The notes under the pieces were generated by a model. The model made no database searches, was not told the DNA's origin, and saw nothing but the letters and a program-made list of their open reading frames with translations. A program made the translations under genes and the position numbers. 64,000 nt of DNA from Catenulispora acidiphila DSM 44928. Lineage in GTDB: Bacteria; Actinomycetota; Actinomycetes; Streptomycetales; Catenulisporaceae. The DNA is taken from contig NC_013131.1 of assembly GCF_000024025.1 (NCBI RefSeq), positions 2,790,001 through 2,854,000 of the forward strand. Reading direction: 5' to 3'. This document shows, one piece after another, positions 1 to 64,000 of the stretch. Position 1 is the stretch's first letter, and each line of letters begins with the position of its first letter.

Positions 1-510
1 GCCGGAACCACCCGCGACCTCAGAACCCTGGCACCCGGCGACCCCGCCTCCCCGATCAACCCGATCGACGTCCGAGACATCGCCGCCTTCACCCTCAGCG
101 CCATCGACCAAGGCCTCACCGGCGCCTACACCGTCGCCGGCACCCCCTCGAACGCCTCCACCTACGGCGAACTCCTCGAAGCATGCATCGACGCCACCGC
201 CTCCGCAGCGCACCTCGAATGGCTCGACAGTGCCTTCCTGGAAACCCAGGACATCGCCTTCTGGAGCGAACTCCCGATCTGGATCCCCCCAGGCGATGTC
301 CCCTGGGACGCGGACACCTCGCGCGCCGAAGCAGTCGGCCTACGCTGCCGCCCCCTGCGCGAAACGGTCCAGGACACCTGGGCCTGGCTGACCGCCGACG
401 GAGGCGAGGCGCGGCGCACGTACGAGCCGCGCAGACCGCACGGTCTGAGCCCGGAGAAGGAGCGCGCGCTGCTGGCAGCGTGGGAAACGTGGAAGAGATC
501 GCATCCATGA
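1..510 (+). CDS. NAD-dependent epimerase/dehydratase family reductase, C-terminal part
   Basis: The 169 codons run open from the window edge to a TGA at 508-510, so the N-terminal Rossmann part with the nucleotide-binding Gly motif lies outside. What is seen is the substrate-side half of an extended SDR: a segment reading PINPIDVRDIAAFTL, where related proteins place the residue contacts after the sixth strand, then a GAYTVAG stretch and a C-terminal RPLRETVQDTWAWL segment. This combination is common in actinobacterial reductases annotated as NAD-dependent epimerases. The substrate cannot be named. It converges with the lactonase gene across a hairpin. Family assignment is fairly sure; specific function is unknown. 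Confidence 0.75.
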   Translation, partial: AGTTRDLRTLAPGDPASPINPIDVRDIAAFTLSAIDQGLTGAYTVAGTPSNASTYGELLEACIDATASAAHLEWLDSAFLETQDIAFWSELPIWIPPGDVPWDADTSRAEAVGLRCRPLRETVQDTWAWLTADGGEARRTYEPRRPHGLSPEKERALLAAWETWKRSHP

Positions 511-529
511 GCGAGTTACAGACCATGGA

Positions 530-575
530 GGGGAGAACCGCGGTGGTGGTGCCACGTCCACCGCCGCGGTTCCCC
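530..575. terminator. Hairpin between convergent genes
   Basis: A GGGGAGAACCGCGG arm (530-543) can pair with CCGCGGTTCCCC (564-575) with a small bulge, giving a GC-rich stem between the ends of two converging genes. There is no clear T-tract on either side, so it may be a hairpin-only bidirectional terminator, as is common in actinobacteria. Confidence 0.5.
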
Positions 576-624
576 TATGTCGCTGTCGCTGCAACCGCCG
601 CTGCCGTTGCCGCAGCCGCCGGCG

Positions 625-1680
625 TCAGGCCGAGATCGGCAGCAGCGACGCCGGCGTCGTGACCGCGTACGGCGTCCCGACCGGCGTCAGCCGTCCGCTC
701 GCGGCGTCGACCCGGAAGACGGTGATCGAGTCCGAGTGCTGGTTCGCGCTGAACAGCAGGGTGCCGTCGGGGGACAGGACGATGTCGCGCGGCCACGCGC
801 CGCCGGCCGGTACCACCTCGACCGGCTCCAGGGTGGCGCCGTCGGCGGCGACGGCGAAGACCGCGATCGTGTCGTCGACGCGGTTGGAGGCGTAGAGGAA
901 GCGGTCGTCGGCGGACACCCGGATCGCCGCGCACCAGGCGTGGTCGGACTTCGCGCGGTCGGCTTCGGCGCGGCTCTGCACCAGCTGGCCGACCTCGCCG
1001 GCGCCGGTCGCCTCGTCCCAGGAGCACACCGCGACGGTCCAGGAGACCTCGTTCAGCAGGTAGAAGTAGCGTCCGGAGCCGTGGAACGCCAGGTGGCGCG
1101 GGCCCGAGCCGCCGGGCAGCGTCACGACGCCGTGCTCGGTGAGGCGCCCGGCCTCGTAGGCGTACACGTACACCGTGTCGGTGCCCAGGTCCACGGCCAG
1201 CACCCAGCGTCCCGACGGCGAGACCGTCACCTGGTGCGCGTGCGGGCCCTCCTGCCGGTCGGCGCGCGGGCCCGAGCCGGTGTGCTGGATCAGCTGCGCG
1301 GGCTCGCTGCCGGTCACCCGGCCCTCGGCGTCGATCGGGAAGACGCCGACGGTCCCCGACACGTAGTTGGCGACGAACAGCGTGCTGCCGTCGGGGTGCA
1401 GCGCCAGGTGGCACGGCGCCGCGCCGCCGCTGGCGGTCTGGTCGCGCACGTCGCTGCCGCCCTCGGCGACGGTGAAGCGCGCGGAGGCCACGCGTCCCGC
1501 GGGCTCCTGCTCCACCACCGCCGTCAGGACGCCGCGCGCGCCGTCGTAGGCGACGTAGGAGGGGTCGGCGATGTCCACCGACGAGACCGGGGACAGCGCG
1601 CCGTCGGCGTCGTAGCGCAGGCAGTGCACGCCCGCTCCGTAGCCGCCGACCAGAAGATACGAGTTCGTGGAGTCGACCAT
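625..1680 (-). CDS. Lactonase-family seven-bladed beta-propeller protein
   Basis: The 351-residue product has the length and repeat structure of the 6-phosphogluconolactonase (Pgl, YbhE-type; Lactonase) family: blades repeat patterns such as HLALHPDGSTLFVANY, VTVSPSGRWVLAVD, RHLAFHGSGRYFYLLNE and IVLSPDGTLLFSANQ. In the family it hydrolyses 6-phosphogluconolactone in the oxidative pentose phosphate pathway, though many actinobacterial members are uncharacterised and could act on other lactones. No signal peptide is visible, so a cytoplasmic location is expected. The gene lies 15 bp downstream of the permease gene on the same strand, so the two may be co-transcribed, but a functional link is not obvious. 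Confidence 0.8.
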   Translation of the reverse strand: MVDSTNSYLLVGGYGAGVHCLRYDADGALSPVSSVDIADPSYVAYDGARGVLTAVVEQEPAGRVASARFTVAEGGSDVRDQTASGGAAPCHLALHPDGSTLFVANYVSGTVGVFPIDAEGRVTGSEPAQLIQHTGSGPRADRQEGPHAHQVTVSPSGRWVLAVDLGTDTVYVYAYEAGRLTEHGVVTLPGGSGPRHLAFHGSGRYFYLLNEVSWTVAVCSWDEATGAGEVGQLVQSRAEADRAKSDHAWCAAIRVSADDRFLYASNRVDDTIAVFAVAADGATLEPVEVVPAGGAWPRDIVLSPDGTLLFSANQHSDSITVFRVDAASGRLTPVGTPYAVTTPASLLPISA

Positions 1681-1695
1681 GGTCGGTATTCTCGC

Positions 1696-2880
1696 CTAAG
1701 CGCCGTGACCGGTGTCCTCGGCGCTCGTCGAATGGTCCATCGCCATGTCGTCCGGCCCGCCGCCCATCATCCGCATCATCGCCATCCCGCCGCTGCGCCC
1801 GAACCGCACCACCAAAACGAGCGCCAGCACCAGGAACACGATGTTGAGCCACGTCGTGTAGTTCCACGTCACGCCCTCGCTCATCACCGACATCCCGCCG
1901 CGCCCCGGGATCCAGCCGAAGGCCTCGAACAGCAGCTCCACGACATAGCCCGCGCCGGCCATCGCGATGAAGAAGGTCCACAGCAGGAACCAGGCCGCGC
2001 GCCGGCCGTAGTACTTCTTGTAGATGTTCAGGATCGGCAGGATCAGCAGGTCCGCGAAGATGAACGCGGTCACCCCGCCGAAGCTGATCCCGCCCTTCCA
2101 CAGCACCAGCGCCAGCGGCACGTTCCCGATCGAGCACACGAAGCTGACCACCGCCACCACCGGCCCGACCAGCGGACCCCAGATCCCGGCGAGGACCGGG
2201 TGCCCGGACAGGAAGAAGTGCTGCCAGAAGGAGTCCGGCACCCACGCCGCGATCGCCCCGGCGATGAGCAGCCCGATCACCAGGTCCCGCAGGATCGCCG
2301 CCCACTCCATGACGAACACGTGCGACACCGACGTGAACCCGGCGCGCGAGAGCAGCCGCCGCAGGAACGGTCCGTCCCCGGCCACCGCCATGTCCATCGC
2401 CGCGTGCCCCTCCATGGAGCCCGCGACCCCGCGGTCGGCCTGCTCCCGCGCCTCGTGCAGCAACGACGGCTTCAGGAAGCGCCGGAACAGCACCGCCAGC
2501 ACCACGATCATGATCGGGCCGCCGACGAACTCCGCCAGCGTGAACTGCCAGCCCAGCAACAGCCACAGGATCACGCCGAGTTCCAGCACCAGGTTCGTCG
2601 AGCCGATCGCGAACGTGATCGCCGCGGTGAAGTTCGCGCCTTTGCGGAAAAGGGAGCGCGCCAGCGCCACCGCCGCATAGGAGCAGGACGAGGACGCCGC
2701 CCCCAGCAACGACGAAACCGCCAGCGTCTTCGGCCGGTCGTCGCCCAGCAGCCGCACGATCGTCGACTTGCGCACCACCGCCTGGATGACCGCCGACAGC
2801 GTGAACCCCAGGATCAGCGCCCAGGTGATCTCCCACGTCATCGAGCCTGTGATCCGCAACGCGTGCGTGATTGCGCCCAT
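1696..2880 (-). CDS. ArsP/YraQ-type permease (DUF318) with Met/His-rich tail
   Basis: The 394-residue polytopic membrane protein has the two mirrored halves typical of the ArsP_1 permease family: GAASSSCSYAAVALARSL followed by a segment ending STNLVLELG in the first half, and a second half with FVCSIGNVPLALVLWKGG followed by FGGVTAFIFADLLILP. The paired S-x-CS/C-S-x-G motifs with a cysteine are a family hallmark; characterised members export trivalent organoarsenicals. The tail is rich in Met, His and Asp (MAMMRMM, then DDMAMDHS and GHGA), a composition seen in copper-handling proteins. It diverges from the Met-rich membrane protein gene across an operator-like palindrome, so a metal substrate, possibly copper, is inferred rather than shown. 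Confidence 0.8.
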   Translation of the reverse strand: MGAITHALRITGSMTWEITWALILGFTLSAVIQAVVRKSTIVRLLGDDRPKTLAVSSLLGAASSSCSYAAVALARSLFRKGANFTAAITFAIGSTNLVLELGVILWLLLGWQFTLAEFVGGPIMIVVLAVLFRRFLKPSLLHEAREQADRGVAGSMEGHAAMDMAVAGDGPFLRRLLSRAGFTSVSHVFVMEWAAILRDLVIGLLIAGAIAAWVPDSFWQHFFLSGHPVLAGIWGPLVGPVVAVVSFVCSIGNVPLALVLWKGGISFGGVTAFIFADLLILPILNIYKKYYGRRAAWFLLWTFFIAMAGAGYVVELLFEAFGWIPGRGGMSVMSEGVTWNYTTWLNIVFLVLALVLVVRFGRSGGMAMMRMMGGGPDDMAMDHSTSAEDTGHGA

Positions 2881-2900
2881 CGTCTCCGCCTCCCGCGCGC

Positions 2901-2923
2901 TACCCTATACCGGTAGCTGGTAT
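2901..2923. promoter_or_regulatory. CsoR-like operator in the divergent metal-gene promoter
   Basis: ATACC (2907-2911) and GGTAT (2919-2923) form an inverted repeat spanning 17 bp, the same overall span as the ATACCC/GGGTAT repeat before copZ at 4374-4390. The reverse strand carries TATAGG (2909-2904), a plausible -10 box for the permease gene starting at 2880. The arrangement resembles TACC-GGTA-type sites bound by copper-sensing CsoR repressors; no csoR gene is in the window. Confidence 0.55.
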
Positions 2924-2952
2924 CGACAGCTGGCATCGAGCGGGGAGAGAGC

Positions 2953-3387
2953 ATGGCCCGCAGGACCGGACGGCAGCGTGTGATGCTGCTGTTCGCGGTG
3001 CTCGCCGGGCTGTTCCTGATGCACGGGCTCAGCGCTCCGTCGATGCACTGCATGCCGATATCGATGCAGACGCCGACATCCATGGCGATGCCGATAACGG
3101 CGCCGGTCTCCGCACCCGCAGACTCCGTGATGCCGCCGGAAGCGCAGATCCCGAGTACCCTCAGCGCCTCGGACGGCATGTCCGACCACATGCAGGCCGA
3201 CCCGACCTGTGTCCCCCTGCGCCCCGAAGGCATGGCGGCCCTGTTCCTCGCGCTGTTCCTGCTCGTCATAGCGCCGTGGCGGCCCGGACTGCCCTTCCTC
3301 GCGCTCCTGATCCACCCGCGCTGGCCGCACGGTCCACCTCGGACCGGCGCCCAAGTCCTGCGCACGCTGAGCATCTCCCGGACGTGA
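2953..3387 (+). CDS. Small Met-rich membrane protein, DUF6153-like
   Basis: The 144-residue protein has an N-terminal membrane helix (about residues 10-28, LLFAVLAGLFLMHGL), a periplasmic-side loop rich in Met, His and Pro (HCMPISMQTP, SDHMQADPTC), and a second membrane helix at about residues 94-120. This layout matches small actinobacterial membrane proteins of the DUF6153 type that sit beside copper genes. A GGGGAGAG ribosome site lies 3-10 bases before the ATG. It is followed by a metal-binding lipoprotein gene 58 bp downstream. A role in extracytoplasmic copper binding is an inference from composition and neighbours; no enzyme motif is visible. Confidence 0.65.
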   Translation: MARRTGRQRVMLLFAVLAGLFLMHGLSAPSMHCMPISMQTPTSMAMPITAPVSAPADSVMPPEAQIPSTLSASDGMSDHMQADPTCVPLRPEGMAALFLALFLLVIAPWRPGLPFLALLIHPRWPHGPPRTGAQVLRTLSISRT

Positions 3388-3445
3388 CAGACGGCTGCTT
3401 CCTTAGCCGTCAGTCCACGTATTCACCGGAAGGGTTTCCATTCTC

Positions 3446-4318
3446 ATGCGTTCGATCAGCTGTGTCCGCTTCGTCCTGCTCGTCCCTGCCATCGTGAGCG
3501 TCCTGGCGCTCGCGGCGTGCAGCAGCTCCAGCTCCTCCTCGCCTGCTCCCTCCCATCCCCACTCCTCGATGGTCGGCATGGACGACGGCGGCGAGCTCAT
3601 GTACATGGGCGACGGCCTGGCCGCCAGCGCCCAGGGCTACACCCTCGCCCCGGCCGGCGACTCGGTAGCGGCGGCGGGCTTCGCCTTCAAGATCCTCGGT
3701 CCCGACGGCAAGCCGGTCACCGCCTTCGAACCCGAGCAGACCAAGCTCATGCACTTCTACTTGATCCGCTCGGACTTGTCGGGCTTCCAGCACGTGCACC
3801 CGACGATGGCTGCGGACGGCACGTGGACCGCCCCGACCGAGGCCGCCGGGCCCGGTGCGTACCGGGTCTACGCGCAGTTCATCGCCAAGGGCGCCGACGG
3901 CCAGGCAGTCCCCCTGGTGCTGTCCCAGTCGGTCACGTCTGCCGGGTCGGCGCCGGATAAGCCGCTGCCCGCCGCGTCCTCGACCACCACGGTCGACGGC
4001 TACACCCTGACCGTCGACTCCTCGCAGCTCATGGCGGGGATGGAGATGCCGCTGAAGGTCTCGATCGCCGAGGACGGCAAGCCGGTGACCGATCTGGAGC
4101 CGTACCTGGAGACCTACGCCCACCTGTCCGGCTTCCACACCGGCGACCTGGCCATGGCGCACCTGCACCCGCAGGGCGGCGTCGCGACCACCCCGACCGG
4201 CGGTCCGGACCTGACCTTCGAGGCGACGCTGCCGAAGTCCGGGCAGTGGCGGATGTATCTCCAGTTCCAGACCGGCGGCGTGCTGCACACCGCGGCGGTG
4301 ACGCTCGACGTCCGCTGA
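3446..4318 (+). CDS. Secreted metal-binding lipoprotein
   Basis: The 290-residue product starts with a lipoprotein signal (LALAAC, lipid-modified Cys at about 26) followed by a poly-Ser stretch and a His/Met segment. Two homologous beta-rich halves follow, each with a His-rich signature: KLMHFYLIRSDLSGFQHVHP at about residues 107-126 and HLSGFHTGDLAMAHLHPQG near 230-248. Spaced HxHP histidines of this type occur in actinobacterial extracellular copper-binding proteins. With the Met-rich membrane protein upstream and copZ downstream it probably buffers or scavenges copper outside the membrane. The metal identity is inferred. The duplicated halves suggest an internal gene duplication. Confidence 0.7.
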   Translation: MRSISCVRFVLLVPAIVSVLALAACSSSSSSSPAPSHPHSSMVGMDDGGELMYMGDGLAASAQGYTLAPAGDSVAAAGFAFKILGPDGKPVTAFEPEQTKLMHFYLIRSDLSGFQHVHPTMAADGTWTAPTEAAGPGAYRVYAQFIAKGADGQAVPLVLSQSVTSAGSAPDKPLPAASSTTTVDGYTLTVDSSQLMAGMEMPLKVSIAEDGKPVTDLEPYLETYAHLSGFHTGDLAMAHLHPQGGVATTPTGGPDLTFEATLPKSGQWRMYLQFQTGGVLHTAAVTLDVR

Positions 4319-4373
4319 CGGTCGGCGCGGGGTCCCGCTGTGAGCGAGATCACAGAGGGACCCTCCGGGCTCA

Positions 4374-4393
4374 ATACCCTAGGGGGGTATAGT
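4374..4393 (+). promoter_or_regulatory. CsoR-like operator overlapping the copZ -10 box
   Basis: A perfect inverted repeat ATACCC (4374-4379), 5-nt spacer, GGGTAT (4385-4390) overlaps the box TATAGT (4388-4393). Exactly 7 nt separate this box from the ATG at 4401, the spacing of a leaderless transcript. A repressor bound here would cover the -10 region. The sequence agrees with operators of the copper-sensing CsoR family. Confidence 0.7.
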
Positions 4394-4400
4394 AGCCGTC

Positions 4401-4727
4401 ATGACCGAGCTGACCGTGATCCAGCCCGAGGCGTCCGCCGCCTCGGGCTGTTCCTGTTGTGCCACCCCCGCCGCCGAAGCCGTCGCCGCCGCGCCGAAGG
4501 AGAGTCCCGTGTCCGAGGACCAGACCACCGCCGTCTACACCGTGTCAGGCATGACCTGCGATCACTGTGTCAAGTCCGTGACGGAAGAGGTCGGCGCGAT
4601 CGACGGCGTCCAGAACGTGGACGTGGTCCTGGCGACCGGTCAGGTCACCGTCACCAGCGCCGCGCCGCTGACGGTCGAGGCCGTCGAGGCCGCCGTCGAC
4701 GAGGCGGGCTACACCCTGGTCCACTGA
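4401..4727 (+). CDS. copZ: CopZ-type copper chaperone (HMA domain) with Cys-rich N-terminal extension
   Basis: Residues from about 44 onward form one heavy-metal-associated domain with the metal site GMTCDHC (about residues 50-56) and the usual beta-alpha-beta-beta-alpha-beta pattern ending in EAGYTLVH. CopZ-type proteins carry Cu(I) in the cytoplasm and hand it to exporters or CsoR. The longest form (108 residues) begins at the apparently leaderless ATG and adds about 36 residues including CSCC. An in-frame GTG at 4509 has its own AAGGAG (4497-4502, 6-nt spacing) and would give the usual length of about 72 residues. Both forms are plausible. A strong terminator follows. No CopA-type ATPase is present in the window. 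Confidence 0.85.
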   Translation: MTELTVIQPEASAASGCSCCATPAAEAVAAAPKESPVSEDQTTAVYTVSGMTCDHCVKSVTEEVGAIDGVQNVDVVLATGQVTVTSAAPLTVEAVEAAVDEAGYTLVH

Positions 4728-4757
4728 CCCGGCTTTCACCCCTGCGGGGAGTCGACG

Positions 4758-4792
4758 AGACCCCTGACACGCACCTCGCGTGTCAGGGGTCT
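4758..4792 (+). terminator. Intrinsic terminator after copZ
   Basis: AGACCCCTGACACGC (4758-4772) and its exact complement GCGTGTCAGGGGTCT (4778-4792) form a 15-bp stem with a 5-nt loop, 30 bp past the copZ stop. A weak T-rich tail (TCTCGATTGG) follows. Confidence 0.85.
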
Positions 4793-4844
4793 TCTCGATT
4801 GGTCATCAGCCCTCTACACTCCCGCAGCAGTTGCGAGGTGTGGG

Positions 4845-5621
4845 ATGAAGATCGTCGTTTTGACCAAGCACGTCCCGCAAGCGATCGCGGAGGTGTCGTT
4901 CGCCCAGGATCTGACCGTGGACCGGTCGGCGGTGCGCTGCCGCCTGCAGGACGCCGACGAGTACGCGGTCGAGCAGGCCGCGCGCATCGCCTGCCGTCGT
5001 CTCGACGTGCAGGTCACCGCCGTGACCATGGGCCCGTCCGGCGCGTCCGCCGCGCTGCGCGCCGCCCTGGCGCGCGGCGCCGACGAGGGCGTGCACGTCC
5101 TGGACGACGCCCTGCACGGCTCCGACGCCCCGGCCACCTCCCTGGTCCTGGCCGCCGTCTGCCGCCGCCTCGGCTTCGACCTGGTGCTGTGCGGCAGCGC
5201 CTCCACGGACTCCGCGATGTCCGTGATCCCCGCGATGCTCGCCGAACGCCTCGGCGTCCCGGCCCTGTGCTGCTGCGACAGCCTGCGCACCGAGGAGGAC
5301 ATGCTCCACGCCACCCGCGACGACGGCGCCGCCACCGAGGAACTGGCAGCCGCGATGCCCGCGGTGGTCTCGGTCACCGACCGCAGCGGCGAGCCTCGCT
5401 ACCCGCGCTTCGAAGCCATCTCCGACGCCCGCCAGAAGCTGGTCCGCACATGGTCGCTGGCGGATCTGGGGATCGAGACGGCCGACGTCGGCCTGGCCGC
5501 CACCGCGACCAAGGTCGGCCGCGTCATCCGCACCGAAGCCGGCAGCACCGCCGTGGCCGAGGACCCCGCGAGCGCCGCGACCCGCATCGCCGACTTCCTG
5601 ACCCGACGACAGTTCCTCTGA
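4845..5621 (+). CDS. etfB: Electron transfer flavoprotein beta subunit
   Basis: The 258-residue protein begins [11 protein letters not shown] and contains the EtfB pattern of an N-terminal Rossmann-like fold with a [11 protein letters not shown] segment and [15 protein letters not shown], as in the FixA/EtfB family. With EtfA it forms the FAD- and AMP-binding heterodimer that takes electrons from acyl-CoA and other dehydrogenases. A TACACT box (4813-4818) and a GAGG ribosome site precede the ATG. etfA begins 34 bp downstream and the membrane dehydrogenase gene follows, so the three form one operon dedicated to passing electrons to the respiratory chain. Length is normal for the family. Confidence 0.93.
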
Positions 5622-5655
5622 CCCCGCACAACCGACATCGCGGCAAGGAGGCCGG

Positions 5656-6909
5656 ATGGCGCACGTGGTGGCGCTCGTCGAACACGACGCGCGCGAGGGC
5701 ACGGTGGCACGCTCGACGTGCGCGCTCCTGACGCTGGCCCGGCGGCTGGGGCAGCCGGTCGCGGCCTGCGCGACGGCGCCCGACGAGGAGACGATCGCGG
5801 TGCTGGGACGCTACGGCGCCACGGAGATCTGGTGCCCCGACGGTCCCGCCGGCGACGCCGCGACGGCGCTGCCGCTGCAACGCGGCGCGGCCGAACCCGC
5901 GCATGCCAATGCTGGTGCCGGCGCTGGCGCCGGTGGCGATGCCAGTGCCGGTGCCAGCGCCGGTCGCAGCGTCGGTGGCGATATCAGCGCCGGTCGCGGT
6001 ATCGATGCCAGTGCCAGTGCCAGTGCCAGCGCCGGTCGCAGTGCCGGTGGCGATATCGGTGCCGGTCGCGGTATCGATGCCAGTGCCAGTGCCAGTGCCA
6101 GTGCCAGTGCCGGTGCCGGTCGCGATGTCATTGCCGGTGCCAGCCTCAGCGACACGGACCTCCTGGCAGCCATCGCCCACAGCCTCACCCCGGCAGCGAT
6201 CCTCATAGCCGCGACCCACCGAGGCCAGGAAACCGCCGCGCGCCTGGCGATCCGCCTCGACTCCGGCATCATCACCGATGCCGTCGAGGTCCGCCCCGGC
6301 GCCCGAGGCCCGATCGCGGTCCAGCGCTGCCTCGCCGACTCCCACCTCGTCGAATCCAGCGTCGTGCGCGGCATCCCGATCATCACGGTCTGCCCCGAAG
6401 CCGCGGTCCCCGAGCCGAGTCCGAGCGAACCGGTCCTGCACACCGTCGCCGTCGAGCCCTCCCCGGCCCGCACTCCGCGAATAGTCGCGACCCTCAAGCC
6501 GCGCCCCGCGCGACCCGCCCTCGACCACGCCGACATCGTCGTCGCCGGCGGGCGCGGCATCGGCTCCCAAGCCGCCTTCGCCGTCCTGGCCGACGTCGCC
6601 GCGGCCCTCGGCGCCGCCGTCGCCGGCTCGCACACCGCCGCCGACCTCGGCTGGATCCCGCCCGAGGCGCGCGTCGGCCTCACCGGCAAGACCGTGAACC
6701 CGCGCCTGTACCTCGCCTGCGGCGTCTCCGGCTCGGTGCGCCACCGCGCCGGGATGCAGGGCGCGAAGACCGTCGTCGCGATCGGCGACGACCCCTCCGC
6801 CCCGATCTTCAAGCTCGCCGACCTCGCTGTCGTCGGCGACGCCCGCGCGATCCTGCCCGCGTTGCTGGCAGAGATCCTCAGCCGGACACAGCTTCGAAGT
6901 CAGACATAG
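5656..6909 (+). CDS. etfA: Electron transfer flavoprotein alpha subunit with repeat-expanded insert
   Basis: The 417-residue protein has the EtfA N-terminal domain ([11 protein letters not shown]) and a canonical C-terminal FAD domain: [21 protein letters not shown], a GASHT-like AGSHTAA turn, [20 protein letters not shown] and [18 protein letters not shown]. Family members are usually 310-330 residues; the excess is an Ala/Gly/Ser insert at about residues 84-165, encoded by tandem repeats, placed in the N-terminal domain before the segment [13 protein letters not shown]. The reading frame is kept throughout because repeat units are multiples of 3. An AAGGAGG site precedes the ATG. The insert is probably a flexible surface loop; whether the protein tolerates it is inferred from intact FAD motifs. 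Confidence 0.92.
5905..6152 (+). repeat. In-frame minisatellite inside etfA
   Basis: A patch of GCCAGT/GCCGGT hexamers contains a 72-bp tandem duplication: the block starting at 5962 (GGTCGCAG) recurs at 6034 with few changes. Units are multiples of 3, so codons for Ala, Ser, Gly, Arg and Asp repeat ([16 protein letters not shown]). Confidence 0.9.
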
Positions 6910-6968
6910 ATTCCAGCCCGACCTCACCCAACCCGTTCCCCCTTCCCTCGCAACGAACGGAGTCCCCT

Positions 6969-9134
6969 GTGGCTGTACGACTCATCATCGGCGCGGCGAT
7001 CACGCTCACAGCGTTCGCATTGGCAGGACGCCGTGTGCTGATGCTCTATCGCCTGGGCCGCACGATGCAGCCGGCCGAGCCCGGGCGCGCCGACGAACCC
7101 GGTACCCGCTTGTGGGCGGTGACGACCGAGGTTTTGGGCCAGCGCAAGCTGCTGCGGTGGTCCGGTCCGGGACTCGCGCACGCCGCGGTGTTCTGGGGCT
7201 TCATGATCCTCGGCGCCACCATCGTCGAGGGCTTCGGGGCGCTGTTCGACCGGGACTTCCACATCCCGCTGATCGGCACGGACACCTGGCTGGGCTTCCT
7301 GGAGGACTTCTTCATCGTCGCGGTTCTGGCCGGTCTGCTGGCCTTCTCCGTGATCCGGCTGCGCCAGGACCCCGACAAGCGCGGCCGCCAGTCGCGCTTC
7401 TTCGGCTCGCACACGACCGCCGCCTGGGTCGTGCTGTTCATGATCTTCAACGTCATGTGGACCCTGCTGCTCTACCGCGGCGCGCAGATCAACACCGGCA
7501 ACTTCCCCTTCCCGCACGGCGCGTTCGCCAGCCAGGCCGCCGGGCACGTGCTGCACGGCGCCGGCAAGACCGCCAACGACGTCTTCGAGACCGGCGGCCT
7601 GCTGCTCTCCCTCGGCGTGGTCCTGAGCTTCCTGGTGCTGGTCGTCAACTCCAAGCACCTGCACATCTTCCTGGCGCCGTTCAACATCGCCTTCTCCCGC
7701 CGCCCGCGCGCCCTGGGCCCGCTGCTGCCGGTCTACTCCGACGGCAAGGCCGTGGACTTCGAGGACCCGGGCGAGGACGACAAGATCGGCCGCGGCGCGA
7801 TCGAGGACTTCACCTGGAAGGGCTTGCTGGACCTGGCGACCTGCACCGAGTGCGGACGCTGCCAGTCCCAGTGCCCGGCCTGGAACACTGAGAAGCCGCT
7901 GAGCCCGAAGCTGCTCATCATGAGCCTGCGCGACCACGCGCTGGCCAAGGCGCCGTACCTGCTCGCCGAGAGCGAGGAGGCCAGGGCGGCGATGGAGACC
8001 AGCGCGGTCGACGTCTTCGCCGAGGCCCAGCGTCCGCTGGTCGGCGGCGCGGACGTGAACGGCGTGATCGACCCCGACGTCCTGTGGTCCTGCGTGACCT
8101 GCGGCGCCTGCGTCGAGCAGTGCCCGGTGGACATCGAGCACGTCGACCACATCGTCGACATGCGCCGCTACCAGGTGCTCATCGAGGCCGAGTTCCCCCG
8201 CGAGGCCGGCACGATGCTCCGCAACCTGGAGAAGAACGGCGACCCCTGGGGACGCGGCGCCAAGGCCCGGCTGGAGTGGACGACCGGGCTGCCCTTTGAG
8301 GTCCGCGTCTTGGGGGCGAACGGGGAGGAGCGCATCCCCGAGGACGTCGAATACCTCTTCTGGGTCGGCTGCGCCGGCTCCCTGGACGACAACGCGAAGA
8401 AGACCTCCCGCAACGTCGCCGAACTCCTGCACGAGGCCGGGGTCGAGTTCATGATCCTGGGCTCGGGGGAGACCTGCACCGGCGACGCCGCCCGCCGCCT
8501 GGGTCAGGAGTTCCTGTTCCACGAGCTGGCGTCGCAGAACGTGGAGACGCTGAACACCGCGGGCGCCAAGAAGATCGTCGTCACCTGTGCGCACTGCTTC
8601 AACACCCTGGCCAACGAATACCCGCAGCTCGGCGGGAACTACGAGGTCGTGCACCACACCGAGCTGCTGGCCCGGCTGATCAAGGACGGCCGGATCAAGC
8701 CGGCCGGCGAGGTGGACGTCGCGGTCACCTACCACGACCCCTGCTACCTCGGCCGGCACAACCGGGTCTTCGACGCCCCGCGCGACATCCTGGGCACGAT
8801 TCCCGGCGTGAAGCTGACCGAGATGCCGCGCAACCGCGAGAAGTCGTTCTGCTGCGGGGCGGGCGGCGCGCGGATGTGGATGGAGGAGACGATCGGCTCG
8901 CGGATCAACGAGACCCGGACCGACGAGGCGCTGGGCACGTCGCCGGACCTGGTGACCGCCGCGTGTCCCTACTGCATCGTGATGCTCACCGACGGCGTGG
9001 CGACGCGCAAGCAGCAGGGCAAGGCCGACGAGGCGGTGCGCGTCGCGGACGTCTCGGAGGTGCTGCTGCGGTCGGTGCGGGCGCCGGGGAAGACGCCGGC
9101 GCCGACCGTCACCGACCCGCCTACGACGCCGTGA
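6969..9134 (+). CDS. etfD: Membrane ETF dehydrogenase-like Fe-S oxidoreductase (EtfD type)
   Basis: I place the start at GTG 6969, which has GGAG at 6959-6962; the frame stays open upstream but only through etfA. The 721-residue product has about six membrane helices (residues 1-240, NarI-like haem b region), two 4Fe-4S motifs (CTECGRC...CP near residue 291; [12 protein letters not shown] near 373), then two CCG domains (GCAGSLDD near 466; [18 protein letters not shown] near 626) as in HdrD/GlpC/LutA proteins. The closest known counterpart is mycobacterial EtfD (Rv0338c), needed to pass electrons from EtfBA to menaquinone in fatty acid oxidation. Being directly after etfBA strongly supports the same role. 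Confidence 0.9.
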
Positions 9135-9825
9135 CCTCTCGCAGCACGCTGATCAAGGCATCCGGCCGCTCCTGGACCGGTACCTGATTGACGAAGTAGG
9201 TCCGCACGCCGAGCACGGACCCGCCGCCGTCGGCCGCATGGTCGCCGACCATGACGGCCGACGCCGGGTCCACGCCGAGGGTGTCGCACGCCAGCTGGAA
9301 GATCTTCGGGTCCGGCTTCACCATGCCGACCTCGTAGCTCAGCACGACCGCGTCCAGCAGCTCCAGCAGCCCGGCGTGCTTCAGGTGCGGCCGGATGTCG
9401 AAGGAGATGTTGCTGATCACCGCGGTCGCCAGACCCCGGTCCTTGGCCTCGCTCACCGCCTCCAGCGCGTCCGGATACGCCAACCACGCCTCCGGGGCGT
9501 TGCTGCGGTCGTACAGCGGCTCGACCAGCTCCGGCCACGGCCACCCGGACTCCCGGATCAGCCCGGTGTAGCACGCGCGATGGTGCGGCTCGTCCAGGTC
9601 GCGGGACTCATACAGCGCCGCGAGATGCTCCGGCACATACGTCGGATAGGCGCCGTACCAGGCGCCGGCCTCGATCAGCCGCGCGGCCCAGTGCTCGACC
9701 TCGCCCTCGTCCACCCCGATCCCGGCCGCCTCGGTGATGGCACGAACCCAGCTCTCCGCCGATTCGAAGTGCATCAGCGTGCCGGAGAAATCAAAGAGCA
9801 TCGCGCGCGGCTGGTCCATGCCCAA
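9121..9825 (-). CDS. HAD-superfamily hydrolase with Ser at the second catalytic-motif Asp
   Basis: The 234-residue protein has HAD motif I AMLFDFSGTL, a helical cap (residues about 20-110), motif II VISNISF, motif III Lys in GMVKPDPKIF and motif IV VMVGDHAADGGG. Motif I keeps the nucleophile Asp but has Ser instead of the second, acid/base Asp found in phosphatases (DxDGT), so ordinary phosphatase chemistry may be weakened or a different reaction used. The last 14 bp overlap the end of etfD tail-to-tail. Downstream on the same strand relative to it nothing is coupled; the alpha/beta hydrolase gene ends 16 bp before its start, so the two may share a transcript. Confidence 0.8.
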   Translation of the reverse strand: MGMDQPRAMLFDFSGTLMHFESAESWVRAITEAAGIGVDEGEVEHWAARLIEAGAWYGAYPTYVPEHLAALYESRDLDEPHHRACYTGLIRESGWPWPELVEPLYDRSNAPEAWLAYPDALEAVSEAKDRGLATAVISNISFDIRPHLKHAGLLELLDAVVLSYEVGMVKPDPKIFQLACDTLGVDPASAVMVGDHAADGGGSVLGVRTYFVNQVPVQERPDALISVLREVTAS

Positions 9826-9841
9826 GACTCTAGATGACTCC

Positions 9842-10480
9842 TTACCGCAGCAGCTCGCCGGTCCACTCCACGACCGCCGCTACCAGCGCATCCAGCACCG
9901 GCGGATCAACCTTCCTCACCTTGAAGGCATGATCCCCGGCAACCAGCCCCACAAGCCGATGCGTAGCCGGCAGCGAGGGAAACTCCGCCGCAGTCCCGAA
10001 CGTGTCAGCACCAGCCTGCACGACCAACGTCGGCAACCCACTGCCGAGCAACTCCCCAGCCCGCGACTTCTCCGGCTTCCCCGGCGGATGCAACGGAAAA
10101 GCCAGCGCCACGACACCCACAGCCCCACTCACCAACCCGGTCCGGCACGCCACACGCGCACCGGCACTACGCCCACCGACCAGAAAGGGCGTCGAGCGCG
10201 CCCGCTTCCGCACCACCTCAGCAACCGGAACCCACCCCGCATCAAGCGTCTTCGGCGCCGGCGCGATCTTCTTCCCAGCCACCACCCACGGCTGCTCAAC
10301 GAGCACCACCTCGACCCCAGACGCAGGCAGCGCACCAGCGATCGCCTGCAGATCCGCAGCCTGAATCCCGCCACCGGCACCATGTCCAAGCGCCAGCACC
10401 GCCCGCCGCTTGACGCGCGACGGAGTCGGGAAGCGAGTGAGCCGGGCATCGCCGACGGGAGTGGTGATCAGTTCCTGCAC
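9842..10480 (-). CDS. KANL3/Tex30-like alpha/beta hydrolase
   Basis: I start the protein at GTG 10480 (VQELITTPVGDARLTRF), because the longer open frame upstream only translates a simple repeat. The 212-residue product has the hydrolase core: ALGHGAGGG oxyanion loop, nucleophile elbow GGRSAGARVA (Ser about 110), an Asp in VVQAGADTFG and a His in AGDHAFKV. This compact form, with little or no cap, matches the KANL3/Tex30-type dienelactone-hydrolase-like family. Substrate unknown. It precedes the HAD gene by 16 bp on the same strand, suggesting a two-gene transcript. Confidence 0.8.
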   Translation of the reverse strand: MQELITTPVGDARLTRFPTPSRVKRRAVLALGHGAGGGIQAADLQAIAGALPASGVEVVLVEQPWVVAGKKIAPAPKTLDAGWVPVAEVVRKRARSTPFLVGGRSAGARVACRTGLVSGAVGVVALAFPLHPPGKPEKSRAGELLGSGLPTLVVQAGADTFGTAAEFPSLPATHRLVGLVAGDHAFKVRKVDPPVLDALVAAVVEWTGELLR

Positions 10481-10554
10481 GCTGTCGAGGGTAGTTGCCG
10501 GGCACGGGTGCGGCGCGGCGGACGCGCGGCAATCGGTGGTCGGTACTTGGCCAG

Positions 10555-10795
10555 CCAGCGGCCAGCAGCCAGCAGCCAGCAGCCAGCAGCGAGCCCAGCA
10601 GTCAGCAGCCAGCAGCCAGCAGCCAGCAGCGAGCCCAGCAGTCAGCAGCCAGCAGCAAGCAGCCAGTAGTCGGCGGTCAGCAGCCAGCACTCAGCACCAA
10701 GCACCCAGCAGCCAGCATCAAGCAGCCAGCACTTGGCAGCCAGCGGTCGGCAGCCAGCAGCCAGCACTCAGCAGCCAGCGCTCAGCCATGCGCGT
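10555..10795. repeat. CCAGCAG heptamer repeat patch
   Basis: About 240 bp between two reverse-strand genes consist of degenerate tandem 7-mers of the type CCAGCAG (CTGCTGG on the other strand). A larger block containing AGCAGCGAGCCCAGCAGTC occurs twice in succession near the start. Open frames across it are by-products of the repeat. No gene is seen. Confidence 0.85.
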
Positions 10796-10841
10796 GCGAG
10801 AGCCCTGCTCGCCAAGCCCAGCGTGTCAGCCCTCTACTCCA

Positions 10842-11744
10842 CTATTCCGCAACCGCCCCCACCCAGCCCTGCAACTTCTCCGGGTTCAGCACCGCCCATA
10901 CCCGCGAGATCCGCCCCTGCTCGATCGCGAATGCCAGGACTGACACCGTCGCGCCGTCGACCCGTGCCGCCAGCCCGGGCTGTCCGTTCACCTCGACCTC
11001 CGCGAGCTCCATTCCCGGCGTTCCTGAGCGCTCGGCGAAGAACCTCGCCACTGCCTCGCGGCCGATCACCGGTTCCGGTGCCGCGTGGACGACGCCGCCG
11101 CCGTCGCCGGTCGCGACCGCGTCTGGAGCCAGTACTGCCAGGAGGCCTTCGATGTCGCCGGCGCTCCATGCGCGCTGGAAGGCGCGCACCACTCCGGCGT
11201 CGGGCGATGTGACCACTCCCGTGGCTGTCTCCACCCGCCGGCGGGCTGAGGTCGCCAGCTGTCGGCACGCTGCCGCCGAGCGGCCCACGATCTCGCCGAC
11301 CTCGGCGAACGGATAGCGGAACACGTCGTGCAGGACGAAGGCGACGCGCTCGGCGGGCGTCATCGCGTCCAGTACCACCAGGAAGGCCATCGTCACCGAC
11401 TCGTCCAGCGTGATCCGGTCCGCCGGGTCGCCGGGGTCCGAGCCCACGCTCACCCACGCCGACCGGCCCGGCAGCGGCTCGGGGATCCACTGCCCGACGT
11501 ACCGCTCCCGCCGGGCGCGCGCCGATCCGAGCTGGTCCAGGCAGATCCGGCTGGCGACCGTGGTCAGCCACGCCGCCGGCGCCGCGATCTCCGCCTGCTG
11601 CGCACGCGAGAGCGCGTACCAGCGCACGTACGTCTCCTGCACCACGTCCTCGGCATCGGCGAGCGAACCGAGCAGCCGGTAGGCGAGGTTGAGCAGGTGT
11701 CTCCGCTCGCTGACCACGGCGGTCAGCCCGGGTTCCGACGACAT
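10842..11744 (-). CDS. ECF41-group RNA polymerase sigma factor (SigJ-like)
   Basis: Start ATG 11744 has GGAAGGAG six bases upstream. The 300-residue protein has sigma region 2 (RLLGSLADAEDVVQETYVRWY), region 4 with an HTH (PFAEVGEIVGRSAAACRQLATSARRRV), and a C-terminal SnoaL-like domain of about 110 residues. It carries all three ECF41 signatures in recognisable form: WIPEP (about residue 86, for WLPEP), DGGG and NPEKL (for NPDKL). In this group the C-terminal domain replaces an anti-sigma factor in control of activity. A promoter of ECF41 type lies in front of its own gene and a second one faces the divergent wrbA gene, so autoregulation and control of wrbA are strongly suggested. Confidence 0.93.
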   Translation of the reverse strand: MSSEPGLTAVVSERRHLLNLAYRLLGSLADAEDVVQETYVRWYALSRAQQAEIAAPAAWLTTVASRICLDQLGSARARRERYVGQWIPEPLPGRSAWVSVGSDPGDPADRITLDESVTMAFLVVLDAMTPAERVAFVLHDVFRYPFAEVGEIVGRSAAACRQLATSARRRVETATGVVTSPDAGVVRAFQRAWSAGDIEGLLAVLAPDAVATGDGGGVVHAAPEPVIGREAVARFFAERSGTPGMELAEVEVNGQPGLAARVDGATVSVLAFAIEQGRISRVWAVLNPEKLQGWVGAVAE

Positions 11745-11771
11745 CGACGACTCCTTCCGTACGCCCCTTAC

Positions 11772-11797
11772 GACGAAGCAGCCCGCCGGATTGTGAG
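11772..11797 (-). promoter_or_regulatory. ECF41-type promoter of the sigma factor gene
   Basis: On the reverse strand CTCACA (11797-11792), exactly 16 nt, then CGTC (11775-11772). This agrees with the ECF41 consensus TGTCACA-N16-CGTC known from the group and lies 28 bp before the sigma factor start. Confidence 0.8.
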
Positions 11798-11811
11798 CTC
11801 GCACCCGCCGC

Positions 11812-11837
11812 CTCACATTCCCCTCCGCCATATCGTC
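11812..11837 (+). promoter_or_regulatory. ECF41-type promoter of wrbA
   Basis: CTCACA (11812-11817), exactly 16 nt, then CGTC (11834-11837), identical in both boxes and spacing to the promoter facing the sigma factor gene. Only 9 nt separate CGTC from the wrbA ATG, so the mRNA would be leaderless or nearly so. Confidence 0.8.
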
Positions 11838-11846
11838 GAACTGGGC

Positions 11847-12464
11847 ATGGAACCCATCAACGTCGCGATCATCTACTACAGCGCCACCGGCACCATCCGT
11901 ACCCTCGCCGACGCCGCCGCCGAAGGCGCCGAGAAGGCCGGCGCGACCGTCCGCGTGGTCAAGGTCGCTGAGACCGCCCCGCAGACCGCCATCGACGCCA
12001 ATCCCGCCTGGATCGCCCACCTCGCCGCCACCGCCGACACCCCGCACGTCACCCACGACGACCTGACCTGGGCCGACGTGATCCTCTTCGGCTCTCCGAC
12101 GCGCTTCGGCAACCCCGCCAGCCAGCTGCGCGCCTTCATCGAGACCACCGGTCCGCTGTGGTTCCAAGGCCTGCTCGCGGACAAGGTCTACTCGGCCTTC
12201 ACCGCCTCCAACACAGCCCACGGCGGGCAGGAGTCGACCATCCTGGCCTTGGCGAACACCTTCTATCACTGGGGCGGCGTCATCGTGCCGCCCGGCTACA
12301 CCGACCCGGTCCAGTTCAAGTCCGGCAATCCCTACGGCACCTCGCACGTCGTCGGCGAAGGTGCCCCGTCCGACGTCGCCCTGGACGCCGCACGCCACCA
12401 GGCTCGGCGCTGCGTCGCCATCGCCGCCGCGCTGAAGGCGGGCCGCGCGGCGCTGTCCGCCTAG
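11847..12464 (+). CDS. wrbA: WrbA-type NAD(P)H:quinone oxidoreductase
   Basis: The 205-residue flavodoxin-like protein shows the FMN phosphate loop YYSATGTIRTLA, the GSPTRFGNPASQLRAFIETT segment, TASNTAHGGQESTIL and the YHWGGVIVPPGY / NPYGTSHV stretches that mark the WrbA family. Members reduce quinones by two electrons and protect against redox stress. I start at ATG 11847 rather than the longer open frame, because a promoter box ends at 11837. It is the likely target gene of the divergent ECF41 sigma factor; ECF41 loci typically pair the sigma gene with an oxidoreductase, epimerase or carboxymuconolactone decarboxylase. The 265 bp downstream, up to lpdA, hold degenerate CAAGCCGTC-like repeats and no gene. 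Confidence 0.9.
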   Translation: MEPINVAIIYYSATGTIRTLADAAAEGAEKAGATVRVVKVAETAPQTAIDANPAWIAHLAATADTPHVTHDDLTWADVILFGSPTRFGNPASQLRAFIETTGPLWFQGLLADKVYSAFTASNTAHGGQESTILALANTFYHWGGVIVPPGYTDPVQFKSGNPYGTSHVVGEGAPSDVALDAARHQARRCVAIAAALKAGRAALSA

Positions 12465-12729
12465 AGGCCACCTGCCTGCCGCCTGACACCGTCTCAAGCC
12501 ATCTCGAGGCGTCGCAAGCCGTCGCAAGCAGCCTCAAGCCGTCTGGCGCCACCTGGCGCCGCACGACGCACGCCCGCCGCCCGCCCCGCACCGGCTCGGC
12601 CCACTCGGTCCGCTGACCGGCCACGATCCCGCCGACAACCGCCGGACCAGCGCGTTTCCCATGCGGTAAGTCCCACTACTCCACCGGTCACCAGGCGTGC
12701 CTCACGCCCCGGCGGTTAGAGTCGGAGCC

Positions 12730-14133
<1,404 letters not shown>

Positions 14134-14250
14134 ATCAGCGTCTTGACGTGGTGCCCGGCGCGACCCGCCCCCACCTGACCCGAGCTGCTCCGGGCGCCAC
14201 GTCGAACACCCGCCCCACCTGCGGGAACCCCACCCCCGGAAGGTTCCGAC

Positions 14251-15087
14251 ATGACCGACAGCAGACCGGAATGGGCCCCGGCCGCCATCGACCTGGACCA
14301 GCCCAGCTCCGCGCGGGTCTGGGACTACTTCCTCGGCGGGTCGCACAACTTCGAGGTGGACCGGCGTGTCGCCGAACAGGCCATCGCCTTCAAGCCCGAC
14401 ATGCCCGACCTGGCCCGCCAGGTGCGCATGTTCCTGCAGCGCGCCGTCCGCACCGCCGCCGCTGCCGGCATCGACCAGTACATCGACATCGGCGCCGGCG
14501 TCCCGACCATGGGACCGGTCCACGAGATCGCGCGCGAGACCGTCCCGCACGCGCGCGTCGTCTACGTCGACCACGACCCGGTGGCGGTCGCCCACGGCCA
14601 GGCCCTGCTCGCCGACGACCCCGACGCGGTCTTCATCCAGGCCGACGCCCGCTCCCCGCGGGCCATCCTGGACCACCCCGAGGTCCACGCCCTGATCGAC
14701 CTCGACCGCCCGGTCGCCGTCGTCCTGTGCTCCCTGCTGCACTTCGTCTCCGCGGACGACGATCCCGCCGCCCTGGTGGCGACCCTGCGCGCGGCGATGG
14801 CACCGGGCAGCCACCTGATCGTCCAGCACGCCTCCCACGACGGCCAGTCCGGCGACATCATCAAGATGCTCCAGATGTGGAACGCCAACTCCCCGGAACC
14901 GATGTACTGGCGCACCCACGACGAGATCGAGAACCTCCTCGCCGGCTTCACCATCCTCGATCCCGGCGTGGTCCCCCTGCCCCTGTGGCGCCCCGAAGCC
15001 GAAGACCGCGCCGGCGCGGCCGAGAATCCGGAACGCTACGCCTCCTATGCCGCCGTGGGCACCAAGCCCGGGGCAACGGCCGACTGA
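14251..15087 (+). CDS. S-adenosylmethionine-dependent methyltransferase, DUF574 type
   Basis: The 278-residue protein begins with the family signature ARVWDYFLGGSHNFEVDR and has a SAM-binding region YIDIGAGVPTMGPVHEIAR, an acidic strand end VVYVDHDPVAVAH and a later LCSLLHFVSADDDPAAL segment. This is the S-adenosyl methyltransferase family (Methyltransf_19) that is highly expanded in Streptomyces and relatives and often neighbours regulators; substrates are mostly unknown. An AAGGTT-type ribosome site precedes the ATG. The stop region runs into a short 10-bp tandem repeat. Confidence 0.85.
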   Translation: MTDSRPEWAPAAIDLDQPSSARVWDYFLGGSHNFEVDRRVAEQAIAFKPDMPDLARQVRMFLQRAVRTAAAAGIDQYIDIGAGVPTMGPVHEIARETVPHARVVYVDHDPVAVAHGQALLADDPDAVFIQADARSPRAILDHPEVHALIDLDRPVAVVLCSLLHFVSADDDPAALVATLRAAMAPGSHLIVQHASHDGQSGDIIKMLQMWNANSPEPMYWRTHDEIENLLAGFTILDPGVVPLPLWRPEAEDRAGAAENPERYASYAAVGTKPGATAD

Positions 15088-15119
15088 CGACTGACGACGA
15101 CTGACGACGACTGACGACG
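15081..15119 (+). repeat. Short CTGACGACGA tandem repeat
   Basis: About four copies of a 10-bp unit CTGACGACGA cover the stop codon of the methyltransferase gene and the gap before the next gene. It creates several TGA codons in series. Confidence 0.7.
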
Positions 15120-15140
15120 CGGACAGAGAGGCAGACGGTC

Positions 15141-17735
15141 GTGGCACGCTACGCGGAGTTCGGGATCGGAGAGTCCGACCCCGCTTCCGGGCTGCCCGGG
15201 ATCGGCTCAGGCGGGGCGCCGACCGCGGTCGGGGGCTTGGTAGACGGCGACACGCGACGCGACTTCGAGGCCGCGGCAGCAGGCAGCGCTCCGACCCCCG
15301 AACCGCACCCGACCCCCGACGGCGCCCCGGACGGCGCCACGGTGCCGAAGCCGGCCGCCGGACGCGCCACCTCGCACGAGTCAGCCGCCGGCGATCCCGC
15401 AGCCTCGGCGAATCCGCCTTCTGCCGATCCCGCTGGGGCTCCCGCGACCGGCTCCGAAGCCGATCACGCCCCGATCGCCGCCACCTGGTCCGAAGCGCAC
15501 CCCTTACCCGACCCCGATTCCCACCCCGACCCCCGCCCCGACCGCCCGGTCATAGCCGGCCTCGTCGACCTCCGCTTCGCCACCACCACCGACCCGGCGG
15601 CGCGCGAAGCCGCCGCTTTGTCCGAGGCGGCCGACCTGCCTCCGGCCGCGCCGCCGGCCGCCGCGCTCGACGGCACTCCCACCGATGCCTTCGCGCGGGC
15701 CTGGGCCGTCGCGCTGTCGGCCGCCGCGGCCACGCCGCTGGGCTTCGACCACGCGCTGCGGGTCGTCACACCGCTGGCCGAGCAGGTCGTCGCCGCGCCG
15801 GACGATCCGGAGCTGGCGCGCAAGATCGGTGTGACCGCGGCCGGCGCGCTGATCGACGCGCACTGCTTCCAGGGCGCCTGCGTCGCCACCTCCATCGAGG
15901 TCGTCGACCGCCATCTGCCGCCCTACCTGCGTCCGGAGACCCGCTCCGCGCTGCGTGCCGGGCTGGCTTCGGCCTTCGCCGAGGGACTGCGCGAGCGCAC
16001 GCGCGCCGAGCAGTCGTCGATCCACGAGGCCGTGCTCACCGCCTACCGGGCCGGCGAGGCGCGCTTCCGTACCGTGTTCCGCAACGCCGCCCTCGGCATC
16101 GTCATCACCGACAAGCACGGCCAGGTGCTGGAGGTGAACCCGGCGCTGGCCGAGATGCTCGGCGTCGACGCCTACGCCGCGCGCGGCCGCACCATCAGGA
16201 ACCTGATCGACCCGACCGAGCCCGGCGAGTACTGGCGCGGCTACAACGCCCTGCTGGCCGGGGAGCAGACCGAGGCCGAGGCCGACACCCGCATCCGGCG
16301 CCTCGACGGCGGCGTGGTCTGGACGCACGTGCGCACCACCGCCGTCCGCGACGACAGCGGCGACGTCGCCCTGGTCATAGCGCTGCACGAAGACGTCACC
16401 GAACGCCGCCGCGCCACCGACCAGCTGCGCCACCAGGCCACCCACGACGCCCTGACCGGCCTGCCCAACCGCGTCCGGCTGCTCGACGCGGTCGAGGAAC
16501 TGCTGCGCAGCGCCGGCCCGGAGGACCGCCTCGGCCTGTGCTTCCTGGACCTCGACGGCTTCAAGGGCGTCAACGACACCCTCGGCCACCAGGCGGGCGA
16601 CGAGCTCCTGACCGAGATCGCGCACCGCCTCTCCGCCGCCACCGACCCCCGCCGCCACGTCGTGGCCCGCATGGGCGGCGACGAGTTCGTGATCCTGTTC
16701 CGTCGCACCCAGGGCGCGCAGTCGGTGTTCCCGGTCATCGAGAAGGTCCTGGACGCCGTCCGCCAGCCGGTCCTGCTCGACGGCCACAGCGTCACCGTCA
16801 CCGCCAGCGCCGGCCTGGTCGAACGCCCCGCCGCCGCGGCCTCGGCGACCGAACTGCTGCGCGCCGCCGACATCACGCTCTACTGGGCCAAGTCCGCCGG
16901 CAAGGCCGACTTCGCGCTCTTCGACGAGGACCGCAACGCCCGCGAGGTCCACCGCTACGCCCTGGCGCAGGCGCTCCCGGCAGCCCTGGACTCCGGCGAG
17001 ATGTTCCTGGACTACCAGCCGATCGTGGACCTGGCCGGCGGCCGCCCGCCGATGGTCGAGGCGCTGGTCCGCTGGCGCCACCCCGAGCGCGGACTGCTCA
17101 AGCCCGAGGAGTTCATCCCCGTCGCCGAGGAGACCGGCGCCATCGTCGAGCTCGGCCGCTGGGTCCTGGACCGCGCCGTCCGCGACGCCGCGGCCTGGCC
17201 CGACGGCCCGGCGGTCGCCGTGAACGTCGCGGTCCGCCAGGTGCACGACTACGGCCTGGTCCGCGAGGTCGCCACCGCACTCGAGGTCTCCGGCCTGCCG
17301 CCCCGCCGCCTGTGCCTGGAGATCACCGAAACCGCCCTGATGGACACCGAGGAGGACGGCCTCCCCGGACCCGGCACCCTGCGCACCCTCGCCGACATGG
17401 GCATCGGCATAGCCGTCGACGACTTCGGCACCGGCTACTCCAACCTCGCCCGCCTCCGCGACCTGCCGGCCACCTCCCTGAAGATCGACGCCTCCTTCGT
17501 CGCCGACCTCGGCCACCCCGACGCCGGCGACTTCGCCGAATCAGTCATCATCAGCCTCGTGGCCCTGGCCCACGCCGCCGGTATGACCGTCACCGCCGAG
17601 GGCATCGAGACCGCCGACCAAGCACGCCGCCTGACCACGCTCGGTGTCGACTACGGCCAGGGCTTCCACTACTCGCGACCGGTGTCCGCCGAGCGGATAG
17701 AAGCGGTGATGGCAGAGCTCGGCGCCCAGAAGTAA
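15141..17735 (+). CDS. PAS-GGDEF-EAL cyclic-di-GMP turnover protein
   Basis: From a GTG start the 864-residue protein has a Pro/Ala-rich low-complexity region (about 1-180), a helical region of unknown type (180-290), a PAS domain (from EARFRTVFRNAALGIVI near 302 to about 425), a GGDEF domain with intact MGGDEF near 510, and an EAL domain with EALVRW near 639, EITETAL, DDFGTGYSNL, LKIDASFV and AEGIET, so all catalytic and metal residues for phosphodiesterase activity are visible. No RxxD inhibitory site precedes GGDEF. No membrane helix is seen. It probably makes and/or degrades c-di-GMP in response to a PAS-sensed signal; which activity dominates cannot be told. It resembles streptomycete soluble GGDEF-EAL proteins. 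Confidence 0.9.
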   Translation: MARYAEFGIGESDPASGLPGIGSGGAPTAVGGLVDGDTRRDFEAAAAGSAPTPEPHPTPDGAPDGATVPKPAAGRATSHESAAGDPAASANPPSADPAGAPATGSEADHAPIAATWSEAHPLPDPDSHPDPRPDRPVIAGLVDLRFATTTDPAAREAAALSEAADLPPAAPPAAALDGTPTDAFARAWAVALSAAAATPLGFDHALRVVTPLAEQVVAAPDDPELARKIGVTAAGALIDAHCFQGACVATSIEVVDRHLPPYLRPETRSALRAGLASAFAEGLRERTRAEQSSIHEAVLTAYRAGEARFRTVFRNAALGIVITDKHGQVLEVNPALAEMLGVDAYAARGRTIRNLIDPTEPGEYWRGYNALLAGEQTEAEADTRIRRLDGGVVWTHVRTTAVRDDSGDVALVIALHEDVTERRRATDQLRHQATHDALTGLPNRVRLLDAVEELLRSAGPEDRLGLCFLDLDGFKGVNDTLGHQAGDELLTEIAHRLSAATDPRRHVVARMGGDEFVILFRRTQGAQSVFPVIEKVLDAVRQPVLLDGHSVTVTASAGLVERPAAAASATELLRAADITLYWAKSAGKADFALFDEDRNAREVHRYALAQALPAALDSGEMFLDYQPIVDLAGGRPPMVEALVRWRHPERGLLKPEEFIPVAEETGAIVELGRWVLDRAVRDAAAWPDGPAVAVNVAVRQVHDYGLVREVATALEVSGLPPRRLCLEITETALMDTEEDGLPGPGTLRTLADMGIGIAVDDFGTGYSNLARLRDLPATSLKIDASFVADLGHPDAGDFAESVIISLVALAHAAGMTVTAEGIETADQARRLTTLGVDYGQGFHYSRPVSAERIEAVMAELGAQK

Positions 17736-17749
17736 GGCGCGGCAGCCGA

Positions 17750-18544
17750 TCAGTGCTCGGCGAGGAAGTCCAGCACCACCGGACCGGCGACGTCGCGGAA
17801 CTCGTCGAAGTACGCGTGCCGAGCACCCTCGATCAGCACCATCCGCGCGTCCGGAATCCGTTCGGTGATCAGCGGTGCGTTGGCTGTCGGGTTGAACACG
17901 TCGTCGGTGCCGTGCACCACCAAGGTCGGCGCGGCGATCGTCGGCAGCACGTCCCAGGCGTCGTGCTTGCCGCTCGCCGTCAGGTGACGCCCCTTCGCGT
18001 AGGCGGGCATCTCCGGATCGCCGACCACGTAATAAGGGCCCTGATGCGATGCCAGCCAATCCGGCGTGTACATCAGCTCCAGCAGATACCGGTCCGCCGC
18101 AACGCGATCAGAGCTCGCCAGCGCCTGCCGCACCGAGCGGTCCCGCTCGACCGCGTGCGCGCCGCCCGGCGACGTGCAGCCCAGCACGAGTGCCCCGACC
18201 CGCTCCGGGAAGTCGGCGGCCAGCCACTGCGCGACCCGGCCACCCATCGACGTGCCGTAGACCCGCGCCCGCGCGATGCCCAGATCGTCGAGCACCGCCA
18301 CGACGTCCGTCGCGAAATCCCTGGTGCTGTAAGGCTCGTCGGGCTTGTCACTACCTCCGGTGCCACGCCAGTCCAGCGTGATGGTGCGGTGGCCCGCGTC
18401 CTGGAAGGCGGCGCGCGCCGAGTCCCACCAGCGGTGGGTGTTGGACTGTCCGGCGAGCAGCACCAGCGGCGTTCCGCTGCCGGCGCTCTGGTACGCGATT
18501 GCGGTTCCGTCCGCCGCGGTCGCCTTCCCGGCCTCTAGTGTCAT
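17750..18544 (-). CDS. Alpha/beta hydrolase
   Basis: The 264-residue protein (start ATG 18544; AGAGG nine bases upstream; a second ATG at 18553 is possible) has the alpha/beta-hydrolase core: HG-type oxyanion region LVLLAGQSNTHRWWD, DWRGTGGSDKP, nucleophile elbow GTSMGGRVAQ, catalytic Asp in VVHGTDDVFNP and His in EGARHAYFDEF. Length and order suit small-molecule esterases, haloalkane/epoxide hydrolase-like or 3-oxoadipate lactonase-like enzymes; the substrate is unknown. It diverges from glcD with starts only 29 bp apart, so the two promoters overlap. Confidence 0.82.
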   Translation of the reverse strand: MTLEAGKATAADGTAIAYQSAGSGTPLVLLAGQSNTHRWWDSARAAFQDAGHRTITLDWRGTGGSDKPDEPYSTRDFATDVVAVLDDLGIARARVYGTSMGGRVAQWLAADFPERVGALVLGCTSPGGAHAVERDRSVRQALASSDRVAADRYLLELMYTPDWLASHQGPYYVVGDPEMPAYAKGRHLTASGKHDAWDVLPTIAAPTLVVHGTDDVFNPTANAPLITERIPDARMVLIEGARHAYFDEFRDVAGPVVLDFLAEH

Positions 18545-18573
18545 GCCGATCATCCTCTGCCAGGCTAGGGACC

Positions 18574-19953
18574 ATGGACAAGATCCCACCCGCCGCGATC
18601 GCCGATCTGCAGGCCCTGCTGGGGGAGCGCGTGCTCACCGCGCCCGGGGCGCTGGCCGCCTACGGCCGCGACGCCACGCCGCTGTTCCGGCACGCGCCGG
18701 ACGTGGTCGTGCAGCCGCTGACCACCGAGGAGGTCGCCGCGGTGATGCGGATCGCGACCCGCCACCGGGTCCCGGTCACCACCCGCGGCGCCGGGACGAA
18801 CCTGTGCGCGGCCACCGTGCCGCTCTCCGGCGGGATCGTGCTGTCCACGACCCGGATGACCGCCCTGACGGAGGTCAGCCGCGAGGAGATGCTGGCGGTG
18901 TGCCAGCCGGGCGTCACCGCCGGGGCGCTGAACCGTGCGGCGGCGGCCGTCGGGCTGATCTACGTCCCCGACCCGGGCAGCAAGGAGGCCTCGACGGTCG
19001 GCGGCAACGTCGCCACCTGCGCCGGCGGACTGCGCGGCCTGAAGTACGGGGTCACCCGGCAGTACGTGCTCGGCCTGGAGGCGGTCCTGCCCGACGGCGA
19101 GGTCATCCGCACCGGCGGCCGGCTGGTGAAGGACGTCGCCGGCTACGACCTGACCCGCCTGCTGGTCGGCTCCGAGGGCACGCTCGCGGTGATCACCGAG
19201 ATCACCATGGCGCTGGTCCCGAATCCCGCCGCCGCCCGCTACGGCGTCGCCTACTTCGAGACCATGGCCGAGGCCTGCGAGGCGGTCCGTGACATCGTCG
19301 CCTCCGGTCCCGCGCCGGCGACGCTGGAGTTCATGGACGCGGTCTGCATCGCCGCTGTCGAGGACTTCGCGCACCTGGGCCTGCACCTGGACGCCGGAGC
19401 CCTGCTGCTGTTCGGCGACGACGGCGAACCCGACGCCGTGGACCGCTCCGTGGCCCGCATGGCAGAGGTCTGCGGCAAGCGCGCCACCCGCATCGACCTC
19501 GCCGAGTCCGTCGCCGCCGCCGAGGACCTGCTCGCCGCCCGCCGCTGCAACCTGCCAGCGCTGGCGCGCAGCGGCAGCATGACGATCCTGGAGGACGTGA
19601 CCGTCCCGCGACCGAAGCTCGCCGAGATGGTCGCCTTCGTCGCCGCGACCGCCGACAAGCACGGCGTGCGTATCGGCACCTTCGGCCACGCCGGCGACGG
19701 CAACCTGCACCCCACCGCCGTCGTCGACGGCGACGACCCGGCAGCGGCGAAGGCGGCGATGGCCGCCTTCGACGAGATCTTCCGCCGCGCCGTGGACCTC
19801 GGCGGTACGATCACCGGCGAACACGGCGTGGGCGCGGCGAAGCTGCCCTACCTGGAACACCGATTGGGGCCCGAGCAGATGGCGCTGCTGCGGCGGATCA
19901 AGGGCGCGTTCGACCCGCTCGGTCTGCTCAACCCCGGGAAGCTGGGATCGTGA
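18574..19953 (+). CDS. glcD: Glycolate oxidase-like FAD subunit (GlcD)
   Basis: The 459-residue protein is an FAD-linked oxidase of the PCMH/VAO type: FAD-binding signatures VPVTTRGAGTNLCAATVPLSGG, PDPGSKEASTVGGNVATCAGG and KYGVTRQYVLG, and C-terminal GTFGHAGDGNLHP and GTITGEHGVGAAK, the metal/substrate His motifs of GlcD and D-lactate dehydrogenases. It oxidises glycolate, D-lactate or another 2-hydroxyacid and passes electrons to the Fe-S partner encoded by the next gene, which overlaps by 4 bp (GTGA). No GlcE is present; two-subunit GlcDF arrangements are known in actinobacteria. The exact substrate is uncertain. Confidence 0.9.
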   Translation: MDKIPPAAIADLQALLGERVLTAPGALAAYGRDATPLFRHAPDVVVQPLTTEEVAAVMRIATRHRVPVTTRGAGTNLCAATVPLSGGIVLSTTRMTALTEVSREEMLAVCQPGVTAGALNRAAAAVGLIYVPDPGSKEASTVGGNVATCAGGLRGLKYGVTRQYVLGLEAVLPDGEVIRTGGRLVKDVAGYDLTRLLVGSEGTLAVITEITMALVPNPAAARYGVAYFETMAEACEAVRDIVASGPAPATLEFMDAVCIAAVEDFAHLGLHLDAGALLLFGDDGEPDAVDRSVARMAEVCGKRATRIDLAESVAAAEDLLAARRCNLPALARSGSMTILEDVTVPRPKLAEMVAFVAATADKHGVRIGTFGHAGDGNLHPTAVVDGDDPAAAKAAMAAFDEIFRRAVDLGGTITGEHGVGAAKLPYLEHRLGPEQMALLRRIKGAFDPLGLLNPGKLGS

Positions 19954-21104
19954 GCGAGGACACCAGCCGGCGGGAGATGCCCGAGTCCGAACCCGCGGGC
20001 ATCTTCAGCAAGGACCTGCTGGACGCCTGCATCTCCTGCGGATTCTGCCTCCCGGCGTGCCCGACCTACGCCCTCACCGGTCAGGAACAGTCCTCCCCGC
20101 GCGGCCGCATCACCTTGATGCGCCTGCTGGAAACCGGCGATCTCGCCGCCGACGACCCCACCCTCGCCGAGGAGGCCTCGCTCTGCCTGGGCTGCCGCGC
20201 CTGCGAGACCGTGTGCCCGGCCGGCGTCCAATACGGACACCTCCTGGAAGAGTGGCGCGACGAGCAGTGGAGCGGTTTGAAGCGACCGTGGATCGTTCGG
20301 CCGCTGCTGCTGGTCGCGAACCGCAAGTGGGTCCTGCGGCTGCTCGGTCTGGTTCGCCGCAGCGCCCGCAAACGCAGCGGCAGCAGTAGTAGCAGTAGCG
20401 GCACATCCGACCAGCCCACGCTCATGCTCGGCTGCTTCGAGCGCGCGCTGTTCCCCTCGGTCAGCCGCAACATTGCCGCGCTCGACCCGAACCTCACCGT
20501 CGATCCCGACCAGGGCTGCTGCGGCGCCCTGCACGCGCACAACGGGGACCTCGACCAAGGCCGCGACCTGGCGCGCAAGCTCGGCGAACAGCTTCCCGGC
20601 ACGATCGTCACCACCAGCGGCGGCTGCGCGGCGCACCTGGCGGACGTGATCGGCAGGGACCGCGTCGTCGAGGCTTCCGAGTGGCTGCTCAAGCAGGACA
20701 CCGCGACTGCGCAAAACACCGCAGTCGCGCGAAGCACTGCGACCGAGCAGCGCCCCCTACGCGTCGGACTCCAGGACAGCTGCCACCTGCGCAACGGTCT
20801 CGGCGTCTGGAGGGAACCCCGCGAACTCCTCGGCCGCACCGCCACCTACGTCGAGCTGCCCTCCGCCGGCTCCTGCTGCGGCGCCGCCGGGACCTACGCC
20901 CTGGTCCGTAAGAAGGAGAGCAAAGCCATTCTGGCCAAGAAGATCGCCGAGATCGAGGCGGCGGACCTCGACCTGGTGATCGCGGTCAACCCCGGCTGCC
21001 TGCGCCAACTCCAGACCGGTCTGCGCAAAGCCAAGAGCCGCACCAAAGCCGTGCACATCGTCGACTACCAGCGAGGCGACTACCGCCGAGGCGATAAGGC
21101 ATGA
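19950..21104 (+). CDS. glcF: Glycolate oxidase-like Fe-S subunit (GlcF)
   Basis: The 384-residue protein has two 4Fe-4S motifs (CISCGFCLPACPTYAL near residue 28 and CLGCRACETVCPAG near 72) and two CCG domains (GCCGALHAHNGD with GGCAAHLAD; DSCHLRNGL with SCCGAAGTYAL). It receives electrons from GlcD and passes them to the quinone pool. Between domains are two low-complexity stretches, a Ser-rich run (SGSSSSSSGTS, about 145) and a TATAQNTAVARSTATEQ segment (about 252-268), which look like small repeat insertions. The GTG start overlaps the glcD stop and its own stop overlaps the next start by 4 bp, so translation of the three genes is coupled. Confidence 0.9.
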   Translation: MSEDTSRREMPESEPAGIFSKDLLDACISCGFCLPACPTYALTGQEQSSPRGRITLMRLLETGDLAADDPTLAEEASLCLGCRACETVCPAGVQYGHLLEEWRDEQWSGLKRPWIVRPLLLVANRKWVLRLLGLVRRSARKRSGSSSSSSGTSDQPTLMLGCFERALFPSVSRNIAALDPNLTVDPDQGCCGALHAHNGDLDQGRDLARKLGEQLPGTIVTTSGGCAAHLADVIGRDRVVEASEWLLKQDTATAQNTAVARSTATEQRPLRVGLQDSCHLRNGLGVWREPRELLGRTATYVELPSAGSCCGAAGTYALVRKKESKAILAKKIAEIEAADLDLVIAVNPGCLRQLQTGLRKAKSRTKAVHIVDYQRGDYRRGDKA

Positions 21105-22357
21105 CCGCGAGCGACCTCCTCGACGCCTCCTTCAAAGGCCTGCCCCTGCACGCCGCCGTCACCCTCGACGACCTCGGATCGCAGGGCTGGAACATCCGCC
21201 GAGGCGACACGTCCACGCCGGTTGCCGTCCTGCGCGACGCCGCCCTGGACGCCAACCTCGACGTGATGCGCCGCTTCTGCGCCACCGCCGGCGTCAGCAT
21301 CGCCCCGCACGCCAAGACCACCATGTCCCCGCAGCTCATCGCCCGCCAGCTCGCCGCCGGCGTCTGGGGGCTGACCGCCGCGCTGCCCGCGCAGGTGCGG
21401 ATGCTGTGGTCCTTCGGCGCGTGCCGGGTCCTGATGGCCAACGAGCTCACCGACCCGGCGGCGCTGCGCTGGCTGGCCCGCGAACTCGCCGCGCATCCCG
21501 AACGCGAGCTGCTGTGTTACGTCGACTCCCTCGACGGCGTCCGGCTCGCCGAGCAAGCCTTCGCCGAAGCCGACACCGTCCTGCCGGTCCTGATCGAACT
21601 CGGCCACGCAGCCGGCCGCACCGGCGTTCGCGACCGCGAAACCGCCCTCGCCGTCGCCGAAGCCGCGGCAGCGGCGCCGCACCTGGCTGTCGCGGGCGTC
21701 GCAGGCTACGAAGGCACGATCGGCCACGACCGCACCCCGGAAACCATCGCCCGCGTCGACGCCTTCCTCACCGACCTGCGCGACCTCGCCGCCGCCCTCG
21801 CCGACCGCGGCCTGTTCGCCCCCGACCGCGAACCGATCGCCTCAGCCGGAGGCAGCAGCTTCTTCGAACGCGTCGCGCAGATCCTCGGCCCGCTCACCGC
21901 CGACGGCATCCGCGTCGTCCTGCGCAGCGGCTGCTACCTGACCCACGACAACGGCCAATATGCGACCCTGACCCCCAGCACCCGCCCCGAGTGGACGCTC
22001 CCGCCGTTCCAGGCGGCCCTGGAGGTATGGACCCGCGTCGTCTCCCGCCCCGAACCCGGCCTCGCCCTCCTGAACGCCGGCCGCCGCGACCTCTCCCACG
22101 ACGCCGGCCTCCCGATCCCGCTGACCGCCTGGCGCGACACCACCGACACCGCGATCGACCTCGACGAGGGCGCCCACATCAGCGCCCTGAGCGACCAGCA
22201 CACCTTTCTCCGCATCGATCCCGACAGCCCCCTGGCCGTCGGCGACCTGGTAGCCCTCGGCGTCTCGCACCCCTGCATGACCCTCGACCGCTGGCGGCTG
22301 TTCCTGCTGGTGAACGAGGACTACGACGTCATCGGCGGCGCCCGCACCTACTTCTGA
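21101..22357 (+). CDS. PLP-dependent D-amino-acid aldolase/deaminase (DSD1/D-threonine aldolase family)
   Basis: The 418-residue protein has the alanine-racemase-like TIM barrel with the PLP lysine in IAPHAKTTMSPQ (about residue 70) and the C-terminal zinc motif HPCMTLDRW near residue 389, as in D-serine dehydratase-like and D-threonine/3-hydroxyaspartate aldolase enzymes. Further family pieces are ELGHAAGRTGVR, GYEGTIGH and SAGGSSFFE. Members deaminate D-serine or cleave D-3-hydroxy amino acids to glycine plus an aldehyde. Translation is coupled (ATGA) to a glycolate-oxidase-like pair, which makes a reaction involving glyoxylate or glycine attractive, but this is inference. Its 3' end overlaps the HD gene by 10 bp tail-to-tail. 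Confidence 0.82.
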   Translation: MTASDLLDASFKGLPLHAAVTLDDLGSQGWNIRRGDTSTPVAVLRDAALDANLDVMRRFCATAGVSIAPHAKTTMSPQLIARQLAAGVWGLTAALPAQVRMLWSFGACRVLMANELTDPAALRWLARELAAHPERELLCYVDSLDGVRLAEQAFAEADTVLPVLIELGHAAGRTGVRDRETALAVAEAAAAAPHLAVAGVAGYEGTIGHDRTPETIARVDAFLTDLRDLAAALADRGLFAPDREPIASAGGSSFFERVAQILGPLTADGIRVVLRSGCYLTHDNGQYATLTPSTRPEWTLPPFQAALEVWTRVVSRPEPGLALLNAGRRDLSHDAGLPIPLTAWRDTTDTAIDLDEGAHISALSDQHTFLRIDPDSPLAVGDLVALGVSHPCMTLDRWRLFLLVNEDYDVIGGARTYF

Positions 22358-22944
22358 GCCGCTGGCCTCGCAGTCACCGGCTTCTGCGTCACCGGGAACT
22401 GCATCTGGTACGCCAACCGCTCGTCGGCGCCGTCGGCGATGTCCGTGAGCAGCGTGTCCAGTTCCAGGAACTCGTCCCACACCTCGCGTCCGCTCTCCGC
22501 CGCCAATACCGCGACCACGAGGTCTTCGAGGTCGACGCGCCGGTGGCCCTTCCACACGGTGTCGGCGAGGCTCACGAGCAGCTCGTCCAGTGTGGATTCG
22601 GCGCTGGGCGTCGAGTGGTTCGCCGCGTACTTCGCCAACTCCGGTGCGATTCCCTTGGCCAGCAACAGATCGCGCCCGGCGTGCTCGTGCTCGGACCCCG
22701 GACCGGACAGCTCGCCCGGATGCAGCGCCTTGCCGATGTCGTGCGTCGCCGCGCCGAACAAAACGGCGTCGGCATCTACAGACAGCCCGCGTTTCGCAGC
22801 CCAGGCAACGAGTTCTGCCGCGACATCGTGCACAGCCCGCAGATGCGCGATGAGCCGGGGCGGCGCCGCGACCTCCTCCAGCAACTCCATCGCGCGCGGC
22901 GGGAGCGGACGCAGCATCGGCGACGTCGTCTCATCGGCCTCCAC
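22348..22944 (-). CDS. HD-domain phosphohydrolase
   Basis: The 198-residue product starts at a GTG whose first base is the last base of the RidA stop codon (TAGTG), so translation is coupled. It has a metal-dependent HD fold: HLRAVHDVAAELV (first His), GAATHDIGK (HD pair), EHEHAGRDLLL and a later ANHSTPSAESTLDELLVSLADTVWKG. Such proteins cleave phosphate mono- or diesters of nucleotides and small molecules. The substrate is unknown. A link with the RidA protein upstream is supported only by gene order. Confidence 0.8.
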   Translation of the reverse strand: MEADETTSPMLRPLPPRAMELLEEVAAPPRLIAHLRAVHDVAAELVAWAAKRGLSVDADAVLFGAATHDIGKALHPGELSGPGSEHEHAGRDLLLAKGIAPELAKYAANHSTPSAESTLDELLVSLADTVWKGHRRVDLEDLVVAVLAAESGREVWDEFLELDTLLTDIADGADERLAYQMQFPVTQKPVTARPAAQK

Positions 22945-23333
22945 TAGAGAACCGCGATCGCGTCGATCTCCACGAGGAAGCGCGGGTTGGCCAGACCGGC
23001 GACCACATGCACCGTGATCGTCGGCGGGTCGCCGGCGTCGCCCCAGGCCTCGCGGAAGGCGCCGAAGCCCTCGCCGACCGGCTGGCCCTGGACGATCGCC
23101 ACGTTCCAGCGGACGACGTCCGTGAGCTTCGCGCCGGCCGCCTCCAACGCCGCCTCGAGGTTGCGCAGCGCCTGATGGGCCTGTTCGCTGAGCGTTTCGC
23201 CGACGATGGTGCCGTCGGCCGTGATCGCGTTCTGGCCGCCGACATAGACCGTGCGGGACGGCGACTCCACCACGATGGCCTGGGTGAAAGCCGGGTTCCG
23301 CGATAGGGAGTCCGGATTCAGGTACGTCTTCAT
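22944..23333 (-). CDS. RidA/YjgF-family enamine/imine deaminase
   Basis: The 129-residue protein matches the RidA fold and length: MKTYLNPDSLSRNPAFTQAIVV, YVGGQNAITADGTIVGE, EQAHQALRNLEAALEAAGAKLTDVVR and the C-terminal FLVEIDAIAVL. RidA proteins hydrolyse reactive enamines such as 2-aminoacrylate; the Arg that binds the substrate carboxylate is normally in a V-R-x-x-V context near residue 105, here NPRFLVEID. The start ATG 23333 lies 6 nt from TTAGAT on the reverse strand, so the mRNA is probably leaderless. It is divergent from a CGNR regulator gene across a shared palindrome. Confidence 0.88.
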   Translation of the reverse strand: MKTYLNPDSLSRNPAFTQAIVVESPSRTVYVGGQNAITADGTIVGETLSEQAHQALRNLEAALEAAGAKLTDVVRWNVAIVQGQPVGEGFGAFREAWGDAGDPPTITVHVVAGLANPRFLVEIDAIAVL

Positions 23334-23335
23334 GA

Positions 23336-23352
23336 AACCATCTAAGATGGTT
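23336..23352. promoter_or_regulatory. Palindromic operator overlapping two divergent -10 boxes
   Basis: AACCATC (23336-23342), TAA, GATGGTT (23346-23352) is a perfect 7+3+7 inverted repeat filling the 21 bp between two divergent start codons. The plus strand has TAAGAT (23343-23348) 6 nt before ATG 23355; the minus strand has TTAGAT (23345-23340) 6 nt before ATG 23333. A single dimer bound here would block both promoters. Confidence 0.75.
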
Positions 23353-23354
23353 AC

Positions 23355-23945
23355 ATGGCTCGCCTGCAAGGCCTCCCGCCCGACCAGGCCCGCCGCTTCC
23401 GCACCGGACGCGCCGGGCTCGACCTCGCGCACACCGGCGGCGACGGGCCGTATGCCAAGTTCGAGCTCTTCTTCGTCCCGGAGGACGTCTCACGCTGGCT
23501 GGAAGTGATCGCCGACCTGGACGGGATCGAAGCGGACGCCGACGACGTCACCGCCGCCCGGGACCTGCGGCGCGCGATCTGGAACACCGCGCACCGAGCC
23601 ATCGCCGGCGAGCAGGCAGCTGAACCGGACCGGCAGGCGATCAACGCAGCCGCTGCCCACCCCGCACCGGTGCCGATGCTGACGCGGGACGGCACAGCGG
23701 AGTTCCACCGGCCGATCACCGCGCGGCACGTGCTCTCGATGCTGGCCCGCGACGCCGTCGACCTGTTCGCCTCACCGCTCGCCGCCCGGATCCGGGTCTG
23801 CTCGGCGCCGGACTGCGGGCTGCTCTACGTCGACCAGTCCCGCACCGGCAACCGGCAGTGGTGCTCGATGCAGCGCTGCGGGACCCGCGCCAAGGTCCGC
23901 GCCCACCGCGAGCGCGCGCAGACACCGCCGAGCGAGGACCTCTGA
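23355..23945 (+). CDS. CGNR zinc-finger (ABATE-domain) transcriptional regulator
   Basis: The 196-residue protein has an N-terminal ABATE domain (DUF1470) that begins with a short LDLAHTGG segment, and a C-terminal zinc finger of the CGNR type: RVCSAPDCGLLYVDQSRTGNRQWCSMQRCG, with four cysteines at about residues 150, 155, 171 and 176 and a variant GTRAK in place of CGNRAK. These are stress- or metabolite-responsive DNA-binding proteins of actinobacteria. It is divergent from ridA with a palindrome between, so it probably represses itself and the ridA-HD pair. The stop codon lies in a short direct duplication. Confidence 0.85.
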   Translation: MARLQGLPPDQARRFRTGRAGLDLAHTGGDGPYAKFELFFVPEDVSRWLEVIADLDGIEADADDVTAARDLRRAIWNTAHRAIAGEQAAEPDRQAINAAAAHPAPVPMLTRDGTAEFHRPITARHVLSMLARDAVDLFASPLAARIRVCSAPDCGLLYVDQSRTGNRQWCSMQRCGTRAKVRAHRERAQTPPSEDL

Positions 23946-23979
23946 GGGTCCTAGATCGCAGACCTCTGAGGGTTCTAGA
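23938..23979. repeat. Short direct duplication at gene ends
   Basis: ACCTCTGAGGGTCCTAGA (23938-23955) recurs as ACCTCTGAGGGTTCTAGA (23962-23979), 24 bp apart. The first copy contains the stop codon of the CGNR gene, the second the stop codon (reverse strand) of the convergent gene. Confidence 0.8.
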
Positions 23980-24472
23980 GCGGCAACCCCGAGGGCACAT
24001 CCGGCAGCCCCACCGGACCGGTCGGCAGCACGTCGGCGAGATAGGCGTCCATGTCGGGCTTCTCGGTCATCAGCACATGCCGGATCCACGCCGACCGCTC
24101 GTGGACCACGACCCCCAGTTCGTACACGCACCCGAGCACCGGCGGCTGCACCGGCGCCAGGTTCCCGGGATCCTCGTCCGGGCTGCCCAGAAACGGCACG
24201 CCGCCGGTCGCGAACTTCCCGTAGATCACGTTGTCCCAGTACCAGCTGTAGACGTTCAGGTGCAGCCCGGCGCCGCTGCGGAACAGCACGGTGAACGCCG
24301 CCGGCGGCGTCTCGTCCGGCGGCGCGAGCATGTCGGCGATCAGCGCGTTCGCGCTCGCCTCCCAGTCCGGGCGGATCGGCGTCGCGTCGCGGGCGATGTG
24401 GTAGCGCTTGACCGCGCGGCCGTCGATGACGTCGGTGCCGGCGTGCCAGGCGATAGGGGTCCGGTAGCTCAT
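23975..24472 (-). CDS. Conserved hypothetical protein
   Basis: I do not recognise this 165-residue protein. I start it at ATG 24472 (MSYRTPIAWHAG) because a longer start at 24502 would lie inside the terminator of the upstream gene. The sequence has a DGRAVKRYHIARD strand, an ADMLAPPDETPPAAFTVLFRSGAG segment and a tyrosine/tryptophan-rich core LNVYSWYWDNVIYG, with LHERSAWIRHVLM near the C-terminus. It looks like a soluble beta-rich single-domain protein with no catalytic motif visible to me. It lies downstream of the chitinase gene but beyond its terminator. Confidence 0.6.
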   Translation of the reverse strand: MSYRTPIAWHAGTDVIDGRAVKRYHIARDATPIRPDWEASANALIADMLAPPDETPPAAFTVLFRSGAGLHLNVYSWYWDNVIYGKFATGGVPFLGSPDEDPGNLAPVQPPVLGCVYELGVVVHERSAWIRHVLMTEKPDMDAYLADVLPTGPVGLPDVPSGLPL

Positions 24473-24487
24473 GAGGCGACCATAAAA

Positions 24488-24520
24488 GGGCACCACTGAC
24501 ATCTCCTGTCAGTGGTGCCC
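24488..24520 (-). terminator. Intrinsic terminator of the chitinase gene
   Basis: GGGCACCACTGACA (24488-24501) and TGTCAGTGGTGCCC (24507-24520) form a perfect 14-bp stem with a 5-nt loop. Read on the reverse strand it is followed by TTTTATG, a T-tract, 12 bp past the chitinase stop. Confidence 0.9.
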
Positions 24521-24531
24521 CGGTGTCCTGC

Positions 24532-26112
24532 TCAGCCGGTGTACTGCACCAGGATCTTGGTGAAGTCCCACGGGTTCTGCGAGACGCTCGAGCACGTCCC
24601 GTCGGCCCAGTTGTGCGGCACGCTCGGGTCGCACACGCGGTCCCGGTTGGCCGACCAGTAGGAGAACCACGCCGGGTGGTTCGCCTTGGCGAAGCCGAGC
24701 AGCGCGGAGAAGTCGCTCTCCTGGAACAGCTCGGAGGGCTGGTCGGTGTGGCCGTTCATGATCTGCAGGCCGAGGTGCGACCAAGCCTGCGACGTGCTCC
24801 AGCCGTAGATGGACTGCAGCTGCGAGATGGCGTCGTTGGCGATCGCCTCGGTCTGGCCGACCTCGGTACCGGAGGTCAGACCGGTGTCGAAGTCCATGAT
24901 GTTGATGACGTCCAGCCGCGCGCCGGCCGCCACCGCCTGCTTGATCTCATCGACCCCGGAGCCCGGGAAACCGACCGTGGTCATCGGGATGGTCAGCGAG
25001 ACCACCAGATTCGGGTTGTTCTGCTCCAGGATCTTGATGGCGCCGAAGCGGACGGCGGTGTTGCTGTCCAGCGCGGTGTTCTCGTAGTCGAAGTCGACGT
25101 GCTTCAGCTGGTACTTGGTGATCACCTTCTGGTACGCCGCCGCCAGCGAGCTGGCGCTGCCGCACGAGGACCCGAGCTCGGTGCCGTTGTAGCCGCCGAA
25201 GGAGACCGCGGCGTCACCGCCGGCCGCCCGCAGGGCGCTGATGTCGCCCAGGACCGTGGTGTCGGAGGACACCGGGGTCGAGGCGTTGCCGCCCCAGGCC
25301 GGGGTGCAGCCGCCGGAGTCCAGGACGAAGGCCAGGTTCAGCTCCTTCTCCCCGGCGTTGACGATGGCGGAGATCGCCTGCGGGCTGTTGTCCAGCGGCA
25401 TGAAGTACGCCGGGTGGTTGAAGCCGGAGTTCGGCGGCGGCGGGGGAACCGAGCTCGGCGACGAGGACGGCGTCGTCGGGGTGGTCGGCGGCGTCGTGGG
25501 CGTGGTCGACGGCGTGGTCGGGCTGCTCGGCGTGGTCGGCGGGGTGCTCGACGAGCCGGTCCCGGCCGGTCCCAGCAGGCTGACGTCGTCGCCGTGGTAG
25601 GTGCCCTGGCCGTACCAGCCGTGCAGGTAGACCGTGACGCTGGTGGTCGAGGCGCCGGTGGTGAACGTCGTGGTGAGCTGGTTCCACGCCGCGTTGCTGC
25701 TCCAGGTGCTCGGATCGGTCCCCCCGGTTCCGCTGGCGCCGAGGTAGACGTAGCTGCCCTGTACCCAAGCGGACAGCGTGTAGGACGAGTTCGGCTGCAC
25801 GCTCACGCTCTGCGTGCACTGCGCGTCGTCCGAACCCGCCGGCGTGGCACTGAGGGCGTAGGACCCGGAGTGCACCGGAGTGCTCACCACGGACCCGCTG
25901 TTGGCACTGCACGTCCACCCGGTGAGCGCCCCGGCCTCAAAGCCCGGATTCACCACCAGATTCGCAGCGGCGGCATTGGCACCGCCGGCCGCCACCGCCA
26001 CCCCCGCGGCGGCCAGCGCGCCCGCCGCGACCACCCCGACCACACCCGCGGCCCGCCGCGAACGCACCGGCGGCCGGTCTCTGCCTCCTGCTGTACCGAG
26101 CTCCCTGTTCAT
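24532..26112 (-). CDS. Secreted GH18 chitinase with N-terminal carbohydrate-binding module
   Basis: The 526-residue protein has a twin-Arg-containing signal region (about 1-48, RSRRAAGVVGVVAAG), a carbohydrate-binding domain (about 50-185, NLVVNPGFEAGALTGW typical of CBM16/CBM4_9-like modules), a Pro/Thr/Ser linker (about 188-225) and a GH18 barrel. The catalytic motif is FDYEN in HVDFDYENTALD near residue 340, with the acid Glu; the preceding SFGG motif is present as AAVSFGGYNG. It hydrolyses chitin to oligomers outside the cell. The ribosome site AGGAG is 6 bases before ATG. Two DasR-like sites lie 48-88 bp upstream and a ROK regulator is divergent, consistent with amino-sugar control. Confidence 0.9.
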   Translation of the reverse strand: MNRELGTAGGRDRPPVRSRRAAGVVGVVAAGALAAAGVAVAAGGANAAAANLVVNPGFEAGALTGWTCSANSGSVVSTPVHSGSYALSATPAGSDDAQCTQSVSVQPNSSYTLSAWVQGSYVYLGASGTGGTDPSTWSSNAAWNQLTTTFTTGASTTSVTVYLHGWYGQGTYHGDDVSLLGPAGTGSSSTPPTTPSSPTTPSTTPTTPPTTPTTPSSSPSSVPPPPPNSGFNHPAYFMPLDNSPQAISAIVNAGEKELNLAFVLDSGGCTPAWGGNASTPVSSDTTVLGDISALRAAGGDAAVSFGGYNGTELGSSCGSASSLAAAYQKVITKYQLKHVDFDYENTALDSNTAVRFGAIKILEQNNPNLVVSLTIPMTTVGFPGSGVDEIKQAVAAGARLDVINIMDFDTGLTSGTEVGQTEAIANDAISQLQSIYGWSTSQAWSHLGLQIMNGHTDQPSELFQESDFSALLGFAKANHPAWFSYWSANRDRVCDPSVPHNWADGTCSSVSQNPWDFTKILVQYTG

Positions 26113-26159
26113 CAGGACTCCTCATTGCTGCGGCTTGTGAGCGACCCCGCAGGGTGGAG

Positions 26160-26200
26160 CGTGGACTAGACCATTGGAGACGTCAAGGGACTAGACCAGT
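26160..26200. promoter_or_regulatory. Two DasR-like (dre) sites in the chitinase promoter
   Basis: Two 16-mers, CGTGGACTAGACCATT (26160-26175) and AAGGGACTAGACCAGT (26185-26200), are 25 bp apart and agree with the remembered DasR consensus ACTGGTCTAGACCAGT at 12 and 13 positions. They are also direct repeats, a known feature of streptomycete chitinase promoters. TTGACG (reverse strand, 26186-26181) between them could be a -35 box. Confidence 0.7.
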
Positions 26201-26510
26201 TACGTCGTGAGGCAAGGGTTCTGCCGCCCGGAACGAGGTGATTTGGCTGCTGTGGCTCCTGCGGAACCTTCGGGGAGCACAGCCGTGTGTCCTGCCCCAC
26301 ATTCGCCAGGCCGGGCTACTTCGGTCTCCGATAGTTCTCGGGGGCTTTTACCTAACGCCGCTGGTCCCGCTGCTCGACGATTCGGCGCCCGCTCGCTCGC
26401 CGCCCAGGTGAGACCGGGTCGCTCAACGCGTCCCCTTGACCGCTCCAGCAGGTCCGCCCTACAGTTCCCGCGATGTTACATCGATGAACGATGCAAGAAG
26501 GACGGTCGGC
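26201..26510. other. Intergenic region between chitinase promoter and ROK gene
   Basis: No gene is supported here. Near its end a palindrome CGATG-TTA-CATCG (26471-26483) sits 27 bp before the GTG start of the ROK gene and could be that regulator's operator; an alternative ATG (26484) begins right after it. Confidence 0.5.
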
Positions 26511-27701
26511 GTGACCCAGCTCCGGTTCACCCAGAAGGGGACCAAAAGTTCCCTTCGCGCGCGCAACGATGTACTGGTGCTCCAGTGCGTCGCCGCGGGT
26601 GAGGGCCGGTTCTCGCGCACCGACGTGATCCGGGAGACCGGGCTGCCGACCGCCACGGTCTCGGAGATCGTCGGCGACCTCATCGAGCGCCGGCTGGTCC
26701 GCGAGACCGGACGCGAGGCGCAGCCGGTCGGCAAGCCGCGCGTGCTGCTCGATCTGGACGACACCCACCACCGGTTCATCGGCGTGCAGGTGGCCAACGA
26801 GCGGATCACCGCGAGCCGCTTCACCCTCAACGGCCACATGGAGCAGACCGAGACCGTCTCGCGCCCCCTGGACGCCCCGGCGCTGACCGCCGTGTCGGAC
26901 ATGGTGCGCCGCATGGGCGCTCCCACGCCGGGCCGGATCACCGGGGTCGGCGTCGCGGTGCCCGGCATCGTCGGCGACGACGGCGTGATCCGCGAGGCCG
27001 TGAACTACGGCTGGCACATGGTGTCGATGGGCCATGAGCTCTCAGAGCTCGTCGACGGCCTGCACGTCCATGTGATCAACGACGCCAACGCCGTGGCGCT
27101 GTCCGAGGTCGCGCTGGTCGCCGACCGGGACAAGACGGTGGCGGTCCTGTGGATCGGCACCGGCATCGGCGCCGGCATCGTGCTCGACGGCCGGCTCTAC
27201 CACGGCGGCAACTTCCGCAGCGGCGAGATCGGCCACATCGACATCGGCACCTCGCTGCGCTGTCGCTGTGGACTGATCGGCTGCCTGGAGACCGTCGCGG
27301 CGCAGCCCATCATCCTCGGCGACGCCACCGAGCGCGCCGTCGCCAGCTACCTGGCCGGCGGCGACGACCAGGACGCCCGCGCCCTCGGCGAACGCGTGAA
27401 CCGCGCCGCCCGCGAGGTGGCGCGCCTGCTGTCCACCCTGGCCGGGACCCTGGACGTCACCGAGTTCATCCTCGGCGGCCCGATCGCCGGCGACCCCCTC
27501 GGCCCGCCGCTGATGCGCGAGGTCAACGACCTGCTGGCGCTGCGCGTCATGTCAGGCTTCGAGCAACTCGTCCTGCGCGCCTCCACACTCGGCACACACA
27601 GCCTGGTGTTCGGCGCGGCAGCCCACGCCATCCGCCAGGAACTCGGCGTCGTGATCACCATGCCCGCCGGTGCGGACGAGGCCGGTGATAACGCGGCCTA
27701 G
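26511..27701 (+). CDS. ROK-family transcriptional regulator
   Basis: From GTG 26511 (AAGGACG upstream) the 396-residue protein has an N-terminal winged helix (VAAGEGRFSRTDVIRETGLPTATVSEIVGDLIERRLV), then a ROK domain: VINDANAVALSEV, WIGTGIGAGIVLDG, the GEIGH motif and the zinc site CRCGLIGCLE near residue 248. The first ATP-binding motif of ROK sugar kinases (DIGGT) is not conserved (GVQVANERIT), so it is a regulator without kinase function. ROK regulators of actinobacteria sense sugars or GlcNAc derivatives. Being divergent from a chitinase with DasR-like sites suggests amino-sugar control; the ligand is inferred. Confidence 0.87.
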   Translation: MTQLRFTQKGTKSSLRARNDVLVLQCVAAGEGRFSRTDVIRETGLPTATVSEIVGDLIERRLVRETGREAQPVGKPRVLLDLDDTHHRFIGVQVANERITASRFTLNGHMEQTETVSRPLDAPALTAVSDMVRRMGAPTPGRITGVGVAVPGIVGDDGVIREAVNYGWHMVSMGHELSELVDGLHVHVINDANAVALSEVALVADRDKTVAVLWIGTGIGAGIVLDGRLYHGGNFRSGEIGHIDIGTSLRCRCGLIGCLETVAAQPIILGDATERAVASYLAGGDDQDARALGERVNRAAREVARLLSTLAGTLDVTEFILGGPIAGDPLGPPLMREVNDLLALRVMSGFEQLVLRASTLGTHSLVFGAAAHAIRQELGVVITMPAGADEAGDNAA

Positions 27702-27764
27702 CCAGGAGAGCCCACCCACCGCCCACCCGACCGCGTCCATCCCCACCGGACGCCCCAGACGGTG

Positions 27765-27910
27765 TCGCCCCGCATTCCTGAGCCGGAGCGACGCCACCCG
27801 GTGCCGCCCCGAATTCCTGAGCCGGGGCGACCCCGCGGACGCCGTCCCGCATTCCTGAGCCGGGACAGCGCCCGACCAGCGCCGCCCCGAATCCTGAGCC
27901 GGGGCGGCGC
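27765..27910. terminator. Four tandem covarying hairpins between convergent genes
   Basis: Four units share the loop ATTCCTGAG or AATCCTGAG and have stems GCCCCG/CGGAGC (27767-27789), CGCCCCG/CGGGGCG (27805-27829), GTCCCG/CGGGAC (27844-27866) and an 11-bp perfect GCGCCGCCCCG/CGGGGCGGCGC (27879-27910). The change C to T in the third left arm is matched by G to A in its right arm. They lie between the ROK and AraC gene ends, so a bidirectional terminator or RNA-stabilising array is likely. Confidence 0.75.
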
Positions 27911-27969
27911 TTGGTTTTGGGGGAGCGGGGAGCTTGGGTGAAAGGCGCCCTAAGCCGCCCTAAGCCGCC

Positions 27970-28938
27970 CTAAGCCGCCTCCGCGACCTCCCGCCGATAC
28001 CGCCCCGGCGCGATCCCGAACTCGCGCTTGAACGCTTTCGCGAAGGCGAACTCCGAGGCGTATCCGACGCGCTGCGCCACAGTACTCAGCGGTGCGTCGG
28101 ATTCGCGCAGCATGCGGCCGGCGATCGTCATGCGCCACCAGGTCAGGTAAGTCAGCGGCGGCTCACCGACCAGGGCCGTGAACCGTTGCGCGAACGCCGA
28201 GCGACTCAGACCCGCGCGGTCGCCGAGTTCTGCGACGGTCCAGGCGCGGCCCGGGTCGTCGTGCAGGTCTGTCAGGGCGCTGCTGATCGCGGGGTCGGTC
28301 AGTGCGCCCGGCCAGCCCAGCGCTGTGATGGTGCGTGCGGTGTCCGTGCCTGCGGTGTCCGTGCGTGCGGGGTCGGCGCGGGCCGAGCGCTCGATCCAGC
28401 CGCGCAGGATCAGCAGGAGCAGCGCGTCGACCAGCGCCGGTACCACGCCGTCCTGTCCCGGCTGCGCGTGCTCCAGCTCCGCGCCGAGCAGCGTGACCGT
28501 GGCGGCCAGGCCCGGCGTCTCGTCGGCGCGCAGGAGCAGCAGATCCGGTAGTTCCGCCAGCAGCGGATGCGGCCGCGTTCGTCCCAGCTGATACGCCCCG
28601 CACAGCAGCAGCGAGCGCTCCCCGCTGCCCTCGACGTCCACCCGCCCGATCGTCTGCCCCGGGCGCCAGCCCGCCGGCCGGAAGTCCTGCAGCGGCGTCG
28701 CCGGGTCGTCGGCGAGCGCGACCGAGTTCCCGTGCCGCACCAGCGTCACCTCCCCGACCGCCATCTCCACCGGCTCCCCGCTCGGCGGCAGCAGCCAGCA
28801 CCGGCCGCGCAGCAGCACGTGGAACGCCGTCCCGCCGATCGCCCCGAACCGCAAGCCCCACGGCGCGCGCACCTCGGTCCGCGCCGAGCGCGTCTGTCCG
28901 GAGCGCATCGCGGTGAGGGCGTCGGTGAGTACGTCCAT
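27970..28938 (-). CDS. AraC-family regulator with cupin-like sensor domain
   Basis: The 322-residue protein starts at ATG 28938 (MDVLTDALTAMRSG). Residues 1-190 form a cupin-like sensor (HVLLRGRCWLLPPSGEPVEMAVGEVTLVRHGNSVALADD), the type found in AraC proteins annotated cupin_6. The C-terminus has two HTH motifs, WTVAELGDRAGLSRSAFAQRF and APLSTVAQRVGYASEFAFAKAFKREFGIAPGRYR. A Thr/Asp/Ala repeat (ARADPARTDTAGTDTARTIT) in the linker reflects a short DNA repeat. It is divergent from an NmrA-type reductase gene with 142 bp between starts, and such AraC genes often activate the neighbouring oxidoreductase gene. Confidence 0.88.
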   Translation of the reverse strand: MDVLTDALTAMRSGQTRSARTEVRAPWGLRFGAIGGTAFHVLLRGRCWLLPPSGEPVEMAVGEVTLVRHGNSVALADDPATPLQDFRPAGWRPGQTIGRVDVEGSGERSLLLCGAYQLGRTRPHPLLAELPDLLLLRADETPGLAATVTLLGAELEHAQPGQDGVVPALVDALLLLILRGWIERSARADPARTDTAGTDTARTITALGWPGALTDPAISSALTDLHDDPGRAWTVAELGDRAGLSRSAFAQRFTALVGEPPLTYLTWWRMTIAGRMLRESDAPLSTVAQRVGYASEFAFAKAFKREFGIAPGRYRREVAEAA

Positions 28939-29080
28939 ACGCCCGATGCTAGCGCGCAGCCGGACGATCGGACATGTTTTCAGGACTCGACGACATTCAT
29001 CATCCGCAGCTGCCGCCCTACCGTTGAAGACATCAACCACAGCAACGGACTCAGACCGCAACCTCAGGGAGCTGATGACA

Positions 29081-29947
29081 ATGGCCATCCTCGTGATCGG
29101 CGCGACCGGCAAGACCGGCCGACCCGTGGTGGACGCCCTCGCCGCACGCGGTGCGAAGGTCGCCGCCGCCAGCCGCAATCCCGAAGCCGGACGCGAACTC
29201 CCCGACGGCGTCACGCCGGTCCGCTTCGACTGGGCCGACCGCACCACCTGGACCTCGGCCCTGGAGGGCGCCGAAGCCCTCTACATCGTCGGTCCCTACG
29301 CCCACCCCACCGGCGAGCGCCTTGTCGCCGACCTGCTCGCCGAAGCCCACGACACCCACCGCGTCGTCCTGCTGTCGGTGATCGGCGCCGAGCTGCTGCC
29401 GGTCGAGGCGATGATGGCGCACTGGGAGCGCGCCGTCCGCGCCTCCGGCAAGGAGTGGACCATCCTGCACCCGAACTGGTTCTTCCAGAACTTCGGTACC
29501 GGATTCCTCCCCTCCCTGCGTGATCGCGGCGTCCTGCAACTCCCCGCCGGCGACGCCCCAGTGAGCTTCGTCGACACCCGCGACATCGGCGAGGTCGCCG
29601 CCGCGGCGCTGACCGAGGACGGCTACGCCGGCCAGGTGCTCACCATCACCGGACCCGACAGCCTGTCCCACGGCGAAGCCGTCGCGATGCTGAGCGAAGC
29701 CTCCGGCCGTCCCCTGGCCTACAAGCCCGTCGAGCCTGAGCAGGCGGAGGCGAACTCCCGCGCGGCAGGCGTGAGCGAGCGCACCATCATCGCCCAGCGC
29801 GGTCTGTTCCAGGTCATCCGCGACGGCGGGAACGCCCCGGTGACCGACGTCGTCCAGCGCGTCACCGGCCACGCGCCGCGCAGCTTCGCGCAGTACGCCG
29901 CCGAGCACGCCGACCTCTGGCGCGACGCCACGAACTCAACGAACTAG
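29081..29947 (+). CDS. NmrA-like NAD(P)-binding reductase
   Basis: The 288-residue protein (ATG 29081, AGGGAG nine bases upstream; ATG 29075 is an alternative) has the Rossmann motif ILVIGATGKTGRPVVDAL, the ALYIVGPYAHPTGER segment, and a substrate-side WTILHPNWFFQNF stretch of the NmrA/atypical SDR family. Members are quinone reductases (QorB-like), azoreductases or redox sensors. Divergent from an AraC regulator with which it may form a regulated pair. The stop codon lies in a 15-bp direct repeat that belongs to the next gene's promoter. Confidence 0.82.
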   Translation: MAILVIGATGKTGRPVVDALAARGAKVAAASRNPEAGRELPDGVTPVRFDWADRTTWTSALEGAEALYIVGPYAHPTGERLVADLLAEAHDTHRVVLLSVIGAELLPVEAMMAHWERAVRASGKEWTILHPNWFFQNFGTGFLPSLRDRGVLQLPAGDAPVSFVDTRDIGEVAAAALTEDGYAGQVLTITGPDSLSHGEAVAMLSEASGRPLAYKPVEPEQAEANSRAAGVSERTIIAQRGLFQVIRDGGNAPVTDVVQRVTGHAPRSFAQYAAEHADLWRDATNSTN

Positions 29948-29987
29948 TACAAACGAGATTGCCACTAGTTCAAACAAGCGATACCCT
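29943..29987 (+). promoter_or_regulatory. Direct-repeat operator and leaderless promoter of the GNAT gene
   Basis: ACTAGTACAAACGAG (29943-29957) and ACTAGTTCAAACAAG (29964-29978) are 21 bp apart, two helical turns. TACCCT (29982-29987) fits a -10 box and is 7 nt before ATG 29995. The repeats cover the expected -35 zone, so a regulator could act there. Confidence 0.6.
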
Positions 29988-29994
29988 CGCGATC

Positions 29995-30588
29995 ATGACA
30001 GCGAAGACCCCCGCGCCGATCACCCTCACCGGGTCCCACATCCGACTGGAACCCCTGTCCCGCAGCCACCTCCCGGACCTCTTCGCGGCCGGCGGCAACG
30101 ACGACGCGGTCTGGCAGTGGCAGGGCGGCCCGACGCCCCGCACCGAGCAGGAACTCGGCGCGAAGCTGGACAAGATCGTCGGCAACGCCTCCTACGTCGC
30201 CTTCGCCGTCATCCTGCTCAGCACCGGCAAGGCCATCGGCTGGACCACCTTCAGCGACATCAGCGCCGTCGACGAGCGCCTGGAGATCGGCTGGACCTGG
30301 TACGGCAGCGCCTACTGGCGCTCGGCGGTGAACACCGAAGCCAAGCTCCTGCTTCTCGTCCACGCCTTCGAGGACCTCGGCATGGGCCGCGTGCAGTGGA
30401 AGACCGACCACATGAACCAGCGTTCGCAAAACGCCATCGCCCGCCTCGGCGCGCAGCGCGAAGGCGTCCTGCGCCGGCACCGGATGCGGCCGGACGGGAC
30501 GTTCCGCGACAGCGTCTACTTCTCGATGCTCGCCGAGGAGTGGCCGGCGGCCAAGCAGCGTCTCACCGAGCGGCTGGCGCGCGGCTGA
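29995..30588 (+). CDS. GNAT-family N-acetyltransferase (RimJ/RimL-like)
   Basis: The 197-residue protein has the GNAT arrangement seen in ribosomal-protein-type acetyltransferases: an N-terminal GSHIRLEPLSRSHLPDLF, a beta strand KAIGWTTFSDISAVDERLEIGWTWYG (motif A region with substrate cleft), and NTEAKLLLLVHAFEDLGMGRVQWKTDHMNQRSQNAIARLGAQREGVLRRH, the hallmark of the Acetyltransf_3 group. It transfers acetyl from acetyl-CoA to an amine; the target is unknown. The gene probably makes a leaderless mRNA and is followed by a terminator. Confidence 0.87.
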   Translation: MTAKTPAPITLTGSHIRLEPLSRSHLPDLFAAGGNDDAVWQWQGGPTPRTEQELGAKLDKIVGNASYVAFAVILLSTGKAIGWTTFSDISAVDERLEIGWTWYGSAYWRSAVNTEAKLLLLVHAFEDLGMGRVQWKTDHMNQRSQNAIARLGAQREGVLRRHRMRPDGTFRDSVYFSMLAEEWPAAKQRLTERLARG

Positions 30589-30609
30589 CGACAGCCGGAA
30601 GCATCGCCT

Positions 30610-30642
30610 GCGGTCCGCCGTCCACGGGGGATGGCGGACCGC
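30610..30642 (+). terminator. Hairpin terminator after the GNAT gene
   Basis: GCGGTCCGCC (30610-30619) and GGCGGACCGC (30633-30642) form a perfect 10-bp stem with a 13-nt loop, 21 bp past the stop, followed by a pyrimidine-rich TCCTCGTTCTCCTCTC. Confidence 0.75.
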
Positions 30643-30707
30643 TCCTCGTTCTCCTCTCGCCGTTAGGGTGAAGGCGCCCACCGACGATCAGGACATCAGG
30701 GGAGACC

Positions 30708-31931
30708 ATGACCGCCACGCCGGCTCACGCCGAGAGCGAGACGGCCGATGGGCGCGCCGCCGGCGGGCAGGCCGCCCCGCGCCGGGTGACCACCCTGGAG
30801 CTGTTCTTCGACCTGGTCTTCGTGTTCACCGTCACGCAGCTGACCGTCCTGCTCGCCGACGACCTGTCCTTCGCTCAGGTCGGCCGCGTGCTCCTGATCT
30901 TCGCGGTGCTGTATTGGATGTACGGCGCCTACGCCTACCTGACCAACCAGGTGCCCCCGGAGAACCTCGCGCGCCGCGTGGTCCTGATGATGGGCATGTT
31001 CGGCTTCCTCACCTGCGCGCTCGCGATCCCGAAGGTCTTCTCCGTGGACGGCGTCGCCTTCGGTCTGGCTTTCCTGTTGGTGACAGCCGTCCACAGCGCC
31101 CTGTACGCCCTGATCCACCGCAAGTACGTCCTCAGCTTCGCCGTCCCGAACCTCGCCGCGGCGGGCTGCGTCACGGCCGCCGGCGCCGTGAAAGGGGGCG
31201 CCGCCGACCTGCTCTGGCTGGCCGCCGTCCTGCTGCAGCAGCTCGCGCCGATCGTCTCCAGCCGGATCTCCGGCGACTACGAGGACGGCCGCGCGCCGGT
31301 CACCGAGAACGTCGGCGACCTGGACCCCGCGCACTTCGTCGAGCGCCACGGCCTGCTGCTGATCATCGTCTTCGGGGAGTCGGTGGTGGCGATCGGCGCC
31401 GGCGCCGCCGGGATCCGGCTCGACTGGGGTCTGGCCGGCGGGATCGCGCTGGCGCTCGCGCTGGCCGTCACCCTGTGGTGGACCTACTTCGGGCACGACG
31501 AATCCGCCGCCGAACACGCCCTGGCCGCCGTCTCCGGCATCCGCCGCTTCCGCCTCGGGATGCGCGCCTACTACTACAGCTTCGTCCCGATGCTGCTCGG
31601 CATCGCGATCCTCGCCGCCGGGCTCAAGAAAGCCGTCGGGCATCTGGGCGAGGAGTTGCCGGCCTCCGCCGCGGTCGCGCTCGCCGGCGGCGTCGCGGTT
31701 TTCCTCCTAGGTGATCTCTGTTTCCGGTTGAGCCTGCGGATTTCTCCCATGTTCTTCAGGAGCGTCGGCGCGGCGGCCGTCCTCGCCACGATTCCGCTGG
31801 CAGGCGCTTCGGCGGCGGCGGAACTTCTCGGGCTCACCGTTGTCATGGTCCTGATGCTGGTCGCTGAGGACGGCGCGCGGCGCCGTCAGCGCCGGGGCAC
31901 ATCGTCACACGGAGAGTCGATCACCCATTGA
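30708..31931 (+). CDS. LtrA-family membrane protein
   Basis: The 407-residue protein has about ten membrane helices and the family signature TTLELFFDLVFVFTVTQLT near the N-terminus, an AVLYWMYGAYAYLTNQ helix, HFVERHGLLLIIVFGESVVAIG and a WWTYF helix. This is the low-temperature-requirement A family, widely present in actinobacteria with no proven function; the conserved acidic FFDLVFVF and ERHGL..GES motifs suggest a transport or ion-handling role. It ends 69 bp before the lanthipeptide precursor gene on the same strand. I see no evidence that it exports the peptide. Confidence 0.85.
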   Translation: MTATPAHAESETADGRAAGGQAAPRRVTTLELFFDLVFVFTVTQLTVLLADDLSFAQVGRVLLIFAVLYWMYGAYAYLTNQVPPENLARRVVLMMGMFGFLTCALAIPKVFSVDGVAFGLAFLLVTAVHSALYALIHRKYVLSFAVPNLAAAGCVTAAGAVKGGAADLLWLAAVLLQQLAPIVSSRISGDYEDGRAPVTENVGDLDPAHFVERHGLLLIIVFGESVVAIGAGAAGIRLDWGLAGGIALALALAVTLWWTYFGHDESAAEHALAAVSGIRRFRLGMRAYYYSFVPMLLGIAILAAGLKKAVGHLGEELPASAAVALAGGVAVFLLGDLCFRLSLRISPMFFRSVGAAAVLATIPLAGASAAAELLGLTVVMVLMLVAEDGARRRQRRGTSSHGESITH

Positions 31932-32000
31932 CGCCCGCCCCGAGGGCGGTTAGACAGGGCAGAGTCCGAGCATCGGACGCCTCTCATAAGGAGCGCGAAG

Positions 32001-32168
32001 ATGAACGAACTGCTCGAGTTGGAGCCACGCGAGACCGATGCCGACGAGCTCGACGTGGACACCGCCTTCAGCGGGATCGCCGACGCCTCTCGGGACCACA
32101 GCCAGTGTCTGCACTGCTGCGGTGAGGACGTCAGCCACTGGTTCTTCGCGACCAGCATCCCCTGGTAG
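32001..32168 (+). CDS. lanA: Lanthipeptide precursor peptide (class III/IV)
   Basis: This 55-codon gene has AAGGAG seven bases before its ATG. The leader starts MNELLELEPRETDADELD; LLELEPRE resembles the ILELQDLE leader motif that class III synthetases recognise. The C-terminal half holds candidate modified residues Ser30, Ser34, Ser45, Thr51 and Ser52 and Cys36, Cys39, Cys40, followed by an aromatic tail HWFFATSIPW. There is no Ser-x2-Ser-x3-Cys labionin pattern, so ordinary lanthionine rings (for example Ser34-Cys39) are more likely. The synthetase gene follows after 86 bp on the same strand. No protease or dedicated ABC transporter is adjacent. Confidence 0.82.
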   Translation: MNELLELEPRETDADELDVDTAFSGIADASRDHSQCLHCCGEDVSHWFFATSIPW

Positions 32169-32254
32169 TCCCTGACCGATCAGCGCTGGGGGCGACCCGC
32201 GTCAGGACTGACGGCGACACGGCAACACAGCACCACGAAAGAAGGACGTTCGAT

Positions 32255-34897
32255 ATGAACGGCGGGCTGTCGCCGCAGGACGTGGAGCACCTGATCCGAA
32301 AACACGCCGCCCAGGCCGGTGTCGAGATCGGGCTCAAGGAAGGCACCACCTGGCTGGGCGTCCGCCCGCCGGGTGCGCGTGTGATGGAACAAGGCTGGAA
32401 GCTGCACATCTCCAGCCGGACCGGCGCCCTGGCCGAGACCGCCGAGGTGATCGTGCCGGCGCTGCTGGCCGAGGGCTGCGCGTTCAAGATGGCCGGCTCC
32501 ACCGACGCCCTGGCCCGGCTCAACGACGGCACCACCACGCCGTCCTCGATCGGCAAGGCGTTCACCGTCTATCCCGACCAGGACCGCGTCCGCGCCGTGG
32601 GGCTGATGCTCGCGCACCTCTTACGCGGCCGGGCGGCGCCGCGCGTGCTCAGCGACCGCCGCGTGGCCGCCGACGCCCCGGTCTACTACCGCTACGGACC
32701 CATCGACAAGCCGTGGGGCGCCGACGCCCAAGGCAAGCTGGTCATGACCCTGACCGGCCCGGACGGCGAGGAGTTCCCGGCGCTGGCGACCCTGCGCTAC
32801 CGCCAGCCGACCTGGGCCGTGGACCCGTTCACCGGCGAGCCCGGTGCGCGGGACTGGGAACGCTCCCCGAACCACTCCACCCGGCTCGGCGACCACTACG
32901 AGGTCGACGCCGGCATCGTGCACGCCGGCCGCGGCGACGTGATGCGCGCCGTGGACGTCCGCGACGGCAGCCGCGTCATCGTCAAGCAGTCGCGGGCGCT
33001 GGTGGACGAAGGCGAGGACGGCGTCGACACCCGGCTGCGCGTCCGCAACGAGCGCCGCGTGCTGGCCGTTCTGGAGGGCGTGGACGGCGTGGCAGGGTAC
33101 GTCGACCACTTCCGCGCCGGCACCGACGAGTTCCTGGTGACCCGCGACGTGGGCCGCAGCAACCTCGCCGACGACGTGATGGAGAACGGCCGCTATCCCG
33201 CGGCCGCCGCCCCCGAAGCGGTCCCCGGCCGCACGCTGGAACAGCTCGCGCGGCAAATGGCGACCATCATCCTGGCGGTGCACGAACGCGGCGTCCTGAT
33301 CCGCGACCTGAACCCGCGCAACGTGGTCGTCGCCCCGGACGGCAGCGCCAAGCTGATCGACCTGGGACTGGCCGGACACAACGGCCTGTATCTGCCCGGC
33401 GGCACCTCCGGCTACTCCAGCGCCCGGCAGTTCCGGCACCAGGACGCCACGACCGGCGACGACCTCCTGGCCCTCGGCACGACCCTGTGCTACGCCTGGT
33501 CGGCGCTGCCCGCGGTCGTCCTGAGCCGCGACGTGGACGAGCCGCGCCGCATCGCCTTACGCATGATCCGAGCACGCTGCGGTGAAGCCCCGGGCGGAGT
33601 CCTGGGGCTGATCTGTGATCTGCTCAGCATGGACGACGACCGCGTGCAGGAAGCGGCGCGGCGCATGGCCGCCGGGCACTTCTCCGCCGCCCGCCGCACC
33701 CGCACCGCGCTCCCGGCCTCCGCGCCGGTGACCGACGCGCTGATCGACGAGATCGGCGCGAACCTGCTCAGCGACCTGACGAACCAGACCCGCAGGATCC
33801 TGACCGAGGTCCCGCGCACCGAACAGGTCGGCGTGGACGGCTGCGTCTACCGAGGCGGCGCCGGCATCGGCCTGGAGCTGCTGGAACACCTGGAGACCCC
33901 GGGTGTGTCCGACCTCGTCGCCGACCTGGTCCCGTTCAGCCGGCGCGGCGCCGAGGTGGTCCGGCTGGGACCGGGACTGTGGACCGGACGCACCGGACTC
34001 GACGTGTTCCGGCTCACCGCCGCCCGGCGCCTGACACCCGGCGTCGTGGCCCGCGCCGACCCCGAGGCGAAACCCTGCGACGTCGAAATCCTCGACCACG
34101 ACTGGAAACCGGAATACTCCGACCTGATCAGCGGCGCCTCCGGTATCGGACTCGGCCACCTGCTCCTGCGCGACCTCGACGGACGCCCCGAGCACCTGGA
34201 CACCGCCCGGCTGTGCGCCGAGCACGTCCTGGCCAACACCATGCCCGACCCCGGATCCGAGCCCGGTCTGCTCGGCGACACCTCAGGGGTCGAGATTTCC
34301 GCCGCCCGCGGACACGGCCTGGCCGGCACGGTCGACGCGCTCGCCGTCATCGGCACCCACCTGGCCGACGACACCATCCTCATCGGCGCCGACGAGCGCG
34401 CCCGCGAACTCGTCCGGCGGGCCGACCGGCTCGCCGCGCAGTCTGTCCGGCCCACGACCGCACCGCTGGCCGCGTCCTGGTGCCAGGGCCTGGCCGGGAT
34501 CGTCACCAGCCTGCTGACCGCGGGGGAGTACCTGAACGACAGCACCTACACCGACGCCGCACGCCGCACCGCCGACGCCTGTATCGCGCTCATCCCGCGC
34601 ATGGACAAGCCGACGCAGTGCTGCGGCCTGTCCGGGATCGGCAACATGCTGATCGACATCGCCGGCCGGGACGGCGACGAGCGGTACCGGGAGGCGGCGC
34701 GCGCGGTCGTGGCACAACTGCTCGTGCGCAGCGCCGGCCCGGCCGGCCACCCGGTCTTCGTCCGCGACCACCCCGGCGAGTACAGCGCCTCCTGGGCGTA
34801 CGGCGTCGCCGGGATCCTGAGCTTCTTCCGGCGCCTCTCCCGCGGCGGTGGACCGATGGCTCTGGCGGTCAGCTCCTCGCTGTCCTGCGTCCACTGA
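32255..34897 (+). CDS. lanL: Three-domain lanthipeptide synthetase (LanL/LanKC) with CCG zinc motif
   Basis: The 880-residue protein has a lyase domain (about 1-200: QGWKLHISS near 45, CAFKMAGSTDALARLNDG, SSIGKAFTVYP, VYYRYGPI), a kinase domain (about 205-470: RVIVKQS, catalytic RDLNPRN near 349, DLGLA near 368) and a LanC-like cyclase (about 500-880). The kinase phosphorylates Ser/Thr of the precursor, the lyase eliminates phosphate, and the cyclase adds Cys thiols. Zinc-ligand positions are present as SWCQG (about 742) and QCCGLSG (about 788), unlike typical class III enzymes that lack ligands; the second motif is CCG instead of the usual CHG. This suggests class IV-like LanL with three-Cys zinc. 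GAAGGA precedes the ATG. Confidence 0.9.
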   Translation: MNGGLSPQDVEHLIRKHAAQAGVEIGLKEGTTWLGVRPPGARVMEQGWKLHISSRTGALAETAEVIVPALLAEGCAFKMAGSTDALARLNDGTTTPSSIGKAFTVYPDQDRVRAVGLMLAHLLRGRAAPRVLSDRRVAADAPVYYRYGPIDKPWGADAQGKLVMTLTGPDGEEFPALATLRYRQPTWAVDPFTGEPGARDWERSPNHSTRLGDHYEVDAGIVHAGRGDVMRAVDVRDGSRVIVKQSRALVDEGEDGVDTRLRVRNERRVLAVLEGVDGVAGYVDHFRAGTDEFLVTRDVGRSNLADDVMENGRYPAAAAPEAVPGRTLEQLARQMATIILAVHERGVLIRDLNPRNVVVAPDGSAKLIDLGLAGHNGLYLPGGTSGYSSARQFRHQDATTGDDLLALGTTLCYAWSALPAVVLSRDVDEPRRIALRMIRARCGEAPGGVLGLICDLLSMDDDRVQEAARRMAAGHFSAARRTRTALPASAPVTDALIDEIGANLLSDLTNQTRRILTEVPRTEQVGVDGCVYRGGAGIGLELLEHLETPGVSDLVADLVPFSRRGAEVVRLGPGLWTGRTGLDVFRLTAARRLTPGVVARADPEAKPCDVEILDHDWKPEYSDLISGASGIGLGHLLLRDLDGRPEHLDTARLCAEHVLANTMPDPGSEPGLLGDTSGVEISAARGHGLAGTVDALAVIGTHLADDTILIGADERARELVRRADRLAAQSVRPTTAPLAASWCQGLAGIVTSLLTAGEYLNDSTYTDAARRTADACIALIPRMDKPTQCCGLSGIGNMLIDIAGRDGDERYREAARAVVAQLLVRSAGPAGHPVFVRDHPGEYSASWAYGVAGILSFFRRLSRGGGPMALAVSSSLSCVH

Positions 34898-36350
34898 TCA
34901 GGACCTCCATGCCGAGGTGCTCCTTGACCAGGGTGCGCAGGCGCGGGCCGTCGATCAGCGTGATGCGCCCGACCTCGGCGGCGAAGGCGTAGCTGGCCGG
35001 ACCGAAGGACGAGGTGGTGACGACCAGGCCGGTGTAGGCCTTCTTCTCCTGCATCGTGCCGTACAGGGCGCGCACCGCCTCGACCGGCACGGTGTGGGAG
35101 TAGCGCTTGGCCTGGATGACGCAGACGCCGCCGATGGCGATGTCGTCGCGGACCGCCACCGCGTCGACGCCGCCGTCGCGGCTGTCCGGGGTCTTCCAGG
35201 CCTTGAAGCCCATGGCGAGGAACAGGTCGCGGATGAGGCGTTCGAAGTCGTAGGGGTCCATCGTGGCGAGGTCCAGCCCGGTCGCTGTCTCGTTGCGGCG
35301 GTCCCGCTCTTGGTCGGGATCGATGAAGGGGAGCACCGGCTCCAGGCCGTAGGCGTCGTCGGACAGCCGCGCGTTCAGATGGCGCAGGCACGACACCGGG
35401 TCCAGGCGCGGCTCGTCCAGCGCGACGCGTTCGAAGACGCTGCGCTCCACCACGAGGCTGACCAGACAGGGCCGTACCGGCTGTCCGGTCGCCGGATCGG
35501 TGCCGCGGACGTGGCCGTTGACGGCGATGACGTCGACTGTCTCCGGCGCGGTGACGGCGGCTGCGTAGTCGGCGACGCAGAGCGCAAGGCGCGCGACAGC
35601 ATCCTGATAAATGCGCTGGATCTCTGATGCGCGCCGGGGGATCGCGACGATTTCGCCTTGCGCTGCTACGTATCGAAACGCCTTGTCGGTCGGTATGCCT
35701 TCGGTGCGCGGCAGATCGACGGCGACGGTCAGCCGGTGGGCGTCGGGGGAGTAGGTCACTTCGGGGTGCGCGTGTTTCAGGAACGAGCGCTCGGCGAGGA
35801 TTTCCGCGACGCGATCGGCGAAGCTCTGCTCGTCGCCTTCTCTCAGGGCGGCGCTGGAATCCGCGCGCAGCGGCTCCAGTTCGCGATCGCGATTCGTCAG
35901 GACGCTGCCGATCGCTTGGACGCGGTGCTCGAGTTTCTGGGTGCGTTCCGCCGCCTCGTCTTTGAGCTGTTGCAGAGCCTGATTTTTCTGCCCGCGCGCG
36001 GCATCCCGTTCCCGCGCCAGGGCTTCGCGCGCCTCAGCCTGCTGACGTAGCGTCTCGCGCTTCTCCATCTCCCGAAGGACCTGCTGCACCTGCTTGGCGT
36101 CAGCCGCCTGCTGTCGCTTGGCCATGTCCTCCGCCGCACGCTGCGCCTGCCGCGCAGCCGCGTCCTCCCGGCGCGCTGCCGCTCGCTTCTCCTTCTCCTG
36201 CTCCGCCTTGGCTGCCTTCTCCACCGCCGCCTTGTGCGCCGCCCTGCGCTGCTGCGCCTCGAAGAGCTGCTGCGCGACACTCTTCGGCTTCGACCCCGCC
36301 ACGAGGCTTCCCTCCCCATTGAAGAACCCTGCGATACCCGTCATGGTCAT
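34869..36350 (-). CDS. Coiled-coil protein with Mrr-type restriction endonuclease domain
   Basis: The product (493 residues from ATG 36350; 36344 is also possible) has a long charged coiled coil at about residues 20-150 rich in Ala, Glu, Lys and Gln, a middle region of unknown type, and a C-terminal PD-(D/E)xK nuclease domain: FERLIRDLFLAMGFKAW near 368, GGVDAVAV near 393 with the metal Asp, and VIQAKRYSHTVP near 412 with the Gln-x-Lys pair. Mrr_cat proteins cut modified or foreign DNA. It is head-to-head with a gene for a small helical protein, with start codons overlapping, and its end overlaps the lanthipeptide synthetase gene by 29 bp. A defence or cell-death role is inferred. Confidence 0.85.
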   Translation of the reverse strand: MTMTGIAGFFNGEGSLVAGSKPKSVAQQLFEAQQRRAAHKAAVEKAAKAEQEKEKRAAARREDAAARQAQRAAEDMAKRQQAADAKQVQQVLREMEKRETLRQQAEAREALARERDAARGQKNQALQQLKDEAAERTQKLEHRVQAIGSVLTNRDRELEPLRADSSAALREGDEQSFADRVAEILAERSFLKHAHPEVTYSPDAHRLTVAVDLPRTEGIPTDKAFRYVAAQGEIVAIPRRASEIQRIYQDAVARLALCVADYAAAVTAPETVDVIAVNGHVRGTDPATGQPVRPCLVSLVVERSVFERVALDEPRLDPVSCLRHLNARLSDDAYGLEPVLPFIDPDQERDRRNETATGLDLATMDPYDFERLIRDLFLAMGFKAWKTPDSRDGGVDAVAVRDDIAIGGVCVIQAKRYSHTVPVEAVRALYGTMQEKKAYTGLVVTTSSFGPASYAFAAEVGRITLIDGPRLRTLVKEHLGMEVLISGRRTARS

Positions 36351-36354
36351 ACCC

Positions 36355-36813
36355 ATGGACCTGTCGACGTTGCTGCTTCCCGGCGCCCAGAACCTCGCCA
36401 CCGCCATGCTCTCCGACGCCTGGACCGCCACTCGCGACGCCGTCGCGCGCCGTTGGGGGCGCGGCGACCACGCCGCGACCAAGCAGGCAGCGGCCGAACT
36501 CGATGATTCCCGTACCCAGGCGCTGGCGTTGTTCCCCGCTTCCGCCGGCGTCGACGCCGTCGTGCCCGCCGCCGCCGACCCGGCGCTGCTGCAGGCGTTC
36601 CTCGCCGGCTACCTCGCCGCGCTGGCCCGTACCGATCCGGGGCGGCTGCCGGCGCTGTTCTCGCTCACGGCGCAGCCCGGGCAGCAGGCCGCCGCCGCTG
36701 CGGCGCGCAATGTGAACTACGGCGAGGTGGAACGGCTCGTGCAGGTCGACGCGGAGAGCATCGACAAGCTCGTGCAGATCGACGGCGACGTCCAAGGCGG
36801 CTTCCACATGTGA
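36355..36813 (+). CDS. Small helical protein with C-terminal amyloid-signalling-like motif
   Basis: The 152-residue protein has a mostly helical N-terminal region (MDLSTLLLPGAQNLATAMLSD, then DAWTATRDAVARRWGRGD and AAAELDDSRTQALALF) and a helical middle, then a C-terminal tail with two related pieces, GEVERLVQVDAE and DKLVQIDGDVQGGFHM. The last resembles short actinobacterial amyloid-forming signalling motifs (VQAGxVxGGxH type) found at the C-termini of helical, possibly membrane-active Bell-domain effectors and at the N-termini of NLR-like receptors. Its ATG overlaps the start region of the divergent nuclease gene. Function is not established; the motif assignment is my reading, not a database result. 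Confidence 0.6.
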   Translation: MDLSTLLLPGAQNLATAMLSDAWTATRDAVARRWGRGDHAATKQAAAELDDSRTQALALFPASAGVDAVVPAAADPALLQAFLAGYLAALARTDPGRLPALFSLTAQPGQQAAAAAARNVNYGEVERLVQVDAESIDKLVQIDGDVQGGFHM

Positions 36814-36933
36814 CGGCGGGGCGGCGGTGACCCTGCTGGCGGCATCCGGCGCCCTTACAATGGCGACCAGCGAAACGCAGCGATACGGCGCCCAACCGAC
36901 GCACCCGGCGACCGGCGACATCAGGGGTGGGAC

Positions 36934-37695
36934 ATGTACGCGGAGGAGCGCCAGCAGGCCATCTTGGCGAAGGCGCGGGCGCACGGGCGGGTCGACGTCG
37001 TGGGGCTCGCCGAGGAGCTGGCGGTCACCACCGAGACCATCCGGCGCGACCTGACGGTGCTGGAGCGCGCCGGGGTCGTGCGGCGCGTGCACGGCGGCGC
37101 GATCCCGGTCGAGCGCCTCGGATTCGAACCGGGCGTGGCGGCGCGGGACGCGGTGATGACCGCGGAGAAGGAGCGGATCGCCAAGGCCGCGCTCGCCGAG
37201 CTGCCCGAGGAGGGCTCGGTCATCATCGACGCCGGGACCACGACCGGGCGCCTGATCGAGATCCTGCCGGTGGACCGGGAACTGACCGTCATCGTCAACG
37301 CGCCGGCCTTCGCCGCACAGCTGGCGACCAGATCCAATCTCACGGTCCTGATGCTCGGCGGGCGCATCCGCGGCCGCACCATGGCGGCGGTCGACGACTG
37401 GGCTCTGGCTCCGCTGTCGCAGCTGTGCGTGGACGTCGCCTTCGTGGCGACCAACGGCGTCTCGGTCGGGCGCGGGCTCACCACCCCCGACATCACCGAG
37501 GCCGCGGTGAAGCGCGCGATGATCGGCGCGGCGCGGCGCACCGTGCTGCTCGCCGACCACAGCAAGGTCGGCAACGACTGCATGGCGCGCTTCGGCGGAC
37601 TGGCCGACGTCGACCTGTTCATCACCGACACCGGACTGGACGAGGAGACCGCCGGGGAGTTCGGCGACGCGGGCATCCGGGTGATGCGTACCTAG
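36934..37695 (+). CDS. DeoR/GlpR-family transcriptional repressor
   Basis: The 253-residue protein has the DeoR N-terminal helix-turn-helix (MYAEERQQAILAKARAHGRVDVVGLAEELAVTTETIRRDLTVLERAGVVRRVHGGA) and a DeoR C-terminal sugar-phosphate sensor domain (IIDAGTTTGRLIEIL, TVIVNAPAFA, GGRIRGRTMA, FVATNGVS, LLADHSKVG). The family represses sugar-catabolic operons, often fructose or glycerol. A consensus-like TACAAT box (36856-36861) lies upstream with a leader of about 65 nt. No sugar kinase or PTS gene is adjacent, so its target is elsewhere or distant. The stop region is followed by a cluster of CCTAG repeats. Confidence 0.9.
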   Translation: MYAEERQQAILAKARAHGRVDVVGLAEELAVTTETIRRDLTVLERAGVVRRVHGGAIPVERLGFEPGVAARDAVMTAEKERIAKAALAELPEEGSVIIDAGTTTGRLIEILPVDRELTVIVNAPAFAAQLATRSNLTVLMLGGRIRGRTMAAVDDWALAPLSQLCVDVAFVATNGVSVGRGLTTPDITEAAVKRAMIGAARRTVLLADHSKVGNDCMARFGGLADVDLFITDTGLDEETAGEFGDAGIRVMRT

Positions 37696-37733
37696 GCGCA
37701 CCTAGCTTTATCTAGCCGTACCTAGGCGTATCG
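37684..37733. repeat. CCTAGG-type short repeats
   Basis: GTACCTAGGCG occurs twice (starting near 37687 and 37718), with ACCTAGC and TCTAGCC copies between, across the DeoR stop codon. It is a short degenerate repeat of unknown meaning between convergent genes. Confidence 0.55.
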
Positions 37734-37735
37734 CC

Positions 37736-38533
37736 TCACCAGGGCAGGCGCTGCCAAGGGCTGTCCGCCTTGCTCAGCAACGACTTCCCGCTGCTTGTGT
37801 ACCTCCGGTAGTCGGCGCTGACCTCCTGCGCGTCGAACGTGCCGTTGCACTGCCAGAAGACCCGCCCGGCCAGGAAGCCGAGCTGGAACTCCTCCCACGA
37901 CGGATACTCCGGCAGCACCATCCGCGCCGCCGCGTCGATCGCCGCCCACGCCTCGTCCGCGGGCAGGTACCCGGCGTCGACGATGAAGCGGCTCACGTGC
38001 ACCACGCGCGCGGCGTCCCAAGCGGCGATGCTCTCGATGATCCGCCGCGGGTAGTGCCCCTGCATCATCGCCCGCGACGGCCACGCCGACTGGAAGTAGT
38101 TCAACGCCACATCTGGCCGCTCACCGCGCTGCATCGCGATCGCCGGGATCTCCCGCGTCGCCTGCTCCACCCGGGCCCGCTCGTCGGCGCGGCTGAGGTC
38201 CCAGCCCGCGTTCAGGTAGCCGCGCACGCAGGCGTAGACATCGCGGTGCCCGCCCTCCTCGAGCAGGAAGCGGTAGGTGGCGCGCGCCGACTGGGCGTCA
38301 TAGACATCCCACGCCTGCTCCAAGACCTTCGCCGCGCTCTGCGGATCGGAGCCGGCCGTCAGGGCATTGATGGGCAGATCGTCGCCGACCGCGTACACCG
38401 CACCCAGCGCCAGCCCGCGCTCCTGCCGCGCAGTCAACGCGGGCGCATCGGGCAGCACCTTGAACCCGAAGTCGACCATGCTCCGCAACCTGCCCAAGAT
38501 GCCCACGGACGTTCCCCCTGCCATGCCGGACAC
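37736..38533 (-). CDS. DUF1266 domain protein
   Basis: The protein has up to 265 residues (GTG 38533; ATG 38524 gives MAGGTSVGIL and is equally possible). Its C-terminal two thirds match the DUF1266 pattern: WDAARVVHVSRFIVDAGYLPADEAWAAID, followed by YPSWEEFQLGFLAGRVFWQ. DUF1266 proteins (E. coli YbeR/YbeU-like) have no known activity and in many bacteria lie near toxins or polymorphic systems. No membrane segment or catalytic motif is visible. It is convergent with the DeoR gene and stands alone. Confidence 0.75.
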   Translation of the reverse strand: MSGMAGGTSVGILGRLRSMVDFGFKVLPDAPALTARQERGLALGAVYAVGDDLPINALTAGSDPQSAAKVLEQAWDVYDAQSARATYRFLLEEGGHRDVYACVRGYLNAGWDLSRADERARVEQATREIPAIAMQRGERPDVALNYFQSAWPSRAMMQGHYPRRIIESIAAWDAARVVHVSRFIVDAGYLPADEAWAAIDAAARMVLPEYPSWEEFQLGFLAGRVFWQCNGTFDAQEVSADYRRYTSSGKSLLSKADSPWQRLPW

Positions 38534-38661
38534 CCCGCCAAGCGGTCCCGGAACGTTCGTTCAGGCAGGTCGGGGCGATACTGGACAGGGGACCCTAACC
38601 CGCGCCACCGATCGGGCACACCGGCACAATTACCCGCAGGGACACCCCGCCCCGGGCATTT

Positions 38662-39378
38662 TCACCGCCCCCGCATCGCCTGCTCCACAATCGCATCCAG
38701 GCTCGCCGAATGCGCCCCACGCCAATAGGCATGACCGCAGGACTCGCACTCAGCGAAGGCGTCATAAGCCTTAGCAGTCCCGCTCTCCAACCGATCCCGC
38801 ATCTCTTCCTTCGCCACCGCCCGCAGCACACCGTTACATGCGGTACACCGCGTCCACGGCGCCAACACCGGCTGAAACCGATCAAGAATCTCATCCAGCT
38901 GCACCGCAGGCTTATGGCTGTAGACATAAGCACCAGCAAACAACTCCCGCCGATGCAACAACCCCCGATCCCGCGAAAGCATCACCCGCTGCTCCCGAGC
39001 CGACCAGGCCGCCAACGCCGCATCCCCCACATCAGGAGTCTCATACGCGGCATCAACCCCCAGCACCCGCAACCGCCGCGCCAACGTCCCCAAATGAACG
39101 TCCAGCAAAAACCGCAACGACCCCCCAACCCGCTGCGGAAAACCCAACTTCCGCACCTCCACCCGCTCCCCACTCACCGGCACATGCCCAACCCCCACAA
39201 CCCGCCCATCAACCACCAACTCCCCAACCTCAACCAACGGCACCCCCAGAGCCTCCACAACATGCCCCAGACTCGACACGCCATCAGTCGCAACCCCAGC
39301 CCCCACCCCACGGTTAGCCGCCGACACAAAGACATGCAACCCAGGGTCGAACGTAATACTGATCTCCACTTTCGCCAC
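38662..39378 (-). CDS. Mut7-C RNase-domain protein with ubiquitin-like N-terminus
   Basis: From GTG 39378 the 238-residue protein has an N-terminal ubiquitin-like (beta-grasp) domain (about 1-80: VEISITFDPGLHVFVS, then GHVVEALGVPLVEVGELVVDG), and a Mut7-C domain: LDVHLGTLARRLRVLGVDAAYE, the acidic strand QRVMLSRDRGLLHRR (PIN-like active site), and a terminal zinc ribbon with CTACNG and CESCGHAYWRG. This combination (Mut7-C ubiquitin plus Mut7-C) is a conserved bacterial architecture proposed to be an RNase. Substrates are unknown. The downstream (5') region is a minisatellite array rather than a normal promoter region. Confidence 0.85.
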   Translation of the reverse strand: MAKVEISITFDPGLHVFVSAANRGVGAGVATDGVSSLGHVVEALGVPLVEVGELVVDGRVVGVGHVPVSGERVEVRKLGFPQRVGGSLRFLLDVHLGTLARRLRVLGVDAAYETPDVGDAALAAWSAREQRVMLSRDRGLLHRRELFAGAYVYSHKPAVQLDEILDRFQPVLAPWTRCTACNGVLRAVAKEEMRDRLESGTAKAYDAFAECESCGHAYWRGAHSASLDAIVEQAMRGR

Positions 39379-39465
39379 CCGGCCAGCATGCCAGCGCCCA
39401 GATCACGCGACCACTGGATTGCCAGCCGCGGCAGCCGCCCCACACCTCCCCAGCACCAGCCACAC

Positions 39466-40204
39466 GCCACGGTCCAGCCGCCCGGCAGCGCTGCCAACGG
39501 CACCCCGCTGCTTCTCGCCGCTCAGCGTGCCACGATGCAGCCGCCCGGCAGTGCTGCTGACGCCCATCCCGCCGCTTCTGGCCACTCGCCGCGCCACGAT
39601 CCAACCGACCGGCATTGTTGCTGACGCCACCCCGCTACTTCTCGCGACTCGGCGCGCCACGATCCGGCCGGCCGACAGTGCTGCCGACGGCACCCCGCTA
39701 CTTCTCGCCACTCGGCGCGCTACGATCCAGCCGCCCGGCAGCGCTGCCGACGCCATCCCGCTGCTTCTCGCGACTCGCCGCGCCACAATCTGGCCGGCCG
39801 ACGGCACCCCACTACTTCTCGCCACTTGGCGCGCCATGATCCGGCTGCCCGGCAGCGCTGCCGACGGCGCCCCGCCACTTCTCGCCACTTGGCGCGCCAT
39901 GATCCGGCTGCCCGGCAGCGCTGCCGACGGCGCCCCACCACTTCTCGCCACTCGGCGCGCCACGATCCGGCCGCCCGGCGGTTTCGCGCGCGGCGGCCTG
40001 TGGCTGCTCGCCGCTCGGCGCGGACCATCGGCGGTCTGCTCGTGGCGCTCCCGCGGCTCCTTGCTGCTCAGCGCGCCATGATCTAGGCGACTGGCTGCTT
40101 TCGGCTTCTCGGTGCTCGGCGCGGACCATCGTCCAGCCGACCTGCGGTTCTTCGGCGCGGACCATCGTCCAGCCGATCCGTGGTTCTTCGGCGCGGCTGT
40201 CTGG
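39466..40204. repeat. 63-bp minisatellite array
   Basis: Units begin GCCACGATCC or GCCATGATCC at 39466, 39529, 39593, 39656, 39719, 39782, 39833, 39896 and 39959; steps are 63 bp except one of 64 and one of 51. Typical units contain the palindromes CGGCAGCGCTGCCG and GGCGCGCC. After 39959 the copies decay into shorter GGACCATCG units up to about 40204. Because 63 is a multiple of 3 both strands stay open, giving false 21-residue repeat proteins. No gene is supported. Confidence 0.93.
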
Positions 40205-40223
40205 AACTAGTTTGCTGGCGCCC

Positions 40224-40895
40224 CTAGAACTTCTCGGTTCCCTCAGATTCCTCGGTGCTCGGCGCGGCATTGGCCATGATCCAGCTGACCAGTGGCGTGA
40301 TCGCCTGCCAGTCCTTCTTCACCGCGGTCGCGAAGCCCGAGCCGGCGGCCTCCGACGGCGCCACCGATCGGCTGGCGGTCACGTACTCGCGGCGCATCAG
40401 GTCCAGGCGCGGATGGTCTGCCGGGACGCCGCGGGGGCGGGTGCGGACTTGGGCGCCGCTGATTTCGAAGCCGCGCTTCTCTAGCTTGGCGACGATCGCC
40501 TCGATCTCCGTGCCGGTGGCGGGTTGGTCGATGGCGGCGCGGAAGCGGGTTGTCTGCTCGCGGTGGTGGGGGTGGAAGCCGCCGCCTACGTAGAGGCCGT
40601 CGGCGTCGAGGGAGAGGTAGTAGCCGACGCCGGGGGCGATGTTCAGGAGGGCGCCTTGGCGGGTCTTGTAGGGGGACTTGTCGTGGCTGAAGCGGATGTC
40701 GCGGTGGGGGCGGAACATGCTTGGCTTGGCGTTGAAGGCCGGTGCCAGTTGGTCGAGGAGTGCTTGCATGGGTTCGCGGACGGCCTGCTCGTACACGTGC
40801 TTGTGGTCGGTCCAGTATTCCTTCGAGTTGTCGGCGGCGAGGCCGAGGTAGAAGTCGAAGGCCTCGTCGGTGAATCCCGCGAACCGCGTCGTCAT
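40224..40895 (-). CDS. DUF2461 family protein
   Basis: The 223-residue protein starts at ATG 40895 (MTTRFAGFTDEAFDFYLGL). It carries the DUF2461 hallmarks: FYLGLAADNSKEYWTDHKHVYEQAV, FRPHRDIRFSHDKSPYKTRQGALL, YYLSLDADGLYVGGGFH and a later RTRPRGVPADHPRLDLMRREYV. The family is widespread and conserved but its activity is not known to me. An acidic C-terminal tail (TEESEGTEKF) follows. It lies next to the minisatellite array and diverges from dodecin. Confidence 0.85.
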   Translation of the reverse strand: MTTRFAGFTDEAFDFYLGLAADNSKEYWTDHKHVYEQAVREPMQALLDQLAPAFNAKPSMFRPHRDIRFSHDKSPYKTRQGALLNIAPGVGYYLSLDADGLYVGGGFHPHHREQTTRFRAAIDQPATGTEIEAIVAKLEKRGFEISGAQVRTRPRGVPADHPRLDLMRREYVTASRSVAPSEAAGSGFATAVKKDWQAITPLVSWIMANAAPSTEESEGTEKF

Positions 40896-41007
40896 GCGGC
40901 CATCGAAGCATGTTCGCGCCTGTGGTGCGCGTGTCATCACCCGATCGGACGCTGCCGTGCCGCCTGCGGGGATGCGCGGGGCTCCGACCTGCCTGAGCCT
41001 GGCAACC

Positions 41008-41223
41008 ATGAGCGAGCACACCTACCGCGTCACCGAGATCGTCGGCTCCTCGCACGAGGGCATCGACGCCGCGATCCGCAACGCCATCCAGCGCGCCAAC
41101 ACGACCCTGCACAAGCTGGACTGGTTCGAGGTGACCCAGATCCGCGGACACCTGAAGGACGGCGAGGTCGGGCACTTCCAGGTCGGGCTGAAGGTCGGGT
41201 TCCAGATCGATGAGGCGGATTGA
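41008..41223 (+). CDS. Dodecin flavin-storage protein
   Basis: The 71-residue protein matches dodecin in length and sequence: YRVTEIVGSSHEGIDAAIRNAIQRANTTLHKLDWFEVTQIRGHL, with the Trp (LDWFEV) that stacks on bound flavin. Dodecins form dodecameric shells that store FMN or riboflavin. Downstream (41224-41351) is a short gap with no gene. The gene is divergent from the DUF2461 gene with 112 bp between starts. Confidence 0.93.
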   Translation: MSEHTYRVTEIVGSSHEGIDAAIRNAIQRANTTLHKLDWFEVTQIRGHLKDGEVGHFQVGLKVGFQIDEAD

Positions 41224-41351
41224 TAACAGCGAGTTGACAACGCTGGGTGATATTGGCGATATAGGCGACGTCAGCGGCGATCGCAGCACTCACGCGACCG
41301 CCGCTGCCCCCCCGCGCTGCCCTCACAGCGTCACACCCAGCACCCTCACCC

Positions 41352-42305
41352 TCACCCGTACTGCCACAAGTGGTCCAGCACCTCGCCCAGATTCGCCGTC
41401 GCCAGCGCGACCACCGAATCCCCGGCGCCGTAGTACAGCCGCAGCTCGCCGGTGTCCTCCACGTGCACCATGCCGGTCGGGAACACCACGTTCGGCACGT
41501 CGCCGCGCTTCTCGTACTCCGCCGACGGTCCGATCACCCAGGCCGGGGAGCGCCGGAGGACGCGGGCCGGGTCGTCCAGGTCGAACAGCACCAGGCCGGC
41601 GCGGTACAGCGGTCCGGCCGGCATCTGCTTCACGCCGTGGTAGATCGCCAGCCAGCCGTGCTCGGTCTCGATCGGCGCCGGGCCGAGCCCGATGCGCGCC
41701 GCGTCCCACCACGGGCCCTCGCGGCTGGCCATCACCGGCTCCGGCGCGGTCCAGTGCTGCAGGTCGGGCGAGCGCGACAGCCAGATGTTGCCGCGGTTGC
41801 TGTCCCGGGAGCTGACCGGGCGGTGGTAGAGCACGAAGTCGCCGCCGACCCGGCGCGGCAGCAGCGCCGCGTCCTTGTCGTCGGGCGGCATCACCGCGCC
41901 CAGCTTCTCCACCGACTGGAAGTCCTCGGTCGTCGCCAGTGCGACGCAGGGCCCTGACGGACCGTACGCCGTGTAGGCGATCACGTACTTCTCCAGCTCC
42001 GGCACCCACGTCACCCGGCAGTCCTCCACGCCCCACATCGACGTGTGGTCGCCCGGATCCTCGGCCAGCAGCGGCTTGGCGTCCACCCGCCAGCCGTGCA
42101 CGCCGTCGGGGGAGCGCGCGACCGTCAGGTGCGAGATCCCGCGCGCGTCCTCGACCCGGCACAGCAGCACGGTCTCCCCGTCGTGCATCGCCGCGCCGGG
42201 GTTGAACACGGTGTTCACGCGGTAGGGCCAGTCCTTCGCGGTGAGGATCGGGTTGGCCGGTTCGCGCCGGAACAAGTCCCGGATGGCGTCGTCTTTGGTC
42301 GGCAA
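41352..42305 (-). CDS. GH130-family glycosidase/phosphorylase
   Basis: I choose TTG 42305 as start (reading MPTKDDAIRDLFRR), with GAGGGGGAA upstream; the frame has no ATG between the preceding gene and this point. The 317-residue five-bladed propeller shows GH130 features: PANPILTAKDWPYRVNTVFNPGAA, LLCRVEDARGISHLTVARS, WGVEDCRVTWVPELEKYVIAYTAY, and EGPWWDAARIGLGPAPIETEHGWLAIYHGV. GH130 enzymes phosphorolyse or hydrolyse beta-mannosides. It lies 35 bp downstream of a GT4/toroid fusion gene and is probably co-expressed, so the pair may build and trim, or recycle, a mannose-containing glycan. Confidence 0.87.
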   Translation of the reverse strand: MPTKDDAIRDLFRREPANPILTAKDWPYRVNTVFNPGAAMHDGETVLLCRVEDARGISHLTVARSPDGVHGWRVDAKPLLAEDPGDHTSMWGVEDCRVTWVPELEKYVIAYTAYGPSGPCVALATTEDFQSVEKLGAVMPPDDKDAALLPRRVGGDFVLYHRPVSSRDSNRGNIWLSRSPDLQHWTAPEPVMASREGPWWDAARIGLGPAPIETEHGWLAIYHGVKQMPAGPLYRAGLVLFDLDDPARVLRRSPAWVIGPSAEYEKRGDVPNVVFPTGMVHVEDTGELRLYYGAGDSVVALATANLGEVLDHLWQYG

Positions 42306-42340
42306 GGCTGCTTCCCCCTCATATGAGATGGCGTCGATCC

Positions 42341-44665
42341 TCAGTCCGCCAACCCCGCCCGGATCAGCCCCAGGCGAGCCTGGTGATAGGCCAGCGTCGA
42401 CTCCGCCCCCTGGTTCGGATTGGTGCCGGCGGCCTGCAGCCCGTCCCGGCATCCACCGGAACCGGCGTCGTACAACGGCAGTCCAAGCCGATTGTCCCCC
42501 AGGAACCACGCGAAGGAACGTCGCGCGACCCCGGCGTACCGGGCGTCCCGGGTCATCCGCCACGCCTGTGCGCTCGCCTCGACCACGGCCGCGGCGTCGA
42601 TCGGCTGCTCATCCCCTTCGTACTCAGGACGCGGGAATCCCTTGCGCCGCCACAGATTCCCGACCAACGCCAGCTGTCCGGAGCCCGCATCGCCATCGCC
42701 ATCGCCATCGCCATCGGCATCGGCAGCAGACCCAGCGTCGCCATCGCCGGACAAGTCCAGCCCCACCTGCTTCACGTACCAGTCCAGCGCGACCAGTCCC
42801 CGGCCCGCGACCTCCGCGTCCCCCGCCCGAGCACCGCCGGCCAGCAACGCCTGCGCCAACCGCGCGTTGTCATAGGACAACCGCTCCTCGAACCACGGCC
42901 ACGATCCGGTAGCGCTGTCCCGCCACGCCGCATCCAGCCGCTCCACGCCCTGCTCCAACTCGCGCGTCGGCTCGGCGATCTGCACCAGCCCGAGCACCGC
43001 GTACGCCGTGCTCCGCAGAGCAGTCAGATTCCGCACCGCGGGCAGCATGTCCATCAACTGCTCGCCCGCCCGCTCCCGGAACTTGTCCGGGACCGCCGGC
43101 GCCGCCGCGATCTCGCCGAGCGCCCAGATCAGCCGCCCGACATGATCGCCGGGATGCGGCTCGTCCAGCCAGTGTCCGTCGACCGTGCGCATGTTCCGCG
43201 CCGCCCGCGCAGCCGGATCGTAAGCCTGCTGAAGGAAGTCCAGGCTCGTGTCCAGCCACTCGTGCGGCGTCGCCCCGCGCAGCGCCTGCGGGTGCTCCGC
43301 ACACAACCCGGCCGCGACGATCGCGAGCCGCGCGACGTCGTCGACACAGTGCCCGGACGCCGGATCCGGCCGCATCCCCTGGCCGAACTGCATGATCCCG
43401 CCGGAGTCGGTGAGCCGGGTCAGATGCTTCAGCTTCAGCCGCGGCGGCTGCACGCTCCCCGCCGGAGCCTTGTGCCGACGCTGCGCCGCACAAGCCCGCA
43501 CGATCGCGGCGAACCGCTGCGCCACCGCGTCCCAGTGCAGTAGCGCCCCGCGCTCGCGCGCCGCCTCGCTCGCGGCGGCCAGGCGCGCGTCGTCGCCGAG
43601 CAGCGTGCGCAGCGCCTCGGCGAAGGCCTCGGGGTCCTCCGGCGGAACGGTGATCCCGGCGCCGTCGCCGAGCATGTCCACCGCGTAGTGATACTCCGTC
43701 GACACCACCGGCTTCCCGGCGGCGACCGCGAACGTCAGCGCACCGGAGGAGATCTGCTCGCGCGACCGGTAGGGAGTGCAGAAGATCTCCGTCTGCGCCA
43801 GGATCGCGCCGATCTCGTTCTCGGTCAGGAAGCTGTCCAGGAACGCCACCCGGTCGGCGACGCCGGCTTCCTCGGCCGCCTTCATCAGGCTCTCGCGATA
43901 GTCCTCGCCGCTGTTGCGCACGATCTCAGGGTGCGTGGTCCCGGCGATCAGATACGCGGCGTCCGGGTGCTCCTCGGCGATCATGCCCAGCGCCTCGATC
44001 GCGGTCTGCAAGCCCTTGCCGGGCGAGATCAGCCCGAACGTCGAGAGCACCCGCCGTCCGGCGAGTTCGTCCAGCACCCGCCGGACCTCCGCGCCGATCT
44101 CGTTCGTGGCCTGATAGTCGGTGACCGGCGTCGGCGCGCCATGCGGCACGTGGACGATCCGGTCCGGCGGCGCGATCCCGGTCCGCACCGCGAGCGTGCG
44201 CGCCGTCTCGGTGAAGACCGTGACCGCCGCGGCCTCCCGGCACAACTGGTGCAGCGTCGTGGCCTGAGCCCAGGTCGGCTCGGAGAGCACTGTGTGCAAC
44301 GTCACAAGGTAGGGCACGCCCAACCGCGTCAGTTCGGCGGCGAATCCGGTGATCCACGCGCCGTCGCTGCCGCCGAAGATCCCGAATTCGTGCTCGATGA
44401 CGACCGCGTCGACACCGGAGTCGGCCAGGTGCGTGGCCGCCCGGCGGTGGCTGGAGTAGGAGTCCTGCTCGATGATCGCCGTGACCTCAGGCGGGTAGTC
44501 CAGACCGTCCCGGTCCAAGGCGCAGATCTCGACTGCCAGATCGGGCGCCGCCTCGGCCAACGCCGTGGTCAGGTCCTGCGAGAACGTGGCGATGCCACAG
44601 CGGCGCGGTGCGTAGGTGGAAACGATCGCGATGCGGGTTTCCAGGGGCGAATGAGTCTTGGGCAT
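42341..44665 (-). CDS. GT4 glycosyltransferase fused to an alpha/alpha-toroid domain
   Basis: The 774-residue protein has a GT-B GT4 transferase in residues 1-400 (IAIVSTYAPRRCGIATFSQDL, HEFGIFGGSDG, STFGLISPGKGLQTAIEAL, and the GT4 acidic motif region EIFCTPYRSREQISSGALTFAVAAGKPVVST), and a C-terminal helical-repeat domain (about 420-774) with GHCVDDVARLAIVAAGL and DEPHPGDHVGRLIWALGE, resembling (alpha/alpha)6 glycoside-hydrolase-like toroids. An Asp-Gly run (GDADGDGDGDGD, about residues 640-660) reflects a GCCATC hexamer repeat in the DNA. The fusion, followed by GH130, is a recognisable but poorly studied pair. Likely a mannosyltransferase; acceptor unknown. Confidence 0.85.
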   Translation of the reverse strand: MPKTHSPLETRIAIVSTYAPRRCGIATFSQDLTTALAEAAPDLAVEICALDRDGLDYPPEVTAIIEQDSYSSHRRAATHLADSGVDAVVIEHEFGIFGGSDGAWITGFAAELTRLGVPYLVTLHTVLSEPTWAQATTLHQLCREAAAVTVFTETARTLAVRTGIAPPDRIVHVPHGAPTPVTDYQATNEIGAEVRRVLDELAGRRVLSTFGLISPGKGLQTAIEALGMIAEEHPDAAYLIAGTTHPEIVRNSGEDYRESLMKAAEEAGVADRVAFLDSFLTENEIGAILAQTEIFCTPYRSREQISSGALTFAVAAGKPVVSTEYHYAVDMLGDGAGITVPPEDPEAFAEALRTLLGDDARLAAASEAARERGALLHWDAVAQRFAAIVRACAAQRRHKAPAGSVQPPRLKLKHLTRLTDSGGIMQFGQGMRPDPASGHCVDDVARLAIVAAGLCAEHPQALRGATPHEWLDTSLDFLQQAYDPAARAARNMRTVDGHWLDEPHPGDHVGRLIWALGEIAAAPAVPDKFRERAGEQLMDMLPAVRNLTALRSTAYAVLGLVQIAEPTRELEQGVERLDAAWRDSATGSWPWFEERLSYDNARLAQALLAGGARAGDAEVAGRGLVALDWYVKQVGLDLSGDGDAGSAADADGDGDGDGDAGSGQLALVGNLWRRKGFPRPEYEGDEQPIDAAAVVEASAQAWRMTRDARYAGVARRSFAWFLGDNRLGLPLYDAGSGGCRDGLQAAGTNPNQGAESTLAYHQARLGLIRAGLAD

Positions 44666-44893
44666 GCCTTCTCACCTTCCAGTCCATGGTCCGCGATCGA
44701 CGCTGGGCGCACAGCGGCGCGCGGAGGTATCGGTCGGATGACTGTGTATGAGGCCAAAGATGATTGAACAGCATCCAGCGTCGCATCTGGATGTTTCGTG
44801 ACTGATACAACATTCTGCGACACTTGGGCATAGTGCCTGTGTGATCGTCCGTGAACTGAGACACGAGATGTCCGTTTTTGGACGCTCAGCGCG
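44666..44893. promoter_or_regulatory. Upstream region of the GT4 gene with an inverted repeat
   Basis: This 228-bp gap is clearly less GC-rich than its surroundings. It holds an inverted repeat CATCCAG (44772-44778) / CTGGATG (44787-44793) with an 8-nt spacer about 110 bp before the GT4 start, a candidate operator or small hairpin. No gene is supported. Confidence 0.4.
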
Positions 44894-45631
44894 TCACGGA
44901 CGCAGCCAGGCCAGCCTGTCGCGGCCCAGGGAGGTCAGCCGCGCGCTGCGCGGAACGGTGCCGCGCGCGAGGTATCCGAGCTCGAAGAAACGGTCGGTGA
45001 CCGCGGTGCCGAGCGGGCCCGCGAGATGGTGCGCCTGCTCGGTCCAGTCCACGCAGTAGCGCAGCGGCGTGCCGGTGTTCAGCACCGGATCCGGGACGCC
45101 CCACTCGGCGAGCGCGCCTTCGCCGGCATCCGTGAGCCGATACAGGTCTTTGCGCCCCGGCGCGGACAGCCGGTCGACCGCATCATTCGGGTGATGGAGC
45201 CCGTCGCCGCCGACGATCCACTTCCGGTCCAGCATGCCGCCGAACAGCTTGACGCCCAGCTCCCCGGCCAGGTGGCGGTAGCAGGTCCGCGCGGTCCGCA
45301 GAGCCGCCGCGCGGGTGTGGGCGCGCAGCGAGGTGATCGGCGTGGACGGCGCCAAGCGAGCCAGGGCTTCGAGAACGCCCTCGACGTCGCTGTTCGCCAG
45401 CCGGTAGTAGCGGTACCGGCCCTGCTGCTGCGCGGTGACCAGCCCATGGCTCAGCAGGATCGCCAGATGGTTGCTCACCGTCGAGGCCGCGACTCCCGCC
45501 TCCTCGGCGAGCCGGCCCGCCGGAAGCGCGCGTCCGTCGGACAGCGCCATGAGCACGCGGACCCGGCGCGGGTCGGCGAACGCGGTCGCGACCTGCGCGA
45601 TCTCGGGATCACCGCCGGCTGCCGTGGGCAT
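44894..45631 (-). CDS. ArsR-type winged-helix transcriptional regulator
   Basis: The 245-residue protein starts at ATG 45631 (MPTAAGGDPEIAQVATAF). The N-terminal winged helix is DPRRVRVLMALSDGRALPAGRLAEEAGVAASTVSNHLAILLSHGLVTAQQQGRYRYYRLAN. The remaining 145 residues form a sensor region with CYRHLAGELGVKLFGGMLDRKWI and YCVDWTEQAHHLAGPLGTAVTDRFFELGYLARG, typical of actinobacterial ArsR proteins of the SmtB-like, non-metal type; no metal-binding Cys pair is seen near the recognition helix. Divergent from an MFS exporter gene (64 bp between starts, containing the palindrome ACGATCGT at 45636-45643), so it probably represses that exporter. Confidence 0.87.
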   Translation of the reverse strand: MPTAAGGDPEIAQVATAFADPRRVRVLMALSDGRALPAGRLAEEAGVAASTVSNHLAILLSHGLVTAQQQGRYRYYRLANSDVEGVLEALARLAPSTPITSLRAHTRAAALRTARTCYRHLAGELGVKLFGGMLDRKWIVGGDGLHHPNDAVDRLSAPGRKDLYRLTDAGEGALAEWGVPDPVLNTGTPLRYCVDWTEQAHHLAGPLGTAVTDRFFELGYLARGTVPRSARLTSLGRDRLAWLRP

Positions 45632-45695
45632 ATAACGATCGTACGCACGGGACGTTTCGACGCTCGCTGAAGTATTCCGGGCCGAGGATCGAAGC

Positions 45696-47114
45696 ATGCG
45701 AAACGAGCGCACGAGTCGAGCGTTGACCTTGGGATTGTGCGGCGGGTACTTCCTGGTCTTGCTGGACGTCACGATCGTGAACGTCGCGCTGCCGCAGATC
45801 GGGACCGGACTGCACGCCGGCGCCTCGGGCCTGGCGTGGGTCGTCGACGCCTACACCGTGCCGCTCGCCGCGCTGCTGCTGGCCTGCGGCGCGATCGGGG
45901 ACCTGCTCGGGCACCGGCGCGTGGTGGTCGCGGGCTTCGCCGGATTCGGCGCGGCCTCCGTGGTGTGCGCGCTGGCGCCGGGACTGGGCTGGCTGATCGC
46001 GGGGCGCGCGGCGCAGGGCGTCTGCGCGGCGCTGATGCTGCCCGGCACGTTGGCGCTGCTGGCGGACACGGCGCCGGACGAGGCGGCGCGGGCACGGGCG
46101 GTCGGGCTGTGGGCGGCGGTCGGCGGGGCGGCGCTGCCGGCCGGACCGCTGGTCGGCGGGCTGCTGGTGGAGACGGGGCAGTGGCGCGCCGTGTTCTGGG
46201 TCAACGTGCCGGTGATCGTGGTCGCGCTGGCCGCGGTGCTGTGGGGGTCGCAGCGCTCGCGGCGGTCGCAGGGGTCGTACAACCTTGCCTCCGATGCCGG
46301 CGAGGCGTCCGCGGAACGTGGTGTCCCGTGGTCCGACGTGCCCTGGGCGGGCGCGGCGGCACTCGTGGTGATGCTGGCATGTGCGGTGACCGCTGTGGTG
46401 CAGGTGCGCGATGAGGCGGGCTTGAGCGCGGTGATGCTGGCGATGACAGTGGTGGCCGCAGTGGCGTTCCGCTTCTTCGAGCGCCGATCCGCCCGACCGT
46501 TGCTTCAGGTTGAAGCCGCGGCTCGGCGACCGCTGGCAGCGGCGTGCGCGGTGGCGGGATTGATGAACTTCTGCGTCCTCGGCTCGCTGTTCCTGATGAC
46601 GCAAGTCCTCCAGGACACCGACGGACTCAGCCCTCTGCGAGCCGGAGCGCTGCTGCTCCCCGGGATGCTGCCGCTGCCACTGCTCGGCACGACAGCGGGA
46701 CGCCTGACCACCCGCTTCGGACCTTGGCGCACGAGCACCGTCGGCCTGTTCCTCGCGGCGGCGGGCTTCGTCGGCATCGCCACCGGCATCGACGGTCCCG
46801 ACTTGCTCCGACTCCTCCCGGCGCTCGCGGTCTGGGGCACGGGACTCAGCATCCTGACGCCCGCGATCGTCGCCGCCGCGCTCCGCACGCTGCCCGCCGC
46901 TCCCGGCATCGCCTCCGGCGCCAGCAACACCGCTCGGCAGACCGGCGCCGCGTTGGGCGTCGCGGTGTTCAGCGCGCTGGCCGGTACCGCCACTGCGAAC
47001 GGCTTCGTGCGCCATGCCGCCTGGCTGCTGACGGCGAGCGCGGTCGCGTTCGTCGCCGTCGCGCTCATCAGCGCGCGCTCAACCGCCGTCGCCAAAGAGC
47101 GGGCGAGCACATGA
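45696..47114 (+). CDS. MFS drug-efflux transporter (DHA2/EmrB type)
   Basis: The 472-residue protein has about 14 membrane helices and DHA2 family motifs: motif D-like VTIVNVALPQIGTGL, WVVDAYTVPLAALLLACGAIGDLLGHRRVVVAG (motif A), and the LLPGTLALLADTAPDEAARARAVGLWAAVGGAALPAGPLVGGLLVETGQWRAVFWVNVP stretch (motif C and helix 6). Such proteins export drugs or cationic dyes with proton antiport. The divergent ArsR-type regulator suggests ligand-inducible expression. A terminator hairpin lies after it. Confidence 0.9.
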   Translation: MRNERTSRALTLGLCGGYFLVLLDVTIVNVALPQIGTGLHAGASGLAWVVDAYTVPLAALLLACGAIGDLLGHRRVVVAGFAGFGAASVVCALAPGLGWLIAGRAAQGVCAALMLPGTLALLADTAPDEAARARAVGLWAAVGGAALPAGPLVGGLLVETGQWRAVFWVNVPVIVVALAAVLWGSQRSRRSQGSYNLASDAGEASAERGVPWSDVPWAGAAALVVMLACAVTAVVQVRDEAGLSAVMLAMTVVAAVAFRFFERRSARPLLQVEAAARRPLAAACAVAGLMNFCVLGSLFLMTQVLQDTDGLSPLRAGALLLPGMLPLPLLGTTAGRLTTRFGPWRTSTVGLFLAAAGFVGIATGIDGPDLLRLLPALAVWGTGLSILTPAIVAAALRTLPAAPGIASGASNTARQTGAALGVAVFSALAGTATANGFVRHAAWLLTASAVAFVAVALISARSTAVAKERAST

Positions 47115-47181
47115 TCCTTCTCCCAATTCTTCTCTCACAAAAGCGTGATCCCGGCCCGGCCGAAGCCGAACCGGGACCTCG

Positions 47182-47211
47182 CTTCGTCGGGGAGGCCCTC
47201 TCTCCCCGAAG
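47182..47211. terminator. Hairpin between convergent genes
   Basis: TCGGGGAG (47187-47194) pairs with CTCCCCGA (47202-47209), extendable by CTT/AAG, between the MFS gene end and the DUF1023 gene end. A second imperfect hairpin (TCCCGG/CCGGGA) lies just upstream. Confidence 0.55.
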
Positions 47212-47226
47212 CCTTGGTGCTCCGCG

Positions 47227-48669
47227 CTACTCGAACATCGGGTACGACCACGACGGGTCCGGCTTGACCGGCGGGGGCGAGGTCACCTGGTTGTAGTGGC
47301 CGGTGGCGATCTGCCCGAAGTTCGCCATCGCCGGCGAGGTGGGGTCGAAGTAGTAGTCGTGCGCGGCCACCAGGCCGCTCGGGCCGACGCCGCCGTTGAA
47401 GACGTGCGCGCCGAAGGCCGGGGTCACCGGGTCGGTGTCGTGGAAGCCCTCGGCCCAGACGATCGGGTCGTTGTCGTCGCGGGTGGCCCAGACGTGCGCG
47501 GTGCCGCCGGGGACGTTCATCGCCGCGGCGTTGTCCACGTTGATGCCCGGGCTCGCGGCCAGGACCACGTCGTCGGCGCGCAGGCCGCCGGGCGCCTGGG
47601 TGGCCTCGCCGACCACGGTGGTGCCGTAGCTGTGGCCGATCACCGTGGTGTGCAGCGGATCGCTCGGGTCGTGGGTGGCGTACAGACCCTGCTGGAAGTT
47701 GTCCAGGACCGGTCCGCCGGCGTGCGCGGGCCCGGAGAACAGCGCGCCGGGGACGGTCGCCGGGGCGTTGTAGTCCATCCACGCGACCGCCGAGGTGGTC
47801 TGGGCCGGGTCGGCGTTGTGCGCGGAGGCCACGATGGCGTCGGCGCCCTTGGTGTAGGCATCGACGCTGCCGACCGACAGATCGGTGCTCACGCCGGGGA
47901 CGACGGTCACGACGTTGTCGGCGGTGTCCGGGTTGCCGCTGGCGATGATCGAGTGCCCGACCCCGTTGGTGTCGACCTCCAGCAGGTACTTCTGCGGCGT
48001 GCCGTTGGTCCCGCCGTTGGCGAGCACCTTCTGCACCTCGTTCATCCCGTCGAGCTTGCCCTGCAGCTCGGTGATCTGCTTCTGCTGCATCGCCGCGACC
48101 ATCGGGTCGTCGGCGAAGGGCAGGGTCTGCGTGTTCTTCAGATCGGTGATCTGCTGCTGGGTCTGCTTTTGCAGGTTCGACAGGACAGTCCGGTTCGCGG
48201 AGTCGCGCACGGTGTCGGGCACGCCGTCCAACGCCCCGATCTTCGCCGGCTCACTGGCCACCAACGCCGCCCGCTGATCGCTGCTGAGCCCGGTCCACCA
48301 CTTGTTCACGTCCGCCGGACTGGTCCCGGCGACCGGCGTCGAGGGCAGCGACCCGCCGAGGCCCAGACTCCCGAAGCTGTCCGAGACCATCGTGTCCAGG
48401 GAGGCGTAGTCGCTGGCGCAGCACTGCACCGCGCCGTTCAGCGTCCCGAACAACCCCAGCCCGGACGTCAGGGAACTGACAAGGTTCTCGTGCAGCTGCC
48501 CGTTGACCGACCCGACCATCGACCCGATCTCACCGAAGATCGCCGCACCCACCGCCAGCGACCCCAACTCGCTCAGCGCGCTGCCGCCGCTGGAGACCAG
48601 ACTCTCCAAGTCCGCGGTGACCGTACTCATCAGCGGCAGGTCGATGCTGAAAGCGCCTGTGTCGGCCAC
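47227..48669 (-). CDS. DUF1023-family alpha/beta hydrolase
   Basis: From GTG 48669 (GAGGGGGAC upstream) the 480-residue protein has a helical, WXG100-like N-terminal half (about 1-240, with NKWWTGLSSDQRAALVASEPAKIGALDGVPDTVRDSANRTVL, the DUF1023 lead-in) and a C-terminal alpha/beta hydrolase domain with nucleophile elbow TVIGHSYGTTVVG near residue 345 and a DYYFDPTSPAMANFGQI end. DUF1023 proteins are common in actinobacteria, often tied to type VII secretion and cell-surface lipids or esters. No signal peptide or ESX gene is seen here. A GPP34 gene lies 89 bp upstream on the same strand. Confidence 0.85.
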   Translation of the reverse strand: MADTGAFSIDLPLMSTVTADLESLVSSGGSALSELGSLAVGAAIFGEIGSMVGSVNGQLHENLVSSLTSGLGLFGTLNGAVQCCASDYASLDTMVSDSFGSLGLGGSLPSTPVAGTSPADVNKWWTGLSSDQRAALVASEPAKIGALDGVPDTVRDSANRTVLSNLQKQTQQQITDLKNTQTLPFADDPMVAAMQQKQITELQGKLDGMNEVQKVLANGGTNGTPQKYLLEVDTNGVGHSIIASGNPDTADNVVTVVPGVSTDLSVGSVDAYTKGADAIVASAHNADPAQTTSAVAWMDYNAPATVPGALFSGPAHAGGPVLDNFQQGLYATHDPSDPLHTTVIGHSYGTTVVGEATQAPGGLRADDVVLAASPGINVDNAAAMNVPGGTAHVWATRDDNDPIVWAEGFHDTDPVTPAFGAHVFNGGVGPSGLVAAHDYYFDPTSPAMANFGQIATGHYNQVTSPPPVKPDPSWSYPMFE

Positions 48670-48758
48670 GACGCCGTCCCCCTCATCCGATTCCGGTGCT
48701 GTCCGGCACAGCATGACGGGCGCCGAAGCGGCGGTGCGAGGGGAGAAGTACCCACGGA

Positions 48759-49463
48759 TCAGGGAGTTCTGTCCCACGCCTTGACCATCTCCACAGCCAT
48801 CTGCAGGTCCCTGCTGGAGTCGAAGGTGAACTTCTGTCCGGGGGAGGGCTGGGGCAATACCCGGCTGAGCAAGACGGAAAAGCGCTGCCGTTCCACCGCT
48901 GCCGCCAGTGCCGCGCGCTTTTTTCGGTCGCGCCGTCCTTTGTAGAGGTGGCTCGTGTCGAGTCCGAGTCCGTGGACGATTCCGGCGAAGTTCAGATCGC
49001 GCTCGCTCGGGTCGGCGCCCGCCGCCACGCGTTCGACGCGCGCGCGGGCCGAGGCGGCTGCCTCGGTGTCGAGGAGGCGGAAGCGGCCGTAGCTCCCCGC
49101 GCCGTTGTTCGGCCGGTCCCAGGCGAGGATTTCACGGTCTCGCAGGGAGCTGAGACAGGCGAGCAGTGAGGGCGCGACCCAGTTCTTCACGGCCCGTTCG
49201 GGATGCCGGTCGCCTTCGCGCATGGAGCGGGCCTGCTCCAGAGCCTGGGCGAGCAGTGGCTGCCCGGCGATCGGCTCCTCGGCGCCGGCCACGACCGTCA
49301 CGCCCGGTGCGCCGTTGGGCAGCCGCAGCCGCACGCACCCGGCCTCCGCCAACTCGGCCAGCGTGGCGGCGTTCAATCCGATCTGCATCGCCGCCGACCC
49401 CGGCAGTACGCCTTTGTCGGGATCAAGCGCGACCAGCAGCAGTTCTTCCCCCAGTGTCAGCAC
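48759..49463 (-). CDS. GPP34 (Golgi phosphoprotein 3-like) family protein
   Basis: The 234-residue protein begins at GTG 49463 (MLTLGEELLLVALDPDKG). TACCTT ends 6 nt upstream on the reverse strand, indicating a leaderless mRNA. Family features are the N-terminal TLGEELLLVALDPDKGVLP strand, LAELAEAGCVRL helix, and repeated helices with LLACLSSLRDREILAWDRP. Eukaryotic GPP34/Vps74 binds PI4P and sorts glycosyltransferases; the many streptomycete copies have no known role. It may share a transcript with the DUF1023 gene downstream. Confidence 0.88.
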   Translation of the reverse strand: MLTLGEELLLVALDPDKGVLPGSAAMQIGLNAATLAELAEAGCVRLRLPNGAPGVTVVAGAEEPIAGQPLLAQALEQARSMREGDRHPERAVKNWVAPSLLACLSSLRDREILAWDRPNNGAGSYGRFRLLDTEAAASARARVERVAAGADPSERDLNFAGIVHGLGLDTSHLYKGRRDRKKRAALAAAVERQRFSVLLSRVLPQPSPGQKFTFDSSRDLQMAVEMVKAWDRTP

Positions 49464-49591
49464 TTTTCGAAGGTAACCGCACCCGGCGCCGCCGGTACAG
49501 ATCCGCCGCGCCGGCCGGGACACCGTCAGGTTTCCAGAACGTTACCCCGTCGTTATTGCCCAGCCGCCCCGCCGGGTGTTGACTGCTCCCC

Positions 49592-49646
49592 GGAACCGGT
49601 TTCGGAACCGGTGCCGTAAGCGGTCGCGAGACCGGTTCCGGTACCG
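49592..49646 (+). promoter_or_regulatory. ACCGGT-centred operator array before the LacI gene
   Basis: Three 12-mers, GGAACCGGTTTC (49592-49603), GGAACCGGTGCC (49604-49615) and GAGACCGGTTCC (49628-49639), are centred on ACCGGT and spaced 12 and 24 bp apart; CGGTACCG follows (49639-49646). LacI-type repressors bind palindromes with a central CG step. The rest of the gap to 49824 holds GCACGCACCAC three times (49706, 49720, 49767) and no gene. Confidence 0.6.
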
Positions 49647-49824
49647 TCCCCGCGGACCGACCGAGAGCACGATCACTAGCACCGCACTGGCATTCTGAGC
49701 ACAGCGCACGCACCACATTGCACGCACCACTGCACGGCAACGCTGCATCAGCACCACAGCACAGCTGCACGCACCACAGCACTGACACTCCCTGTTGGCA
49801 CAAGCCGTCCGAAAGGCGCTGTCC

Positions 49825-50829
<1,005 letters not shown>

Positions 50830-50960
50830 TACAGGACCACAGCACAGGACTGGATTCCATCCCGATCCGCCCGCACGCGCGCCCGCTTCGGGCCGCGCCG
50901 CGATACCGCGCACCCTCGCACGGGGCGCGCGGCACGGATCCCCAGCTTGGAGGAGAAGGA

Positions 50961-52658
50961 ATGACCTTCGCGACATCCGGCACCGCAGCCCGGCGTCCGC
51001 TCGCCGCGCTGCTGGCCGCGGGCCTGGCCGTCACCCTCGCCGCGGGGTGCGGCAGCAGCAAGAGCAAGAGCGGCGGCGCCTCGACCGGCGGCGGCAAGAC
51101 GGTGCTCAACGTCGGCATGCCCGACGGAGCCACGCTGCCCGCCAACAACAACCCCTACCTGGACTCCTCGTTCGCCAAGAAGCTCGGCTACACCTGGCTG
51201 ATCTGGGAGCCGCTGGCCATGCAGGACGAGGCCAAGCCGGACCAGGACCCGGCGCCGTGGCTGGCCACCAAGTGGAGCTGGTCGCCGGACTACAGCCAGG
51301 TGACCCTGACCGTCCGCGACGGCGTGAAGTGGTCCGACGGCACGCCGCTGACCGCCGACGACGTCGCCTACTCCTTCCAGATCCAGAAGGACCACAAGGA
51401 AGTCGACTACTACTCGCTGGCCATCAAGGGTGTGACGACCAGCGGCAACCAGGTGACCGTGTCCTTCGACGGCTCGCAGTACGTGAACCGCACGAAGATC
51501 CTGTCCACCCAGGTGATCAACAAGAAGCAGTGGTCGGCGATGGCCGACCCGTCCAAGGACACCGTCGCCAACCCGATCGGCACCGGTCCCTACACCATCA
51601 AGACCACCACGCCCTCGACGGTCACCGTCAGCGCGCGCAGCGACTACTGGGGCACCGCGCCGAAGGTGAAGACGATCAACTTCACCACCTACAGCTCCAA
51701 CGACACCATGGGCGCGGCGCTGACCTCCGGCGCGGCCGAGTGGAGCTACTACTTCATGTCGGACGCCAAGAGCACGTTCGTGGCCAAGGACCCCGCGCAC
51801 TACAAGCTCTACTTCCCGGCCCAGCTCTCCGCCGACGGCCTGTGGTTCAACACCACCAAGAAGCCGTACGACAACCCGCACCTGCGCCGCGCGATGAGCA
51901 TGGTCATCAACCGCGACGACATCTTCAACCAGGGTGAGGCCGGCTACTTCAAGCCGGAGATCGCCAACGTCACCGGCATCCCGACGCCGCAGGGCGAGCC
52001 CTACATCGCCGCGCAGTTCAAGAACATCTCGCCGGTCACCGGCGTGGCGGCGGCGAAGAAGGAGCTGACCGACAACGGCTTCACCTACAGCGGCACCACC
52101 CTGGTGGACCCGACCGGCAAGCCGGTGACGATGACGCTGACCGACCCGGCGGACTGGAACGACTACCAGACCGACCTGGCGATCATCAAGGACAACCTGG
52201 CGAGCATCGGCATCAACGCCACGGTCGACAAGGCCAACGACGACGCCTGGTTCGACAACATCGCCAAGGGCAACTTCGACGCGGCGCTGCACTGGACCAA
52301 CTCCGGGACCACGCCGTACGACATGTACGACCAGATCATGGACTCCGCGGGTCTGGAGCCGCTCGGCACGGCGGCCACCGGCGACTTCGGCCGGTACAAG
52401 AACCCCGCCGCCGACGCCGCGCTGAAGGCGTACTCCAACGCCACCGACGACGCCGGGCGCAAGGCGGCCATGGACAACCTGGAGCAGCTGTTCGTCCAGG
52501 AGATGCCGATGATCCCGACCTCGGCCGGCAACCTCGGCGCGGAGTACTCCACGAAGAACTGGAGCGGCTGGCCCAGCGCGGACAACGCCTACGAGGCGCC
52601 GCAGCCCACCCGCTGGGGGATGGAAGACATCGTCCTGCACCTGACCCCGTCCTCCTGA
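50961..52658 (+). CDS. Family-5 solute-binding lipoprotein, probable oligosaccharide
   Basis: The 565-residue protein has a lipoprotein signal ([13 protein letters not shown], Cys about 27), a Ser/Gly spacer and the SBP_bac_5 fold: [44 protein letters not shown] is the family signature, and [22 protein letters not shown] is the second. The family is named for peptides but in actinobacteria and Thermotogae several members bind cello- or other beta-gluco-oligosaccharides. Placement before two permeases, two ATPases and a beta-glucosidase supports a sugar ligand. GGAGGAGAAGGA precedes the ATG. A strong hairpin follows the gene. Confidence 0.9.
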
Positions 52659-52690
52659 CCGGGCAGTCGACCAACTGTCCGGCGTGACCA

Positions 52691-52730
52691 GGGCCGGGTG
52701 GCGGCGTTGAGGGGCGCCGCCGCCCGGCCC
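52691..52730 (+). terminator. Hairpin between binding-protein and ATPase genes
   Basis: GGGCCGGGTGGCGGCG (52691-52706) pairs with CGCCGCCGCCCGGCCC (52715-52730), 16 bp with one T-G wobble and an 8-nt loop, 32 bp after the binding-protein stop. There is no T-tract, so it likely acts as a partial terminator or 3' stabiliser that raises binding-protein mRNA over the rest. Confidence 0.7.
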
Positions 52731-52748
52731 GTGGAAAGGAACCCATCG

Positions 52749-53914
<1,166 letters not shown>

Positions 53915-53918
<4 letters not shown>

Positions 53919-54886
53919 GGTACTTCCTGCGCCGCCTGGGCTTCTACCTGTTCACGCTCTGGGCGGCCATCACCATCAACTTCTTCATCCCGCGGATGAT
54001 CCCCGGCAACGCCGTGGACTCCCTGCTCGCGCAGCGCCGCGGCGAGGTCGACAGCCAGGCCGTGCAGTCCCTGAACATCCTGTTCGGCCTGGACAAGCAC
54101 CAGAGCCTGGCCTCGCAGTACTGGCACTACCTGGTCCAGCTCTCCCACGGCGACCTGGGCATCAGCTTCGGCAACTTCCCCGAGCCGGTGACCACGGTCC
54201 TGGGCTCGGCGCTGCCCTGGACGCTCGGGCTGATCGGCACCACCACGATCCTGGCCTTCCTGATCGGGACCGGGCTGGGGGTGTTCGCCGGCTGGAAGCG
54301 CGGGACGTGGGTGGACGGTCTGCTGCCGGCGACCTCGTTCCTGTCCTCGATCCCCTACTTCTGGCTCGGGCTGATCTGCGTGGCCTGGCTCGCCAGCCCG
54401 CTCGGCCTGCCGACCTCCGGCGGCTACACCGTCGGCAACGTCCCCGGCTGGAACATCGCCGGCGACATCCTGAACCACATGATCCTGCCCGCCCTGACCA
54501 TCATCGTCACCTCGATCGGCGGCTGGCTGCTGTCGATGCGGAACATGATGGTCACGGTCACCGCCGAGGACTACATCACCGTGGCGCACGCCAAGGGCCT
54601 GTCCGGGACGCGCGTGATGACCAAGTACGCGGCGCGCAACGCGCTGCTGCCCTCGGTCTCCGGCTTCGGCATGGCGCTGGGCCTGGTGGTCGGCGGCACG
54701 TTCCTGGTGGAGCAGGTCTTCTCCCTGCCCGGCGTCGGGCTCCAGCTCATCAACGCCATCTCAGGGCACGACTACCCGTTGATCCAGGGCGTCTTCCTGG
54801 TGGTGACGGTCGCGGTGCTGGCCGCGAACTTCCTGGCCGACCTGGCCTACATGGCGCTCGACCCGCGTACCCGGAAGGAGGGATGA
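53915..54886 (+). CDS. ABC transporter permease (OppB type)
   Basis: The 323-residue protein has six membrane helices: [27 protein letters not shown] begins with the family first helix, followed by the binding-protein-dependent transport motif [29 protein letters not shown] and [27 protein letters not shown]. With the OppC-type partner it forms the pore. It starts at a GTG that overlaps the ATPase stop and ends 4 bp before the next ATG, so the transporter genes are translationally coupled. Confidence 0.92.
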
Positions 54887-54890
54887 CCCG

Positions 54891-55882
54891 ATGAGCCAGC
54901 CGATTGTGGTGTCCCCGCAACCGACGGCGGCGGTGGCGACCGGGAGGGCGAGGATCCGCTTCCGGATACCGAGCACCAAGGTCTCGATAGGCCTCGCGAT
55001 CCTGCTGCTGTTCACGCTCGTCGCGTTCTTCGGCGACGCGCTCGCGCCCTTCGACCCCTCCAAGCGCAGCAACGACATCCTGCAGAGCCCGTCGGCCAAG
55101 CACTGGTTCGGCACGACGCACCTGGGCCAGGACATCTTCAGCCAGATCCTGGTCGGGACCCGCAGCGTGATGTTCGTCGGCTTCTTCGCCGGCATCCTGG
55201 CCACGGTGATCGCCGTGATCGTGGGCGTCACCTCCGGCTACCTGTCCGGCTTCTTGGGCGATTCGGTGTCCACGCTGTCCAACGTGTTCATCGTGATCCC
55301 GGCGCTGCCGCTGATCGTCATCGTCACCAACGTCATCCCGAACTCCGGGGACTGGGCGATCGCGCTGGTCATCGGCTGCACCTCCTGGGCCTGGGGCTCG
55401 CGGTTGCTCAGAGCGCAGACGCTCTCGCTGCGCAACCGGGACTTCGTGCAGGCGGCCAAGGCCAACGGCGAGTCCACCTGGCGCATCGTCACCGTGGAGA
55501 TCCTGCCCAACCTCACCGCGATCATCGCCTCCTCCTTCATCGGCACGGTGATGTTCGCCGTGATGACCGAGATCGCGCTGGCCTACGTCGGCGTCTCGGG
55601 CATCTCGGAGTGGAACTGGGGCGAGGTCCTCTTCTGGGCGCAGGGCCAGCAGGCGCTGGCGATCGGCGCGTGGTGGTGGTTCGTGCCGGCCGGGCTGTGC
55701 ATCGCGCTGCTGGGCACGGCGCTGGCCCTGGTGAACTTCGGGATCGACGAGATCGTCAACCCGCGGCTGCGCGGCGGCGGCAAGGCCGTGGTCCGCACCG
55801 CCGACGGGCGCAAGACCCGGATGCGGATCGGATTCACCCCGGTGCTCACGCCGCGGGCGGACATTGCAGAAAGTGGCGGCCG

Positions 55883-55886
<4 letters not shown>
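54891..55886 (+). CDS. ABC transporter permease (OppC type)
   Basis: The 331-residue protein has an N-terminal cytoplasmic extension, six membrane helices, an OppC_N-like NDILQSPSAKHWFGTTHLGQDIFSQILVGTRSVMFVG segment and the EAA-type motif NRDFVQAAKANGESTWRIVTVEILPNL. It pairs with the upstream permease. GGAGGG precedes the ATG and its stop overlaps the next ATG (ATGA). Confidence 0.92.
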
Positions 55887-56869
<983 letters not shown>

Positions 56870-56895
56870 GCTGTATCAGAGCATTGAGGAGAACC

Positions 56896-58284
<1,389 letters not shown>

Positions 58285-58329
58285 CGCGGGTCAGCGCCCC
58301 CGGCCGATCGCAGCCGGCCGCGGGCGCTC

Positions 58330-58369
58330 GGGGCGGGGACCGTGTGCGCCGGTTCCCGCCCCTTTTTTT
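58330..58369 (+). terminator. Intrinsic terminator of the sugar operon
   Basis: GGGGCGGGGACC (58330-58341) pairs with GGTTCCCGCCCC (58351-58362) around a 9-nt loop and is followed directly by TTTTTTT (58363-58369), a classical Rho-independent terminator 45 bp after the GH1 stop. Confidence 0.93.
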
Positions 58370-58735
58370 GTGCTCGTGAGTTGGGGGTGGTGGTTGGGTG
58401 GTGGTGGCGCTTTTGGGGAGGATGGTGCGGTTGTTTTGTGGGTATTTAGAAGCTTTTTACGGCTTCGCGCGGGTGTCGATGGCCTCGCAGGGGGCGCAGT
58501 TCGGTGGTGGGCATCTGAGTAGCGTCGGCGGCCGACGGTTGTTCGTGTTCACGACCGCGCGCCGGTCCGAGCCACTGCGCACGCGTTTGTGTTGGCGGCT
58601 GTCTGCCGCGTTTGAGGGGCACCTGAAGTCAAAATCAGAAGCAGGGCCTCCGGCGGCGCCTTCGCGGCGAGCGGCCTCGCTCCGGGGAGGGGGCGCCGCG
58701 TTGTCTGCTGCCGGTTGTTGCTTGTGGTCGCCTCA

Positions 58736-58893
58736 GTCCCGGATTCCCCGTCGCGTCGTCGCCGTAGACGGAATCATTTCGGCCTGGCGGTATCAAGTCG
58801 GATCGCTTTTGCTGTGATGGAGAAACGCTCGACTTGACACCGCCAGTCCGAAAAGATTGGCAGAGCCCGCCGACGCGACGGGGAATCCGGGAC
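58736..58893. mobile_element. Palindromic MITE-like element, left copy
   Basis: The ends are perfect 23-bp inverted repeats beginning GTCCCGGATT (58736-58758 and 58871-58893). Inside, GGCGGTATCAAGTCG pairs imperfectly with CGACTTGACACCGCC. Size (158 bp), palindromic ends and lack of coding capacity fit a miniature inverted-repeat element. Confidence 0.7.
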
Positions 58894-59070
58894 ACAACCC
58901 CGTATAGTGTGGAGGATCCACCGAAGCAGGTGGCAGGCTGCTGCTTCACCAACTCGCCGACATCTTCGGAAAACGGCGGCGCTTTTCACAAGCATTGCGG
59001 TCGGACTGGCATCCCCGCGCGGAGTAAGTGTTACGCGATAGGCCGGTGACCTGCTCCCCACAGGGGTGTT

Positions 59071-59230
59071 GTCCCGGATCCCTCGTCGCTGTCGGCGGGC
59101 TCTGCCAATCATTGTGGACTGGCGGTGTCAAGTCGCACGGAAAACGACTACAGCAATTGCGATCCGACTTGATTCCGCCAGGCCGCAATGATTCCGTCTA
59201 CGGCGACGACAGCGTCGAGGGATCCGGGAC
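59071..59230. mobile_element. Palindromic MITE-like element, right copy
   Basis: Ends are 24-bp inverted repeats beginning GTCCCGGATC (59071-59094 and 59207-59230) with a single mismatch. The interior is the reverse complement of the left copy in order (GATCCGACTTGATTCCGCC matches its GGCGGTATCAAGTCGGATC apart from single changes), so the two copies are inverted relative to each other. Confidence 0.7.
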
Positions 59231-59442
59231 AAAGGCGACCAACACTCAGACCGGCACTGACCAGCCCGACCCGGCCCGACCCCCCGTTGCAGAGTGCCCC
59301 CGCCGGAGGCGCCTGCCCTTGACCTTGACTTCAGGTGCCCCTCAAACGCGGCCGCCACCCGCCATCCCCAACGCATGCGCAGTGACTCGGACCGGCGCGC
59401 GGTCGTGAACACGAACAACCGCCGGCCGCCAACGCCACCCAG

Positions 59443-60525
59443 CTACGCACCACCGAACTGCGCCCCCTGCGAGGCCATCAAACCATGCTCGAAGACGTAA
59501 AAAGCTTCTAAATACCCACAAACCAACCGCACCTCTGCGTCAGCCCCGATCGGCGCGTTCTCGAAGCCGAAGACCGGAAGCAGCGCCGGATCGCCGAAGG
59601 AGGTGATGCGCGCGATGCGATCGCCCACGACGTCGAGCACGACGACCCCGTACGGCCGATACCGGCCGTCCTCGTCGCGCAGGTATCCCGCAGCCGCCGG
59701 AGAGCCGTTCGCGCCTCCGGTGATGGGAAGCATGCGCCACTGCCCCGGCTCGCCCATTACGTGCCGCAGGACCGGCACGCACTTCTGGACTCCCTGGAAC
59801 CATGCGCGCATCGGCGGTGCCTCGATCGTGGCGTCCTGGACCAGCAGCTGCTGCAACGCGTCGGCGTCGGCGTTCTCGAACGCCTTGATGTAGCGCTCGA
59901 GCACTGCCCGGGCCTGCGGCGCCTTCGGTTCGCTGATCCGGTCCTCGGCCGGCGCCTGCTCCCGCAGCGTCGCCCGCGCCCGTTGCAGCGCGCTCTTCAC
60001 CGACGCCGTCGAGGTCTGCAGGATCTCGGCCACCTCGCTGGCCGGCAGTGCCAACACCTCGCGCAGGACCAGCACAGCGCGCTGCCGCGCGGGAAGGTGC
60101 TGCAAACTGGCGACCAGCGCCAGCCGCACTCCCTCCCGCGCGGCAACCACTGCTGCCGGATCACCGGACTCAGGCGCGATGAGCGCGTCCGGGACCGGCT
60201 GAACCCACCGCACACGCCGGTCGGGTTCCAACACCGCTGCCTCGGTGTTGTCCTCTGGCGGGCCCAGCCCGGAGGGCAGGACCCGACGCTCGGCATCACG
60301 CCGCTTGGCCAACGCCGTCAGGCATCCGTTGGTGGCGATCTGGTAGAGCCAGGTACGCACCGACGAACGTCCCTCGAACTTGTCGTAGTGACGCCACGCC
60401 CGCAGATAGGTCTCCTGAACGAGATCCTCGGCATCGAGGACGGATCCGAGCATGCGGTAGCAGTGAGCGAACAGCTCCCGCCGATACGGTTCTGTCTCGG
60501 TGGCGAAGGTGGCAGCGTCAGCCAT
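59443..60525 (-). CDS. ECF sigma factor with SnoaL-like C-terminal domain (SigG/SigX5 type), tail from repeat element
   Basis: The 360-residue protein from ATG 60525 has sigma region 2 (YRMLGSVLDAEDLVQETYLRAWRHYDKFEGRSSVRTWLYQIATNGCL), region 4 (LPARQRAVLVLREVLALPASEVAEILQTSTASVKSALQRARATL) and a SnoaL_2-like domain (VLERYIKAFENADADALQQLLVQDATIEAPPMRAWFQG) ending ITSFGDPALLPVFGFENAP, where relatives usually stop. The last 31 residues (from AEVRLVCGYLEAFY) are encoded by the right end of the inverted repeat, so the original stop was probably displaced. It forms an operon with the DinB-like gene 11 bp upstream. Target promoters are unknown. Confidence 0.88.
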   Translation of the reverse strand: MADAATFATETEPYRRELFAHCYRMLGSVLDAEDLVQETYLRAWRHYDKFEGRSSVRTWLYQIATNGCLTALAKRRDAERRVLPSGLGPPEDNTEAAVLEPDRRVRWVQPVPDALIAPESGDPAAVVAAREGVRLALVASLQHLPARQRAVLVLREVLALPASEVAEILQTSTASVKSALQRARATLREQAPAEDRISEPKAPQARAVLERYIKAFENADADALQQLLVQDATIEAPPMRAWFQGVQKCVPVLRHVMGEPGQWRMLPITGGANGSPAAAGYLRDEDGRYRPYGVVVLDVVGDRIARITSFGDPALLPVFGFENAPIGADAEVRLVCGYLEAFYVFEHGLMASQGAQFGGA

Positions 60526-60536
60526 AGGGGCGGTGC

Positions 60537-61097
60537 CTAGACCTGTCGACCGAGATACGCGGCGAGCCGATCGGCCGCGCAGCTGCCCTCGGGAGCCTGG
60601 CGAGCCGCCTCGAACGGAGCCTCGCCGTCCGCGCCGCGCAGCGAGTCGTCGACCGCGACCTCGGCCATCGCGAGCAGTGTGCTCGCCAACTCCGGCGCGA
60701 GGTCGGTGTCGTACCCGAGCGCGCGCGCCAGGTCCCAGCCGTGCGTGAACTGGTCGAGCGCGGCGAACGCCCGCAGCGCGGACCCGGTGAAGTCCCCGAA
60801 CGGCACCGACACCATCCGATCGGCTGCCCCTTCCGCGGTGAACGCGCCGAGCGTGACACGAATGCTCTCCTCGTACGCCGCCACGAAGTCCCCGGCGGCA
60901 TAGTCCGCGCCTTCCGGAGCCTCGAGACCATGATCGCCCGAGACCATCGACGCCCACCACCGCGCCGACCCGATGAAGTGATTCACCAGCCCCCGCACGT
61001 CCCACGACGCGCACGGCGTCGGCGTGCCCAGGTCGTCGCGCCCGACCTTCTGCAGGATGGCCATCGTGCTATCGAAGGCAGTGCTGAGTTCCGTCAT
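60537..61097 (-). CDS. DinB-like/TIGR03086 mycothiol-dependent-type protein
   Basis: The 186-residue protein starts at ATG 61097 with GAGAGG seven bases upstream (ATG 61100 is the alternative). It has a four-helix DinB/MDMPI fold: TPCASWDVRGLVNHFIGSARWWA (first metal His) and LDQFTHGWDLARALG (second His and Asp), as in the TIGR03086 group related to mycothiol maleylpyruvate isomerase. Such proteins may use mycothiol as cofactor in detoxification. It precedes the ECF sigma factor by 11 bp on the same strand, suggesting that the sigma factor responds to the same stress. Confidence 0.83.
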   Translation of the reverse strand: MTELSTAFDSTMAILQKVGRDDLGTPTPCASWDVRGLVNHFIGSARWWASMVSGDHGLEAPEGADYAAGDFVAAYEESIRVTLGAFTAEGAADRMVSVPFGDFTGSALRAFAALDQFTHGWDLARALGYDTDLAPELASTLLAMAEVAVDDSLRGADGEAPFEAARQAPEGSCAADRLAAYLGRQV

Positions 61098-61288
61098 CAT
61101 CGATCCTCTCATCCGCACACGGCGACTGCCGCTACCCAGGCAGACTCGGCGCTCGCCCGAAAGGAATCGGTGAATCCACGATCTTTCCGCGCCGGTGTCG
61201 TATTCCCAGTCAGCGGCGCCGGTGCGAGACTCTCCGTAGTCGAGGGTGTCGAGAACATGCGTGATCGTCTCACTCCGGGGGAGCGGAC

Positions 61289-62191
61289 ATGGAAGACGAG
61301 GACGACTGGCGCACGCACGTAGCCCGCGCGAACGCCCTGATCCAGCAGCGCAGGCCGCACGAAGCCATCCCCCTCGCCCGCCAAGCCGTCGCCCTGGCGC
61401 CCGACGAACCCGACGCCCGCCTCGCCCTCGCCGACGCCCTGCTGGCGGTGTGGCCGCGCCGCACCTCCTGCGTGGCGGCGGCGTTCGCGGAGGTCGACGA
61501 GGCCGAGCTGCTGGGCGTGGACGCCGAGGACCTGGCGGTCAGGCGCAGCAAGAGCAAGGGCTTCGGCCTGTACGTCGTCGCCTGGACGACCTTCGCCCTC
61601 TTCACCCTCTACGGAATCAACGGCAACGGCGGGGCCATCGGCAGGGCGATCGCGTGGCCGGGGATGTTCGCGTTCTTCTGCGTGACCCCGATCGTCACCG
61701 CGCGCCTCGGCGGCCAGAGGTTCGGGCACAGGATGAAGACCAGAAGGCGCATCCACCGAAAGCGTCTGGCGACAGACGCCCAGGTGTCGCAGAGGGCTCC
61801 CGCCGCCGCTGCGGTCTTCACCTTCCTCGTTCTGCCCTCTGCCGGCACGTTGCCGCCTGTCATCGACGGCGATGCGGCGTGGCTGTGGCTGTTCTGGCTG
61901 ATGCTCGGCGGCATTCCCTTGGCCGGCGCAGCCGCATGGATCGGCATCGACCGCTGGCTCAGACCCGGGACTGTGCTCAGGACACTGCGACACGACGCCT
62001 TCGTCGCCGATTCCGTGTGCGTCACTTTCGTCCTGGCGATGACCGCGCCTGCACTCGTCCTGGGTGGAGTCCGCTCCTCGGGAATCCTGTTCTCGTTGTT
62101 CCTGCTCGACCTGGCATGGCTGGCCATCGGCGGCTTGTCCGGCGCGAAAGTCTCGTCACACCGAAAGAAGGCGGCGATCGACCCCGCGTAG
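61289..62191 (+). CDS. Membrane protein with N-terminal TPR-like segment
   Basis: I do not recognise a named family. The 300-residue protein has a TPR-like helix pair in residues 5-70 (RANALIQQRRPHEAIPLARQAVALAPDEPDARLALADALL), then a cytoplasmic stretch and about six membrane helices (TTFALFTLYGI, WPGMFAFFCVTPIV, AAVFTFLVLPSAG, WLFWLMLGGIPLAGAAAW, VCVTFVLAMTAPALVLG, ILFSLFLLDLAWLAIGGL) ending in a basic tail. The same layout is frequent in actinobacterial hypothetical membrane proteins. GGGGGAG lies in front of ATG 61289. No function is proposed. Confidence 0.7.
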   Translation: MEDEDDWRTHVARANALIQQRRPHEAIPLARQAVALAPDEPDARLALADALLAVWPRRTSCVAAAFAEVDEAELLGVDAEDLAVRRSKSKGFGLYVVAWTTFALFTLYGINGNGGAIGRAIAWPGMFAFFCVTPIVTARLGGQRFGHRMKTRRRIHRKRLATDAQVSQRAPAAAAVFTFLVLPSAGTLPPVIDGDAAWLWLFWLMLGGIPLAGAAAWIGIDRWLRPGTVLRTLRHDAFVADSVCVTFVLAMTAPALVLGGVRSSGILFSLFLLDLAWLAIGGLSGAKVSSHRKKAAIDPA

Positions 62192-62226
62192 ACACATGCC
62201 AGCAGCGATACGCTGATACTGGCACT

Positions 62227-63222
62227 ATGACCACTGCGATGCCCATGCCCGTGGCCAGCAGCGATACGCCGAGCAGCGCTGTGATCGCCGACTGCATCGC
62301 GCGACGCTGGTACCGAGGCGACTGCCACGTCCACTCGACGCACTCCAGCGGCGGTGAGCTGACGCCGCACCAGCTGGTCGCCGCCGCCCGCGCCGCAGGG
62401 CTGGATTTCATCGTCGGCACCGAGCACAACACCGCCGCAGCACACGAAACCTGGCGTGCGCTCACCAGCGACGATCTGCTGGTGCTGCTCGGCCAGGAAG
62501 TCGTCACGCGCGAGGGCCACTGGCTGGCGCTCGGTCTGACACCGGGGCAAGTGATCGGCTGGGACTACGGCGCCGCCGCCGACTCGCTCGAGCGCCAGCT
62601 CGCCGAGGTCCATCGCGTCGGCGGGCTGTCCGTGGCCGCGCATCCGTTCGCGCCGTACCCCACCGGCACGTTCCTGCACCCGTATCAGGGCTTTGACTGC
62701 TTCGAGGTATGGAACGGACCATGGACCTCCGACGTCCCATGGCAAGCGGACAACGAAGCGGCGCTCGCCGAATGGGCTCGCAGCCTCGCCGCCGACGTCC
62801 CGCAAGGACGATGGCGCCCGGCGATCGGCAACAGCGACACCCACCTCGACGGCCAGATCGCCATCCCGCACACCGTCGTGGCCGCCGAGGCGCTCACCGC
62901 CGACGCGCTGTTCGCCGGCATCCGCGCCGGACGAAGCTGGATAGCCGACTCGGCCGACGTCTACCTGACCTTCAGCGCATCGACGACGGCAGGAGGCGTC
63001 GCCGTACGCGCGGAGGTACGTGGCGTCCCCTCCGGCGTGGTCACCATCCACAACCAGCACGGCGCGATCCACAGCGAAGCATTGCCCGCTTCACCATCGG
63101 GAACCGCGCAATGCCAGACCAGCGCATCGGAATCAATGTTCGTACGCATCGAGATCCGCCATCCGAGCGGTCATATGGCAGCCTTGACCAACCCGATCAT
63201 TCTGAATAACCAGTCTGGCTAA
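62227..63222 (+). CDS. PHP-domain metal-dependent phosphoesterase (CehA/McbA-like)
   Basis: The 331-residue protein starts at ATG 62227; GATACT ends 6 nt earlier, suggesting a leaderless mRNA. It has PHP motif 1 RGDCHVHSTHSSG, motif 2 DFIVGTEHNT, motif 3 SVAAHPFAP and motif 4 IGNSDTHLDGQ, the metal-binding His/Asp set of the CehA/McbA family. The C-terminal 100 residues form a beta-rich domain. Members hydrolyse phosphoesters or carbamates; the substrate is not known. No signal peptide is visible. Confidence 0.87.
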   Translation: MTTAMPMPVASSDTPSSAVIADCIARRWYRGDCHVHSTHSSGGELTPHQLVAAARAAGLDFIVGTEHNTAAAHETWRALTSDDLLVLLGQEVVTREGHWLALGLTPGQVIGWDYGAAADSLERQLAEVHRVGGLSVAAHPFAPYPTGTFLHPYQGFDCFEVWNGPWTSDVPWQADNEAALAEWARSLAADVPQGRWRPAIGNSDTHLDGQIAIPHTVVAAEALTADALFAGIRAGRSWIADSADVYLTFSASTTAGGVAVRAEVRGVPSGVVTIHNQHGAIHSEALPASPSGTAQCQTSASESMFVRIEIRHPSGHMAALTNPIILNNQSG

Positions 63223-63270
63223 AACAGGATTCTGACTAGACAACCCGCGCCGCAGTGGTACGTTCGGCCG

Positions 63271-64000
63271 GTGCCTCGGACTCTATTGCCCGGCATGGCC
63301 GCGGTGATCGTACTCTTCTGTCTGGCTGCGGAAGCCGGTTGTGACTCGCATTCCGCAGTTTCGAGTTCGCGTGCGAACTTGCCGACGATAGCGATAACGA
63401 CGACACCGACGACACCGGCAGCGCCGTCACCATCGAGATCGATAACGCCGTCGGCTCCGCCAAAGACAGCCACACCAACCACCCCCTCGCATTCGGCGCC
63501 GTCATCGACCCCGGCGCCGTCACCATCGTCACACCCCTCAGCAGCCTCCCCAGGCACCGCCTGGCCCAACGCGACCACCACCGGCGTCAAACCGGGATCC
63601 CACCTCACGTCCAAAAAGGGCGAGATCCTGGTCACCCACAACGGCGCCGTCATCGAGAACATCGACCTGGTCGGCGACATCCGAGTCGAAGCCGACAACG
63701 TCGTGATCCGCAACGTGCGAATCTCCGCGCCGCAGAGCTCGGATATCGATCAGTGGGGAATTCTCCAGTGGGTCGGACATTCCGGCCTGACCGTCGAGGA
63801 CAGTGAGATCGCCGGGAGATCCGACACCGAGCTGCGGCAGGCGGTGATGAATGCCGGCGGCCTGGTGACCGTGCTGCGCTGCAATATTCACGGCATGAGC
63901 AAGAAAGGCGTTTACACCAGCCAGGGTGACATCGAGGACAACTACATCCACGACCCCTACTGGTTCGCCGCCGCCGACGGCGAGATCGACATGGTCCGCG
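63271..64000 (+). CDS. Secreted lipoprotein with right-handed beta-helix, 5' part
   Basis: From GTG 63271 the frame is open to the window end (243 codons). The N-terminus is a lipoprotein signal (MAAVIVLFCLAAEAGC), then a Pro/Ser/Thr-rich linker of about 75 residues (TTTPTTPAAPSPSRS and PSAPSSTPAPSPSS), then a beta-helix region with VIENIDLVGDIRVEADNVVIRNVRIS, LTVEDSEIAG and LRCNIHGMSKKGVYTSQGDIEDNYIHD. Rungs of this kind occur in secreted polysaccharide-active or glycan-binding proteins. The catalytic part, if any, lies outside. It is cut by the window edge. Confidence 0.75.
   Translation, partial: MPRTLLPGMAAVIVLFCLAAEAGCDSHSAVSSSRANLPTIAITTTPTTPAAPSPSRSITPSAPPKTATPTTPSHSAPSSTPAPSPSSHPSAASPGTAWPNATTTGVKPGSHLTSKKGEILVTHNGAVIENIDLVGDIRVEADNVVIRNVRISAPQSSDIDQWGILQWVGHSGLTVEDSEIAGRSDTELRQAVMNAGGLVTVLRCNIHGMSKKGVYTSQGDIEDNYIHDPYWFAAADGEIDMVR

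Follow-up and report, generated by a model that had tools for sequence, protein, structure and literature searches.

A putative CCG-type class IV lanthipeptide locus of two genes in Catenulispora acidiphila

In a 64-kb stretch of the Catenulispora acidiphila DSM 44928 genome (hereafter the window), two adjacent genes very likely form a CCG-type locus for a class IV lanthipeptide, with the enzyme of PDB 8car as its nearest solved relative, in which leader-docked dehydration by a kinase and a lyase would be followed by cyclization at a three-Cys zinc site, yielding mostly Cys-first rings in a peptide exported by unlinked functions. The gene pair is confirmed to be real and beyond chance, and it very probably makes a ring-containing class IV lanthipeptide; we infer the dehydration, the ring direction and the role of the product from sequence. 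The enzyme type is known, and the peptide and its core are new and occur in every Catenulispora genome examined (10/10).

The first gene (32001..32168, + strand, as are all features given below) encodes a LanA-like precursor of 55 amino acids, MNELLELEPRETDADELDVDTAFSGIADASRDHSQCLHCCGEDVSHWFFATSIPW, and is supported by its ORF and by homologous ORFs. As the original prediction had stated, it carries LLELEPRE (residues 4–11), Cys36, Cys39, Cys40 and an aromatic tail at its end, has a good ribosome binding site (AAGGAG, 31988..31993, 7 nt before the ATG), and is directly followed by a lyase-kinase-cyclase synthetase. The leader part, which would extend over approximately residues 1–33 (32001..32099), contains LELEPRE and DTAF segments and is of the type found in the CCG clade described below. 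The probable core, SQCLHCCGEDVSHWFFATSIPW (32100..32165), as judged from conservation among 10 orthologues, has Cys36, Cys39 and Cys40 followed by Ser45, Thr51 and Ser52. The second gene (32255..34897) encodes a synthetase of 880 amino acids that we assign to class IV, CCG type, from its domains, family models, PDB match and tree position. Its three Pfam domains, all over the cut-off, are in order an N-terminal lyase domain RamC_N (residues 27–199, 32333..32851, 150.7 bits), a kinase domain (Pkinase, residues 227–413, 32933..33493, 41.5 bits, also placed by alignment), and a LanC-like cyclase domain (LANC_like, residues 572–861, 33968..34837, 69.6 bits). The cyclase domain carries the motifs WCQG (742–745) and QCCG (788–791), which include Cys743 (34481..34483) and Cys789-Cys790 (34619..34624).

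Full-length matches to the synthetase (72–89%) were found in the other nine Catenulispora genomes, thus in 10/10 including the window genome, and an intact homologous small ORF lies just 5' of the synthetase gene in each of these ten. The precursor is under purifying selection, with a pS of 0.276, a pN of 0.100 and a pN/pS of 0.36 when all pairs of the 10 precursors are taken together; several of these precursors are nearly identical, and the ratio is equal in leader and core. Upstream, a promoter-like element (31928..31956), consisting of TTGACG (31928–31933), a 17-bp spacer and TAGACA (31951–31956), shares bases with the stop of the LtrA gene that lies before it. Both boxes are identical in 10/10 orthologous loci, where the spacer sequence varies, and the element is the sole match to TTGACN-N16-18-TAGANN on both strands of the 64 kb. 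The precursor may have its own promoter of vegetative type, with activity predicted from these boxes. Taken together, the genus-wide pair, the purifying selection and the kept promoter boxes point to a gene pair that is inherited as a unit, is under selection and has a promoter-like start of its own.

The ten precursors bear on the direction of the rings. Cys36 and Cys39 are present in all of them, as are Ser/Thr at 44–45, Ser/Thr51 and the final Pro-Trp, and Cys40 and Ser52 are each present in 8/10. Before the first Cys, Ser or Thr is found at residue 34 in 9/10 and Ser at residue 30 in 5/10; the other five have Ala or Val at residue 30, and one orthologue (L020) has Ala at residue 34. L020 lacks Ser/Thr in the 11 residues that separate Ser24 from Cys36 and has just three Ser/Thr downstream of its three Cys. 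The rings therefore probably run backwards, an arrangement that was also proposed for venezuelin, the product of a class IV enzyme, on the basis of mass spectra, with rings Cys34-Dhb39 (five residues apart), Cys32-Dhb43 and Cys45-Dha49 (PMC2843593). More distant relatives keep CxxCC with Ser/Thr four residues on, for example CVGCCEEHT in L021 and CTHCCGDDS in L025. Cys-first rings are thus probably favored, with Cys40-Ser45 or Cys40-Ser52 among them. Two precursors without Cys40 (L018 and L019) both have Gly at 52, but they are sisters (bootstrap 100, SH-aLRT 99), so that the co-loss of Cys40 and Ser52 counts as one event on one branch and lends weak support to that ring. Two or three rings in the product, as originally predicted, are plausible. 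In C. acidiphila, Ser30 and Ser34, both N-terminal to Cys36, could also be dehydrated.

Alternatively, the rings might run in the usual direction, with Dha30 or Dha34 joined to Cys36, Cys39 or Cys40 and with Ser45, Thr51 and Ser52 left as open dehydro residues or unmodified. The Ser34 or Thr34 that precedes Cys36 in nine of the ten species is consistent with this arrangement, but we consider it rather unlikely, as L020 has Ala at residue 34, half of the precursors have Ala or Val at residue 30, and the Ser/Thr at 44–45 and at 51 are kept in all ten. A further reading, possible though less likely than not, is a genus-wide CxxCC lanthipeptide in which all rings are Cys-first (Cys36, Cys39 and Cys40 onto Ser45, Thr51 and Ser52), globular and overlapping, made by a LanL with three-Cys zinc and with a leader code of its own. 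If true, such a peptide, kept in ten genomes without linked transporter or immunity genes, would be better suited to a role in development or at the cell surface than to that of an exchanged antibiotic.

In LanM enzymes, CCG goes with promiscuity (PMC10027976, PMC12328550), and the original prediction named CCG as a mark of ProcM-type LanM enzymes with broad specificity. A promiscuous system of this kind, in which the CCG site would belong to one enzyme serving many scattered precursors, is very improbable here. A profile of 15 precursors was searched against the whole genome (one contig of 10,467,782 bases, cut-off E of 10, 150 of 260 first-look candidates scored), and the window precursor was its sole match (E = 1.2e-25). 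The DNA pattern for LxLEPR[DE] occurs in two further places in the whole genome, neither of which is a precursor, one having an in-frame stop and the other lying inside a long unrelated frame. Further, among the 34 loci of related synthetases with the leader type surveyed below, 32 have a single precursor, L094 has two, and L087 has one together with a chance-like ORF. With one such precursor in the genome, many-substrate use is not indicated, and neither of the whole-genome searches supports the ProcM-like reading, although the active site itself may be tolerant. In ProcM-type class II LanM enzymes, as in the window enzyme, a zinc-site His is replaced by Cys (PMC10027976), but they have another dehydratase, and the window genome has one precursor and a synthetase that reaches only 61 bits with the LanM model.

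The best assignment for the synthetase is to class IV (LanL), CCG type, in line with what had been predicted for it. Among NCBIfam models, it scores 629.1 bits with class IV (NF038150), 290.9 with class III and 61 with LanM. The class IV score is 21 bits below the curated cut-off of 650, which is a naming threshold and not a biological definition; clade mates L045–L048 score 740–825 bits and L052 scores 621. However, L050, which is devoid of any zinc motif, reaches 652 bits, and therefore the model score alone is not proof of class IV. The best PDB match is 8car, which we take to be a characterized LanL enzyme (residues 31–867, E = 4.8e-126); there are also matches of its lyase-kinase part to class III enzymes of solved structure. 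In a tree of 74 rows, built by a quick method without bootstrap, 46/46 CCG rows, including the window synthetase and 8car, fall in one clade (SH-aLRT 100), and 10 rows without zinc motif stand apart (split SH-aLRT 100); the latter were sorted by absence of CCG and CHG and are presumed to be class III-like. The 18 CHG rows make up the remainder of the class IV side, 15 of them in one clade and three, long-branched, as weak sisters of the CCG rows (support 88). The tree omits L010, L011 and L051 (duplicates of the window gene, which was entered once), L001–L005 (on the contigs of L015–L019), L013 and L015 (almost identical copies), L018 (at a contig end), L030 (with a broken frame), L091, L096 and L098 (same places as L048, L046 and L045), and L006–L008 (other LanC-like genes of the window's own genome). 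CCG was also found in 30/30 loci L071–L100 and 30/30 loci L101–L130, a count biased by the choice of these loci as best matches of the window synthetase. A structure model built from six close orthologues had a mean pLDDT of 46.9, too poor to use.

The cyclase alignment had been named in advance as the test that could overturn the prediction of three cysteines at zinc positions, and it places Cys743, Cys789 and Cys790 in the zinc columns. In phmmer searches with the cyclase domain, WC743QG aligns with WCYG and C789-C790-G with CHG of MadC (E = 3e-5), so that Cys743 stands at the first zinc Cys column of LanC-type cyclases and Cys789-Cys790 at the CHG ligand columns, with Cys for His. The 8car sequence, whose structure presumably holds zinc, carries CQG and CCG at these columns (E = 4e-37), and the same columns were matched weakly in LicM2 (E = 0.0039), 3t33 (E = 0.042) and NisC (E = 0.76). 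Since the NisC alignment alone is not significant, the assignment of zinc positions is based on MadC, 8car and Pfam. Residues C743, C789, C790, H687 and D623 are invariant in 13/13 aligned clade members, as are kinase residues K244, D351, N356 and D369. On this alignment evidence the three-Cys site is real by position, and zinc would be bound at Cys743, Cys789 and Cys790. The ligands of NisC are Cys284, Cys330 and His331, and LanL enzymes share Cys, Cys and His (PMC9889658); with three Cys in the window enzyme, the third ligand differs. The original prediction regarded the combination with CCG as a mixed feature, but all 46 rows of the clade in the tree have CCG without exception, and the three-Cys site, as far as these alignments tell, is the rule of its clade and neither mixed nor new in this enzyme.

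The precursor sequence bears out the prediction of a core without the labionin pattern Ser-xx-Ser-xxx-Cys; not every class III core has this pattern. The leader had also been thought to look class III, a reading that a survey of leaders rules out. Small ORFs were scored by the presence of [EQ]xR[DVE] in the first 25 residues (with P, I, L, V, A or S in second place), together with a Shine-Dalgarno-like start and a Cys further on. Such an ORF adjoins 34/74 CCG loci (one locus is counted twice, as both L116 and L047) and, in the same strict scan, 0/18 CHG loci and 0/10 loci without zinc motif; it is also found beside the 8car gene. The rule is strict, as 22 of the 40 CCG loci without a match did yield a precursor when scanned in other ways (L012, L016, L020, L025–L029, L045, L046, L052, L092, L095, L105, L106, L108, L109, L112, L113, L118, L127, and L129), and in the remaining 18 a precursor was absent from every scan (L071, L073, L100, L101, L102, L104, L107, L111, L115, L119–L124, L126, L128, and L130). 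The R[DVE] leader therefore belongs to the CCG clade rather than to class III. The class III enzyme ThurKC requires an LELQL motif in its leader (PMC10604976), and LELE may serve the same helix role; LELE does resemble LELQL, but to judge from the sequences the likeness is not specific. Although that likeness and the matches of the lyase-kinase part to solved class III enzymes would suit a class III system, with a LanKC-like enzyme making labionin or open dehydrated residues and the zinc-position Cys non-functional, such a system is scarcely credible, because the class III model score (291 bits) is far under that of class IV, the zinc-position Cys are invariant in 13/13, the tree separates the rows that have no zinc motif with an SH-aLRT of 100, and the core is without the labionin pattern.

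In the class IV locus that we favor, the precursor would be transcribed from the vegetative-type promoter described above, and its LxLEPRE leader, probably a short helix, would dock on the lyase-kinase part, as suggested by class III structure. In class IV systems, the kinase phosphorylates Ser/Thr of the core, the lyase eliminates the phosphate, and the cyclase adds Cys thiols. In the window enzyme, the kinase, whose catalytic positions are recognized by alignment, would phosphorylate the core Ser/Thr, the lyase would strip the phosphate to leave Dha/Dhb, and the cyclase, with zinc on Cys743, Cys789 and Cys790, likewise placed by alignment, would add the core Cys thiols to Dha/Dhb. Because Cys36, Cys39 and Cys40 precede Ser45, Thr51 and Ser52, the rings are expected to be mostly Cys-first, with three in 8/10 species and two in the pair without Cys40 and Ser52. 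Export and leader removal would be carried out by unlinked genes.

The prediction that the pair has no transporter or protease of its own nearby holds for the 27 window ORFs, including the pair, that were put to Pfam between 15.1 and 48.8 kb, a set with some doubtful ORFs and part of the small ORFs. None of the 27 has a peptidase family as its best match, an alpha/beta hydrolase (17750–18589) also matches 'Serine aminopeptidase, S33' with 52.6 bits, and the nearest transporter family is that of an MFS protein (45696–47114), 10.8 kb off. These scanned ORFs suggest that export and leader removal are probably unlinked. An LtrA-family membrane protein gene (30708..31931), identified by Pfam and neighbor checks, lies 5' of the pair in 7/7 Catenulispora loci checked (L001–L005, L068, and L069). 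However, it could not be found close to the relatives in G004 and G009, and it is therefore left as a neighbor and not counted in the system. By Pfam, a GNAT gene also lies upstream of the pair and a convergent gene for an Mrr-type nuclease lies 3' of the synthetase; the nuclease was matched in L001 and L005 and not in L002 and L003, and L004 ends at the synthetase. No Rfam match at the gathering score was found in 26000–40000.

Among solved enzymes, 8car is the closest relative. L094 encodes the 8car chain (100% over 822 residues) and has two precursors beside the synthetase gene, one beginning MSALLEPRDAG and a sister; we take the 8car/8cav synthetase to be CuvL and the two precursors to be those of curvocidin. 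The two systems share the domains, [WF]CQG and QCCG, the CCG clade and, in the 8car-locus leader, EPRDAG. They differ in that the synthetases are 37% identical, the 8car locus has two precursors and the window one, and the 8car-locus core, SCTVCHWGRTVLCDDFSTQA, has Cys also after Thr, whereas all Cys come first in the window core. VenL, which we assume to be of the CHG type, would be set apart by the leader, since none of the 18 CHG loci carries the [EQ]xR[DVE] leader of the window precursor. The window pair resembles VenL in its lyase-kinase-LanC architecture, the lack of a linked protease and the proposed Cys-first rings, but the ven cluster, also without a protease gene, has transport genes (PMC2843593), whereas among the ORFs scanned no transporter family lies within 10.8 kb of the window pair.

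Another lanthipeptide of the genus is catenulipeptin, presumably the product of AciA/AciKC, which is class III and encoded by another gene. AciA/AciKC, named in PMC8960859, come from the same strain, C. acidiphila DSM 44928. A literature search found no paper on the present locus, and a 2020 mining study may list the precursor in its supplement (PMC7268733).

With just two genes, the locus is a clean class IV system, and its strain is probably in culture. Its ten natural orthologues vary at ring-pairing residues, which opens the direction of the rings made by class IV enzymes to testing. The 2020 mining study reports that class IV precursors are often unannotated (86%; PMC7268733). Since the CCG clade has its own leader type, the leader can be used for finding precursors; a looser scan, covering CCG loci only, found RDAGPLD..FED leaders in many Streptomycetaceae loci.

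In the tree of LanL sequences, read together with the leader survey, class IV synthetases divide into a clade of CCG-type enzymes (the three-Cys zinc-site form found in the window), whose precursors have R[DVE]-type leaders, versus CHG enzymes without such leaders. Three long-branched CHG rows (L049, L053, and L054) are placed between the CCG clade and the other CHG enzymes, and one further synthetase (L050) is class IV by score, yet lacks the zinc motif.

A second CCG-type LanL is present in other Catenulispora genomes (loci L026–L030); the search of Catenulispora genomes gave no match to it in the window's own genome. Beside this enzyme lie long precursors of 172–304 amino acids, starting at position 916 of the locus reverse complement in L026, and at 837 in L027, 525 in L028 (corresponding to L070 9083–9997), 949 in L029 and 876 in L030. 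Each start is preceded by GGAGG, and the gap to the synthetase ORF is 13–21 nt. The precursors carry 9–17 copies of an N[VL]R[DE] unit, followed in four of the five by a second array, the units of which are the 14-residue SNKLLASADANRVV or SLAVNSDSP. The arrays are followed by a single short core (e.g., ACLPNPYPTATTRFDCEL), which has been lost in L030. Streptomyces relatives with a similar core have a single RDAG...FED leader, which NVRDA and LLAFED of these precursors recall, so tandem amplification of leader elements may have taken place. A literature search for repeat-array LanL precursors gave nothing on point.

ORF scans found no precursor within about 1.3–1.5 kb of the synthetase in L071 and L073, both close relatives of the window synthetase (48–49%). 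In L074 (~288–516) and L075 (~1118–1322), the gene of a precursor with an EPR leader and the synthetase gene are arranged divergently, instead of the precursor preceding the synthetase in the same orientation. The CCG-type LanL of L076 (genome G516) has two stop codons within the matched region, and is probably a decayed or misassembled copy.

Within the window, an Mrr-type restriction endonuclease gene (34869–36482, reverse strand) is convergent with the synthetase gene and overlaps its end by 29 bases; locus comparison matched it at L001 and L005, and gave no match at L002 or L003. The tRNA-His called by ARAGORN at 16382–16475 (reverse strand) is probably a false positive, as it sits within a GGDEF/EAL gene (15141–17735) on the opposite strand.
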